64,000 nucleotides of DNA from Eunapius fragilis (Eukaryota; Porifera; Demospongiae; Spongillida; Spongillidae). The stretch is taken from assembly GCA_963681505.1 (NCBI GenBank), contig OY811976.1:7772824-7836823 (forward strand), read 5' to 3'. A model generated the notes under the pieces. The model saw nothing but the letters and a program-made list of their open reading frames with translations. It had not been told where the DNA came from and did not search any database. Below are positions 1 to 64,000 of the stretch, piece by piece (positions within the stretch are counted from its first letter, which is position 1; each line of letters starts with the position of its first letter). Both the position numbers and the translations under genes were made by a program.

Positions 1-343
1 ATCGTGATAATTGCATTAGTATTCTAATGGACCTATGCCACAAAGATCCAAATTTGATAAATGCCAAATAGACATATAGGATGTTTGCCGTTCCAAGTCC
101 AAAGTGTTGGCTGACAGCTATGTTCTTCTCTGCATGCTATGCACTATTATTAGAGGTTATGCTCATGCCTTTCTGACTCATTCATACACTCACTTTGTGT
201 TCAGCAAGTGGAGGAGCATTATTGCCTGTACTGTGAATTTTATATCAAAAATGCAATACTAATCAACTGGATGGAAAGTAATGAAATTTCATTCTCCTGT
301 ACTAACTGGAAATTGGCTACAATTTGTCTCATTTCACTTACAG

Positions 344-670
344 TTCCATCATCACCAGTAAATTATTCTATGTCCACTGTTCCTGGCTCACCTAACCAAC
401 TGTCTGCTCTGTGGACTCCACCCATACCAAAGAATGGCATCATCACTGCATACACTGTGTACTGTAACACCTCTGCCAGTCAGGCATATCCTGAACAGAT
501 GATTGGACAAAATGTGCCCACTGCTAGATCTGTAGTGAATGGGACAACACTGGCTGCTATAATTACAGGACTCAACCCATACACCAACTATGACTGCTAT
601 GTGACTGCTAACACATCTGTTGGAGAAGGGATGTACTCCAACATAGATACTGAAAGGACTCGTGAATCAA
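344..670 (+). CDS. FN3 exon 1 in the window
   Basis: This is a 327-nt exon (109 codons), phase 1 at both ends, with acceptor TTACAG and donor GTGAGT after TCAA. It begins VPSSPVNYSMSTVPGSP, has the shared core, variable stretch PTARSVVNGTTL, and ends GEGMYSNIDTERTRES. It is nearly identical to the exon at 5365, and the flanking intron sequence also matches. Confidence 0.9.
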
Positions 671-3600
671 GTGAGTAATAATAAATAATCACATGATGGA
701 AATTACTAGTATTCTCTGAATGTTTGTATAAAATATTCTAGGATTGGAAGGCAATGGTGGCGCATTAAGCAAGGTAATAAGGCTATTGGCTGAAAAGTAA
801 AAAAAAAAAACTATTTTAAAGCATGGGTTATTCAATTGTTTATTTCCAACCAGAAGCCTTTTTCTTTACTTGTTACACTCCTGTTGCCTCCCAATCCAAT
901 GTACTACCAACTCTCTCATAGAGAATGTTTATACTTTTCTCAATAGTTGGAATGTTATTTATCCCCATTATTTATCCCCATTGCATGATGTACATGTAAC
1001 TAAATACAGTATCAGGTATACAGTTTGGGTTCTTAACCTCCTATACCCTGATCAAAATATCATGCTCAACATAGAGCGGTGGTAGTGTTGGTTGTGTCGA
1101 TTTATTGATACGGACACATTCTAATTGGATTCCTTGGTAACGCGCTTTCAATGCCGTGCGATATGCTGCTGTTTTGATCAAGCACCCCATCGCATTGTCC
1201 ATAGCTCAGTTCCTTGGTGAAATTAGTGCATGAAACGTTCAAACATATCTAGCCAGTGCCCACAACTATACTAACCAGCAGTCACATACAGGAAAATATT
1301 AATTAGATACGTCCAGAAGGGTGGTTTAAAAAAAAAAAAACACCCAGGAATTGAACATCTAGGTGGGAATAGCGTAAGAAGCATCCTGGAAATATGAATC
1401 CAGGATGGTAATAGCGTAAAAACCATATGGTTTTGTCTTGCATGCCCAGAAAATGTTCTTGGGCAAGATTCATGATTCTTGCCAAGAGGCCAAGACCTTG
1501 CCAGATGGCCATCATATCTTGGCCAAGATCTTGGCACTTTGGGCAAGAGATCTTGTGCAAGTAACCATGCCTGGCCATTTACTTTTTCATGAGAGTACTA
1601 CTGCGGTATGTCAAAATCGTTGTTTTGTCACGGAGGAAAGTGTTCCTCGAAGTAAATTATCCTATACCGGACATTTTACTCCGGAGTAAATTGCCCCCCA
1701 ACGGAGTAAGTGGTCCGTCATATATATCGTGTAAATTGCAATTCAAACTAGTGCGTAGCCACGGGGTTTAAGCTGTTAATCACTACCGATAAGGAGGGTA
1801 GCTGCCAGCTGGCTTTCAGAGGTTGTATGTGACTTCCTAATACATTATTGCTGATGTAAATGGACGAAACTCAAGCGAGGACAGATGAAAACGAGGAACG
1901 AGAGTTTGCTGATATGTCAGTTGAATTAACTCAGGGCACATGCATCAATCCGCAAACTGTCCTAGGACATATTACTATACGGAGTAAATTGTCCTAGGAC
2001 ATATTATTCCGGAGTAAGCTGTCCTAGACATCATGTCCGCGGGAAGAGAGTTGGGGTAGGGACAGTTTACTCCAGATCGGGACAGCTTACTCCGAAGTAA
2101 CTTGTCCTAGAGGGACAGGTTGCTCCGTGAGTAAAGTGTCCTAGGACAACTTACTCCGGAGTAAATGGTCTGGGCGGACACTTTACTCCGCGGACAGTTT
2201 TTTCCGTGACAGTTCATTGCTACGTATACGTCATGGTTTGAAGGCATAGAATAAAGGACGTGCAAGACATATCCAGTACAATCCAGATTGCTACAAAATT
2301 CTTATTGACAAGAAACAACGCTCTAAACATGTACGGAACGATTGTTGCAAGCTCAGTTTGTTACAAAATGTTTGGTATAACAATAGAACAGGGGAAGTAC
2401 TTTTGTGCACATGGACCATGATAGATTGGTTAGATATCACTGGTTTTGACTATGGCTAAAGGTTCTATAATGTTGTGTAGAGTAATGAATTTGAAGCAGG
2501 CGTTTCTGGTTTACCATACCAACCACCCATACCAAAGAATGGCATCATCACTGCATACACTGTGTACTGTAACACCTCTGCCAGTCAGGCATATCCTGAA
2601 CAGATGATTGGACCAAATGTGCCCACTGCTAGATCTGTAGTGAATGGGACAACACTGGCTACTACAATTACCATACACTAAATGTATTGTTTTTTAATAA
2701 AATACAGAACTACATTTACATAGGTGGACACTCATTTATTCCCGGGGGTAGGGGGGGGGGGGGGCATGCAAGTAAGATAAGGATCCTACCAGGGGAAGTG
2801 TGCCCCCCCCCCCCCCCCCACCCCATGCAAAACACGGAAGCTTTCGATGCCCTATATATATTTATGCACGAAAAAACTCATACAGTGGCATAATTAAAAC
2901 ATAACGTTGATAAATATTAATTAGTTGAGGGTGGGCAAGTGCCCCACCTTGCCCCATTGAGCGGACACCTATGACATTTATTCACTATTGGCTAACTATT
3001 TGTTTGTAATACTAATCATTTCACTTTATCCTCTTTTCATTGACATTCTAAAGCTCCATATTTTCCGTTTCAATTTTCTGTGACCACTGTTCCTGGCTCA
3101 CCTAACCAACTGTCTGCTCTGTGGTCTCCACCCATACCAAAGAATGGCATCATCACTGCATACACTGTGTACTGTAACACCTCTGCCAGTCAGGCATATC
3201 CTGAACAAATTATTGGACCAAATTTGGCCACAATCAGATCTTTAGTGAGTGGAACAACACTGACGGCTACAATTACTGGACTCAACCCATACACCAACTA
3301 TGACTGCTATGTGACTGCTAACACATCTGTTGGAGCAGGGAACAGCTCAGTTATATTTACTGCAAGGACTGGTGGATCAGGTGAGCTATGACATATTTCT
3401 TTTAGTGACTTTTAGGGAGTTTTGTTTTAGGGGTCTATTGTTAATGATAACAATAATAAAAATGATAATCATGTAAGTGCTCTAAGCTTGGAGAGGGGGG
3501 TTGGGTGTATGTCAAGGTACAAAGGAATTCAACATGTTTACTAATAATGGACGATTAAATAAGTATACCTCTGATGGAGGCTACATAGCTCCTTTGTACA

Positions 3601-6600
3601 GCCACTGAAAGGTGCTGGAGTATCACACCCATGTGCTTCTACACACCATGTTCTCACTTTGATGGCTATCAAGTTCGAACCATCCACTCAGGCACATATC
3701 AATCTCGATCCTCTGGTATTACCATTTACTTGTCGTTAACTATCATGTCTTACATCATAAAAGTGTTTCCCATTTACTACAAGCCATGTCCCTGTCTTTA
3801 GCATTTAGAATGACAGGTGATTTGTGCATTAAAGGAACACAATGGCAGGCATTAGTACATACAGTTAGTTTTAAGTGCACCTGCTTCATCATTGTGCATT
3901 GCCGCGTTCACGCAATAAGATAGTACTGCACCCAAGGCCAACCAATTGAATTATTAGGTAGGTTTGGGAAAAAATTATATGTAACATTTTTGAGAGAAGG
4001 CCAGAGGTGTGTATAAAGAATCCAATTCTTCTGTTACTGAAATGAGCTTTTTTTAAGATAATGAATCATTTCGATCCCTTATGCAATTAAGCCCCCTGTT
4101 TAATTGTGCATTAACAATTGGAAGAAATCACCAACAATAACAAAAAAAACAAGTCTAGCAATTTCAGCTTAGTGTTTTTAAATTTAAATATTAACTGTAA
4201 TTTATTCCATTTTATCTACAGCTCCATCATCACCATTCAATGTTTCTGTGACCACTGTTCCTGGCTCACCTAACCAACTGTCTGCTCTGTGGTCTCCACC
4301 CATACCAAAGAATGGCATCATCACTGCATACACTGTGTACTGTAACACCTCTGTCAGTCAGGCATATCCTGAACAGAAGGATGGATCAAATGTGTCCACA
4401 AGCAGGTTTGTGGTGAGTGGGACAACACTGTCTGCTATTATCTCAGGACTCATTCCATACACCAACTATGACTGCTATGTGACTGCTAACACAACTGCTG
4501 GAGCAGGGAACTCCTCAAACATACTAACTGCAAGGACTAGTGAATCATGTAGGTGAATCATCATGTTAGGCATTGAACCCTAGCGTTCTGCCAGAACCCC
4601 AAGGGCTGAGGGCGCTACTATTGAAGTGTTGAACTCGATTCTAAATCTCATGGATCCCAAAGGTTATAACCAATTCATGAAATAGCACACATTAGCAATG
4701 CCATAAATTTAACCGAAGCTACATTTACTGATAAATATGCAAATTGTGATGATACGAGTGGTTGCGAATAGCATAGAATGAACAAGGTTAACCAGCAATC
4801 GCCAAGGTAGCGCATGGTGAGATAATGAAACCACTCACAAGATCACAATCCGCATATTACAATGGTATATCAGTTAATGTAGCTTCAGTTAAATTTATGG
4901 CATTGCTAGCTAATTTGTGTTATTTTCTGAATTGGTTAGATATTAAAACCTTCAGGATCCACAATATGTAGAATCCAGTCATGCCCTTCAATAGTTCTAT
5001 AGCTCAAATGCTCAAATTTACATCTTGATAATTGCCTTAATATTCTAATGGACCACAAAAGATCCAAATCTGATAAATGCCAAATAGACACATAGGGAAA
5101 AACACAGCTGTTTGCCCACTCTAAGTCCAAGGTGTTGGCTGACCGCTATGGTCTTCTCTGCATGTTATTTACTAAATTTAATTAGAGGTTATGCTCATGC
5201 CTTTCTGACTCATTCATACACTCACTTTGTGTTCAGCAAGAGGAGGAGCTACACTTCCTGTATTGTGAACAATTTAATATTAATCAACTGGAAGGAAACT
5301 AACGAAATTGCATTCTCCTATACTAACTGGAAATTGGTTACAATTTGTCTCATTTCACTTACAGTTCCATCATCACCAGTAAATTATTCTATGTCCACTG
5401 TTCCTGGTTCACCTAACCAACTGTCTGCTCTGTGGACTCCACCCATACCTAAGAACGGCATCATCACTGCATACACTGTGTACTGTAACACCTCTGCCAG
5501 TCAGGCATATCCTGAACAGATGATTGGACAAAATGTGCCCACTGCTAGATCTGTAGTGAATGGGACAACACTGGCTGCTATAATTACAGGACTCAACCCA
5601 TACACCAACTATGAGTGCTATGTGACAGCTAACACATCTGTTGGAGAAGGGATGTACTCCAACATAGATACTGAAAGGACTCGTGAATCAAGTTAGTAAT
5701 AATGAATATTCACATGTTGGTAGTATGCTCTAAATGTTCGTTTTAAAAAATTCTGGCATATTAAGCAAGGTAATAAGGCTATTGGATGAAAAGGAGATAT
5801 AACTATGGGTCTATTTCATTTTTCCTTTTCAGCCAGAAGCCTTTTTGCACTCCCAATCCAATGTACCCCAACTTTCACATAGAGAATGTTACACTTGTCT
5901 CAATAGTTGGAATTCCTTCAGTATATTATTTATCCCCATTACTTATCACCGTTGCATGATTTACATGTAACTAAATACAGTATCAGTGTGCACTTTGGGT
6001 TCTTAGCTCAGAATGATATCATGCTCCACATAAAGCGGTAGTGTTGGTTGTGCAGGGGCGGATGCATGGTTTCGGGGCGGAGGGGGGGGGGGGGGGGGGG
6101 GGGTGATAAGCCCAGGGGCGGATACAGGATTTTCCAAAAAAAAAGGGGGAGGGGGGGGGGGGGGGGGGTTGAGACCTGCGTTACGAAAAGCGGGGCTGCT
6201 TAGCGAAGGAGGGGAGGGGGGGGGGGTACCTTATATGAAAGAGGGGGTTCCCACCAGCATTCGCACTTTTTAAGTCACAAAACACCGCATAATTGCGCAG
6301 CAACACAGATCTAATGTAAATTACTAATTCCTACCTGTGTGTGGTCCATCGTTACATGTACATGCATAGCGTAAGAAAGTCGTGAATTTTAATAACATAG
6401 GATTCGCAGGGGGGGGGGGGGGGGGGGGTATACCCTATTCACCCCTAAATCCGCCCCTGGTAAAGCGTTAACGATGGACCACACTACATGTAGGAATTAC
6501 ATTAGATTAGTGTTGCTGGCCNNNNNNNNNNNNNNNNNNNNNNNNNNNNNNNNNNNNNNNNNNNNNNNNNNNNNNNNNNNNNNNNNNNNNNNNNNNNNNN

Positions 6601-9600
6601 NNNNNNNNNNNNNNNNNNNNNNNNNNNNNNNNNNNNNNNNNNNNNNNNNNNNNNNNNNNNNNNNNNNNNNNNNNNNNNNNNNNNNNNNNNNNNNNNNNNN
6701 NNNNNNNNNNNNNNNNNNNNNTGCTTTTTCGTAGACCTGTAACCCCCCTCCACAGCATGCTTTTTCGTAGACCTGTAACCCCCCCCCCCACCCCCGTACA
6801 CACCATGCTTTTTCGTAGACCTGTAAACCCCTCCCCCCCCCCTCCACACCATCCTTTTTCGTAGACCTGTAACCCCCCTCCACACCCCCCCCCCCCCCCC
6901 CCCCCCACTTTGGTATCCGCCCCCGAGTCACGGGATCGTCCTTGTGATCGCAAGCGTGTGACCGCGGTCCTTAGCAAATATTTAACTACCCGTACGGGTT
7001 CTTAATTGCATTTTTGGCGCATACATTCCAATGTGCTACGAAATCCCTATTTTCGCCAGACGTGTCTGGGTACGTGACTACGTCCAGACATGGTTTTTCA
7101 GTGTGGTTTAAAAAAAAACAGGCCAGGTAAGAATCATATGGTTTTGTCCTGGTTACGGTTTTGTCTGAATGTTCAACGGTTTTTGTTTGAGGACATGATC
7201 GTATGTATTCCCACCCATTCCCATGCTAGACATTCAATCCAGGGAGGATTTTTTTTTTTGTTGTTATAAAACATCCTGAGAAACCATGCTGGGACGTTTC
7301 TAACTTTTTCCTGAGAGTAGGGTATGTCAAAATCGCTGTTCATTGCTACGTCATGGTTGCCCCATTGAGCGGATGCCTATCTCATTTATTTACTACTTGT
7401 TAACTGTTTGTTTGCATTACTAAACGATTCGTTATATTTTCATTTCATCCTCTTTCCTTTACATTCTAAAGCGCCATATTTTCCATTTCAATTTTCCGTG
7501 TCCACTGTTCCTGGTTCACCTAGCCAACTGTCTGCTCTGTGGTCTCCACCCATACCAAAGAATGGCATCATCACTGCATACACTGTGTACTGTAACACCT
7601 CTGCCAGTCAGGCATATCCTGAACAGATGATTGGACCAAACGTGGCCACAATCAGATCTGTAGTGAGTGGAACAACACTGACTGCTACAATCACTGGACT
7701 CCTAACACATCTGTTGGAGCAGGGAACAGCTCAGTTATATCTACTGCAAGGACTGGTGGATCAGGTGAGCTATGACATATTTAATCGTCCATTATTAGTA
7801 AACATGTTAAATCCCTTTGTACCTTGACATGACATTTTATTAAATTAAAGTGCAGCAGAGTAAACATGAATATATGAGTACATGAATGATTATTTCAGTT
7901 ACTTTGTGCTTGGTTAGCATACGGTTACTATGACGACTGGCTGGTCGTGGAATGCTACAGCAGGACTCCGGCATTGGCTCTGATTAGCACAAGATTTAAC
8001 CTGCCATAGAGAGCAGACGTGGCCTGTACCTTGGGACAGAGGGTTCTGATAGCAAGGTGTGAGACAAGCCTGTGCTTCAGGATCCCAGCAGCAATAGGTC
8101 ACTACTGCCAAAAGGCACACCCACCCAACCAAGCACTATATTTATTATTATTATTATTTACAATAAATGCCTAAAACAAAACTCCCTAAAAGTCACTAGA
8201 GAAATAAGTGTTCCTCTGATGGAGCCTACATAGCTCCTTTGTACAGCCACTGAAAGGTGCTTGAGTATCACACCCATGTGCTTCTGCACACCATGTTCTC
8301 ACTTTGATGGCTATCAAGTTCGAACCATCATAACACAATGGTAGACATACAGTTAGTTGTAAGTGCACCTGCTTCATCATTGTGCATTGCCATGCTCACG
8401 CAATAATATAGTTATTAAAGGTAGGTTTGGGAAGAAATTATATGTAACTTTTCTGAGAAGGCCGGAGGTTTGTATAAAGAGTCCACTCTTGCAATTCTTC
8501 TGTTACTGAAATGAGCTAGCTTTTAAAAATAGCTTTGTAGGTGATGGATCATAGCTATTCCTTATGCTATAAAGCCCCCTGTTTAATCATGCAGTAACAA
8601 TTGGAAGAAATCACTAACAACAAAAAAAACATGTCTAGCAATGTCACCTTAATGTATTTAAAAATATTAACTTCAAAAGAACTTTAATTTATTCCTTTTA
8701 TTTGCAGCTCCATCATCACCATTGAATTTTTCTGTGTCCACTGTTCCTGGTTCACCTAACCAATTGTTGGCTTTGTGGTCTCCACCCATACCAAAGAATG
8801 GCATCATCACTGCATACACTGTGTACTGTAACACCTCTGCAAATCAGGCATATCCTGAACAGATGATTGGACCAAATGTGTCCACAATCATGTTTGTGGT
8901 GAATGGAACAACACTGACTACTACAATCACTGGACTCAACCCATACACCAACTATGATTGCTATGTGACTGCTAACACAACCACTGGAGCAGGGAACTCC
9001 TCAAGTATACTAACTGCAAGGACTAGTGAATCAGGTGGGTGAATCATCACATCTAAATACAGGTTAGGCATTGAAACCTGGATTTCTGCCAGAACTCTGA
9101 GAACCTTAGGTTCTGTATCGTCCCATAGGGTAGTGAGGCTTAGGGCACTACTATTGAAGTGTTGAACTGGATTCTAAATCTTGTGGATCCCAAAGGTTTT
9201 ATATCTAACCAATTCAGAAAACAGCTATGCCATTCATTTGACCACGCGACATATTCTGATATAACATTGTAATATGCGGATTGTGATGCCATGAGTGATT
9301 GTGCAAGCATGGAACGAGCAAGGTATACCAGTAATTGCCAAGGTCAGCGCATGATGACCATGTTTTATATATAATTATAATTATATTTATATGTATAATA
9401 TAAACCTGTCTATTACTTAGAGGTGTTTGATTGCATTCTTGATGTATTTCTTTGCATACTACTATAATTATGCATAAACGTTTATAATAATGTATAATTA
9501 TAATTATAATATAGCAATGTTCGCGAGCTCGATGGTATGCCGTGTTGCAAATGCAACGGTTTAAACGCTCGCTGCAGCTCGTGCGAATGCGTGAAGCAGA

Positions 9601-12600
9601 ATCGACAGTGTGTAAGTTGTCACGCTGGGAAACATGGTCGCTGCAGAAACACCGTGCTCAACAACCACGTCATGCCCCAGTTGGCCGCTGCTTCTTCTAG
9701 CCGGACGGTAGCCGCCGCTTTGCCTGAGCCTCTTACTGCTTCGTCACCATCTAGAGCTCAATCACCATCAACCTCCCAGTCGCCTACGAGCGCCCAGACG
9801 GCGCCCATCTCATCTCAGCTGTCACAGCAGCTATTCATTTCTAACCCACAGCAGCTGCCTCACCCGCGTCACAGGATACCTCGACGTAATGAATCACATG
9901 AGGATTTCTCCACCACTCATTCACAGCCGGAGGAGCAGCAGAGATCCCCCACGCACTTTTCTCAATCAACCACGAGTTCCCAGATCCCGGGAGTATCTAG
10001 AAAGCGGCGGAAGAAGCATTGTATTGTGGAAGGGTGTCCTGAACATATTGCTCCTTCCATGTGGAAAGCCCACATGACTCTCCATGTCCAGGGTGTATTT
10101 TCTGGGGACGTGCCTAACTTTTGGCTGGAGGAGAATGATCTTTCCATCTGCCACCTATGCCATCAATTGGTTTCCAACAATCGGTTGTCCTCCCACCCAA
10201 GGAAATGTGCTGGTAGTGCTGTGGTTGCTCCGGTTCTTGACAGTGTGTTAGGGGATGTACCACACAACCTGGCTGAGATGAGCCTACCAACCTTTGATGA
10301 CGTGTGCCTCCTTGACCAGCCCACCTTGCGCTTCATCCCATCAAAGTCCCGGCCTGCTTTTGCCCGGGTATTGTCATCTACTTTGAGAAGTGTTATCCTG
10401 GAGAACACAGAGGAGGCATGGCTGAAACTATTCATGCTTCCTAAATGTGTTCTGCCTTCACTTCGACGCAAGGGACGACATGACAAGCCACTGCCAGTGG
10501 ATTCTCTCTGCAACATGTGGTCAGATGACAAACTGGGAGCCCTTTGGTCTTTGGCCAAGAGTCGGTCAGCCAATCGTAATCATCCAGGAGGTGTGTCCAT
10601 CAACAATCGGACAAAGGTCATTGACCAAGCTGTGTCATTAGGCAGATCTGGTATGTTTGGGAAAGCTTGCAGAGTCCTTCAGTCCAGCGGTATTGCCCCA
10701 AATAATGAGACAACGTGGCATCTGTTGAAATCCAAACATCCCAGCTGTCCCACTCCAGTAGCTCCAGCGTCTGACTCTGCCCCTCTCACCCTCGAGCCAG
10801 ATTTCAATATCCTTTCTGTCCTACGTTCCTTCCCCAAGGACACTGCAGCTGGTCCTTCTGGTCTTCGAGTCCAACACCTGCTTGATGTGGCTAGTGTCCC
10901 ACTTCCCACATCCATTTGCTCCTCCCTCAGGCAGTTGGTCAATATCCTGGCAGCTGGAAAGGTACCTACATCTGTGTCTAAGTTCTTGGCTGGAGGCAGC
11001 TTGATTGCCTTGAACAAAAACAAGGAGGGCTGCCCACCAGACATTAGGCCCATCGCAGTGGGGGAGACAATAAGGAGGCTGACTGGGAAGTGCATGTGTG
11101 CCTTGGTGAAGGACAAGGCTACTGAGTTCTTCCAACCCCTGCAACTCGGTGTGGCCTGTCGTGCAGGGGCAGAGAGGGTGGCCCATGCTCTCAGGGGATG
11201 CATTGAAGAGCACTGGATGGACGAGGACTTTGTTGTACTTAAGGTGGACATGAGGAACGCTTTTAATATTGTCTCCAGACAAGCAGTCCTTGATGAGTGT
11301 GCTACTTTTTTCCCTGAGTTGCTACCCTGGGTGTCTTGGTGTTATGGGACCCATCCTCTGCTATGGCACCCTCTTGGCCAGATCAGCTCTGAGTCTGGAG
11401 TGCAGCAGGGTGACCCTTTAGGTCCCTTACTGTTTGCACTAGTCCTCCAGAAGTTGGTATCTAGCCTGGACGCAGATGAGGAGTGTGCTGAAATCCTTCT
11501 CCAAGCTTGGTACCTCGATGATGGAGCTTTGGCTGGCACCCGCCCAGCTGTACTACGTGCCTTACATGTGATTGAGGAGTTGGGTCCTGCATTGGGCCTA
11601 CATGTGAACCTGGCCAAGTGTGAGATGTTCAGCAGACAGGGTAACACATCATTCCCACCGGAGGTGAGGTGCTCACTCCTGCCTAATCTGGACATCCTGG
11701 GTGCTCCAATTGGGGATTATCTACACTGTTCTAAGTTTATCGCTGGGAGGTGTGCTGAGTCCAGGAAGCTACTCTCCGGTCTAGTGGATGTTGCTGCAGT
11801 CGATCTCCAGGTAGCAGTTTCCTTATTGCGCATGTGTGGTAGCTTCTGCAGGATGGTCCACATAGCAAGGGTTACCCCACCAAGCCTGGCCACAGATGCT
11901 CTAAGGTCCTTTGATGAGGAGGTCAAGCAGTGCTTTGTAATGTGCTCCGCCATCAATGTTACCAATGATGCCTGGAGCCAGGCACAGCTAGGACTAAAAT
12001 TTGGGGGTCTGGGTCTTCGCTCCCTCTCTCACCATGCTGCTGCAGCGTTCATTGCCTCCCTGTCATTCTCCGGCTTTGGCAAGGCTGATAATGTTCACCT
12101 AAAACAGGCAGTGGCAATGTTTAACACTCAGGTCCCCCTTTAATGCCATTACAGTCAGTTCTGCTCTGGAGTCTCCCATTCACCAGAAGGTCTTGTCAGG
12201 ATTGATCCAAACCCAACATTTCCACATCTTGTTGGAATCCTCCTCTCCAGCTAACAGAGCTCGCCTCCTGTCAGTGGCTGCTCCTCATGCTTCCTCTTGG
12301 CTATCAGTGGTCCCTTCCCCTGGTTTGGGCTTGCACCTGGAATCGAATGAGTTCCAGATGGCTATTAGGTGGTGGCTGGGGTTAGATACTTCTGGTCGGT
12401 CCATGTGCCCATTCTGCCCCGATACTGCTCTTGATCCTCTTGGTCACCATGCTGTGACCTGCAGGCATGGGGGGGATGTGGTCACACGCCATAATCGTCT
12501 ACGAGATGAGGTATTTGACCTTTGTCGTCGTGCCCACCTAAGTGTGAGTGTGGAGAGAGGTCATGGCCTTACCAGAGATCTTGCCCACACCAGACCTGCT

Positions 12601-15600
12601 GACATCCTCATTGCTGGCTGGGACAGAGGCAAACCTGCGGCACTAGACCTGACCATTACCTCACCACTCTGCTCTGTCATCTTGGGTGAATCATGTCACC
12701 AGGCTGGTGCGGCAGCCCTGGCAGCAGAGACCCGCAAGCTCCACTCCAATGGACCCAAGTGCCAAGAGTTGGGCTGGTCCTGCATCCCATTGGCAGTGGA
12801 GACTTATGGCAATTGGGGCAAGCAGGCTCATGATACCTTCTCCAGGCTGGCATCCTTCCTAGCCATTCACCAGTCTTCCCCCAAGGCAGTAGTTGTGGCT
12901 GAAATTTATGGCCGGTTGAATGTGGTCCTGGTTCGGTCCATTGCTAGAGCCATCCTGGCCAGGGAGCTTCCACCCTCCTAACTTGCTATTAGTAGTTTAG
13001 TTGTGTATGCATTTAAATAAGGTGTTTTTTGTGAATTAAATGTGCATTTATTACTGTTTAAATATAGCTATAAAAATAAACATATAACATAAACACACAC
13101 AACAAAGTTAAACACAAACTCTAGATAGAATGGCCCTAGAGTTTGCTCTGATCAGGGTCAAGCTCAGACTACCATTTATCTGGTTTGTTGTGATAGACTT
13201 AGGCTGCCCCAGTCTAGTGGCCAGTCTTCCTGCAAGTCTAGAGAGACTATGCTGAGCTTCTGGTCCCCATCATCCAAAAGACTCTACCACCAGAGGGATG
13301 CAACCCCAACCTAACTCTCCACATTTTGCATCATTTGCTTCCCTGATCCTGGCATCACACACGCTACTTGAAGGGTTTCAGAATTAAGCGGGGATGTGAC
13401 ACAAAGATCAATATCTGCAGACTTGCCCAACTCCAAGTTAGGGATGAGGATACATTTTTACATTATTGTTATTTTAATAATCATTAGAGAATAATCGAAC
13501 ACATCATACTACCAACCTATACCTAGACACAAAATGCCATTATTAAAATGAAGACGACCTTTTAACTAGCCAATAAAGCCCTAGCATTGGCTATGACCAG
13601 GGCAATGCTTAATCTTCCATATAGTCCTGACACTGCAATCTTGTACTTGCAAATGTTTATTTCCATTTGTATATATATATAGTATGTACCAGGCTATGCT
13701 CCATTTGCCAATACAAGTTAATACTATGCAGAATTATGTACCTTGAACTTACAATTTCAATGTCGACTTTAGCATTTTCATATGTAAAACTTTGTATTTG
13801 CAATTTTTTACTAGGAAATGCTCGACATATTTAAGGGGACTGAGTTAGAACTTGCATTGATATTTCTTGTAGTGTATGCTTATCAATATTACATACTAAT
13901 TCATGGAACTGAATGTAAAAAGGAGGGATTCTAAATGAAAAAAAAGTGGGGGGGGGGGGGTGTGCGGAGGAGGGGATTCTAAGTGCCAGAAGATGGTCTC
14001 AGTGCTCTAAGTGCTCAAATAATCCCCCCATCTGGCACTTAAAATCCCTATTGGCACTTCTATTGTGTTTAGATACCTGGAACAAACCAATCATATTACA
14101 TTAGCTATTGTCTAAGGCAAGCTGAAAATAAATAGTAAGCATGTAATAAATCCCTTTGAATGTCTTTGCAACCAGTCCTCAGCAATGGGGGTTGAGCTAT
14201 ACACCTATGGATGAGGCTCAAAATAGCACATGATCCTCACAACCTCATGCAACTGTTATTAAGTCAAAACAAATCCTTCTCAATGTAACATGTTTGAAAG
14301 AATTTCTAAGTTGATACCTTTCATTTTAACTTTGTTTTATTGTTGTGAGAGAGATGTGTATTGGTTTTTCTGCGATGCCTCTAGATAAGGTTTGATTGAA
14401 AACAAAGATGGTGATGATGATGATGCTTATAATGAGGCCATACTGTAACAGGATATATGACCGGATGGATGTTGACACAATTATTGCTGAGTAAATGAGT
14501 GTGGTTGCAATGGTGGTAACAATGATGGCAGTGTTACAGTTACTTATTAATTACAAATTTTGACTGATTTGGATTTTAATTTATCACTTATAATATCATT
14601 TACAGTTCCATCATCACCGTTGCAATTTTCTGTGTTAACTGTTGCTACTGGCTCGCCCTACGAACTGTCTGCTCAGTGGAAACTACCCATAACAAAAAAT
14701 GGCATCATCACTGCATACACTGTGTACTGTAAGACCTCTGCCAGTCAGACATATCCTGAACAGATGATTGGCCCAAATGTGACCATTGTCAGCTCTGCGG
14801 TGAGTGGGGCAATACTGACTGCTACAATCACTGGACTCAACCCATACACCAACTATGACTGCTATGTGACAGCTAGCACATCAGTTGGTGAAGGGAACTA
14901 CTCAAATATAGCTACAGCAAGGACTGCTGAATCAGGTGAGCAATAATGAATTCCCACCGAAAACTACCTGCATGGAAATTACAAGTACCGTAAAGTATCG
15001 TATTTAGGCTTCCTTCCACTCAAGTGAGCCAAAATTTATAGTCTCTGTCTTCCATTTTCTGCATGCCTAAACTATTTACATCAATCATTGGCAAAGAGAT
15101 TTATTGCCACGGAGAAATGAGTACAGGGGCGGCTCGGAACAGTGGACTTTCACACCTCGGGAACAGTGGACTTTTGGCACCATTGTTATTTTAGGAATCG
15201 CTAACGTAAACATGGTTTAGGCGTTGCGGGATGGGAAAGATTACGATAGCGTCAGCATTGCGTAACATTGTGCAATTTGTCACATGCTATTGACGTTCTT
15301 TAATCATGACGCTCTTAAAATCTACAAGCTTCATATCTACAAGCTGAACGCACATGTTCCTTCATTGCATGCATATCACGCGCCTACATCGATCAACATG
15401 CGCCGGTTGATCTTACCTATGACGGTGTGCGCGGCAAAACAATCACGCGAGGCATGTTTAGTTAAGGCCCATTTTGTGTATAGCCTACACTGCATTCCGG
15501 GCAGCCTGGTTTTATGGTCCTAATAAAACTTTGAAGTTTTATTTGTTTAGTATTTGGAGCAAATGGCTTGTGACATTGTGCAATGTAGGCGCTATATTAA

Positions 15601-17974
15601 TCTTTTCCCATCCCGCAATCCCCAATCATGCACGATTACTTTTGCAATCATATCTGGGAACCTAAAACAACAATGAATGATGTCAAAAATCCACTGTTCC
15701 GAGGTGTGAAAGTCCACTGTTCCGAGCCGCCCCTGGGCAGTGTCAGAGGGAGGTTTGTATAAAGCTAGGACAGCCATTCCCATCCTATATGCAAGGTTAT
15801 TATAACTCATATTGTTAACAGAATAAGAGGGAGAACGTATGCATACATCCTACAATTAGGGGATTTTGTTGTTCAAATCCCCCCCCCCCCCCCCCCCCCC
15901 CCCCTTGCACAATGTAATTTTGAAATTGAAATTGTTTTTCTTTTTGGCTGCAGGATCTGCATGTAAATTTTGTGTGGGTTGGTTGCAATATGCATGCTGA
16001 AAACTTGAAGTTGGCAATGCTTACAGCTAACCTGCATGTGCTAATGTTTTCATCCTTTTGCCCCATTGAGAATACAATAAAAATCTAGATCGAGGCAGCG
16101 AAAAAGGACCTAGCGCATATTATAAAAATTTCAAGGAAGGAGCATCAAAGTCCACGCGTGCAATAAAAATGTACGCGTGTTTAAAAAATTCGGACCCTGT
16201 AACTCTATGGTGGACAGGCTAATTTCCAGTGCGTAAGAAAGAAGTTGTAGAGGACATAGGTGTCTCTTTGAATACGAAATAAGACAAAATATGCGCTAGG
16301 TCCCTTTTCGCTGCCTCGACCCCATATTTATATACCAGTAAATATAAACATTCTCTCTGAGAAAGTTGGTGGGATATAGGTTTTGCAGGCAAAGAGTATA
16401 CTGGTGTAAAAAGCAAGGAAACAAGTTTTATCAGAAGGGAAAATGTAATAGTCCTATATTTAGCACACTTCGACTAAGGCATATGCTGTTTCTGTGCTAA
16501 CTATAGGACAATTACGTTTTCCCTTCTGATAAACTTGTTTCCTTGCTTTTTACACCAGTATACTATTTGCCTGCAAAACCTATATCCCACCAACTTTCTC
16601 AGAGAGAATGTTTTTATTTACTTGTTTCCTTAATTTTTTTAACACCCAAATCACTGTTGCATCGCAGGTTTCCCCACTTTCATTTAACCGATTAAAATCA
16701 ATCCAGACGTATTGTGAAAATTTTCTAGGTACTTTTGCTTAATTAGACTTGATAAGACCGTATAGGCTTTTAGGCTTTTGTGTATCAAAGCTAACATCGA
16801 CTATGGCGAGTCCTCTAGCAAATTCTAAAGCTATTGGTGCAATTTTCATTGCTTAAAAGTGTTCCTGTCCCGAGTTATGAGTTCCCAAGACGAAGCAGAA
16901 GCAGGAGACGACCCGCCCATTATTTATTTTTTGAAGGGGAACGAGGACAGCAGTATTTTTCGTTCTCGACAACCACGCGGTTCTGCGACGTGAAACAAAC
17001 ACGAAACTTCTCAGTTTTGACTTCTAGATCGATTGCCGCAACAAGTTAGACGATCCGATCGTCGGGAGCGAAGCTACGGTAGGGTCGCGGGATTTTAATT
17101 AAATTCATAGTCGGGGTCAAAACCTATATGGAAGTCTCTAGCGAGACTTCCGATATATATATGGGAAAGTTTCCGAGAAAAGGGACCTAGCGTATATTAT
17201 AATAAAGCATAATAAAAATGCATTACGTTTGAAATGCTATAACTTCCGAACAGTTAACGCTATCGTCTTCCTATTTTCAGCACTTCATACTACACCATTT
17301 CTCTATGGCAAAATACATTTTGGGATCTTGAACATGCTCCATGCCAGTGTCGCGATATTCGGTACCCCTTGGGGTTCAAACTCCCCATATATTTCGGCAG
17401 GAAATCTCAATTCATTTCAAAATTGGTTTATACGTAGAGGGATCCTGTGCCTATCGATTTGTCCTGTTCGTTAATTTTTACTTTACCCGTTACAAAGATA
17501 TTGCTTTGCAAAGTAGGTACATATTTCCCGCTCGATTCGCGCCATTCTATGGCCAGAGACAGCATGAATATTCAACTCTTCCTGTTGATAACCTATTACC
17601 ACGCCTACAAGACCCTATTGCGTGATGGCGTTGCACATCGATCGTTGATTTGCTGTACAGCATACGGTAAGATTGTCAACGTTCTTCGATGTAGGCACAC
17701 ATCCAGATAAGGCAGCATGGCGCCGTATAACACGAGTGGAGACGAGCCGACTCGTTAATTTGGTTGCAACGGTTAGGCCGGTACGATAACCACGATATTC
17801 AGGTCGAGGACGAGGACAGCGTGCATGGTTGAGAGCGGTGATGCTGATGACGATGGTAATTTGGCAATTTGGATGGTTATGATTGACGACAACGATGTTG
17901 ACAATAAATTTGATGACGGCGAGTCCAAGGTGAAAGTGATGGTGGTGATGAAGGTGTTAATTGCAATGGAAGTA

Positions 17975-18034
<60 letters not shown>

Positions 18035-21000
18035 GTAGTGGTGGTGGTGGCTCAGGTGTGCGTTAAAAACCCGTCCAGCTGAATGTCTACCTCACTAGAG
18101 AAGGTTACTGCAAAACAGCTGCTCAATGAAGTACGGTGATATGCTCACATTATAGAGATTGGCCAAGAAAACCAGAATGGTGCTGAGACAAGGGCAATCA
18201 GATGGCACCATCAAGGTTTGTGTGTGTATGGCGCATCACCCTTCTGTAGTCAGGGGAAAAAGGTAGTGTATTATACGCTTTACTATTTGCCTTTCATGTA
18301 GTTTTAACTCACACATAGGTCCTCATCTTGGTTTACACGTCCTTGTGAACTTTTGCACACACTTGCATTGTTACTAGTACACCATTGTATGGCGTATTCT
18401 TGTACAAACACACACATACATGCACATACATATCTTCACCCATATACACAACCATTTTGTTCGATTTAACTGCTTGTATGTGATCTGTACCCCACTACTC
18501 TAGACAGCCATGCAGTGGACACTACTATAAGACAGCTGTGGAGTGGACACTACTGTAGATAGCTGTGGAGTGGACACTACTGTTGACAGCTGTGGAGTGA
18601 ACACTACTGTAGACAGCTGTGGAGTGGACACTACTATATAGACAGCTGTGGAGTGGACACTGCTGTAGACAGCTGTGGAGTGGACACTACTGTAGACAGC
18701 TGTGGAGTGGACACTACTGTTGACAGCTGTGGAGTGGACACTACTGTTCACAGCTGTAGAGTGGACACTACTGCTGTAGAGTGGACACTACTATATAGAC
18801 AGCTGTAGAGTGGACACTACTGTAGACAGCTGTGGAGTGGACACTACTGTAGACAGCTGAGGAGTGGACACTACTGTAGACAGCTGTGAAGTGGACACTA
18901 CTGTAGACAGCTGTGGAGTGGACACTACTGTAGACAGCTGTGGAGTGGACACTACTGTAGACAGCTGTGACGTGGACACTACTGTAGACAGCTGTGGAGT
19001 GGACGCTACTGTAGACAGCTGTGGAGTGGACACTATTATTCCTGCTGTACATGCTTGTTCTATTACATTTTTAAATACATACCTCTGGAGGTTTATTAAC
19101 GTGCCTGGGCCTTGCATCCTGAAAACATTTCCTACGTATGTAAACTTTACCACGGGCCCTGACCAACCCAAATCAGTCAGAGATAGGGCTAGTAATGATA
19201 TTTACAACTCAAACTGGTGCGTTTTAAGCAATGAATATCATTACTAGCTCTCTATACTGATTGGTAAGGTCGAAGGCTGACCAGATAAAATTGGATTGCT
19301 GTACATACTTGTACAGGTACAGGAACTGCAGTTGTATACTTCGCACAACAATCTTAGGAAGGTGGTACGGTGGTAAGGGTTTTCCAATGGTTTTGAGGTG
19401 ATCTTGAGGAATGGGTTCAAGCAGAGAAATGATCACGAGTAGCTATTTCTTAAAGATCACTTGAACACCTTTGTTTAACCTTACTAGTATCCTATGCCTG
19501 TTGAGTCAAGTCAATGCAACCTGAGCTGTTTCTGACCTTCCTAGTGCCTGACCTTCTAAACCTAATGATAGCCAGTAACAATATTCATTACTTGAAGTAT
19601 AAACGCTTGAATTGTGATTACCATTACTAGCCCTATCTCTTACTGATTTGGGTTGGTCAGGGCCCGTGGTAAGGTTTATATAGGTAGGAAATGTTCTCAG
19701 AATGCAAGGCGCCCAGAAACCTCCAGAGGTATGTACTTTACACATATGATACGAACAAGCATGTACAGCAGGAATTACAGTTGATAACGTTCAAAAAGGT
19801 GTTCAGGTAATCTGCAAGAAATAGCTACTAGCATATATAACACGTTCTGGGTTGGGTCCCTTTCACAACTGTCTGCTGCATTTAGCTCATCTGACATTAG
19901 AGTTGTCTGTTATAGTAAATCACTCCACAGCCTGCAGTAAGGTCTCCTTCGTGGCTGTCTGCTCCACTGACCACTCCACAGTTGTTGACTGTAGTGCATA
20001 CTCCAAAGCTGTCTGCCTGCTCCAGGACAGCTACATGTATCTGCCACAGAGTCTACTCTGCATATGTCTACTGCACGGTACACTTGCCATACTAAAGTGG
20101 ACCCACGCCAAACAGCTGTGGTATTCAGCTGTGGAGTGGATGCTTTTGCAGTCAGCTAAGGAGTAACCACAGACCACTATGATGGCATGGACACAGCATA
20201 GGGTTGACAACGCTACAGGCATGGCGTAGACCTTATAGCCAACAGTCATGGAGTACTCTACAGCTGTCTACTTTTGTATGTGGGGACTCATAGCTTAGAT
20301 GTCTGCAGTAATGTAGTTTGTGTCGACTTCACTGCTGTTTGCTGCAGGTTCTTTTGGCTATGACTCCATAATCTGCCATATGGTATACTCCATAGCACTC
20401 CGTTATGGGGTACCGATAGCTGTCTGCAAGTCAGGGTACACTTAAAAACAGCTGTCGGCAGTAGTTTCCATTCGACAGCTGTCTACGGTAGTGTCCACTC
20501 TACAGCTGTCTACAGACTACAGTAGCGTCCACTTCACAGCTGTCTACAGTAGTGTCTACTCTACAGCTGTCTACAGTAGTGTCCACTTCACAGCTGTCTA
20601 CAGTAGTGTCCACTCCACAGCTGTCTACAGTAGTGTCCACTCCACAGCTGTCTACAGTAGTGTCCACTCCACAGCTGTCTACAGTAGTGTCCACTTCACA
20701 GCTTTCTACACTAGTGTCCACTCCACAGCTGTCTACAGTAGTGTCCACTGCATGGCTGTCTACAGTAGTGTCCACTCCACAGCTGTCGATATAGTAGTGT
20801 TCACTCCACAGCTGTCTACAGTAGTGTCCACTCCACAGCTGTCTATGTAGTAGTGTCCACTCTACAGCTGTCTACAGTAGTGTCCACTCCACAGCTGTCA
20901 ATATAGTAGCGTTCACTCTACAGCTGTCAACAGTAGTGTCCACTCCACAGCTGTCTATGTAGTAGTGTCCACTTTACAGCTGTCTACAGTAGTGTCCACT

Positions 21001-24000
21001 CCACAGCTGTCTACAGTAGTGTCCACTCCACAGCTGTCTACAGTAGTGTCCACTCCACAGCTGTCTACAGTAGTGTCCACTTCACAGCTGTCGACAGTAG
21101 TGTCCACTCTACAGCTGTCTACAGTAGTGTCCACTCCACAGCTGTCAATATAGTAGCGTTCACTCTACAGCTGTCTACAGTAGTGTCCACTCCACAGCTG
21201 TCTATGTAGTAGTGTCCACTTTACAGCTGTCTACAGTAGTGTCCACTCCACAGCTGTCTACAGTAGTGTCCACTCCACAGCTGTCTACAGTAGTGTCCAC
21301 TCCACAGCTGTCTACAGTAGTGTCCACTCCACAGCTGTCGATATAGTAGCGTTCACTCTAAAGCTGTCTACAGTAGTGTCCACTCCACAGCTGTCTATGT
21401 AGTAGTGTCCACTTTACAGCTGTCTACACTAGTGTCCACTCCACAGCTGTCTACAGTAGTGTCCACTCCACAGCTGTCTACAGTAGTGTCCACTCCACAG
21501 CTGTCTACAGTAGTGTCCACTCCACAGCTGTCTACAGTAGTGTCCACTCCACAGCTGTCTACAGTAGTGTCCACTTCACAGCTGTCGACAGTAGTGTCCA
21601 CTCCACAGCTGTCTACAGTAGTGTCCACTCCACAGCTGTCGATATAGTAGCGTTCACTCTACAGCTGTCTATATAGTAGTGTTCACTCTACAGCTGTCTA
21701 TGTAGTAGTGCCCAATCCACAGCTGTCTACAGTAGTGTCCACTCCACAGCTGTCGACATAGTAGCGTTCACTCTACAGCTGTCTATATGTAGTGTTCACT
21801 CTACAGCTGTCTACAGTAGTCTCCACTCCACAGCTGTCTATGTAGTAGTGTCCACTGTACAGCTGTCTACAGTAGTGTCCACTCCACAGCTGTCTACATT
21901 AGTGTCCACTCCACAGCTGTCTACAGTAGTGTCCACTCCACAGCTGTCAATATAGTAGTGCTCACTCTACAGCTGTCTACAGTAGTTTCCACTCCACAGC
22001 TGTCTACATTAGTGTCCACTCCATAGCTGTCTACAGTAGTGTCCACTCCACAGCTGTCAATATAGTAGTGCTCACTCTACAGCTGTCTACAGTAGTGTCT
22101 ACTCCACAGCTGTCTACATTAGTGTCCACTCCATAGCTGTCTATAGAGTAGTGTCCACTCCACAGCTGTCTATATAGTAGTGTCCACTCTACAGCTATCT
22201 ACAGTAGTGTCCACTCCACAGCTGTCTACAATAGTGTCCACTCCACAGCTATCTATAGAGTAGTGTCCACTCCACAGCTGTCTACAGTAGTGTCCACTCC
22301 ACAGCTGTCTATATAGTAGTGTCCACTCTACAGCTATCTACAGTAGTGTCCACTCCACAGCTGTCTACAGTAGTGTCCACTCCACAGCTGTCGATATAGT
22401 AGCGTTCACTCTACAGCTGTCTACAGTAGTGTCCACTCCACAGCTGTCTATGTAGTAGTGTCCACTTTACAGCTGTCTACAGTAGTGTCCACTCCACAGC
22501 TGTCTACAGTAGTGTCCACTCCACAGCTGTCTACAGTAGTGTCCACTCCACAGCTGTCAATATAGTAGTGCTCACTCTACAGCTGTCTACAGTAGTGTCC
22601 ACTCCACAGCTGTCTACATTAGTGTCCAGTCCATAGCTGTCTACAGTATAGTGTCCACTCCACAGCTGTCTATATAGTAGTGTCCACTCTACAGCTGTCT
22701 ACAGTAGTGTCCACTCCACAGCTGTCTATATAGTAGTGTCCACTCTACAGCTATCTACAGTAGTGTCCACTCCACAGCTGTCTACAGTAGTGTCCACTCC
22801 ACAGCTGTCGATAAAGTAGCGTTCACTCTACAGCTGTCTACAGTAGTGTCCACTCCACAGCTGTCTATGTAGTAGTGTCCACTTTACAGCTGTCTACAGT
22901 AGTGTCCACTCCACAGCTGTCTACAGTAGTGTCCACTCCACAGCTGTCTACAGTAGTGTCCACTTCACAGCTGTCTACAGTAGTGTCCACTCCACAGCTG
23001 TCTACAGTAGTGTCCACTCCACAGCTGTCTACAGTAGTGTCCACTTCACAGCTGTCGACAGTAGTGTCCACTCCACAGCTGTCTACAGTAGTGTCCACTC
23101 CACAGCTGTCGATATAGTAGTGTTCACTCCACAGCTGTATACAGTAGTGTCCACTCCACAGCTGTCTATGTAGTAGTGTCCACTCTACAGCTGTCTACAG
23201 TAGTGTCCACTCCACAGCTGTCTACAGTAGTGTCTACTCCACAGCTGTCTACATTAGTGTCCACTCCACAGCTGTCTATAGAGTAGTGTCCACTCCACAG
23301 CTGTCTACAGTAGAGTCCACTCCACAGCTGTCTATATAGTAGTGTCCACTCTACAGCTATCTACAGTAGTGTCCACTCTGCAGCTGTCTACAGTAGTGTC
23401 CACTCCACAGCTGTCTACAGTAGTGTCCACTCTACAGCTGTCTACAGTACTGTCCACTCTGCAGCTGTCTACAGTAGTGTCCACTCCACAGCTGTCTACA
23501 GTAGTGTTCACTCCACAGCTGTCTACAATAGTGTCCACTCTACAGCTGTCTACAGTAGTGTCCACTCCACAGCTGTCTACAGTAGTGTCCACTCCACAGC
23601 TGTCTACAATAGTGTCCACTCTACAGCTGTCTACAGTAGTGTCCACTCCACAGCTGTCTACGGTAGTGTCCACTCCACAGCTGTCTACAGTAATGTCCAC
23701 TCCACAGCTATCTACAGTAGTGTCCACTCCACAGCTGTCTACTGTAGTGTCCACTCCACAGCTATCTACAGTAGTGTCCACTCCACAGCTGTCTTATAGT
23801 AGTGTTCACTGCATGGCTGTCTAGAGTAGTGCATGGGGTACAGATCACATACAAGCAGTTAAATGCTTGTGTATATGGGTGAAGATATGAATATGCATGT
23901 GTGTGTGTGTTTGTACAAGAATACGCCATACATTGGTGTACTAGTAACAATGCAAGTGTGTGCAAAAGTTCACAAGGACGTGTAAACCAAGATGAGGACC

Positions 24001-27000
24001 TATGTGTGAGTTAAAACTACATGAAAGGCAAATAGTAAAGCGTATAATACACTACCTTTTTCCCCTGACTACAGAAGGGTGATGCGCCATACACACACAA
24101 ACCTTGATGGTGCCATCTGATTGCCCTTGTCTCAGCACCATTCTGGTTTTCTTGGCCAATCTCTATAATGTGAGCATATCACCGTACTTCATTGAGCAGC
24201 TGTTTTGCAGTAACCTTCTCTAGTGAGGTAGACATTCAGCTGGACAGGTTTTTCTAGTTTTAACGCACACCTGAGCCACCACCACCACTACCATCATCAT
24301 CATCATCATCATCATCATTACTTCCATTGCAATTAACACCTTCATCACCACCATCACTTTCACCTTGGACTCGCCGTCATCAAATTTATTGTCAACATCG
24401 TTGTCGTCAATCATAACCATCCAAATTGCCAAATTACCATCGTCATCAGCATCACCGCTCTCAACCATGCACGCTGTCCTCGTCCTCGACCTGAATATCG
24501 TGGTTATCGTACCGGCCTTAGTAACCGTTGCAACCAAATTAACGAGTCGGCTCGTTTCCACCCGTGTTATAGGCGCCATGCTGCCTTATCTGGATGTGTG
24601 CCTACATCGAAGAACGTTCAATCTTACCGTATGCTGTACAGCAAATCAACGATCGATGTGCAACGCCATCACGCAATAGGGTCTTGTAGGCGTGGTAATA
24701 GGTTATCAACAGGAAGAGTTGAATATTCATGCTGTCTCTGGCCATAGAATGGCGCGAATCGAGCGGGAAATATGTACCTACTTTGCAAAGCAATATCTTT
24801 GTAACGGGTAAAGTAAAAATTAACGAACAGGACAAATCGATAGGCACAGGATCCCTCTACGTATAAACCAATTTTGAAATGAATTGAGATTTCCTGCCGA
24901 AATATATGGGGAGTTTGAACCCCAAGGGGTACCGAACATCGCGACACTGGCTTGGAGCATGTTCAAGATCCCAAAATGTATTTTAACATAGAAAAATGGT
25001 GTAGTATGAAGTGCTGAAAATAGGAAGACGATAGCGTTAACCGTTCGGAAGTTATAGTATTTCAAACGTGGTGCATTTTTATTATGCTTTATTATAATAT
25101 ACGCTAGGTCCCTTTTCTCGGAAACTTTCCCATATATATATATGGGACAGTGTCCAGCAAAATCACCCTTATGGTACTTTATCAAAAATTCCAGGACAAG
25201 CAAAAGAAAAGTAACGCTCGCATTGAAATGTATGGCTAATTATAAATTCAGTGCCTAATAACGTTGTGATAGATAGACCAATTTAGGATGCGTAAGGACC
25301 ATTTGACAGAAGCTCATGGGTGTTCAGGGAAAATCAAAAAATTTGAAAACTTGAAAAACTAGCCAGAAGGGTGATTCTGCTGGACACTGTCCCATATATA
25401 TATATAATTATATAATTATATGGGACGGTGTCCAGCAAAATCAGAAATTTGAAAAGAAAATATAAAACCGTTGTGAAGATATGTTGCTTTGCGTAACGTA
25501 CAATTTTTATAGTGATAAAATTAAAACTCCAGAAGGGTGATTTTGCTGGACACCGTCCCATATATAATTATATGGGACGGTGTCCAGCAAAATCACCCTT
25601 CTGGAGTTTTAATTTTATCACTATAAAAATTGTACGTTACGCAAAGCAACATATCTTCACAACGGTTTTATATTTTCTTTTCAAATTTCGTTCACTTGTT
25701 CACACATCAGTTCTCTCTGTGCAAACCGATTTTGGTGCTCTAGATATTTTCCATGCCATGGTTACAAAGGTCTCTAACCCAATGGGTTAAGATTCCACAT
25801 TTCTCCAGATACAAGTGACGATAACATGTCAAAATTGGAGTGTACATAGAAGGGTCCTGTAGCTACTGATTTCTGCAGATCGTTAAGTTTTTTCTTATCC
25901 GTTACGGAGATATGGATTTTCAAAGTAATTCGACATTTCGCGCCACTCACCCTATTCCAATATGCCATTATGTAATGGTCACGCCCTTTAAATTTGAAGT
26001 TAGGTATTAAATGAACTCCGCTTTGATCGTTCTACGTGGTGTATAAGCGATCGTACCTCGTACGCTATGTTTCAACATAAAACAGTATCGTACGTTCACA
26101 TGTATCGCTTATGATGGATGCTGTGAATATCCATGGTAGTTTATATTGTGCACCCTTTTTCTATATCTGCTCAGTTTGTGGCATGTACATGTAAGCATGC
26201 ACGTACCATGCCTTCTAATCATGGGGCCACCTTCTCCACCCTCTACACCCTCTACACTAGTCTGGGGACCAGATGACTTGCTTGCGACAGTCAGTTATCT
26301 GGTACACAAACTGCAGTACTTACCTTTACTTAGTATGGCATATCTCTCTAGACCATTCATATTCACTGCCTTTCTTTCTATCTTACCTCCTCCTCCTGCT
26401 CCTCATCTCCCTCCACCTCTTCCTATCTTCCTTCATCCACCCATCCTCCTCCCCTCTCTTCCTCTCCTCCTCCCCTCCTCCTCCTCCCTCCTCCTCCTCC
26501 TCCTCCTCCCCTCCTCTTCCTCCTACTTTTACTCCCTCTCATTTTCCCTCCTACCTTCCTTCCTATTACACCTAACACCCCTCCTACTCCTTTCTTTTGA
26601 TTGCATCCACACCTCACCCTCCTCCTCATCCTCCTACTTCTACCTTCCTACCTGTTGCATCCTCCCCTCCTCCTTTCATTTTTCCCGTTGCATCCACCCC
26701 CACCTTCTACTCCCCCTCCTCTTCCCCCTCCTCCTCTTCCTATCTTCCTTCATCCACCCATCCTCTTCCTCCCCTCCTCTCCCCTCCTCCTCCTCCCTCC
26801 TCCTCCTCTTACTCCCTCTCATTTTCCCTCCTACCTTCCTTCCTATTACACCTACCCCTCCCCCCTCCTTTCGTTTGATTGCATGCAAACCTCCCCTCCT
26901 CCTCCTCATCCTCCTACTTCTATCTTCCTACCCGTTGCATCCTTCCCTCCTCCCCCTCCTCCTTCCATTCTTCTTCCCGTTGCATCCACTCCCCACCTTC

Positions 27001-30000
27001 TCTTCCCTCTCCTCTACCTCCTTCTCCTCCTCTTCCTATCGTCTGTCATCCACCCATCCTCCTCCTCCCCTCCTCCTCTCCTCCTCCTCTCCTTCCCTCC
27101 ACCTCCCTCCCTCCCCCTCCTCCTCCTATCTTCATCCACCCATCCTCCTCCCCTCCTCCTCTCCTCCTCCTCTCCTTCCTACCACCTCCCTCCCCCTCCT
27201 CCTATCTTCATCCACCCATCCTCCTCCCCTCCTCCTCCTCTCCGTCTCCCCTCCTCCTCCCTCCACCTCCTCTCCTCCTCCCTCCTCCCCTCCACCTCCC
27301 TCCTCTTCCCCTCCTCCCTCCTCTGCCCCACCTCCTCCCTCCTCCTCCCCTCCTCCCTCCTCCTCCCCTCCTCCCTCCTCCTCCCCTCCTCCCTCCTCCT
27401 CCCCTCCTCCCTCCTCCTCCCCTCCTCCCTCCTCCTCCCCTCCTCCCTCCTCCTCCCCTCCTCCCTCCTCCTCCCCTCCTCCCTCCTCCACCCTCCCCCT
27501 CCTTTCCACCTCTCCTCCTTCTCTCCTCCTCCTCCCCTCCTCCTCCCCTCCCCTACTTCTACCTTCCCACCGGTTGCATCCTCCCCTCCTCCTTCCATTC
27601 TTTCCGTTGCATCCACCCCCTACCTTCTCCTTCCCCTCCTCTACCTCCTTCCCTCTTCTCCCTCCTCCTCTTCCTATCTTCCTTCATCCACCCATCCTCC
27701 TCCTCCTCTCTTTCTCCTCCCCTCCTCCTCTTATCCACCCATCCTTCTCCCCTCCTCCTCCCCTCTTCCTCTTTTCCTCCTCTCCTCCTCCTCCTCCTCT
27801 TACTCTCTCTCATTTTACCTCCTACCTCCTTCTCCTCTTCCTATCTTCCTTCATCTACACACCCTCCTCCCCCCTCTCCCTCCTCCTCTTACTCCCTCTC
27901 ATTTCCCTCCTACCTTCCTCCTATTACACCTACCCCTTCCCCTCCTCCTTTCTTTTGATTTCATCTACACCTCCCCTCCTCCTCCTCCTATGTCTACCTT
28001 CCTACCTATTGCATCCTCCCCTCCTCCTCCTTCCATTCTTCCCGTTGCATCCACCCCCACCTTCTCCTCCTCTTTCTCTACCTCCTTTTCCTCCTCTCCC
28101 TCCTCTTCCTATCTTCCTGCATCCACCCATCCTCCTCCTCCTCTCCTCCTCCTCCCCTCCCCCTCCTCCTCCTATTTTCCTTCATCCACCCATCCTCCTC
28201 CCCTCCTCCTCTACTCCCCTCCTCCTCCTCTTACTCCCTCTCATTTCCCTCCTACCTTCCTTCCTATTACACCTACCCCTTCCCCTCCTCCTTTCTTTTG
28301 ATTTCATCCACACCTCCCCCTCCTCCTCATCCTCCTACTTCTACCTTCTTACCCGTTGCATCCTCCCCTCCACCGCCTCTTCCTTCTTCCATTCTTCCAG
28401 TTGCACCCACCCCTCTCCCTCCTTTACCTCCTCGTGTTCCTCCTCCCCATCCTCTACCTCCCCATCTTCTACCTCCCTATCCTCTACCTCCCCACCTCCC
28501 TCGTCCTCTACCTCCTCCTTCTCCCCCTCCTCTACTTCCTGCTCCCCTCCTCTACCTTCTCCCCCTCCTCTACCTCCTCCCCTCTCCTCTACCTCCTCCT
28601 CCTCTGTCTCCTCCTTCCCTTCCACCTTCTTGGGTAGGGAGGGTATTTTATATTAACCACTTTGTTTCAAAGGAAGTGTTCATCTCGATATATATGTTTT
28701 CACCTAGGAGTCAGCGGAATGTATTTTTTGGGATGTGCAAACTACATGCAACTAGAAAAGGCTATTATAATACAGAGCCTGTCTGAACTCTAGAGCTCTA
28801 CACAAGGGAATGTATGTTGGTATAAGCCTTTTATGAATATTATTATCCATTGTCAGTACAGATTGTGGGTGGCCAGTGGTTTACATAGACAAGCAAGCAT
28901 GGTAGAATGGGTCCATGCTTGTACATGCTCTACATGGAAGTTAGAACAAGTAGTTTTGAACTACATGCGTGCATGCCATAGCTCTAAGGTCTTTCCAAAA
29001 ACAAAGTACACTATAAGTAAGGAGGGGGGGGGGGGGGACATCTGATGTCCCTGACTAATTGTTGGCAGTGCCTACTAGGTTGTTGCATCATCACCTTTTT
29101 AGTTGTAAAATAACCCATGAGAGGTTATATTATATATGCTGAAGTGCCAAAATGATTCCGGGTGCTTGCAAATTTACAACACATTGACTTACAATACCAA
29201 TAGTTTTAAAGCTGGATAAATAAGGAATTGCATCTTCCGACACATGTCTCTTATCATTTATTTATGCAATGGAAAGGAAGGTACAAAGAGGAGGAGGAGG
29301 CGGAGGAGGGGGAGGAGAAGGAGGTAGAGGATGAGGAGAAGGTGGGGGTGGATGCAACGGGAAGAATGGAAGGAGAAGGAGGGGGAGGAGAGGGAGGATG
29401 CAACAGGTAGGAAGGTAAAAGTAGGAGGATGAGGAAGAAGAGGTGTGGATGCAATCAAAAGAAAGGAGGAGGGGGAGGGGTAGGTGGTAGAAGGGAAAAT
29501 GAGAGGGAGTAAGAGGAGGAGGGGAGGAGGGAGGAGAAGGAGGAGGAGGGGGGAGGGAGGGAGGAGGAGGATGGGTGGATGAAGGAAGATAGGAAGAGGA
29601 GGAAGAGGAGGAGAAGGAGGTAGAGGAGGGGGAGGAGAAGGTGGGGTGGATGTAACGGGAAGGAGGAGGAGGAGGAGGAGGAGGGAAGGATGCAACAGGT
29701 AGGAAGGTAGAAGTAGGAGGATGAGGAGGAGGGGGGGGAGGTGTGGATGCAATCAAAACAAAGGAGGAGGGGGAGGGGTAGGTGGTAGAAGGGAAAATGA
29801 GAGGGAGTAAGAGGAGGAGGGGAGGAGGGAGGAGAAGGAGGGAAGGAGGAGGAGGGGAGAGGGAGGGAGGAGGAGGATGGGTGGATGAAGGAAGATAGGA
29901 AGAGGAGGAGAAGGAGGTAGAGGAGGGGGAGGAGAAGGTGGGGTGGATGTAAGGAGGAGGAGGAGGAGGAGGAGGAGGGAAGGATGCAACAGGTAGGAAG

Positions 30001-33000
30001 GTAGAAGTAGGAGGATGAGGAGGAGGGGGATCGAGGAGGGAGGAGGAGGAGAGGAGGAGGGATGAGGAGGGGAGGAGGAGGGAGGAGGAGGGGAGGAGGA
30101 GGGAGGAGGAGGGGAGGAGGAGGGAGGAGGAGGGGTGGAGGAGGAGAGGAGGAGGAGAGGCAGAGGGGAGGAGGAGGAGAGGCAGAGGGGAGGGGAGGAG
30201 GGGAAGGGGTAGGTGTAATAGGAAGGAAGGTAGGAGGGAAATGAGAGGGAGTAAGAGGAGGAGGAGGGAAGGAGGATGGGTGGATGAAGGAAGATAGGAG
30301 GAGGTGGAGGGGAGGAGGAGGAGGGGAGGAGGAGGATGGGTGGATGCAGGAAGATAGGAAGAGGAGGGAGAGGAGGAAAAGGAGGTAGAGGAAGACGAGG
30401 AGAAGACATAGGAGGATGAGAAGGAGGTGGAGGGGAGGTGTAGATGAAATCAAAAGAAAGGAGGAGGGGGAGGGGTAGGTGTAATAGGAAGGAAGGTAGG
30501 AGGGAAATGAGAGGGAGTAAGAGGAGGAGGGAGAGGGGAGGAGGAGGGTGTGTAGATGAAGGAAGATAGGAGGAGAAGAAGGAGGTAGGAGGTAAAATGA
30601 GAGGGAGTAAGAGGAGGAGGAGGAGGAGAGGAGGAAGAGAGGAAGAGGGGAGGAGGAGGAGGAGAGGAGGAGGATGGGTGGATAAAGGAAGATAGGAGGA
30701 GGAGGGAGAAGAGGGAAGGAGGTAGAGGAGGGGAAGGAGAAGGTAGGGGGTGGATGCAACGGAAAGAATGGAAGGAGGGGGGGAGGATGCAACTGGTGGT
30801 AAGGTAGAAGTAGGGAGGGGAGGAGGAGGGGAGGAGGAGGGGAGGAGGAGGGGAGGAGGAGGGAGGAGGAGGGGAGGAGGAGGAAAGGAGGAGGGAGGAG
30901 GGGAGGAGGAGGGAGGAGGAGGGGAGGAGGAGGAAAGGAGGAGGGAGGAGGGGAGGAGGAGGGAGGAGGAGGGGAGGAGGAGGAAAGGAGGAGGGAGGAG
31001 GGGAGGAGGAGGGAGGAGGAGGGGAGGAGGTGGGGCGAAGGAGGAAGAAGGGGAGGGGAGGGAGGTGGAGGGGAGGAGGAGGGAGGAGGAGAGGAGGTGG
31101 AGGGAGGAGGAGGGGAGACGGAGAGGAGGAGGAGGGGAGGAGGATGGGTGGATGAAGATAGGAGGAGGAGGGGGAGGGAGGTGGAGGGAAGGAGAGGAGG
31201 AGGAGAGGAGGAGGGGAGGAGGAGGATGGGTGGATGACAGACAATAGGAAGAGGAAGAGAAGGTGGGGAGTGGATGCAAGGGGAAGAAGAATGGAAGGAG
31301 GAGGGGGAGGAGGGAAGGATGCAACAGGTAGGAAGATAGATGGAGGATGAGGAGGAGGAGGGGAGGTTTGCATGCAATCAAACGAAAGGAGGGGGGAGGG
31401 GTAGGTGTAATAGGAAGGAAGGTAGGAGGGGAAATGAGAGGGAGTAAGAGGAGGAGGAGGGAGGAGGAGGGGAGAGGAGGGGAGGAAGAGGATGGGTGGA
31501 TGAAGGAAGATAGGAAGAGGAGGAGGGGGAAGAGGAGGGGGAGTAGAAGGTGGGGGTGGATGCAACGGGAAAAATGAAAGGAGGAGGGGAGGATGCAACA
31601 GGTAGGAAGGTAGAAGTAGGAGGATGAGGAGGAGGGTGAGGTGTGGATGCAATCAAAAGAAAGGAGTAGGAGGGGTGTTAGGTGTAATAGGAAGGAAGGT
31701 AGGAGGGAAAATGAGAGGGAGTAAAAGTAGGAGGAAGAGGAGGGGAGGAGGAGGAGGAGGAGGGAGGAGGAGGAGGGGAGGAGGAGAGGAAGAGAGGGGA
31801 GGAGGATGGGTGGATGAAGGAAGATAGGAAGAGGTGGAGGGAGATGAGGAGCAGGAGGAGGAGGTAAGATAGAAAGAAAGGCAGTGAATATGAATGGTCT
31901 AGAGAGATATGCCATACTAAGTAAAGGTAAGTACTGCAGTTTGTGTACCAGATAACTGACTGTCGCAAGCAAGTCATCTGGTCCCCAGACTAGTGTAGAG
32001 GGTGTAGAGGGTGGAGAAGGTGGCCCCATGATTAGAAGGCATGGTACGTGCATGCTTACATGTACATGCCACAAACTGAGCAGATATAGAAAAAGGGTGC
32101 ACAATATAAACTACCATGGATATTCACAGCATCCATCATAAGCGATACATGTGAACGTACGATACTGTTTTATGTTGAAACATAGCGTACGAGGTACGAT
32201 CGCTTATACACCACGTAGAACGATCAAAGCGGAGTTCATTTAATACCTAACTTCAAATTTAAAGGGCGTGACCATTACATAATGGCATATTGGAATAGGG
32301 TGAGTGGCGCGAAATGTCGAATTACTTTGAAAATCCATATCTCCGTAACGGATAAGAAAAAACTTAACGATCTGCAGAAATCAGTAGCTACAGGACCCTT
32401 CTATGTACACTCCAAATTTGACATGTTATCGTCACTCGTATCTGGAGAAATGTGGAATCTTAACCCATTGGGTTAGAGACCTTTGTAACCATGGCATGGA
32501 AAATATCTAGAGCACCAAAATCGGTTTGCACAGAGAGAACTGATGTGTGAACAAGTGAACGAAATTTGAAAAGAAAATATAAAACCGTTGTGAAGATATG
32601 TTGCTTTGCGTAACGTACAATTTTTATAGTGATAAAATTAAAACTCCAGAAGGGTGATTTTGCTGGACACCGTACCATATGGGACAGTGTCCAGCTAAAT
32701 CACCCTTATGGTACTTTATCAAAATTTCCAGAACAAGCAAAAGAAAAGTAACGCTCGCATTGAAATGTATGGCTAATTATAAATTCAGTGCCTAATAACT
32801 TTGTGATGGATAGTCCGATTTAGGATGCGTAAGGACCATTTGACAGAAGCTCATGGGTGTTCAAGGAAAATCAAAAAATTTGAAAACTTGAAAAACTAGC
32901 CAGAAGGGTGATTCTGCTGGACACCGTCCCATATATATATAAATTATATACATATATCTAAGGAAATAAACATGCCACAAAAGAATTTCATTTTTACTAT

Positions 33001-36000
33001 AACAGTTTTGATTTTGATTTGCCCCCTTGCATTTCCAGTTCCAACATCACCCTTGGATTTTTCTTTGTCCACTGTTCCTGGATCACCTTACCAACTGTCT
33101 GCTCAGTGGTCTCCACCCATACCAAAGAATGGCATCATCACTGCATACACTGTGTACTGTAACACCTCTGCCAGTCAGGCATATCCTGAACAGATGATTG
33201 GACCAAATTTGCCCACTTTTAGATCTGTGGTAAATGGGTCAACAGTGACTGCTAAGATTGTTGGGCTCAACCCATACACCAACTATGACTGCTATGTGAC
33301 TGCTAACACATCAATTGGAGCAGGGAACAGCTCAAATATAGCTACTGCAAGGACTGGGGAATCAGGTTAGCAGTAATAAATTTTCTCATCTGAGACTACC
33401 TGGAATCATTTATGTACTATCTTTGTTTATCAAGTCATAGTGTTGGTATGATTGATATACATTTCTATAACACATTAAAATAAGGTCAAAGGCAGGATTA
33501 ATAAAAGCTATCAGCTTAAATCTGCTATTCAGTGTCACAGACCAACATTAATGTGCATAGATCCATACCCATATGTTGTTTTAAAATATGTATTCATTTA
33601 GAAAGTGACCATTCCTAAAATATGTTTAAACCCCATGCAGTACATAATTTAGGTACATTTCATTGTTCTTCTTATGGTCTGCCCATATCATTGCATTACC
33701 ATTCACTTTATAAAATTGTCATCTATTTATTTGCACTCACTCCTTTTATCACAAGGAGCAAAAAATGATTAAAATTGGTGTTGATCAGGGCTACTTGTTG
33801 TCACTGTGAAGCAAGGAAGAGGTGCAATCATGCATCAAAGATTTTTTTATGATTACAGACTAATATGATGCAATCATGCTAAATGTTGGTCTGTAATGCT
33901 AATATCTTTAAATTGTTTAATGGATTTTCATTTGTCCCCTTTCATTTACAGCACCATCATCACCATTAAATTTCTTTGTGTCATCTGTTCCTGGCTCACC
34001 TTACCAACTTTCTGCTCTGTGGTCTCCACCCATATCTAAGAAAGGCACCATCACTGCATACACTGTGTACTGTAACACCTCTGCCAGTCAGGCATATTCT
34101 AAACAGATGATTGGACCAAATGTGGCCACTGTAAGATCTGTGGTTAATGGGACAACACTGGCTGCTACAATCTTTGGGCTTAACCCATACACCAACTATG
34201 ACTGCTACGTGACTGCTAACACATCTGTTGGAGCAGGGAACAACTCAAACATAGCTACTGCAAGAACTATTGAACCTGGTGAGTAATAAGAAAATCTCAG
34301 AAGAACTAGCATGAACCCTTTCTAAATCCTTTTATTTATGAGTTGATAAAGTTAAATTTGTTTTCAGGAACATTTTAACATGGCCTCTCGTCAAGACCCG
34401 ATATGAATGCTGTAGTGCAGTTAATGATCAGAATTAGTCTGCCATTTTTTGGCACAGGCTAACATTAATATGAGTTACACCCTAACATTGATACATACAT
34501 GCTGTACGCCATGTCCTCATTCAAACAGTAACAAATCACAACATGTTTACACTATGTGTTGTAAATGGTATTGAATTTCCATGCATCAGATTTTACTGTC
34601 CCCTGTTGCTATTAACATGTAACCCTGGTTTATCCCATGCTTCCTCTTATCATTAAAATAGCTTCAATGAACATTATGTAAATGGTTCATACAGTTAAAA
34701 TGTACATATAACTGATGATGGAATGCTGCTCATCCCTTATGAACACAAAATCCTACCTTCCCAGCTATCTGACACGTTTATATAACATTTCATCCTTTGC
34801 ACAATGTCAATTTTGATTTCGGCTGCAGGTACTACATTGAGTGTGAACAGAGTGAAGATACTGTCCATTGCAGCTTTGCCAGACGTTAAATGCACAAGTT
34901 GAAAAAGTGAAAGTGTCAATTACAACTAGGCCAGATACTAGCCAAATTACTTACTAATTTTGTTCCTGAATGCACAATCAACAAATCACAACAGAAATTC
35001 AAATAAAATGCAACTTTAAGAAACGTTTTCATTTAACCGCTGCTTTATTAAAATATCATGAAATTGATTTAATTTGTTCCCTATTAAATTACAGATCTTT
35101 CTCCACCAATGAATTTTTCTGTATATGCTGTTCCCGGCTCACCTTACCAATTGTCTGCTCAGTGGTCTACACCAATACCAGATTATGTCAACTTCACTGC
35201 ATACACTGTGTACTGTAACACCTCTGTCAGTCAGGCATATCCTGAACAGATGATTGGACCAAATGTACCCACAGTCAGATCTGTTGTGAGTGGAACAACA
35301 CTGGCTGCTGTAATCACTGGACTCAACCCATACACCAACTATGACTGCTATGCGACTGCTAACACATCTGTTGGAGAAGGGAACAACTCAGTTGTAGTAA
35401 CAGCAAGAACTGCTGAAGCAGGTGTGTGTTAAAAATACACATTAGAGGATAGGTAAAATTAAAATTTGCCTTAAAAATTCATATACATGGTGTTTTAAAA
35501 TATTTTCTCACTGCAATATAGAATTTCCATGCAGTAAGAGTGTCCATTGAATGAATTGTATTACGTGTAGTATTGTTTTGAAATTCTTTCTCATCCACAG
35601 TTCCCTCATCACCACTATTTCAGTATGTGGTACCGGTGGCCACAGAAACTCAACTTATATCAGTCTTTAAAGCCCCTAATTCGCCAAATGGAATAATTAC
35701 TGCTTACACTGTGTACTGTAACACTTCTGCCATGCAGGCCTATCCTGAACAGACGATTGGGCCAAATGCGCCGAGCATCAGATCAAGAGCAGTATTCAAT
35801 CAGATAGCTATGCTTGGAGATATGAAAACAGTTTGGACCATATTGGGAGTTGGATTAAAACCATACACTCGATACGACTGCTATGTAACAGCAAATACAT
35901 CTGCTGGAGAAGGACCTCCTTCCAGTATTCAGTCAAGTAGAACATCTCCATCCGGTAAACTATGGTTACTATACAAATTGTATAAACTGTCATGTGTGAA

Positions 36001-39000
36001 CATTAATTTATATAAAATATTTCCACTAACCGGTATGATACTGCATGCATACATTTTGTGGAGATATTATATTCTTACATGTATATGGATGTTTCATAGT
36101 CGGCAAGAACCTAGTAATTAGTACAACTACATAAAAGCATAAATGGTGAAAAGTTCCCATTGCGTATATTAGTAATTATTGATTTGCAATTGAATAGATA
36201 TGATTTGCCTGACAGGATTCAATAAATGAATGCTATCCAGGCTGCACCAATACACTCTTTATGACACAAACTAATATTAACTATGCAATATTTTATTGGA
36301 TATGGGATTGAATCATATCATGCCCTTATTAGTTAATCTTCTGGTGGCTGAGAAAATCTCTATGGTAAATTTGGTTAGATGGACCCATATTCAATTGGTT
36401 AGAAACACAATGAGACTGAAATAAAACAGACCCACACTTAACACAACTGAAGGACTTCACGAACAAAATAACTTTTCCACATTATTAAAACTAATGAAAT
36501 GAGGTCAATGCAATTTAATTTATTCATTTACGCAACACCTAAAATAACATTTTCTACACAAATGTGATTATTTGTGTTTTTGATTGGTCAAATCCTAAAT
36601 TCAGCTATTGGCATATGAGATACATGCACAACATAACATGCCATTTCAAATGATTTGATTAATTTATTGATACTAACTTTCCACTCCTAATCCGATTTCT
36701 AAAGGAATACAGTTTATGAACATGGGGATCCCAACTTACAAACGTTTTGTACATTTTTTTATCCTTGCATCAACTCCTGATCCAATGCTACATTTGTTTA
36801 TCACAGAACACTTTTGAAAAGCACATATCAGCTAATGAATTGCTCACAAAGCAGTAGAATTGAATTTGACATCTTTCATTTGCAGTTCCATCATCACCAT
36901 TAACTTTGTCTGTGTCCGCTGTTCCTGGTTCACCAAACCAACTGTCTGCTCTGTGGTCTCCACCCATACCAAAGAATGGCATCATCACTGCATACACTGT
37001 GTACTGTAACACCTCTGCGAGTCAAGCATATCCTGAACAGATTGGATCAAATGTATCCACTGTTAGATATGTGGTGAATGGGACAACACTGACTACTACA
37101 CTTAATGGACTCAACCCCAATACCAACTATGACTGCTATGTGACTGCTAACACATCCGTTGGAGCAGGGAACTACTCAAAAATAGTTACTGCAAAGACTG
37201 GTGAATCAGAGTAACAACAAGATGTGTTGATTAAATGCTGGCTACAATGTTGCCTTTTTTATGCAATTGCCTTCCTATATCCATGCTAACCTAAATGTAT
37301 TCCACAAAATACTGTATTGATACAAAATAAACTTCAATTTCTATCTCTTTTAAACACAGTTCCATCATCACCATTGAATTTTTCTGTGTCCACTGTTCCT
37401 GGTTCACCTAACCAACTGTCTGCTCAGTGGTCTCCACCCATACCAAAGAATGGCATCATCACTGCATACACTGTGTACTGTAACACCTCTGCCAGTCAGG
37501 CATATCCTGAACAGATGATTGGACCAAATGTGCCCACTGCTAGATCTGTAGTGAATGGGACAACACTAGCTGCTACAATTACTGGACTCAACCCATACAC
37601 CAACTATGACTGCTATGTGACAGCTAACTCATCTGCTGGAGTAGGGAGCCAATCAAGTGTGTCCACTGCAAGGACTGATGAATCAGGTGTGTTAATGCAC
37701 GTTAGACAGTATGCTTCTTAGAAGCTTGTAGTGTAATGAGATGAAGGAAATATATAGGTGGAAAGAAATATATAGGTATAGTGTTTACTTGCTGTGTTAT
37801 ACTGCACGTATTAAGACTACCATTGAAAGGTAATTTGTGAATACTTCGTTCCCATCTACAGCTCCCTCTTCACCACTATCACAATTTCTGATACCTGTTG
37901 CCACAGAATTTGAACTTACATCACTTTTTAATGCCCCAAAGTTTCCAAATGGCATCATCACTGCTTACACAGTGTACTGTAATACTTCTGCCATGCAGGC
38001 CTATTTGGAACAGGTTATTGGGCCAAATGTACCAACCATAAGAGCAAGAGCAGTAGTCAGTCAGATAGCTGTACTTAGTGATATGAAAACATATTCAGTC
38101 ACATTTGGAATTGGATTGAAACCATACATTCGATATGACTGCTACGTGACAGCTAATACATCTGCTGGGGAAGGACCTCCTTCCAGTATTCAGTCAAATA
38201 GAACATCTTCATCAGGTAAACTATGGTTAAAGTGCAAATTATAGAAAACAATAGTGCTGCCATTTATGTGTATCGCAGCATAGAAATAGGACTTGTGCAA
38301 CCCCTTTCACATTACTGGAGCTTCATTTTCGATAACATTTGAGATTCAATTGAAACTTAGACTATGCATCACTGTTATATGATCACAGCTAACATATCTG
38401 CTGGTGAATGGCAACTTTCCAGTATTGTGTCTCATAAACTACTACAATTGAAAATTACACGGAATGTATGCATCATGTTAATTTCTGTGATACTGTTATG
38501 CAATTGTGCTTATTTAATGCAGACAAGACTAAAAAGCCCAAGTGGTTTCAAACAGATAGCTGTGATTAGTTTATGCATAATCAAAAACACTTGAATTTGT
38601 AATCTTTCATCTCTACAGCTCCATCATCACCATTGAATTTTTCTGTGTCCACTGTTCCTGGATCACCTAACCAACTGTCTGCTCTGTGGTCTCCACCCAT
38701 ACCAAAGAATGGCATCATCACTGCATACACTGTGTACTGTAACACCTCTGCCAGTCAGGCATATCCTGAACAGGTGATTGGGCCAAATGTGCCCACTGCT
38801 AGATCTGTAATAAATGGGTCAACAGTGATTACTACTACTATGATTGTTGGACTCAACCCATACACTAACTATGACTGCTATGTGATTGCAAACACATCTG
38901 TTGGATCAGGGAACTACTCAAGTGTAGCCACAGCAAGGACTGATGAATCAGGTGAGAAATAGTGTATCATTGCATCCAAGCCTAGCTAATTATTGTTAAG

Positions 39001-41642
39001 CATGTCTAAATCCGCTGTATTTTAATATATCAAGTCCTAGAATTGATGCTGTTAATCTTATTTTGTAGAACTCATTACAGTTACCTCTAGACAAGGCACA
39101 GGGACAATATTAGTCTTAATCAATCACGCTGTTGTATTTAAATCAAACCTAAACAGTGGTTAAAAAAAACCAATGCTCTCACGCACATATTAAGAGAAAA
39201 CATGTCCTATACTGGCATGCAATGGAGATGCTACTTCTGAGGCAGTGGTTAGTATTAAGCAAAACAACGAGCCCTCCTAAAGCATCGTATTGCCTTTCAT
39301 TTGCCAAGGGCCAGTGGCTCCAATGTTGCGCTTCAATTAACTCGTTACCAAGATATCGAATATCTATCTCTGTAGGCATCAACCAATGGTTGTTAGGCAA
39401 ATGTGTTACATTATAACTACTGGTATTAGTTGAACTTGTCTCTATTTACAGCTCCATCATCTCCAATGGATTTTTCTGTGTTCACTGTTCCTGGCTCGCC
39501 TAACCAACTTTCTGCTCAGTGGTCTCCACCCATACCAAAGAATGGCATCATCACTGCATACACTGTGTACTGTAACACCTCTGCCAGTCAGGCATATCCT
39601 GAACAGATGATTGGACCAAATATAGCCTTTGATAGAACTGTCGTGAATGGGACAACACTTACTGCTACAATCTCTGGACTCAAAACATACACAAACTATG
39701 AGTGCTATGTGACTGCTAACACATCTGTTGGAGGAGGGAACTTCTCTACTGTAGCCATGGCAAGGACTGCAGAATCAGGTGATTGAATTGTAATTATGGG
39801 AATTGAACGTTTGATCCATTAAACACAAGAAGCAAAATTGCAACAACAACAAGAAATTCAATGCATGCTCAGCATGATAAAAATCATACAACAAATCTTG
39901 TCATGTGATACAATAGAGTAGGTACACATTCTGCATTAAATTCACAAAAATTACATGAACTGTTTGTTTGGCCTCTGTATCTGCACATCAGTGTTTCATT
40001 TTATGCAGGTGTTGAAGGACGCTACATGCATAGTAGTGATATATAATATTTATTTATAACCTTTATGCAGTTCCATCATCACCATTGAATTTCTCTGTGT
40101 CCACTGTTCCTGGCTCACCTGACCAACTGTCTGCTCTGTGGTCTCCACCCATACCTAAGAATGGCATCATCACTGCATACACTGTGTACTGTAACAACTC
40201 AGCCAGTCAGGCATATCCTGAACAGATGATTGGGCCAAATGTGCCCACTGCTAGATCTGTAGTGAATGGGACAACACTGACTGCTACAATCACTGGACTC
40301 AACCCATACACCAATTATGATTGCTATGTGACTGGTAATACATCTATTGGAGAAGGAATGCAATCAAATATAGTTTCTAACACCACTGATGAATCATGTG
40401 AGTGATATTTCATACCCAAGTGTAAGGTCTTGTGTAATGCACAGTACATGAGATATAGCATTCAGTCAATCATGATTTACTAATCACTTACTAATGCTAT
40501 GAATATTACTTCCAGTACCTGGACCTGTAACTGCTCTGAAGGACATCGGCAGTACCTTCACCACTATTACACTAACCTGGCTTCGCCCTGCTGTTCCCAA
40601 TGGCATAATCAAACGCTATGAGGTATTATGGGGGTCAAAGGTCATCACCAATTCTTCTGCCACACAAGTGACAGTGCCTGGACTTACAGTTGGAACTAGC
40701 TACAATCTAAGTGTTGTTGCTCTTACTGCCAAGGGACAGAGTCAACCAATTTTCCTTCAAGCAATTACTGCATCTATTCGTGAGTATATAATTAACTTAC
40801 TGATCAGGATTCATGTATGCACAATAATCTTCTTGTGCATGTTGTCCTCCACTAGCTGAAGTACAGATCACATTACTTCAGCTCCTCTCCAATACTGCTG
40901 TCCAGATATTTTGGAATAGTACCCTCGATGTGGCAGGAGACACCATAATTGGTTATGTGGTGATATTCCGTACTAAATTAAGTGTAAAGCGGCAGACAGA
41001 TGGTGTTCAGACCCAAAATTTTCCCTCAAATGCCTCATTTGGGATCATAAGTGGTCTGGAACCTAGTTCCAGCAATTACGAATTCAGTGTACAAGCCATG
41101 CTAAACCTATCTGGACAGCCTGCAGTAAACCCATTTGTGATATATAAATCTTTCTCTACCCTAAAAATATATACTCCAGGTTAGTTCAACTTTATGAAAC
41201 TGCACATTTACAAATTAGCGTGCTACACTACTCCCTTCTGTGCCCCTCCAACAGCCACTATGGAGGAAACGGCGTCCTTCCATTCAACTGCAGCCCTTGG
41301 TGGTATTCTGGCAATTTTGGTTGCATTGCTGCTTATCCTACTTGTGGTCGCTGTCATGCACAGTAACTATTTTGGTCATGAGGAGAAAAGGGTAAATATT
41401 CATTGTAGAAATCGTGTACTCATATCATTTCATCCGTAATATATACTTAATGTCTTACATAGACACGAGCTGCGATATGTAGTCAACGCAAAATATTCCA
41501 GTGACGTTGCAACGACAGATACCAGTGATCTGATTGCAAACAGGTAAGCAAAGCTTATTACCTCTGTCTACTGCATTAAATTAAATCATTTTCCAGACGC
41601 TCGATTGCTCGTGGTAAAAGTGTCAGGAAACACTCCATTTAG
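344..41642 (+). CDS. FN3-repeat single-pass membrane receptor, 3' part of a multi-exon gene
   Basis: Exons (listed separately) encode about 19 consecutive FN3 domains, one transmembrane helix and a short basic tail, so the product should be a type I surface protein with a long extracellular stalk. Each FN3 exon starts and ends in phase 1, so any one can be added, skipped or duplicated without losing frame. Most share a core beginning PPIPKNGIITAYTVYCNTS and carry several N-x-S/T sites (NTS, NGTT). Every intron boundary used here is GT-AG except the 3' side of the exon at 36886. The signal peptide and 5' exons lie left of the window. FN3 arrays are typical of adhesion proteins, receptor phosphatases and cell-recognition proteins; no kinase, phosphatase or death domain follows, so the ligand and pathway are unknown. 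The chain of exons is inferred from phase and order, not from transcripts. Confidence 0.85.
671..1639. other. Intron with a patch of short palindromes
   Basis: No coding signal is convincing. Bases 671-1085 recur after the exon at 5365 (about 5692-6052). Bases 1435-1570 hold repeated TTGGCAAG/CTTGCCAAG words and self-complementary strings such as TTGGCCAAGATCTTGGC, beside a short A tract at 1328-1340. Confidence 0.5.
1640..2215. repeat. Cluster of alternating short palindromes
   Basis: Two palindromic words recur many times with small changes: TTTACTCCGGAGTAAA (perfect at 1675-1690; close versions near 2007-2017, 2088-2100 and 2150-2165) and TGTCCTAGGACA (perfect at 1958-1969, 1990-2001 and 2137-2148; imperfect at 2020-2030 and 2103-2116). 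They alternate and form longer imperfect hairpins. I do not recognise the family. Confidence 0.7.
2523..2678 (+). pseudogene. Orphan fragment of an FN3 exon
   Basis: About 155 bases match the centre of the FN3 exons (from CCACCCATACC to the GTGAATGGGACAACACTGG region). There is no acceptor, no 5' third and no 3' end; it stops inside the conserved ATTAC(A/T)GG stretch and runs into unrelated sequence. It looks like a partial duplication dropped into the intron. Confidence 0.85.
2679..3053. other. Intron with G and C homopolymers
   Basis: Contains a G run near 2751-2764 and a C run near 2803-2819, otherwise AT-rich intron. The last 120 bases before the exon recur before the exon at 7472. Confidence 0.6.
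3054..3380 (+). CDS. FN3 exon 2
   Basis: A 327-nt phase 1-1 exon with acceptor CTAAAG and donor GTGAGC. It begins APYFPFQFSVTTVPGSP, unlike the usual PSSPLNFS, with variable stretch ATIRSLVSGTTL and tail GAGNSSVIFTARTGGS. Its tandem twin is the damaged exon at 7472. Confidence 0.9.
3381..4221. other. Intron, part inverted relative to its duplicate
   Basis: No gene seen. Bases about 3396-3560 match about 7779-8204 on the opposite strand, while the sequence on either side matches in the same orientation. About 3560-4221 matches 8205-8707 directly. Confidence 0.6.
4222..4548 (+). CDS. FN3 exon 3
   Basis: A 327-nt phase 1-1 exon with acceptor CTACAG and donor GTAGGT after TCAT. Variable stretch STSRFVVSGTTL, EQKDGSN instead of EQMIGPN, and ISGLIPYTNYDCYV. 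Its tandem twin is at 8708. Confidence 0.9.
4549..5364. other. Intron; boundary of the tandem duplication
   Basis: The first ~350 bases recur after the exon at 8708. From about 5020 the sequence matches window positions 1-343, so the junction between the two duplicated units lies near 4930-5020. No coding signal. Confidence 0.6.
5365..5691 (+). CDS. FN3 exon 4 (twin of exon 1)
   Basis: A 327-nt phase 1-1 exon with acceptor TTACAG and donor GTTAGT. Its protein differs from exon 1 by hardly more than DCYV to ECYV, and the preceding intron is also shared, showing recent duplication. Confidence 0.9.
6053..6459. mobile_element. Short hAT-like nonautonomous element with G runs
   Basis: CAGGGGCGGAT occurs at 6053 and 6113, and the inverse ATCCGCCCCTG ends at 6459, giving short terminal inverted repeats of the CAGGGG...CCCCTG type seen in hAT elements. 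The interior has three long G runs (about 6082-6103, 6149-6168, 6411-6428) and no coding capacity. No clear target duplication was found. The two left ends suggest a nested or duplicated copy. Confidence 0.55.
6522..6721. other. Assembly gap of 200 N
   Basis: Exactly 200 undetermined bases. A round number suggests an arbitrary gap size. It is flanked by homopolymer-rich repeats, which probably caused it. Confidence 0.99.
6722..6905. repeat. Tandem repeat of about 40 bp abutting the gap
   Basis: Four copies of a unit containing TGCTTTTTCGTAGACCTGTA, separated by C runs of varying length. It probably continues into the gap. Confidence 0.85.
6906..7471. other. Intron sequence
   Basis: No gene seen. 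Pieces resemble the 1320-1440 and 2205-2230 parts of the twin intron (an A tract followed by an ATATGGTTTTGTC stretch; GTTCATTGCTACGT), so it is a rearranged copy of it. Confidence 0.5.
7472..7764 (+). pseudogene. FN3 exon 5, internally deleted twin of exon 2
   Basis: Both splice sites are kept (acceptor CTAAAG, donor GTGAGC) but the exon is 293 nt instead of 327. A 34-base stretch covering NPYTNYDCYVT is missing after ITGL, which breaks the frame. Because the exon is phase 1-1, skipping it would keep the transcript in frame. It may be silent, skipped, or an assembly error. Confidence 0.85.
7765..8707. other. Intron with a local inversion and an insertion
   Basis: About 7779-8204 is inverted relative to 3396-3560 and contains roughly 260 additional bases (near 7850-8140) absent from the twin. 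The rest matches 3560-4221 directly. No gene seen. Confidence 0.6.
8708..9034 (+). CDS. FN3 exon 6 (twin of exon 3)
   Basis: A 327-nt phase 1-1 exon with acceptor TTGCAG and donor GTGGGT. Variable stretch STIMFVVNGTTL, NTSANQAYPEQ and tail GAGNSSSILTARTSES. Confidence 0.9.
9537..12143 (+). CDS. LINE ORF, N-terminal and reverse-transcriptase part
   Basis: This 868-residue frame begins with a Cys-rich block (residues about 3-37: CCKC, CSSCEC, CVSC spacing resembling a CXC motif). A Ser/Pro/Gln-rich linker follows, then C2H2-like fingers at about 161-182 (CIVEGC...HMTLH) and 203-223 (CHLC...HPRKC). The RT fold follows, with motif A KVDMRNAFN near 568, motif B GVQQGDPLGP near 620 and catalytic YLDD near 658. 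The catalytic residues are present, so this part looks little decayed. The frame ends at TAA 12141-12143 just after a run of C, and the protein similarity continues in another frame downstream. The Cys-rich head is unusual for the R2 group as I know it. Confidence 0.88.
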   Translation: MPCCKCNGLNARCSSCECVKQNRQCVSCHAGKHGRCRNTVLNNHVMPQLAAASSSRTVAAALPEPLTASSPSRAQSPSTSQSPTSAQTAPISSQLSQQLFISNPQQLPHPRHRIPRRNESHEDFSTTHSQPEEQQRSPTHFSQSTTSSQIPGVSRKRRKKHCIVEGCPEHIAPSMWKAHMTLHVQGVFSGDVPNFWLEENDLSICHLCHQLVSNNRLSSHPRKCAGSAVVAPVLDSVLGDVPHNLAEMSLPTFDDVCLLDQPTLRFIPSKSRPAFARVLSSTLRSVILENTEEAWLKLFMLPKCVLPSLRRKGRHDKPLPVDSLCNMWSDDKLGALWSLAKSRSANRNHPGGVSINNRTKVIDQAVSLGRSGMFGKACRVLQSSGIAPNNETTWHLLKSKHPSCPTPVAPASDSAPLTLEPDFNILSVLRSFPKDTAAGPSGLRVQHLLDVASVPLPTSICSSLRQLVNILAAGKVPTSVSKFLAGGSLIALNKNKEGCPPDIRPIAVGETIRRLTGKCMCALVKDKATEFFQPLQLGVACRAGAERVAHALRGCIEEHWMDEDFVVLKVDMRNAFNIVSRQAVLDECATFFPELLPWVSWCYGTHPLLWHPLGQISSESGVQQGDPLGPLLFALVLQKLVSSLDADEECAEILLQAWYLDDGALAGTRPAVLRALHVIEELGPALGLHVNLAKCEMFSRQGNTSFPPEVRCSLLPNLDILGAPIGDYLHCSKFIAGRCAESRKLLSGLVDVAAVDLQVAVSLLRMCGSFCRMVHIARVTPPSLATDALRSFDEEVKQCFVMCSAINVTNDAWSQAQLGLKFGGLGLRSLSHHAAAAFIASLSFSGFGKADNVHLKQAVAMFNTQVPL
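12193..12981 (+). CDS. LINE ORF, C-terminal knuckle and endonuclease part
   Basis: This 262-residue frame is open from before 12121, so the ATG at 12193 is probably not a real start; it continues the 9537 ORF after one frame change in a CCCCC run. It carries CPFC...LGHHAVTC (a C-x2-C...H-x4-C knuckle, residues about 72-90), then RPADILIAGWDRGKPAALD, which fits the PD-(D/E)XK-type endonuclease of R2-like LINEs. It ends at TAA 12979-12981. Degenerate copies of this same segment lie at 44740 and 50222. Confidence 0.8.
   Translation: MSGLIQTQHFHILLESSSPANRARLLSVAAPHASSWLSVVPSPGLGLHLESNEFQMAIRWWLGLDTSGRSMCPFCPDTALDPLGHHAVTCRHGGDVVTRHNRLRDEVFDLCRRAHLSVSVERGHGLTRDLAHTRPADILIAGWDRGKPAALDLTITSPLCSVILGESCHQAGAAALAAETRKLHSNGPKCQELGWSCIPLAVETYGNWGKQAHDTFSRLASFLAIHQSSPKAVVVAEIYGRLNVVLVRSIARAILARELPPS
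13095..13450 (-). mobile_element. Antisense 3' fragment of a related LINE
   Basis: On the minus strand this stretch encodes, with several interruptions, pieces such as GWGCIPLVVESFG and SLSRLAGRLATRLGQPKS. They align with GWSCIPLAVETYG and the following part of the LINE at 12193. It is a 5'-truncated, decayed and diverged relative pointing the opposite way, directly against the 3' end of the full element. Confidence 0.75.
13451..14605. other. Intron without recognised features
   Basis: AT-rich, with a G run near 13950-13960 and a short GATGAT stretch near 14410. Nothing else seen. Confidence 0.5.
14606..14935 (+). CDS. FN3 exon 7
   Basis: A 330-nt phase 1-1 exon, one codon longer than usual (TVATGSPYELS). 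Acceptor TTACAG, donor GTGAGC. The core is more diverged (KLPITKNGIITAYTVYCKTS), variable stretch TIVSSAVSGAIL, tail GEGNYSNIATARTAES. It is the last exon before the 18-kb repeat-filled intron. Confidence 0.9.
15124..15735. mobile_element. Foldback MITE with about 170-bp arms
   Basis: It starts CAGGGGCGGCTCGGAACAG and ends with the inverse. The outer 46-47 bases match with one G indel, and weaker inverse similarity runs on to about 15290 and from about 15565. The centre is about 270 bp without coding signal. CAGGGG...CCCCTG ends suggest hAT affinity; no target duplication was recognised. Confidence 0.85.
15736..16089. other. Intron with a 26-C run
   Basis: A homopolymer of C at 15879-15904; otherwise unremarkable. 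Confidence 0.6.
16090..16319. mobile_element. 230-bp MITE related to the FB1 ends
   Basis: It begins TCGAGGCAGCGAAAAAGGAC and ends with its near-perfect inverse. The subterminal GGACCTAGCGCATATTATA matches the FB1 terminus (GGACCTAGCGTATATTATA), placing both in one family. Confidence 0.8.
16348..16611. repeat. Perfect-like hairpin, 119-bp arms and 27-bp loop
   Basis: 16348-16466 is the inverse of 16494-16611 with only a few differences. The arms contain GAGAAAGTTGGTGGGATATA and its inverse. No terminal motif of a known transposon was recognised. Confidence 0.9.
16805..17161. repeat. 357-bp repeat flanking FB1, inverted copy at 63460-63825
   Basis: This segment recurs in inverse orientation at 63460-63825, and in both places it abuts a foldback-family terminus. 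It contains CGATCGATCTAGAAGTC-like words and a palindrome around 17130-17152 (GGAAGTCTC...GAGACTTCC). Short ORFs in it do not correspond well between copies, so coding is not supported. Confidence 0.75.
17972..18033. repeat. (GAT)n microsatellite
   Basis: Uninterrupted ATG/GAT triplets in the left FB1 arm. The inverse copy at about 24293-24318 is shorter, so the two arms differ in repeat number. Confidence 0.95.
18520..19040. repeat. 27-bp satellite array, left arm of FB1
   Basis: About 19 copies of a 27-bp unit containing CAGCTGTGGAGTGGACAC, with occasional TATA insertions. All frames stay open because 27 is divisible by 3, which explains the long repetitive ORFs on both strands. Confidence 0.95.
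19041..20464. other. FB1 central spacer with nested inverted segments
   Basis: 19028-19215 is repeated inversely at about 19612-19785 (shared words such as GGGCCCTGACCAACCCAAAT), and 19440-19485 inversely at about 19785-19832. From 19850 to 20460 are degenerate satellite-like words (CAGCTGT, CACTCCACAG). No gene is supported. Confidence 0.7.
20465..23835. repeat. 27-bp satellite array, right arm of FB1
   Basis: About 125 copies of the inverse unit (GTGTCCACTCCACAGCTG). Variant units recur in groups: the TATGTAGTAGTGTCCACTTT variant appears near 20955, 21211, 21401, 22451 and 22869, each followed by similar units, showing higher-order duplication. Confidence 0.95.
25143..25394. mobile_element. 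MITE-A copy 1 (252 bp)
   Basis: Ends TGGGACAGTGTCCAGCA and inverse. It lies 10 bp of TA repeat from the end of FB1. No coding capacity. A nearly identical copy in the same orientation is at 32680. Confidence 0.9.
25421..25560. mobile_element. MITE-B (140 bp), deletion derivative of FB2
   Basis: Ends TGGGACGGTGTCCAGCA and inverse. Its right ~115 bases match the terminal part of the FB2 arm (AACGTACAATTTTTATAG and neighbours), so it is an internally deleted form of the same element. Confidence 0.9.
26391..28630. repeat. CT-rich (polypyrimidine) array, left arm of FB2
   Basis: Imperfect CCTCCT-based repeats with an 18-bp tandem core near 27330-27490 (TCCTCCTCCCCTCCTCCC) and interspersed words such as TTGCATCC. 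The open frames give Pro/Ser/Leu-rich low-complexity peptides in all three frames, which is not evidence for a gene. Confidence 0.95.
28631..29274. other. FB2 central spacer
   Basis: Single-copy, AT-rich, with a short G run near 29025-29037. Nothing coding recognised. Confidence 0.6.
29275..31860. repeat. GA-rich (polypurine) array, right arm of FB2
   Basis: The inverse of the left-arm array, with different local copy numbers; for example the GGGGAGGAGGAGGGAGGA blocks near 30800-31030 are arranged differently from their partners. Confidence 0.95.
32680..32931. mobile_element. MITE-A copy 2 (252 bp)
   Basis: Same length and orientation as the copy at 25143. Only two bases separate it from the end of FB2, with TA repeats on the other side. 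Confidence 0.9.
33039..33365 (+). CDS. FN3 exon 8
   Basis: A 327-nt phase 1-1 exon with acceptor TTCCAG and donor GTTAGC. Begins VPTSPLDFSLSTVPGSPYQ; variable stretch PTFRSVVNGSTV; AKIVGLNPYTNYDCYV. First exon after the repeat-filled intron. Confidence 0.9.
33366..33951. other. Intron without recognised features
   Basis: AT-rich; nothing seen. Confidence 0.6.
33952..34278 (+). CDS. FN3 exon 9
   Basis: A 327-nt phase 1-1 exon with acceptor TTACAG and donor GTGAGT. The core is altered (PPISKKGTITAYTVY, QAYSKQMIGPN); variable stretch ATVRSVVNGTTL; tail GAGNNSNIATARTIEP. Confidence 0.9.
34279..35094. other. Intron without recognised features
   Basis: AT-rich; no repeats or coding signal recognised. 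Confidence 0.6.
35095..35421 (+). CDS. FN3 exon 10
   Basis: A 327-nt phase 1-1 exon with acceptor TTACAG and donor GTGTGT. Begins DLSPPMNFSVYAVPGSP; the PKNGIITAY core is replaced by PDYVNFTAYTVYCNTS; variable stretch PTVRSVVSGTTL. Confidence 0.9.
35601..35954 (+). CDS. FN3 exon 11, longer second type
   Basis: A 354-nt phase 1-1 exon (118 codons) of a distinct subtype. It begins VPSSPLFQYVVPVATETQL, has NSPNGIITAYTVYCNTSAMQAY, and a nine-codon-longer central loop (RAVFNQIAMLGDMKTVW) before GLKPYTRYDCYVTANTSAGEG. It shares its type with the exon at 37862 and the relic near 38340. Confidence 0.9.
35955..36885. other. Intron without recognised features
   Basis: AT-rich; nothing recognised. Confidence 0.6.
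36886..37209 (+). CDS. FN3 exon 12, missing the usual donor
   Basis: A 324-nt exon of the main type with EQIGSN (one codon short). Acceptor TTGCAG. At the expected phase-1 end, TCAG is followed by AGTAAC instead of GT; the nearest GT donor is one base further on and would put the next exon out of frame. Reading through gives GAG TAA, a stop directly after the domain. It may be a dead exon, a terminal exon of a soluble form, or an assembly error. Confidence 0.8.
37360..37686 (+). CDS. FN3 exon 13
   Basis: A 327-nt phase 1-1 exon with acceptor CACAG and donor GTGTGT. Variable stretch PTARSVVNGTTL; tail GVGSQSSVSTARTDES. Confidence 0.9.
37862..38215 (+). CDS. FN3 exon 14, longer second type
   Basis: A 354-nt phase 1-1 exon with acceptor CTACAG and donor GTAAAC. 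Same subtype as the exon at 35601: begins APSSPLSQFLIPVATEFEL, has NTSAMQAYLEQVIGPN and VVSQIAVLSDMKTYSVTFGIGLKPYIRYDCYVTANTSAGEG in sequence. Confidence 0.9.
38330..38445 (+). pseudogene. Decayed relic of a second-type FN3 exon
   Basis: Words such as ATTCAATTGAAAC, ATGATCACAGCTAACATATC and CTTTCCAGTATTG align in order with the 3' third of the exons at 35601 and 37862 but with many changes and no splice sites. Confidence 0.75.
38619..38951 (+). CDS. FN3 exon 15
   Basis: A 333-nt phase 1-1 exon, two codons longer (NGSTVITTTMIVGLNPYTNY). Acceptor CTACAG, donor GTGAGA. Confidence 0.9.
38952..39451. other. Intron without recognised features
   Basis: Nothing recognised; short ORFs here lack family similarity. 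Confidence 0.5.
39452..39778 (+). CDS. FN3 exon 16
   Basis: A 327-nt phase 1-1 exon with acceptor TTACAG and donor GTGATT. Begins APSSPMDFSVFTVPGSP; variable stretch AFDRTVVNGTTL; ISGLKTYTNYECYV. Confidence 0.9.
40071..40397 (+). CDS. FN3 exon 17
   Basis: A 327-nt phase 1-1 exon with acceptor ATGCAG and donor GTGAGT after TCAT. It is the last of the homogenised type; variable stretch PTARSVVNGTTL, tail GEGMQSNIVSNTTDES. Confidence 0.9.
40516..40779 (+). CDS. FN3 exon 18, divergent
   Basis: A 264-nt phase 1-1 exon (88 codons, the usual FN3 length). Begins PGPVTALKDIGSTFTTITLTW with a canonical Trp, then NGIIKRYEVLWG and VGTSYNLSVVALTAKG. Acceptor TTCCAG, donor GTGAGT. It is unlike the homogenised copies and closer to ordinary FN3. 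Confidence 0.88.
40856..41179 (+). CDS. FN3 exon 19, membrane-proximal
   Basis: A 324-nt phase 1-1 exon with acceptor ACTAG and donor GTTAGT. Contains TAVQIFWNSTLDVAGDTIIGY, a divergent FN3 strand B/C region, and LEPSSSNYEFSVQAM as the F strand. It precedes the transmembrane exon. Confidence 0.85.
41255..41391 (+). CDS. Transmembrane exon
   Basis: Acceptor CAACAG, phase 1 in. It encodes ATMEETASFHSTAALGG, then a hydrophobic helix (ILAILVALLLILLVVAVM, about 41305-41360) and a charged inner edge HSNYFGHEEKR. The donor GTAAAT at 41392 gives phase 0. Confidence 0.88.
41470..41543 (+). CDS. Cytoplasmic tail exon
   Basis: A 74-nt exon, LRYVVNAKYSSDVATTDTSD then LIAN, phase 0 in and phase 2 out, with donor GTAAGC. 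I chose the acceptor CACGAG at 41469 rather than ACATAG at 41462 because only it keeps frame with the transmembrane exon. Confidence 0.65.
41597..41642 (+). CDS. Last exon of the FN3 receptor
   Basis: Acceptor TTCCAG; phase 2 in, reading (R)RSIARGKSVRKHSI and stop TAG at 41640-41642. The short basic tail has no known signalling motif that I can see. Confidence 0.7.
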
Positions 41643-43479
41643 AATGATATGAAGACATCCCAATTATTAACACTGATGAAAAAAAAAGTAGTTCATAAAC
41701 TGTAAATGTAGCATAGTGCCTTTAAGTTTGGTTTGACTGGCGTTTCTGGATTATTTTATCAGGCTAATTTTAATAATTTAATTACACATGTACAGTGATA
41801 CGCAGGGATACTCATACACCGGACCATATAAAATAATGGACAAACAAAAGTCGAGCGTCACAGTCTATTATCTATGGGAGCATTAACTAATGATTCAGTC
41901 TGAAGGGAGCTAGATTGAGCCCATCGGTAGGCAACGCGCTAGACTGTGAGGCATCGTCAACATTGTTGGGCAACTCATGCACTTGATAGTCGCTCACTAG
42001 TTGTTCTCCGAAATCAGCTACAGAAAGTGGAGGTTGTTTAAAGGTGGATGTTGTCACAGAATTGCTGCATGCTTGATGGTGCCGATGTTACTGACGTTGA
42101 CGATAGAGAATCTGTAGTCGAATCAAGGACACTTAATTATTACATGGACTGGAAACCACAATAAATTCATGTCGCTATCCTCGTTGCTCATGAATTATTA
42201 ATGAGTTAGTACATGTACACGACGATGTGACTGTTATAGTGCATCAGAAGACTGGGACTTGTCTGGGGTGCTGCGACGTTGATTTTTGTTATGCATAAAC
42301 CATTCTTCGCTTCCCTTTCTGCATTTTTGGCATCGCTAATTCAAAATAAGCAATGAACCAATAATTAATAAACATCAGTTCAAGGCAATGTATAGAAATA
42401 AACATAGGTTCATTCATCATGTAAATATAATCTGGACTTAGAGAAACCATCCTGGTATACTGTGAAGCGTTAAATAAGGCCATAACTATTACCATATTTG
42501 CAGTGGCCTGACAACAAAACATGCGCATCGTTCGATTAAAATCGTTTGCCCTTACTTTAAGAAACATCCTTTTCAACACAAACTAACATAGGACTTGTAT
42601 CATACCATTAAGCGCTGGAAACACCTTTCATAACAAATGTCTACTCATCGGTGTGTCCAGGAGCCTAACCAAAGTAGCGTAGCGAGGCAAATATGCACGT
42701 AGAAGCTAAGACCCGTATGTTAACGTTATCTTTAAGACTTATAACGGGTTTACCTCAACAAAAGAACAGCTTTCTGTAACTGTAAGCCACTCCAAAGCTA
42801 AGACAACTTCACAAAAGCCTTTTTTTGTCTGAAAAGGTTGGGAACGAGGCGCAACGAGGATTGCGACAATTTATTGTATTACGTTACGCGGTGGTTTCCA
42901 GTCCATATAATAATTAAGTGTCCTTGGTCGAATTAGCTGCTTATTGGCCTCTCGGTGTTTTGCCCTCTTGGGCTCGGGGGGAGGGGGGGGGGGGGGGGGG
43001 GGGGGATTTTTACTCGCTTAGCTATTTGGAAAATGTCTGATGGCGCAAACGCGATGGTGAGGCTTTTTATCCCTTGGCTGTAAGTTCAACACGGTAAGCT
43101 AGCCAGATAGCCGCCTTTCTAGGTTAGTAGAGAATCTATGAAAGGAGGCGGCGGTCTTGCTGTTGTCACACACTCGGCACCATGTGCCAGGCATAGCAGC
43201 TGTTTATTCCGTAAGGTTTCCCAAGGATGGCGGTATTACACGTTGAGCTCCGTTCAAACAATAGCAGTCCGGATGTAATTAAGGATGATTAAATTCTTTG
43301 TACCTTACGCGCAACTCGCCATTGAAATTCACAAAGTGCATGGTTCTTGACTAAATGTAGGACCGTCTTGTAGTATTCAGGTACCATTCCATAATGTGTC
43401 TTGTTTCCTTGCCACCAATCCCAATCCTACATCCCACTCTATTTCTCAAAGAGAAATTTTTATTTACTTGTATATATAG
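41643..43479. other. Intergenic region after the FN3 gene
   Basis: AATAAA at 42160-42165 may be a poly(A) signal but is 520 bases from the stop. A G run lies near 42978-43005. A 96-residue minus-strand frame at 42289-42579 has two hydrophobic stretches; it has no recognised family and no clear splice context. Confidence 0.5.
42289..42579 (-). CDS. Unrecognised ORF with two hydrophobic segments
   Basis: The frame is open between stops and would need GTG or an inner ATG as start. It contains TANMVIVMALFN and FISIHCLELMFINYWFIAYF, which could be two membrane helices such as the end of a seven-pass receptor, followed by a basic end MQKGKRR. I do not recognise it; it could equally be chance. Confidence 0.2.
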   Translation of the reverse strand: MLKRMFLKVRANDFNRTMRMFCCQATANMVIVMALFNASQYTRMVSLSPDYIYMMNEPMFISIHCLELMFINYWFIAYFELAMPKMQKGKRRMVYA

Positions 43480-43709
43480 AGACCGCAATGCGTAGGCTAA
43501 GAACATTCAACGGTTTCTACTATTTCGTAAGACGTGAGTCGCTACCATAATTGAGTGACGTAAATTTTTAACAACAATATGAACGCCCACCTATTGCTGT
43601 GACACGGCCCACAGTCCTACAATATCAGACAATCAGATCACCTTATCAGTGCCATTCAGTGGGCCGCTCAGTGTTGCATGTGCTGTCTTCCTGTGTACGC
43701 CGCATAAAA
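43480..43709 (+). promoter_or_regulatory. Shared 5' flank of the seven-pass receptor genes
   Basis: The stretch with GCGTAGGCTAAGAACA...GTTTCTAC...GACGTGAGT and CAATCAGATCAC is repeated before the second copy (48968-49206) and again near 63020. The part nearest the ATG (CAGATCA...GCCA) is also before the third copy (about 57838-57884). Conservation suggests it includes the promoter and 5' UTR, but no TATA box or initiator is evident. Confidence 0.5.
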
Positions 43710-44619
43710 ATGGACAACTGCAGCAATGTGTCAAGCAGCTATAAGGATTTGGCCATCCTGGAAAGCGCACTTAACGGAACAGGAGTACTGGTATGCTCCC
43801 TGGCGATCATTTTATCCTTCGTTCTACGGCTCCATAAACTGCTCACCTACCGGCTGGCTATCTATCAAGTTTCCAGTTCTTTGGCATTCGGGACTTTATC
43901 AATTTTGAACGTCGTTCGGTACTTCGTGGAGAACGATGACTCGCCTTCTTCCCTCTGTCTCGTTCACGCCTACCTGAAGACTTACACACTAATGGTGAAG
44001 TACCTTTTCACGATCATAATCACCGTACATCTATTCTTCTTCGCTGTCTGTTACATTAACTTAAAGAGACTCGAGGTATGTTACCTGGTCATTTCATTGG
44101 TCGTGCCAGCACCATTGGCGGCAATACCGTTCGTAACGAAAACGTACGGACCGCAGGTTTCCGGGTCACCGTGGTGTTGGATTATGCAGAAGGACGACTG
44201 CTCTCGAAAAATGCTCACTTCAGGAGTTATCGAAATTTACGGTCTGTTACGGACCTATCTTTATCAGCCTGCTTGTCGCCTTGTTGTTGATATCAATCAT
44301 GCTAGGCGTGCTGGCATACAGGATATGCGTGGTACCTGGTGTTGCAACGAAGAACAAGACAGTAGTCAAGCAGATGCTACCTCTGACGGCTTATCCGATT
44401 ATATTCTACGCTCTCATGTTAATTTCAATGGTGATATATATATACGACGCGGCTGGTCGGGACTTCGCGAAGAACAGGGCACTCCAATATGTGAATAGGT
44501 TTGCGTACGGAGGCTTCATCTGGGCCGCAGGTCTCACTTTGCTGGTACACATCGCATTAATGCTGTGGTCGAAAAAAAACAATCGTGGATACAAGATCAT
44601 TTCTAATTACCCGACATGA
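43710..44619 (+). pseudogene. Seven-pass receptor copy 1 (cAMP-receptor/GPR157-like), frame broken
   Basis: The start MDNCSNVSSSYKDL matches the intact copy at 57885. An upstream in-frame ATG at 43599 exists, but the downstream start is the one shared by all three copies. TM1-TM4 and the WCWI motif are in frame. Near 44241-44252 two bases are missing relative to both other copies, so TM5 goes out of frame; TM5-TM7 (ISIMLGVLAYRICVVPG, YPIIFYALMLISMVIYIYD) are intact in another frame to the stop at 44617-44619. The rest is well preserved, so loss is recent, or the gap is a sequencing error. Confidence 0.8.
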
Positions 44620-44719
44620 TTGTAAAATGTCCCAAACATTGTAAGGTGTTAGTTTTATTATCTGCAGCTAGTAATCTTCATGCATGATGTACGTGCCATA
44701 ATGATGTATATAATTTAAT

Positions 44720-44725
44720 AATAAA
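44720..44725 (+). promoter_or_regulatory. Possible poly(A) signal of receptor copy 1
   Basis: AATAAA about 100 bases after the stop codon, in AT-rich sequence. Confidence 0.4.
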
Positions 44726-44739
44726 TCTTATTAATAATT

Positions 44740-45540
44740 GTAGATTCCATCATCACCTCATCCAAAGAAATAGGAAGACCTCCAGTCCTTACTGTCATTC
44801 GAAGCATCCTCACCTGCTGACAAGGCTCTGCTCCTCTCTGTGTCAGCACCGCATGCTGCATCCTGGCTACTGGTCACCCCATCTATGGATGGGTCTTGTC
44901 CTGCATTAGGATCCAAATGAAAAGCAAATTGCCATCCAATGGTGGTTGGAATTGGATACAGTGAGACCTTCGTGTCCTGACATCCATCATGGCCACCTGA
45001 AAATGCGGTGGTACGTTGCAATTTGCTACAAACAACTGCGAAATGTGTTTATAGAATTCTGCCACACTGTGTCAACTGAACCTTGAGTGAGTAGAAACAG
45101 GCGTGGCCTCACTCCAGACTTTAAGCACACTCATCCAGCAGATGTTCTTGTTCTGACTTGGAACAGAGGTAACTTTTGATGTCACAGTGACCTCCCCCCC
45201 CTTACCCCTATCATCCTAACTGAATCAAGCCTGCATGTCTTAGAAGGTGGCAGAAACCATGAAGCACAGAGCAAATGAGCCCAAGTGTTCAGAGCTGGGT
45301 TGGGTTTGTATCCCACTTGAAGTGGAGATTTATGGGGATTGGGAAAAAGAAGCCCAATCTAGTTTCTACCCTCTGGTTTCTCACTTGGCCATTATCACTT
45401 TGAAGGCTCTCACTGAGATCTACAGCAGGCTTATAACCTCACCCTTGTCTGGGCCGTGGCTACAGCCTTACTGGCAAGATGTGCACATTCCCTTGGCCTC
45501 TTTGACATCTTTTGAGCATTTTTATGTATTGTGATGTAAG
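44740..45540 (+). mobile_element. Decayed LINE 3' end, copy 1
   Basis: Fragments such as LLLSVSAPHAASWL and CSELGWVCIPLEVEIYGDW correspond to LLSVAAPHASSWL and CQELGWSCIPLAVETYGNW in the LINE at 12193. There are many stops and frame changes, and the reverse-transcriptase part is absent. It is a 5'-truncated old insertion, shared with the second block at 50222. Confidence 0.85.
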
Positions 45541-46436
45541 TTATTGTTTCCCCCCAAAAAATTACACAAAGGGCTACCAATAACTAGCAGATAAACTTTA
45601 AGAAGGGATCCACCTGGAGTATTGCTGTTGCATGTGCCCACACCAAATGCAGGATGAGCCAATGTACTCAGATAGAACAGCTGACTTTGTTTTGCCCAAT
45701 ATTATGGCAAGACGGGAGGCAATCATTGAAAAAAAGTGGTGGTGAATTGAGCATAAGGGGGCAGGGCTCAAGTGCTATACAACTTGGGTGTTTGCTCATG
45801 TGTATATGCTAGCATTTTTGTGATAGGGTCTCTCCCCTTGGGGTGTTCCACCTGATGAGGGAGCATGAGTCACTGGTCAAGAGAGGTCACAGGAGCTCTG
45901 CCAGTCTTGTTTCAACTGAGGTCATGCCATTTGGATAGACCTCCCAGTACAGCATACATTAAACGTATGAATAAAAGGAAGTGGTCTAATGGTTAGCAGG
46001 GAGAGAGTGGATTTGAGAACAATACATTAGGATAACCCTGCTGGCCGGACCACACCATCACTCCTAGAATGATAGTATTTATAGCAATGTTTAGGCACAA
46101 CTGTGTACTCGTGGGTTTTAAATATCTCTGAGAGTTGCAATTAATATATTATAATATTAATATGGTGCTATAAAATGCAACATGTTGCCATAATATGTCT
46201 TGGTGGAATGCATTTTTATTGTTAGCAGTTTTAACCAACATTAGTTACTGTATGCATGTCCTCATGCAGTGTCCTGTCATGTGAAAATTGGTCCGGCGGA
46301 AACTTGTAGGTTGAGGAAGTTCAGTGGTGAGAAACCTCCTGAAACAGCTGAATAGTTTAGAAGCCTGTCACATTGACCCAACAGCCGGCCACATTGGAGA
46401 GAGAAAAACAATTGTACATGTGTAGCAATGCTATTC
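45541..46436. other. Duplicated intergenic sequence
   Basis: No gene recognised; matches 50985-51895 closely. Confidence 0.6.
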
Positions 46437-46667
46437 AAGTTCTACGGAAAGCTAAATTCTGTCACACAGAAAGACGCCTACCCCCTACCGAGAGCGGACG
46501 ATACCTTGGAAGCATTAAGTGGATAGAAGTGGTTGTTCACTTTGGATCTCATATGCGGCTATTGGCAGGTAGAAATAGAAGAAAAAGATCGGCACAAAAC
46601 GGCATTCTGCAACCGAGAAGGACTGTTTGAATTCAAAGTTATGCCATTCGGATTGTGTAACACTTTG
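46437..46667 (+). mobile_element. Ty3/gypsy reverse-transcriptase fossil, copy 1
   Basis: A short piece of the pol reverse-transcriptase region of a Ty3/gypsy LTR element, sense strand, recognised from the conserved N-terminal part of the RT fold. It is a broken fragment without LTRs, with at least one or two breaks. It is shared with the second block, so it is older than the block duplication. Confidence 0.75.
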
Positions 46668-46730
46668 GTTTATTGCTCAAATTGGCATCCGTGACATTCA
46701 CGTAGTAGCCCTCTGCATTTAGCAAGGACT

Positions 46731-46965
46731 GTGTGTGTGTATGTGTGTGTGGCATGTGTGTATACATGTATGTGCACATTGTGCATTTGCACATGTGTGT
46801 TAGTGTGTGTATGTACATTTGTGTGTGTGCATGTGTGTGCGTGTGTGTGTGCGTGCGTGCGTGTGTGTATGTGTGTATGTGTGTACATGTATGTGCGCAT
46901 TTGTGCGTATACATGTGTGTGCATGTGTACATGCGTGTGTACATGTGTGTGTGTGCATACATGTG
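46731..46965. repeat. (GT)n-rich microsatellite, copy 1
   Basis: TGTGTGTGTGCATGTGTGTA-like sequence in an intron of the sphingomyelinase-like fragment, just upstream of its last exon's acceptor. Confidence 0.95.
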
Positions 46966-47514
46966 TGATTAGGTATAACTTACACTTGTGGTGCCGTTGT
47001 AGTTGCCATCAATGGTGTACATGTTGAAGCCCATGTTGGTGTCTGTGTAGGTGGTCACGGTCCCCCTCACATCCTCACCTACCCTCCCTCCTCCTCACCC
47101 CCCACAGTGTGGTGAACATTGGAGGCAGTTGATGAGGGGTGGGAAGTGTGGCAACTGTGTTAATCGTTTAATTAGTTATTTTTTAATGGAGATTCCCCCA
47201 ATTGTGCATGCTCTCTGTGGTTTCGCGTTTCTTTTTTTTTTTTGTTGGCTGCCATTTTGTGTAAGTTGTGTTAGTTGTTCTGTTGGGGGTGTGGCCAGTG
47301 GGCTGTTTGACGCATACACACACATACACACACACATACATGCACACACAACAGGGTTTATGCTGGTGCATGGTAAGACTAACTAGGTCACATGGTAGGT
47401 CACATGTTAGGTCACATGCTAGGTTACATGTTAGTGGACCTATGATCTTGATGTACTTAGTCCTTCACCATTGGATGGTGTCACCAGGAGGGATGTACCC
47501 TATGATATGGACCT

Positions 47515-48045
47515 ATGGGAGGTGGTAAGGAGAGGAGGGAGGGGGAGGAGTAGGAGGGAGGGGATGAGTAGGAGGGAGGGGGAGAAGTAGGAGGGAGGGG
47601 GAGGAGTAGGAGGGAGGGGAAGGAGTAGGAGGGAGGGGGAGGAGTAGGAGGGAGGGGGAGGAGTAGGAGGGAGGCAGGAGTAGGAGGGAGGGGGAGGAGT
47701 AGGAGGGAGGGAGGAGTAGGAGGAGGGGAGGAGTAGGAGGGAGGGGAGGAGTAGGAGGAGGGAGGAGTAGGAAGGAGGGAGGAGTAGGAGGGGGAGGGGG
47801 AGGAGTAGGAGGGAGGGGGAGGTGTAGGAGGGAGGGGAGGAGTAGGAGGGAGGGGGAGGAGTAGGGGGGAGGGGGAGGAGTAGGAGGGAGGGGGAGGAGT
47901 AGGAGGGAGGGGAGGAGTAGGAGGAGGGGAGGAGTAGGAGGGAGGGGAGGAGTAGGAGGAGGGAGGAGTAGGAAGGAGGGAGGAGTAGGAGGGAAGGGGA
48001 GGAGTAGGAGGGAGGGGAGGAGTAGGAGGGAGGGGGGAGAAGAGG
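47515..48045. repeat. Purine minisatellite, copy 1
   Basis: About 19-bp units around GGAGGAGTAGGAGGGAGGG, roughly 27 copies with variable G number, in the intron of the sphingomyelinase-like fragment. The copy at 53610-53880 is shorter and more diverged. Confidence 0.95.
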
Positions 48046-48221
48046 GTTGGATGTAGTTAAAAAGCTGTACAGTATGCTGTGTTTGTGCATGAGGTTTGAA
48101 ATACCTTCTCTCCATTGTCTTCAGCTGCCTAAATCTGATTAATTAACCAGGCTAACTGCCCAGCCGGATCTAACAGCCAGCTCTATACACGTGAGCTATG
48201 TAGACTAAGTACATGTGGTCT

Positions 48222-48371
48222 ATATACATATACATGTGGACTATATACATGTGGACTATATACATGTGGACTATGTACATGTGGACTATGTACATGTGGA
48301 CTATGTACATGTGGACTATATACATGTGGACTATATACATCTGGACTATATACATGTGGACTATATACATA
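48222..48371. repeat. 15-bp minisatellite, copy 1
   Basis: About 10 units of ATGTGGACTATATAC (with ATGTAC variants), expanded to about 40 units at 54048 in the second block. Confidence 0.95.
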
Positions 48372-48375
48372 GATT

Positions 48376-48737
48376 TTTTGTGCTGAAGACATCACATGGA
48401 AGCACTATGGGTAAGGACAGATTAAATGGTTTGGCATTGATGCTGATTCATAGAGATGTGTCCAGAAGTGGTGGTTGAAGAGTTTTCTCGTCGTTACCAA
48501 CGCAGGCTTTTGCTTTTGTTAATTAACCCTTTTTCAGAGTAGCTAGCCCAAAGGTTATATTTAATGCCGTCAATATTAAGTTGTTTAGGAACAGTATCAT
48601 TGTGAAAAGTGCGTTAATTTTCATGCCAAATAAATGGAAAACTTAAAAAAGCGGCTGGTGCTGTGCCCCAGGCCCCGCCACGGGTGGGGGCACGCCCCCT
48701 CCCGCACCCATTCCCTTCATGGATTTGATCTTAGACG

Positions 48738-48768
<31 letters not shown>

Positions 48769-48967
48769 ATTCCGAAATTCCTGGATCCACCCCTGCCCCC
48801 CCCCCCCCCCCCCCCCCCCACTTTTTTTTTCTATCCAGTAGACACTCCCGCCTATACTCACTATACCCGGCCTTCTGCTCCACCAGTAGGTCACTTCCAC
48901 CTCCCCTAGTAGGCACCATTTTGGGATCCTCCTGGGTGGAGGGGTCTGCAGCAGACCCTCATCGGTA
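48376..48967. other. Junction between the two duplicated blocks
   Basis: Contains C runs at 48739-48768 and about 48798-48820, next to a CTGGATCCACCCCTG word resembling the right end of the hAT-like element at 6459. No gene recognised. Confidence 0.5.
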
Positions 48968-49206
48968 TTGTGCATGCAATAGAGACAACGCGTAGGCTAA
49001 GAACACTCAACTGTTTCTACTCTTATTTCTTGAGACGTGAGTATTTGAAGTGACGTACATTTTCAACCACAATATGTGAACGCCCACCTACAGCTGTGAC
49101 ACCGCCCACAGTCCTACAATATCAGACAATCAGATCACGTGATCAGTGCCATTCAGTGGGCCGCTCAGTGTTGCCTGTGCTGTCTTCTTGTGTACGCTGC
49201 ATAAAA

Positions 49207-50109
49207 ATGGACAACTGCAGCAATGTGTCGAGCAGCTATAAGGACTTGATCATCCTGGAAGGCTCACTTAAAGGGACAGGAGTGCTGATATGCTCACTGG
49301 CGATCATTTTATCCTTCGCTCTACGGCTTCATAAATTGCTCACCTACCGGCTGGCTATCTACCAAGTGTCTAGTTCTTTGGCATACGGGACTTTGTCAAT
49401 TTTGAGCGTCGTTCGGTACTTCATGGGGAACGATGACTCGCTCTGTCTCGCTAGCGCCTACCTGGTCACTTACACATTTATGGTGAAGTACCTTTTCACA
49501 ATCATTATAACCATACACCTATTCTTCTTTGCAGTTTGTTACATTAACTTCAAGAGACTCGAGGTATGCTACCTGGTAATTTCATTGGTCGTGCCAGCAG
49601 CATTGGCGGCAATACCGTTCGCAACGAATACGTACGGGTCACAGCGTTCCGGGTCACCATGGTGTTGGATTCAGCAGACGGACGACTGACCTCCTCAAAT
49701 ACTCACTTCCGGAGTTGTCGAAATTTACGTTCTGCTATACGGACCTATCTTTATCAGCCTGCTTGTCGCATTTTTGCTGATATCAATCATGCTAGGCGTG
49801 CTGGCATACAGGATATGCGTGGTACCTGGTGTTGCAACGAAGAACAAGACAGTAATCAAGCAGATGCTACCTCTGACGGCTTATCCGATTATATTCTACG
49901 CTCTCATGTTAATTTCAATGGTGACATATATTTACGACGCGGCTGGTCTGAGCATTGCGATGAACAGAGCACTTTTATACGTGGATAGATTTGCGTATGG
50001 AGGTTTCATCTGGGCCGCTGGTCTCACTTTGCTGTTACACATCTCAGTAATGCTGTGGTCGAAAAGAAAATATCGTGGATATAAGATCATTTCAAATTAC
50101 CCGACATGA
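49207..50109 (+). pseudogene. Seven-pass receptor copy 2, one in-frame TGA
   Basis: The frame is kept from MDNCSNVSSSYKDLIILEGS to the final NYPT stop (50107-50109), except for TGA at 49687-49689, after WCWIQQTDD. Both other copies have a Cys codon (TGC, TGT) at that place in the second extracellular loop. All seven helices are otherwise present. A nonsense change is the simplest reading; polymorphism, sequencing error or recoding are alternatives. Confidence 0.8.
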
Positions 50110-50221
50110 TTAGTCCAGATACATTATACGGTGTTAATTTAATTATCTGCAGCTAGTAATCTTTTTTTTTTTCATGCATGATGTACGTACCGTACTAATT
50201 TACTCTCTTTATAAAACTCAT

Positions 50222-50985
50222 TAATAATTGTAAATTCCATCATCGCCTCATTCAAAGAAATTGGAAGACTACCATGTTGGAAGCCCGTGCTGAAAAGGCT
50301 CGGCTCCTCTCTGTCAGCACCGCATGCTACTCATCTATGGGTCTTGGCCTGCATTTGGATCAAAATGCAATGCAAATTGCCATCCAATAGTGATTGGAAT
50401 TGGATACAGTGACACCTTTGTGTCCTGACATGGTACTAAACCGTCATGGCCACCTGAAAATGCGGTGGTATGTGGTAATTTTCTACAAACAACTGCGAGA
50501 TGTGGTTATAGAATTCTGCCACACTATGCCCACCTTGGTGTGAGTAGAAACAGGCAGTGGCCTCACTCAAGACTTTAAGCACACTCATCCAGCAGATGTT
50601 CTTGTTTTGAATTGTAATAGAGGTAAAAATACCACCTTTGGTGTTACAGTGACCTCCCCCTCTTATCCCTATCATCCTAATTGAACCAAAACTGTCTTAG
50701 GGGGCAGCGGCACTGGAAGCAGGGGCCATAAAGCACAGAGTAAATGAGCCCAAGTGTTCTTGGGTGTGTATCCCACTTGAAGTGGATATTAATGGAAATT
50801 GGGGAAGTTAGGCCCAATCTAGTTTCTTCCCTCCGATTTCTCGCCTGGCCTTGAAGTCTCTCACTGAGATCTACAGCAGGCTTATAACCTCACCCTTGTC
50901 CGGGCCATGACTACAGCCTTACTGGCAAGATGTGTACATTCCCTTGGCCTCTTGGACATCTTTTGAGCATTTTTATGTATTGCAA
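50222..50985 (+). mobile_element. Decayed LINE 3' end, copy 2
   Basis: The same truncated LINE remnant as at 44740, with further deletions (for example a missing piece near 50330). It was present before the block duplicated. Confidence 0.85.
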
Positions 50986-51895
50986 TGTAAGTTATTATTT
51001 CCCCCAAACAAAGGGCTACCAATAACTACCAGATAAACGTTAAGAAGGGATCCACCTGTAGTATTGCTGTTGCATGTGCCCTCACCAAATGCAGGATGAT
51101 CCAATGTACTCAGATAGAACAGCTGACTTTGTTTTGCCCAATATTATGGCAAGACAGGAGCCAAGCATTGAAAAAAAGTGGTAGTGAATTGAGCATAAGG
51201 GGGCAGGGCTCAAGTGCTATACAACTTGGGTGTTTGCTCATGTGTATATGCTAACATTTTTTTGCGATAGGGTCTCTCCCCTTGGGGTGTTCGTCTTGAT
51301 GAGGGAGCATGGTCACTCGGTCAAGACAGGCCACATGAGCTGTGCCAGTCTTGTTCCAACTAAGGTCATGCCATTTGGATAGACCTCCCAATACAACATA
51401 CATTACCACCTCATTAAACGTATGAAAAAAAGGAAGTGGTCTAATGGTTAGCAGGGAGAGAGTTGATTTGAGAGCAATACATTTGGATAACCCTGCTGGC
51501 CGGACCACACCATTGCTCCTGGAACGATAGCATTTATAGCAATGTTTAGGTACAACTGTGTACTTGTGGGTTTAAATATCTCTGAGAGTTGTATATTATG
51601 ATAATAATGGTGCTATAAAATGCAACATGTTGCCATAATATGTCTTGGTGGAATGCATTTTTATTGGTATTCATAATTAGCAGTTTTAACCAACACTAGC
51701 TACTGTATGCATGTCCTCATGCAGTGTCCTGTCATGTGAAAATTGGTCCGGCGGAAACTTGCAGGTTGTGGAAGTTCAGTGAGTGAGAAACCTCCTGAAA
51801 CAGCTGAATAGTTTAGAAGCCTGTCACTTTGACCCAACAGCCGGCCACATTGGAGAGAAAAAAACAATTGTGTAGCAGTACTAGTGCTATTCAAG
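50986..51895. other. Duplicated intergenic sequence, second copy
   Basis: Matches 45541-46436; no gene recognised. Confidence 0.6.
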
Positions 51896-52110
51896 TTCTA
51901 CCAAAAGCTAAATTCTGTCACACAGAAAGACACCTACCCCCTACTGAGAGCGGACAATACCTTGGAAGCATTAAGTGGATAGAAGTGGTTTACCACTTTG
52001 GACCTCATATGCAGCTATTGGCAGGTAGAAACAGAAGAAAAAGATCGACACAAAACGGCATTCTGCACCCGAGAAGGACTTTTTGAATTCAAAGTTATGG
52101 CGTTCAGATT
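51896..52110 (+). mobile_element. Ty3/gypsy reverse-transcriptase fossil, copy 2
   Basis: The second-block copy of the fossil at 46437. A broken pol fragment, no LTRs, same truncation points. Confidence 0.75.
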
Positions 52111-52154
52111 GCTCACGTTCATGTAGTAGCCCTCTGCATTTAGCAAGGCTGTGT

Positions 52155-52380
52155 GAGGGTGTGTGTGTGTGTGTGTGTATGTGTGTGTGTGTGTGCATGC
52201 GTGTGTACATATGCATGTGCGCATTTTGTGTAATGTGTGTATGTACATTTGTGTGTGTGCATGTGTGTGCATGTGTGTGTTGCGTGTGTGTGTGCGTGAG
52301 TGTGTACATGTATGTGCGCGTTTGTGTGTCTACATGTGTGTGCAAGTGTACATGTGTGTGTACATGTGTGTGTGCATACA
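52155..52380. repeat. (GT)n-rich microsatellite, copy 2
   Basis: The counterpart of 46731-46965, in the same sphingomyelinase-like intron. Confidence 0.95.
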
Positions 52381-53094
52381 TGTGTGATTAGGTATAACTT
52401 ACACTTGTGGTGCCGTTGTAGTTGCCATCAATGGTGTACATGTTGAAGCCCATGTTGATGTCTGTGTAGGTGGTCACGGAGCCTCCCATTTTCACCACAC
52501 TGTGGGGATGAAGGGCTGAGAGGGAAGGTGAGGATATATCGATGTGAGGGGAAGTTGATGAGGGGTGAGAAGGTGTGGCAACTGTGCTAATCATTTAATT
52601 AGTTATTTTGTAATCCAATTGTGCATGGACCGTATCGTTCTGCAGGTGACTGGCCATAATGATGTGTCAACTGATGTAATGGTCACTGCAAATACCAATG
52701 ACATGTGATCTCTTTAATAAATTCCTTATATAAGGGCATAAGAGATTACATCATTTTTTTATAGGTGAGCATGCACTGGTTATCATTGATGGTAACCAAG
52801 GGCAACCCAGCACACATTTTTATTAACCTGAAGGGCCGAGATGAATTATTGATATTGTGGAAGTCTGAGGAGTCATGGTGGGTGTGGCCAAAGAATTGAC
52901 CCACAATGGTGCTCTCATATCTGCAATAGGAGAAGGTATGTTGTGAGCTAAGGTGTAGGTCACATTGCCATGGTAATACATGGTCCAGAAAGCATCTGTA
53001 GTGGGTACTGTTGGAACACTCCAAAAAAGAAGTCTAGACTAGCTTTAGCTGGTGGAAATGAACAATCTATCGTGGCAGAGCATACTCTCGTATG

Positions 53095-53367
53095 TAAGGA
53101 GTGTAGGTGTGGCATGACAGGAGTGGAGGTGTGGCACGACAGGAGTGGAGGTGTGGCATGACAGGAGTGGAGGTGTGGCATGACAGGAGTGGAGGTGTGG
53201 CATGACAGGAGTGGAGGTGTGGCATGACAGGAGTGGAGGTGTGGCATGACAGGAGTGGAGGTGTGGCATGACAGGAATGGAGGTGTGGCATGACAGGAGT
53301 GGAGGTGTGGCATGACAGGAGTGGAGGTGTGGCATGACAGGAGTGGAGGTGTGACATGACAGGAGTG
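53095..53367. repeat. 22-bp minisatellite
   Basis: About 12 near-perfect units containing GGAGTGGAGGTGTGGCATGA, in the intron between the 53525 and 52828 exons of the sphingomyelinase-like gene. It is absent from the first block, where the exon at the matching place is also missing. Confidence 0.95.
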
Positions 53368-53609
53368 CGATGTGCAGATGCATCAGTTTTGATCTTACAC
53401 AGGTGGCTAGCATAGATATGATGCAGCCATATGTACACAACACACACACATTGTGCACAAGGGGGTCTATGCTGGTGCATGGTAAGACTAACTAGGTCAC
53501 ATGCTAGGTCACATGCTAGGTCACCTGTTAATGATCTTGATGTAGTTAGTCCTCCACCATTGGATGGTGTCACCAGGAGGGTGTGACCTATGATATGGAC
53601 CTATGGGAG

Positions 53610-53880
53610 TGGTAAGGAGAGGAGGGAGAGGGGAGTAGGAGGGAGGGGATGAGTAGGAGTAAGGGGGAGGAGTAGGAGGGAGGGGGAGGAGTAGGAGGGA
53701 GAGGGTAGAGTAGAAGGGAGGGGTAGGAGTAGGAGGAGGGGAGGAGTAGGAGGGAGGAGGAGTAGGAATAGAAGGGAGGGGGAGGAGAGGAGGAGGGGAG
53801 GAGAGGAGGAGGGGAGGAGTAGGAGGGAGATGGGTGGAAGAGAAGGTAGGGAAGGAGGGGAGGAGGAGGGGAAAAGAAGG
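53610..53880. repeat. Purine minisatellite, copy 2
   Basis: Counterpart of 47515-48045, shorter and less regular. Confidence 0.9.
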
Positions 53881-54047
53881 GAGATGTAGTTACAAAGCTG
53901 TACAGTATGGTGTGTTTGTGCATGAGGTTTGCAATACCTTCTCTCCATTGTCTTCAGCTTCCTGAAGCTGATTAATTAACCAGGCTAACTGCCCAGCCAG
54001 ATCTGACAGCCAGCTCTATACATGTAAGCTCTGTGGAATATATACAC

Positions 54048-54680
54048 GTACATGTGGACTATATACATGTGGACTATATACATGTGGACTATATACATGT
54101 GGACTATGTACATGTGGACTATGTACATGTGGACTATGTACATGTGGACTATGTACATGTGGACTATATACATGTGGACTATATACATGTGGACTATGTA
54201 CATGTGGACTATGTACATGTGGACTATATACATGTGGACTATGTACATGTGGACTATGTACATGTGGACTATATACATGTGGACTATATACATGTGGACT
54301 ATGTATATGTGGACTATATACATGTGGACTATATACATGTGGACTATATACATGTGGACTATATACATGTGGACTATATACATGTGGACTATGTACATGT
54401 GGACTATATACATGTGGACTATATACATGTGGACTATATACATGTGGATTATATACATGTGGACTATGTACATGTGGAGACTATATACATGTGGACTATA
54501 TACATGTGGACTATATACATGTGGACTATATACATGTGGACTATATACATGTGGACTATGTACATGTGGACTATAAACGTGTGGACTATGTATGTACATG
54601 TGGATTATATACTATATATTGACTATGTACATCTGGACTACGTACATGTGGACTATATACATGTGGACTATGTACATGTG
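54048..54680. repeat. 15-bp minisatellite, copy 2
   Basis: About 40 units of ATGTGGACTATATAC with a few variants (ATGTAC, ATCTGG). The unit is a multiple of three without stops in several frames, which explains the long repetitive ORFs. Confidence 0.95.
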
Positions 54681-55619
54681 GTCTTTAATTGTGTAGTGGA
54701 GCATAGATCCCGATCTTAATGGCAATGACAACTGATAATATCCTGATCTCTTCAGCAATGCACATACAATATATACTTACATGTCACACACCAAAAGTAT
54801 TTGTTTAGGTACTAAACTTGGTTTAATGTCTGGTAAGTGGGATCGGAGCCTATATGTCTGGAAAATCTCTGAGGACACTCTCACCTCTATTGAGACCAAA
54901 TGTGTCTAATAAGGGAGCCTATAGGTCTAGCAAAGCATAACCCTCACCTCTATTCAAACCATCACACATTTTACCCCCCTCAATGACACTGCTAAACTGA
55001 TATGGTTCCAGGTCCATGCATATATAAACAGTGGTGGTTGGTGGGCATCACTCAGTCTTACATTCAGCTACATGTAAAGCACTGCTGCCTGAATCGCTTA
55101 CCCACCCACCACTCCACCTGTGCATTGATTGTACTTGTACACATGTTTGCTGTGTTATTGCTCAACTATCAATGGTGGGCGGCACCCTTCGGGCTTCTAC
55201 ACCATGACCTAACCACTTAACCTTGACCAGCGTCATGGTGGCACTGGCCGACCCAATGGTAACCAGCATTACCCATGGGTCCCAGTTAGGCTCAGCGGTG
55301 GGGGTCAGCACCCCTTGGCAGACCCGACTGGCTGGCTGCTGCCTGCCCCCTTTATGGGCAAACAACATACTTATCAGTCAAACTCGCAAAGGGGGACAGG
55401 GCAACTCATAGTTTCCATGCGCAGGTACAACTGTCAGCATACGAGAGCATTTAGACAGCATTAAGGAGGTGTTCACACATTTGGTGCATGCATGGGTCAC
55501 ACACACAACTACAGATCCAGTTGGATTAGGCCATGCACACGCTACTACCAATAGGTGTTGATGAGATGGTAGCACTGATTACACACCTCTCCATCAATTT
55601 CAAGCTTGACCTCAAGCTC
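54681..55619. other. Intergenic sequence
   Basis: No gene recognised. It may include the terminal part of the adjacent gypsy fossil, but I could not define an LTR. Confidence 0.4.
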
Positions 55620-57660
55620 TAAAAATAGTCAGGTCTGTGTCTCACCCTTTCAGGGTACCTGCGAGGCACCTCAACCAGGTCATCCGCAACATGGTCCTCC
55701 GCTGGGATATGAACAGGTGGTTCTTCTGGCTGGAGCTGAATATCATGGTCGACTTGGGGTGCTTGCCACTGTAGATGACCACCCTGGTTTTCTGGAAGAC
55801 CATCTTCCGCATGGAGCTGTACAGCTGGCTGGTGACAATGTCTGATCCTGTTAACATGTACTACCCTTCTCCGTTGTCCGTCTGAAATTGCAGGGCCGTA
55901 GCATCCAGTCCGACCAGTCCGGCCATGGCCGGACCGGTTTTAGCCTAGCCAACTTCCAATTATTATTTTAATAGTATAATTTATTAAATCCCTCATGATC
56001 TTCCACCCTCACTCCCACCAATTTATTAATTTATTTACCAGTTTATTTATCGTGGCTACGGCCCTGAATTGCAACATTCACTGGTGATTTGCACGCTGTT
56101 ACCACCCAGTTTCCTTCCCAGCAAGGGTCCACAGTTGGTATAGATAACCAGACTGGGTCATCCACTTTAAAGGATTGCTCATGTGGGTGTTTCTGTACTG
56201 TTGCCTCTGTAACTCTGCTGCTTCAGCCATGTGAGCCTCCACAAGGTCAGTCAACTCAGCCAACTTGGCATGCAGAGTCTCACCATACTCCCCAGGGGCA
56301 TATGCTGTTGGTGGTAAGGTTAGTGTGTCTCTTTCAGTCTGTCTACCATACATCAGTTCAAAAGGAGACACTCCAGTTGAGGAGTGTACTGATGTCCTAT
56401 AGGCATAGAGAGCCAGAGGGAGATGCTTCTCCCACTCCTCCTGCCTGGTGACGTATGTGCGGAGTAACTGGAGCAGGGTGTGGTTGAACCTTTCCACCAT
56501 GCCGTCACCTTGTGGGTAATAGGCAGTAGTCCGAGATTTCTTCACACCAAATGCCTTTAAAACCTGATAACACTCTCAAAATTCCAACCTTGATCTGAAT
56601 GCAGAATTTCAGGTACTCCATATGTAGTGAACAGATCCACCAGTTCTGTGGTTATCCTGGAAGCAGTTTGGTCAGGTAGTGGTCTTGCATCAGCCCATTT
56701 GGTAAATTAGTCCTGGACTACAAGAAGATATCTATTGTTGTTGGATGACACTGGCACCTCCAAGATGCCCATTGCTATCATTTGCCATGGTCTTCCAATT
56801 GGCACATTTGTCATCTGCGCCCTCATAGGCATGGTTGGCTTTGTCTGCTGGCACACAGTGCATTCCCTGCAATGGCATTCCACATCTTGTGCCATATTGA
56901 CCCAGTATGCCATACGTCTCAGTCGGTAGAGAGTTTTCTGTGCGCCTTGATGGCCTGCTTGAGGTGAGTCATGGCACTGCTGCAATGCCTCTTTCTGGAG
57001 AGCTGCTGGAAGAACTGGCACTGTTACTGCATCTGAAGTTGGTCCAGGTGTATAGTGCCTCCATACTATGCCATCCTTTAGGAGAAGCTGTGCCCACAAC
57101 CGGGAGTACCTTCTCAAAGGGGGCTTCCGCCAATCGATGGTTGCAGGGTGACTTGACAATTTCAATGCCTGAGCGACCAGCTTGATGACTTGGTCCTGCT
57201 TCTGAGCTGCTAGAATGCAGCTCAGTGGTGTTTGCATGTCTGCTCTGGTCACTGCTGCTGGAAGTGTGGCCATGCCAGTCTCTCTCCGTCTGGATAATGC
57301 ATCAGCATTGGTGTTCTGACTGCCTCTACGATACATAACAGTAAAACTGTACCCCTGCAGAGCTAGTGCCCAGCGTCCCAGCATTCCCTCCAACTTTTGG
57401 TTTGCCAACCACTTTAGTGGCTCGTGGTCAGTCCAAAGTTCAAATGGTCGCACCAACAGGTAATGCCTTAACTGCTTCATGCCATACACTGCTGCAATGC
57501 ACTCCCGTTGTATGACACTGTAGTTACATTCGACCTTATTCAGCACACGACTTGCATAGGCAATCACATGTCCATCCTGCTTTTGCAGTTTTGTACAGCC
57601 TCTGTATTGTTGTATGCAAAATCGGATAACACCTTTCATAATTATAATTGTTTTCAACAC
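55620..57660 (-). mobile_element. Ty3/gypsy pol fossil, minus strand
   Basis: Parts in pol order: RNase H (about 57350-57640), integrase zinc-binding HHCC and start of the core (about 56710-57010), rest of the integrase (about 56100-56550) and a basic C-terminal tail (about 55620-55860). Gag, protease and most of the reverse transcriptase are absent, and no LTR pair was found. It is broken, with several breaks, and interrupted by a MITE at 55891-56066. Moderately old: domains are easy to recognise but no long polyprotein remains. Confidence 0.88.
55891..56066. mobile_element. 176-bp MITE inside the gypsy fossil
   Basis: It starts CAGGGCCGTAGC and ends GCTACGGCCCTG, 12-bp perfect terminal inverted repeats, flanked on both sides by AATTG (55886-55890 and 56067-56071), a probable 5-bp target duplication. 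No coding capacity. Confidence 0.85.
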
Positions 57661-57884
57661 AATGTAGTATGTTAAAAGTAAAATGTTATTATTCTGCTTA
57701 GGAGGGACGGTGCGAGAGGGGGGGATTGTGATGTAATTTTAAAGGGGGGTATTATATTGTTATGGACTGGAGGGGGAGGGGGTGCGAATCGGTCATGAGT
57801 GTCGTATGTTTTCAACAACTATAACATAACACGGACATCAGACTAATCAGATCAGTACTGCCAGTCAGTGTACGCCGCGCTCAA
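57661..57884. other. Flank of receptor copy 3
   Basis: Includes short G-rich stretches near 57715-57785. The last ~50 bases resemble the 5' flanks of the other receptor copies. Confidence 0.5.
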
Positions 57885-58793
57885 ATGGATAACTGCAGCA
57901 ATGTGTCTAGCAGCTATAAGGATTTGGTGGTCCTGGAAATCTCACTTAACGGGACAGGAGTACTGACATGCTTCCTGGCGATCATTTTATCCTTCGCTCT
58001 ACGGCTTCATAAATTGCTCACCTACCGGCTGGCTATCTACCAAGTGTCCAGTGCTTTGGCATTCGGGACTGTGTCAGTGTTGTCCGCTGTTAGGTACTAC
58101 GTATACCTAACCACGCCCTCCCTCTGTCTCGCTCAGGCCTATCTGAACACCTATACACTTATGGTGAAGTGCTTTTTCACAATCATAATAACTGTACATC
58201 TATTCTTCTTCGCTGTTTGTTACACTAACTTAAAGAGACTCGAGGTATGTTACCTGGTAATTTCATTGGTCGTGCCAGCAGCATTGGCGGCAATACCGTT
58301 CTCAACGCAAACGTACGGGCCGCTGGGTTCCAGGTTACCGTGGTGTTGGATTCTGCAGAAGAGGGACGACTGTTCTCGTCCAATACTCACTTCCGGAGTT
58401 GTCGAAATTTTCGTTCTGTTTTACGGACCTATCTTTATCAGCCTGCTTGTCGCCTTGTTGTTGATATCAATCATGCTAGGCGTGCTGGCATACAGGATAT
58501 GCGTGGTACCTGGTGTTGCAACGAAGAACAAGACAGCAGTAAAGCAGATGCTGCCTCTGACGGCTTATCCGATCATATTCTACGCTCTCATGTTAATTTC
58601 AATGGTGATATATATTTACGACGCGACTGGTCGGGTCGTTGCGAAGAACAGGACACTTTTATACGTGGATAGATTTGCAGATGGAGGCTTCATCTGGGCC
58701 GCTGGTCTCACTTTGCTGTTACACATCGCATTAATGCTGTGGTCGAAAAGTAAATATCGAAGGTATGAAACGATTTCTAATCACCCGACATGA
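57885..58793 (+). CDS. Seven-pass receptor copy 3 (cAMP-receptor/GPR157-like), intact
   Basis: Single-exon frame of 302 residues. Extracellular N-terminus of about 20 residues with glycosylation sites NCS and NVS. Helices are roughly TM1 23-45, TM2 52-75, TM3 87-112, TM4 118-138, TM5 172-200, TM6 220-245 and TM7 262-286. Cys84 may pair with a Cys in the second extracellular loop, near the PWCWI motif typical of cAMP-receptor-like and GPR157-like receptors; no DRY or NPxxY motif of rhodopsin-type receptors is seen. The inner loop RICVVPGVATKNKTAVKQ and a short basic tail fit G-protein coupling. The start is conserved with both damaged paralogues. The ligand is unknown; family placement is from memory of motifs. 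Confidence 0.85.
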   Translation: MDNCSNVSSSYKDLVVLEISLNGTGVLTCFLAIILSFALRLHKLLTYRLAIYQVSSALAFGTVSVLSAVRYYVYLTTPSLCLAQAYLNTYTLMVKCFFTIIITVHLFFFAVCYTNLKRLEVCYLVISLVVPAALAAIPFSTQTYGPLGSRLPWCWILQKRDDCSRPILTSGVVEIFVLFYGPIFISLLVALLLISIMLGVLAYRICVVPGVATKNKTAVKQMLPLTAYPIIFYALMLISMVIYIYDATGRVVAKNRTLLYVDRFADGGFIWAAGLTLLLHIALMLWSKSKYRRYETISNHPT

Positions 58794-58995
58794 TTAGGCG
58801 AGCTCGAGGGACACGATACTTCTCTCTGTCCTGAGGTCCCCTGACGTAAATTTGAACATGTTTTCACAGTTTTTATGTGTCACCTTTCCTGTTTTTTCAT
58901 TGATGTGTGCTGTTAGCAGTGCTGCTGCCGCGAAATATGCATGGTTTGTAGCCGATATCGTTCATATTAGTGAGATACACAATGTATATAGTAGA

Positions 58996-59591
58996 TGGCC
59001 GGATAGTTCACAACAAAATTTCGTGATCCAAATATTCATTGCGTTTGAATCGTTATAACGTCCGATCCGTAAACACGCTATTGACTACACCATTAATTTC
59101 CTAGCTCTGTGATAAAATGCAATTTTGGGTCAGTCTTGTACTTCAGTGCTCCGTGCCAGCATTACAACCTCCCATGCCCCCACAGGGTTTGAACCCGCAA
59201 TAACTTTCGGCAGGAGTAATCAAATTCGGTTTGTACATGTAGGTAGAATTTCCGTGGTCTCGTCATGTATCTATTGATTTGTTCCGTTCGTTAATTTTTT
59301 ATTTCATCCGTTACGGAGATATAGCCGTGTGCACGGTTTCCCGCTCGATTCGCGCCAATGATTTAGGCACCGGCCTCCCATACATTGAATTGCTTAAATC
59401 ATTGCATGCATGGTGCCAATCGGCGATACTTTGCACTTGTACAACTATATTTCCATAACAGATAAAGTAAAAATTAACGAACAGAACAAATCAATATTAT
59501 AGAACTGATGCACTTAAAAACCGAATTTTTGAAGCGATTTGATTTTTATAATATATATTTGGATCACGAAATTTTGTCTTGAACTGTCCCA
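58996..59591. mobile_element. Small foldback-family element (596 bp)
   Basis: The left end TGGCCGGATAGTTCACAACA and the inverse of the right end TGGGACAGTTCAAGACAAAA align. Both continue AAAATTTCGTGATCC, and the interior contains GTTCGTTAATTTTT and its inverse, also present in the FB1 arm near 17467. It is a small, diverged relative of FB1. Confidence 0.75.
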
Positions 59592-60989
59592 AATACATTC
59601 AACTGTTTAGTTATGGCTGCGACAATAGATAAACCGTCCTATCGCTATCGTAGGCGTTGACCGCAAAATGTTTAAGAGTAATATGAGCTAGGAAACATTT
59701 TGGGTAGCACAAAAAAGCAATCGGGCCCTACCCCAGTCATTTTTCAAACACAGTATATGCAACTCGATATGTGTATCTGTAGAATCTGCGTCCATGCATT
59801 TATGAGCTGTATTTCGAGCTGTACAGCTGAAGCCAACCTTGGTTTAGAGTCAGGGGTCGATAATTAAGCAATGGAGCTAGAAGTTATTGTCCTACTGGTG
59901 TTGCAGAAAGCAAACTGATGTCAGGGAGCTACAGCTGGTTGTGTAGCTCGACCAAAGTGTTTTGGTACAATAGCTTTGGTCATCCAGCTCACATATACGG
60001 CATCTAATTTAAAAGTGGTCGGTCACTCACCTGCATGCATGCCTGCATGCTGTTCAGCATTCATTTATACTGCTGCAGTTCTAAGCCAATGAGTGCAAGA
60101 GCGTCTGTCTCCATGCCGTAGTGTTCCAGTGGCTTTATCCTCGTTCCCAGGCCATATTTAAAGTGGGGAACGGCCTCGTCACGGCTGTTTGCAGTTGGAA
60201 ACCTAGTTTATAAATAGAATTTTACGGTATTAGTTTACATCCTTTTAGCAACCAGCCTAGCAACCAAGTATGCTTCGAAATGCTCGATATGTCTGGTATC
60301 GGGTGGCAGTGTACAAGGTTTGGCACGTAGCATGTTGTGGGGCAGTCCTAGATGGATTTTAAGCACGCAACTTCAGTTTTTGGTTCCTGTCTACTGCGCA
60401 CGTGTTAGTTGAGTTACGTTTACAAACGAGCGGTTAGAGCCGTGTGCATAGAAGGTCAATTTTTCAGCTCCTGCAGTTTTCCCAGCGATTCTGCACACAT
60501 ATCTTGCGCTCCTGTGTCATTATACAACAGTACAAAGTAACCAGGTATAACGAGCGTTTTTTTCTCGTATTCTATAATATGCAAAAAAATGCGTATAATT
60601 TGAGGCCGTGAGCGCTTGCGTATAGTCACATAATTGAGGAACATGCAGACCATTTAGCAAGGTTATGCAGGATTTGTGCAAGGTTTTGCACATCTACAAG
60701 ACGTCTACAAGACGTAAAGCAACTATCTACAGTTGTATATCTCACATGCTTCGGACCTATTCATTGTCTTCGGAATAAGTATCCGCAATGATCTGCCATT
60801 CACACATATGGAGGTGAGCATGAGTAAATAACTTCTATTTTGAATCAATAGTATAAAATCCTAGAGAGAGAAGAATAACACTGTTCATTTGTAGAGATTA
60901 TGAGTTCCTGAGCCCAATATATGGCATCTCTGGTGCATGTAGTAAGTACTATTGTGTTTGTACCACTATCATACACCATCTTTTATAGG
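59592..60989. other. Intergenic sequence
   Basis: No supported gene or repeat recognised. Confidence 0.5.
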
Positions 60990-62290
60990 TCGTCACTGCT
61001 GCTTATGGTGTCTTATCATATCAGAGAATCTAATCTTACAGCCAGGTCCAGGTATGCAGCCTGCAGAATGCAGAAAAATCAAGCCACTTTGTGTGATGAT
61101 CACTTGAGGTTTATGCAATCAGGAGGGAATTATAAACACGCCAAGTCATTCAATGACGTTATCTATTAGCATTTTGTTCTCGCTAACACAGGTAAAATCT
61201 AAATCTTATTTACATGCAGTGTGAATGGATAAGCTCATCTTAACATCTTTTTTCAAAGGTATGCCCCCCAGGTCTGCATATTACATTAGGGATCTTACTA
61301 AGATTGTTCTCATTGATGGAAGAAGAATGCCATTTATTGTATGTTAAAAATGACTTGAAGCTAGTATAGTGATTGTGATATTAGTTACATTCGGTACTAT
61401 GATGCACAAATAAAGAGAAAGGAACTCTTGGATGAACCCAAGCAGTGAAATCCAGTATCCAGATAATGGAAGAGATTCTACTCCTAAATCTTTCTCCGTC
61501 ACCTGAGGAGCTAACAAATTATGCATCTGTGATTGAGAGTATTCGCACATACATGTACATGTACATATGTGAAATGAAGAAGAGGGAAAGTTAACTGGTA
61601 AGAATATAGTAACTGAGCACTAAAATAAAATAAAAACTGCAGGCATCTTACATTTACAAACATCTCAGCTAGCAAAATCAATAGAACACATCAAAAGTAG
61701 CTTCACAAAGAAGTAGGTCCTTTGTCAAGCTCTTGACAATGCATTGGCCTCCTTTCACGTACAGCGTCAACCCTACTATAGTGGTACATCCTGCCTTTAG
61801 GGCTCTAAGGACGTGGTTGCCCACAAATGTATGCTAATTATATGTCATGGTGCTTTTCTTTCTATTAGGTCAACAACACTGCAACCCACTGCAATAGCGT
61901 TGTTAATGTAGCAAAACAACACTGTCCATCACTTTTGTGCTGAAGTGGGAATTATAAGCCAAAAGTATTTAAACGTGTTTACACTATCCACATCACATAT
62001 GACAAAAATGTGGTTACTGATGTTGAGCACTAGGTATGTTTAATAAACAGAAATAAATCCATTTAATTTGATTTTTGTCTACAGAACAAGATATCAACAA
62101 CTTTATGCAGTTATTCCGAATTAATTTCCCCACTGCTACAGTAACCCCTAAAATGCACACACTGAAATCTCATGTGGTACCCTTCTTAAGAAGATCGCAT
62201 ATGGGTTACGGCTATTTAGGGGAGCAGGGTTTTGAAAGCATATACATCCATATTTCAATTGTACTGGTTAAATTGTATTTCAGCTGAGAT
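60990..62290 (+). pseudogene. Decayed pieces of an unrecognised gene
   Basis: Three islands look coding: about 60990-61165 (SRYAACRMQKNQATLCDDHLR), 61259-61354 (VCPPGLHITLGILLRLFSLM) and 62085-62285 (NNFMQLFRINFPTATVTPKM, then GYLGEQGFESI). The second and third start after good acceptors (TTCAAAG, CTACAG), but phases do not chain, and the first runs into a stop. The style resembles uncharacterised, perhaps transposon-derived, invertebrate proteins I have a vague memory of, but I cannot name a family. Confidence 0.35.
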
Positions 62291-63019
62291 GATACCTGAA
62301 CGAACCTACATAATGGTTCTATATCTGAATATGCGATGCGTAACATTTTGTGATTATTTGTGTATGTATTATGAGTATTTCATGACTTGTAGATGGCTGC
62401 TGCAATATATTACAATAATAATAAATAATGTACATGATAACTATACATACATTACATCACAAAGAAATATGCTACTATTACACTACGTACATACATAGAG
62501 AAACTAAACCAAATTGCATGCTCTGCTTAGGAGAGCTCTGGCATTGCAATATAAGGATTAAAAAAAGGTCTCATTACAGTTGCTATGCATAATCTGGTAG
62601 CTCATTTGGCAAGCCTTTTAGTTCCTTTAATCATTTGTTTAAGAAAACTGCAGAGTAGCAACATAATTGAAATATGTTTCGTGCTTTATGGTCCAACAAT
62701 GCGTGAAATAAAAGCTAGAAAACGCATAAAAAACAGAATGAGGAAACTGCTTCATACACCTTAAAAGTTTCGAGACGTGGTTACGCTCCCACGCACGTGC
62801 TTCCATGGTATCTAAGGAGGTTGCTAGGGGAAATTTTTACGCGTACTAAGTTTCCACAGATATTCGGTTGCAGAACACCATGAAGCTAAGTGAGTATTAG
62901 TGCTCTCAACCTAATAACCACGAGTTCCTCCACACAATGGATGGTCAACGAATACAGAACAGACCTCGTCACCTTGAGGTGAGATTTCAGAAATGTTCAC
63001 CAGCTCCGATATAATGTGC
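62291..63019. other. Intergenic sequence
   Basis: Nothing recognised. Confidence 0.5.
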
Positions 63020-63145
63020 ACACAGTATAGAGACAATTGGAAGGCTAAGAAGTAAGAACACTCAATTAACGTTTCTACTCTTTTCTTGATACGTGAGGTG
63101 CATATTCCTTGATACATGAGTCGTTAAGTACATTTAACCGCAATC
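63020..63145 (+). pseudogene. Orphan 5' flank of a fourth seven-pass receptor copy
   Basis: Words TAGAGACAA...GGCTAAGAA...AGAACACTCAA...GTTTCTACTC...TACGTGAG match, in order, the sequence before the receptor genes at 43480 and 48968. It runs directly into a foldback-family arm, and no receptor coding sequence follows. Confidence 0.65.
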
Positions 63146-63149
63146 CCCG

Positions 63150-63459
63150 TAACGAACAGAACAAATCAATAGGTACAGGATCCCTCTACGTACAAACCAA
63201 ACTAGGAGTGAATTGAATTTTCCTGCAGAAAGATATGGCGGATTTGAACCACAAGGGGTATCGGACGTTGTAACACTGGCACGAAGCTACTGCAAGAGCC
63301 CATAATCGATTTTACCAGAGGGAATAGAGGTAGTATGAAGTGTTGAAAATAGAAAGTCAATAGCGTTTACCGTTTCGAAGTTATAGCGATTCAAACGAGA
63401 GTCATTTTTATAACTTTAAAAATGTATCGCGAAGGCTCATTTTCGCGTGAACTGACCCA
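63150..63459. mobile_element. FB1-family arm fragment
   Basis: It corresponds inversely to 17162-17480 of FB1 (shared GGATCCCTCTACGTA and AAGGGGTA words) and ends ACTGACCCA, like an FB terminus. The other arm is missing. Confidence 0.8.
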
Positions 63460-63825
63460 TATATCGGAAGTTTCGTTAGAATCGGAAGTTTCGTTAGAAA
63501 CTTCCATATAGGATTTGACCACGACTATGAATGTCATTAAAAAAACGCGACCCGTCTGTAACAACACTCCCGACGATCGGATCGTGTAGCTTGTTTTAGC
63601 AATCGATCTAGAAGTCAAAAATGAGTAGTTTCGTTTTTGTTTCATGTCGCTGAACCGCGTGGTTGTTGAGAACAAGAGTGTATTGCCCGTCCTCGTACCC
63701 AGTCTCGGAACAAGGGGCGGGTCGTCTTCTCCTTCTTCTTGGCAACGCATAACTCAGGACAGGAACATTTCTAAGCGATGAAAATTTCACCAATAGCTTC
63801 AGAATCGGCTGGAGGACTCGCTTTT
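63460..63825. repeat. Inverted second copy of the 16805-17161 repeat
   Basis: Matches 16805-17161 on the other strand (GATCGGATCG, GCGGGTCGTC, GGTTGTTGAGAAC regions) and again abuts an FB-family end. Confidence 0.75.
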
Positions 63826-63886
63826 ATATAATATAATACTTTGATAAACAATCGACTATCAGCCTCCTATGTCTTGTTAGTCTCGT

Positions 63887-64000
63887 ACCCAGACCGTCTA
63901 TGACGTAAGCGATTATCGCTGTAAACAGTATAATCACTACGTCCATACGTATGGACGTAGTGTTTACAGCGATAATCGCTACGTCATAGACGGTCTGGGT
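63887..64000. mobile_element. Hairpin element at the window edge
   Basis: ACCCAGACCGTCTATGACGT at the left is repeated inversely at the right edge. The arms meet at the palindrome CCATACGTATGG, and the left arm has a 9-10 base insertion. It is a near-perfect 114-bp hairpin MITE, possibly continuing beyond the window. Confidence 0.85.

Follow-up and report, generated by a model that had tools for sequence, protein, structure and literature searches.

FB1, a 7,969-bp element in the window (the whole 64,000-nucleotide stretch of DNA from the sponge Eunapius fragilis that was analysed), is a non-autonomous foldback DNA transposon with satellite arms and without coding capacity, and the family to which it belongs has been recently active. 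Satellite-armed foldback elements are already known. What moves this one? The reading in which we have considerable confidence is that of a non-autonomous member of a recently active family, mobilised most likely by the DUF7869 transposase of its full-length relatives. With it a Pfam domain of unknown function, DUF7869, becomes linked with the ends of transposons of two separate families.

An earlier note, made from the letters of the window, had put the element at 17162..25132. Its boundaries are here refined to 17163-25131, the first of these positions starting GGGAAAGTTTCC and the last ending GGAAACTTTCCC; both ends read GGGAAAGTTTCCGAG inward with ATAT outside each (Table 1). The ends had been taken as inverse copies whose outer ~1.3 kb pair with a few percent difference, and that is what alignment gives: 1,265 of 1,282 aligned bases are identical (98.67%), plus 60 gap columns, or, with gaps counted as by blastn, 94.9% over 1,333 columns. 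In 20 shuffles of FB1 the longest inverted match was 38 bases. The same satellite does lie inside the two arms in opposite orientation, in copy numbers close to the ~19 and ~125 first counted. Outside the satellite arrays only two frames of at least 130 amino acids (stop to stop) are present, of 136 and 134 amino acids; they overlap each other and lie inside an arm.

Table 1. Parts of FB1 and its immediate flanks, in positions of the window
Feature	Positions	Strand	Remarks
Left copy of target duplication, 4 bp, ATAT	17159..17162	.	Identical 4-bp flanks in 25/28 elements
Left outer arm	17163..18490	+	Terminus GGGAAAGTTTCCGAG
Left inner arm: 27-bp satellite (CACTACTGTAGACAGCTGTGGAGTGGA), 20.2 copies	18493..19035	+	Tandem Repeats Finder
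Spacer between arms, non-coding, 1.41 kb	19036..20447	+	
Right inner arm: 27-bp satellite, opposite orientation, 122.7 copies	20448..23831	-	Tandem Repeats Finder
Right outer arm, reverse complement of left outer arm	23836..25131	-	
Right copy of target duplication, 4 bp, ATAT	25132..25135	.	

The terminus is not confined to the FB1 locus. Its 41 bases, with up to 3 mismatches, occur at 76 places in the 219-Mb genome, and a reversed control pattern at none. Twenty-eight elements, FB1 included, were read whole; they range from 0.4 to 20.6 kb, and in every one an inverse match runs inward from both ends; it is 159 bp long in the smallest element and reaches 3.4 kb. The 27-bp satellite is present in both orientations in 19 of the 28, and a 317-321-bp satellite in five, where it was called in the two arms of C16 and of C9 but as one stretch each in C23b, C5b and C1c, while the four elements with no satellite are three miniature ones (405-826 bp) and C10. 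Copies per arm vary from ~7 (left arm of C20) to 277 (right arm of C5a). Among the 19 elements that have 27-bp arms the FB1 spacer recurs in 17, C4 having half of it only, and in several relatives ~236 bp of it also match in inverse orientation at ~83%. The part in which the two satellite subfamilies match is the outer ~390 bp only, at 86-88% identity; it is the outermost stretch of the left arm that FB1 has in common with the gene-bearing subfamily.

The 4-bp sequences flanking the elements are identical in 25 of the 28, being ATAT in 21, AAAT in C1c and C4b, and ACAT in C4c and C8; in the remaining three (C23a, C10 and C11m) they differ at one base. Since AAAT and ACAT are not palindromic, their occurrence as matching pairs shows the duplication to be 4 bp long. 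C9 and C2a, though of different subfamilies, inserted at the same AT run of one dispersed repeat, and when the flanks of C9 are joined with a single ATAT, they continue uninterrupted, at 87-95% identity, in all 40 scored copies of that repeat out of 69 candidates. Such unoccupied sites show insertion, and not the duplication to the base, because the length of the AT run varies. With inverted arms, satellites, 4-bp duplications and unoccupied sites all present, the foldback architecture with tandem-repeat arms proposed in the earlier note holds.

Several known superfamilies were considered and set aside, mostly on the duplication. For Galileo and the P superfamily one of 7 bp is expected where 4 bp is found, and no P-type transposase with a THAP domain scored over the Pfam cut-off in the three proteins scanned. 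Mutator elements (MULE) would leave 7-12 bp, again against the 4 bp found; Kolobok and piggyBac would duplicate TTAA, and ATAT, AAAT or ACAT is found; and the 2-bp TA duplication of Tc1/mariner does not fit the non-palindromic ACAT/ACAT and AAAT/AAAT pairs.

The absence of an encoded enzyme, also claimed earlier, holds for FB1 itself. It does not hold for the family, where relatives sharing its ends encode a DUF7869 protein and a SAE2/CtIP-like protein. Three relatives with FB1-type termini and the 317-bp satellite carry the DUF7869 gene: C23:1586649-1596712 (10.1 kb, here C23b), C9:3435539-3448462 (12.9 kb) and C16:4741355-4753308, in the last of which it is broken. In the other two an 851-codon frame is intact, with 6 amino-acid differences between them, and it matches Pfam DUF7869 (E=6.6e-18); a C2H2 finger at the C-terminus stays below its cut-off. 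In a Pfam scan of three proteins DUF7869 alone passed, C2H2 fingers and others falling below their thresholds. Over their inner 4 kb C23b and C9 are separated by 19 differences in 4,000 bases, and therefore movement was recent; between the two transposase genes dN is 0.0030 and dS 0.0119.

Is the DUF7869 protein the transposase? Matches to DUF7869 number 90 across the genome, and linkage to these termini was checked at 11 transposase loci only. A second family is represented by five loci with practically equal scores and an 891-codon frame ~49% identical to the first-family protein; at the one of the five that was read, the DUF7869 protein is 51% identical in the aligned part. The terminal inverted repeat (TIR) of this second family is homologous to that of FB1 up to the last base, at 70-78% identity, its ends pair into elements of ~16.4-16.5 kb at C3, C6 and C7, and the protein match begins 578 bp from the terminus in four of the five loci, the fifth having no listed terminus. 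That two families have both homologous ends and homologous proteins makes the DUF7869 protein the likely, though as yet putative, transposase. Three aspartates of the aligned region, Asp337, Asp416 and Asp458, are invariant in three DUF7869 paralogs and could be guessed to be a catalytic triad. Structure predictions for three paralogs (two AlphaFold jobs, mean pLDDT 34.7 and 38.5) were of too low a quality for an RNase H fold to be recognised. Among solved structures neither the transposases nor the SAE2-like protein had a match with E below 0.18, searches of NCBIfam and of viral contigs gave no match, and no paper on DUF7869 was found in the open-licence literature. Among the copies with 27-bp arms none was found to carry the genes, and the two satellite subfamilies match over no more than about the outer 390 bp, so that action of the DUF7869 protein on elements with such arms is something we infer.

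The second gene of the relatives is divergent from that of the transposase and has, as modelled across C23:1593186-1594220 in C23b, five exons and four introns, each GT-AG and 53-80 bases long; in the C16 copy its 3′ end was not found. The full-length 261-amino-acid protein scores 19.5 bits with Pfam SAE2, just under the cut-off of 19.8, and its C-terminal 86 residues score 25.1 bits (E=3.8e-5) against the same cut-off. Corresponding segments from three other loci reach 32.1, 26.2 and 22.4 bits with no other family listed, the limits of the segments from all four loci having been chosen by the analyst. From these scores the transposon-borne gene appears to encode a SAE2/CtIP relative with a C-terminal SAE2 domain. 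Near the C-terminus the proteins read PPDSDPR or PPDTDPR, i.e., S/T-D, and in human CtIP the activating CDK site is T847-P. Searched across the genome, the SAE2 model (PF08573) gave nothing at E<=0.001, nor any match in control genomes; at a lax threshold it found 9 places (E 0.06-2.1), all also found with the transposon protein. One control genome, that of E. coli, gave a match below cut-off in the lax search. An exon-by-exon search for the CtIP_N domain yielded no match over cut-off in the whole genome, and none in the controls either. A single-copy, unbroken two-exon match lies at C3:610518-611150, and could be the host CtIP gene or a domesticated copy. Among the matches listed in the open-licence literature there was none of a transposon encoding SAE2/CtIP, which is weak evidence of novelty.

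How far could other explanations account for these observations? Satellites and long inverted arms are difficult to assemble, and FB1 might have been an assembly error or a chance palindrome. However, the inverted matches of shuffled FB1 stop far short of its arms, and the occurrence of many copies at separate loci, their 4-bp flanks matching, together with the unoccupied sites makes an artefact unlikely, so much so that we hardly entertain it. A more substantial alternative is that the DUF7869 and SAE2-like genes are cargo or nested insertions, and that the element is moved by another, unseen transposase. The genes of the family with GGGAAAG ends are indeed between the arms and not directly at the ends, and nested transposons do occur within it (DDE_Tnp_1_7 in C10, LTR-like in C2a, hAT-like in C8). 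However, in the gene region of C23b, compared with itself by blastn, no inverse match past the arms' inner edge is longer than 18 bases, a family terminus lies within ~14 kb of all six close DUF7869 copies (both ends for three, one end for three), and in the second family, whose termini are homologous, the DUF7869 match keeps its fixed distance from the end in four of the five loci. Cargo is accordingly improbable.

The other possibility of this sort, that the SAE2-like gene alone was picked up as a fragment from the host and plays no part in transposition, deserves more weight, though we lean against it. Capture of host genes by transposons does occur, and C4 holds a protein-kinase fragment; further, no SAE2-like match is present near any of the five second-family DUF7869 loci, so not every DUF7869 transposon requires the SAE2-like protein. 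Against capture, the gene adjoins all six close transposase copies (its sequence was read for three of them), and both its splice sites, which are identical, and its 261-amino-acid open frame are maintained in C23b and C9. Its last exon, compared between C23b and four other loci over 44-54 codons, has dN of 0.15-0.19 and dS of 1.2-2.0 (dN/dS 0.09-0.16), with dS near saturation and some of the loci possibly host genes.

On the favoured reading, that of FB1 as a passenger of its relatives' DUF7869 enzyme, the GGGAAAG ends would be what this enzyme recognises, and each insertion, made at A(T/A/C)AT and preferably in (AT)n, would produce a duplication of 4 bp. The enzyme would act in trans on elements that retain the ends, FB1 among them. 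FB1 has its ends but not the genes, with a 1.4-kb spacer in place of the two genes of the relatives, and its arms would have grown by separate expansion of the 27-bp satellite. What might the SAE2/CtIP-like protein contribute? Long palindromes are fragile, and one of the machineries known to attack hairpins is Mre11-Rad50 together with Sae2/CtIP (PMC6315862, PMC8053094). Most plausibly, the transposon protein would join the host nuclease Mre11-Rad50 in acting on breaks or hairpins that arise from the giant inverted arms. In yeast, attack by the Mre11 complex on hairpins is limited to loops under 9 nucleotides (PMC8053094), which, set against the 1.4-kb spacer, argues against simple hairpin cutting at FB1 and makes it at least as likely that the protein would serve in resecting ends and repairing the donor site. 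A bolder proposal, which is offered tentatively and is on balance doubtful, is that the lineage has a CtIP/Sae2 of its own which has escaped cell-cycle (CDK) control. Through it the transposon would use host Mre11 to open arm hairpins and would steer donor-site breaks towards resection and copying repair, with refilling of the excised site as the outcome. If true, the elements could keep kilobase arms that cells normally break or lose, and a DNA end-resection factor would here be encoded by a transposon. A foldback transposon with its own Sae2/CtIP relative makes two matters testable, the survival of kilobase inverted arms and the control by a transposon over repair of its excision breaks.

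FB1 resembles in layout Tetris, a non-autonomous foldback transposon of Drosophila virilis with duplications of 8-10 bp and TIRs of up to 1.7 kb. Like FB1, Tetris has long inverted arms in which an outer flanking domain is followed by tandem repeats (of ~220 bp) in variable number, with a non-coding middle further in, and it also shares its ends with a miniature relative, as the FB1 family does (PMC4079207). The FB1 family differs in its 4-bp duplication, in having up to 277 satellite copies in one arm (C5a) and in its coding partner, none being named for Tetris in the part of its report considered here (PMC4079207). Galileo of Drosophila resembles the FB1 family in its long, internally repetitive TIRs with repeat number unequal between the arms of a copy, and in having non-autonomous copies that are mostly arms alongside coding ones, but with 7-bp flanks, a P-type transposase and TIRs of up to ~1.25 kb in contrast to the 4-bp flanks and DUF7869 here (PMC3573991). 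The Sola superfamily, with a DDD transposase, 4-bp duplications, lengths reaching >15 kb and TIRs of 11-1124 bp (PMC10741241), agrees by this description with the FB1 family in duplication, long TIRs and size range. KolobokP is like the gene-bearing relatives a eukaryotic DNA transposon with a second DNA-processing protein beside its transposase (PMC9587614). As for that second protein, the SAE2/CtIP/Ctp1 cofactors are described as having a conserved C-terminal domain with an RNR/RHR-type motif where the transposon protein has RHK, and the N-terminus of the latter looks by eye like a coiled coil, as theirs is (PMC6315862). It differs from them in being only 261 amino acids long and transposon-borne, with no CtIP_N domain detected and, probably, with S/T-D at the place of the activating CDK site of human CtIP.

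Homogenisation of the arms by gene conversion within elements was also considered. Over the outer 500 bp in 25 elements, the three miniature ones of the 28 being left out, own-arm identity exceeded the best match to another element in only 9, and because of this such conversion is not claimed. The DDE_Tnp_1_7 transposase frame nested in the interior of C10 is one we take to be piggyBac-like, and the labels of the nested frames in C2a and C8 come from reading of their sequence.

In the window, positions 17163–32930 are taken up by a row of five abutting elements (the table), one of them FB1, a foldback element whose arms carry a 27-bp satellite, and short AT-rich junctions are the sole connectors. 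The 250-bp element of the row is also matched by sequence flanking four other members of the FB1 terminus family (C16, C6c, C5b and C23c, named by contig), and so insertion adjoining pre-existing element ends is recurrent. The second foldback element of the row has 955-bp outer arms of 99% identity and inner arms made up of (CCT)n and (GAG)n, i.e., polypyrimidine and polypurine, and is flanked on either side by ATAT.

Features of the window
Feature	Position	Termini	Basis
FB1 (element 1 of row)	17163–25131		
250-bp element (2)	25144–25393		
138-bp element (3)	25422–25559		
Second foldback (4)	25574–32676	GGGACGGTGTCC	
250-bp element (5)	32681–32930		
Membrane-protein reading frame	43599–44498		by eye
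Membrane-protein reading frame	49096–49689		by eye
Membrane-protein reading frame	57885–58793		by eye

Element C23c (C23:1320057-1326899) has no match to the 1.4-kb spacer; its two satellite arrays abut head to head, and the result is an almost unbroken palindrome with arms of ~3.1 kb. Another element (C4:9459557-9476465) has, between its arms, a fragment of a protein kinase that matches Pfam Pkinase at E=8.6e-15 and may be captured host sequence. The top-scoring Pfam SAE2 match seen, at 32.1 bits, is an unbroken, single-copy SAE2-like exon pair at C3:610518-611150, which could be either the host CtIP gene or a domesticated transposon copy.

Elsewhere in the window, at 9537–12981, one reading frame of 868 aa and another of 262 aa look, by eye, like a non-LTR retrotransposon. 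The three membrane-protein frames are mutually related and, judged likewise, resemble seven-helix receptors.
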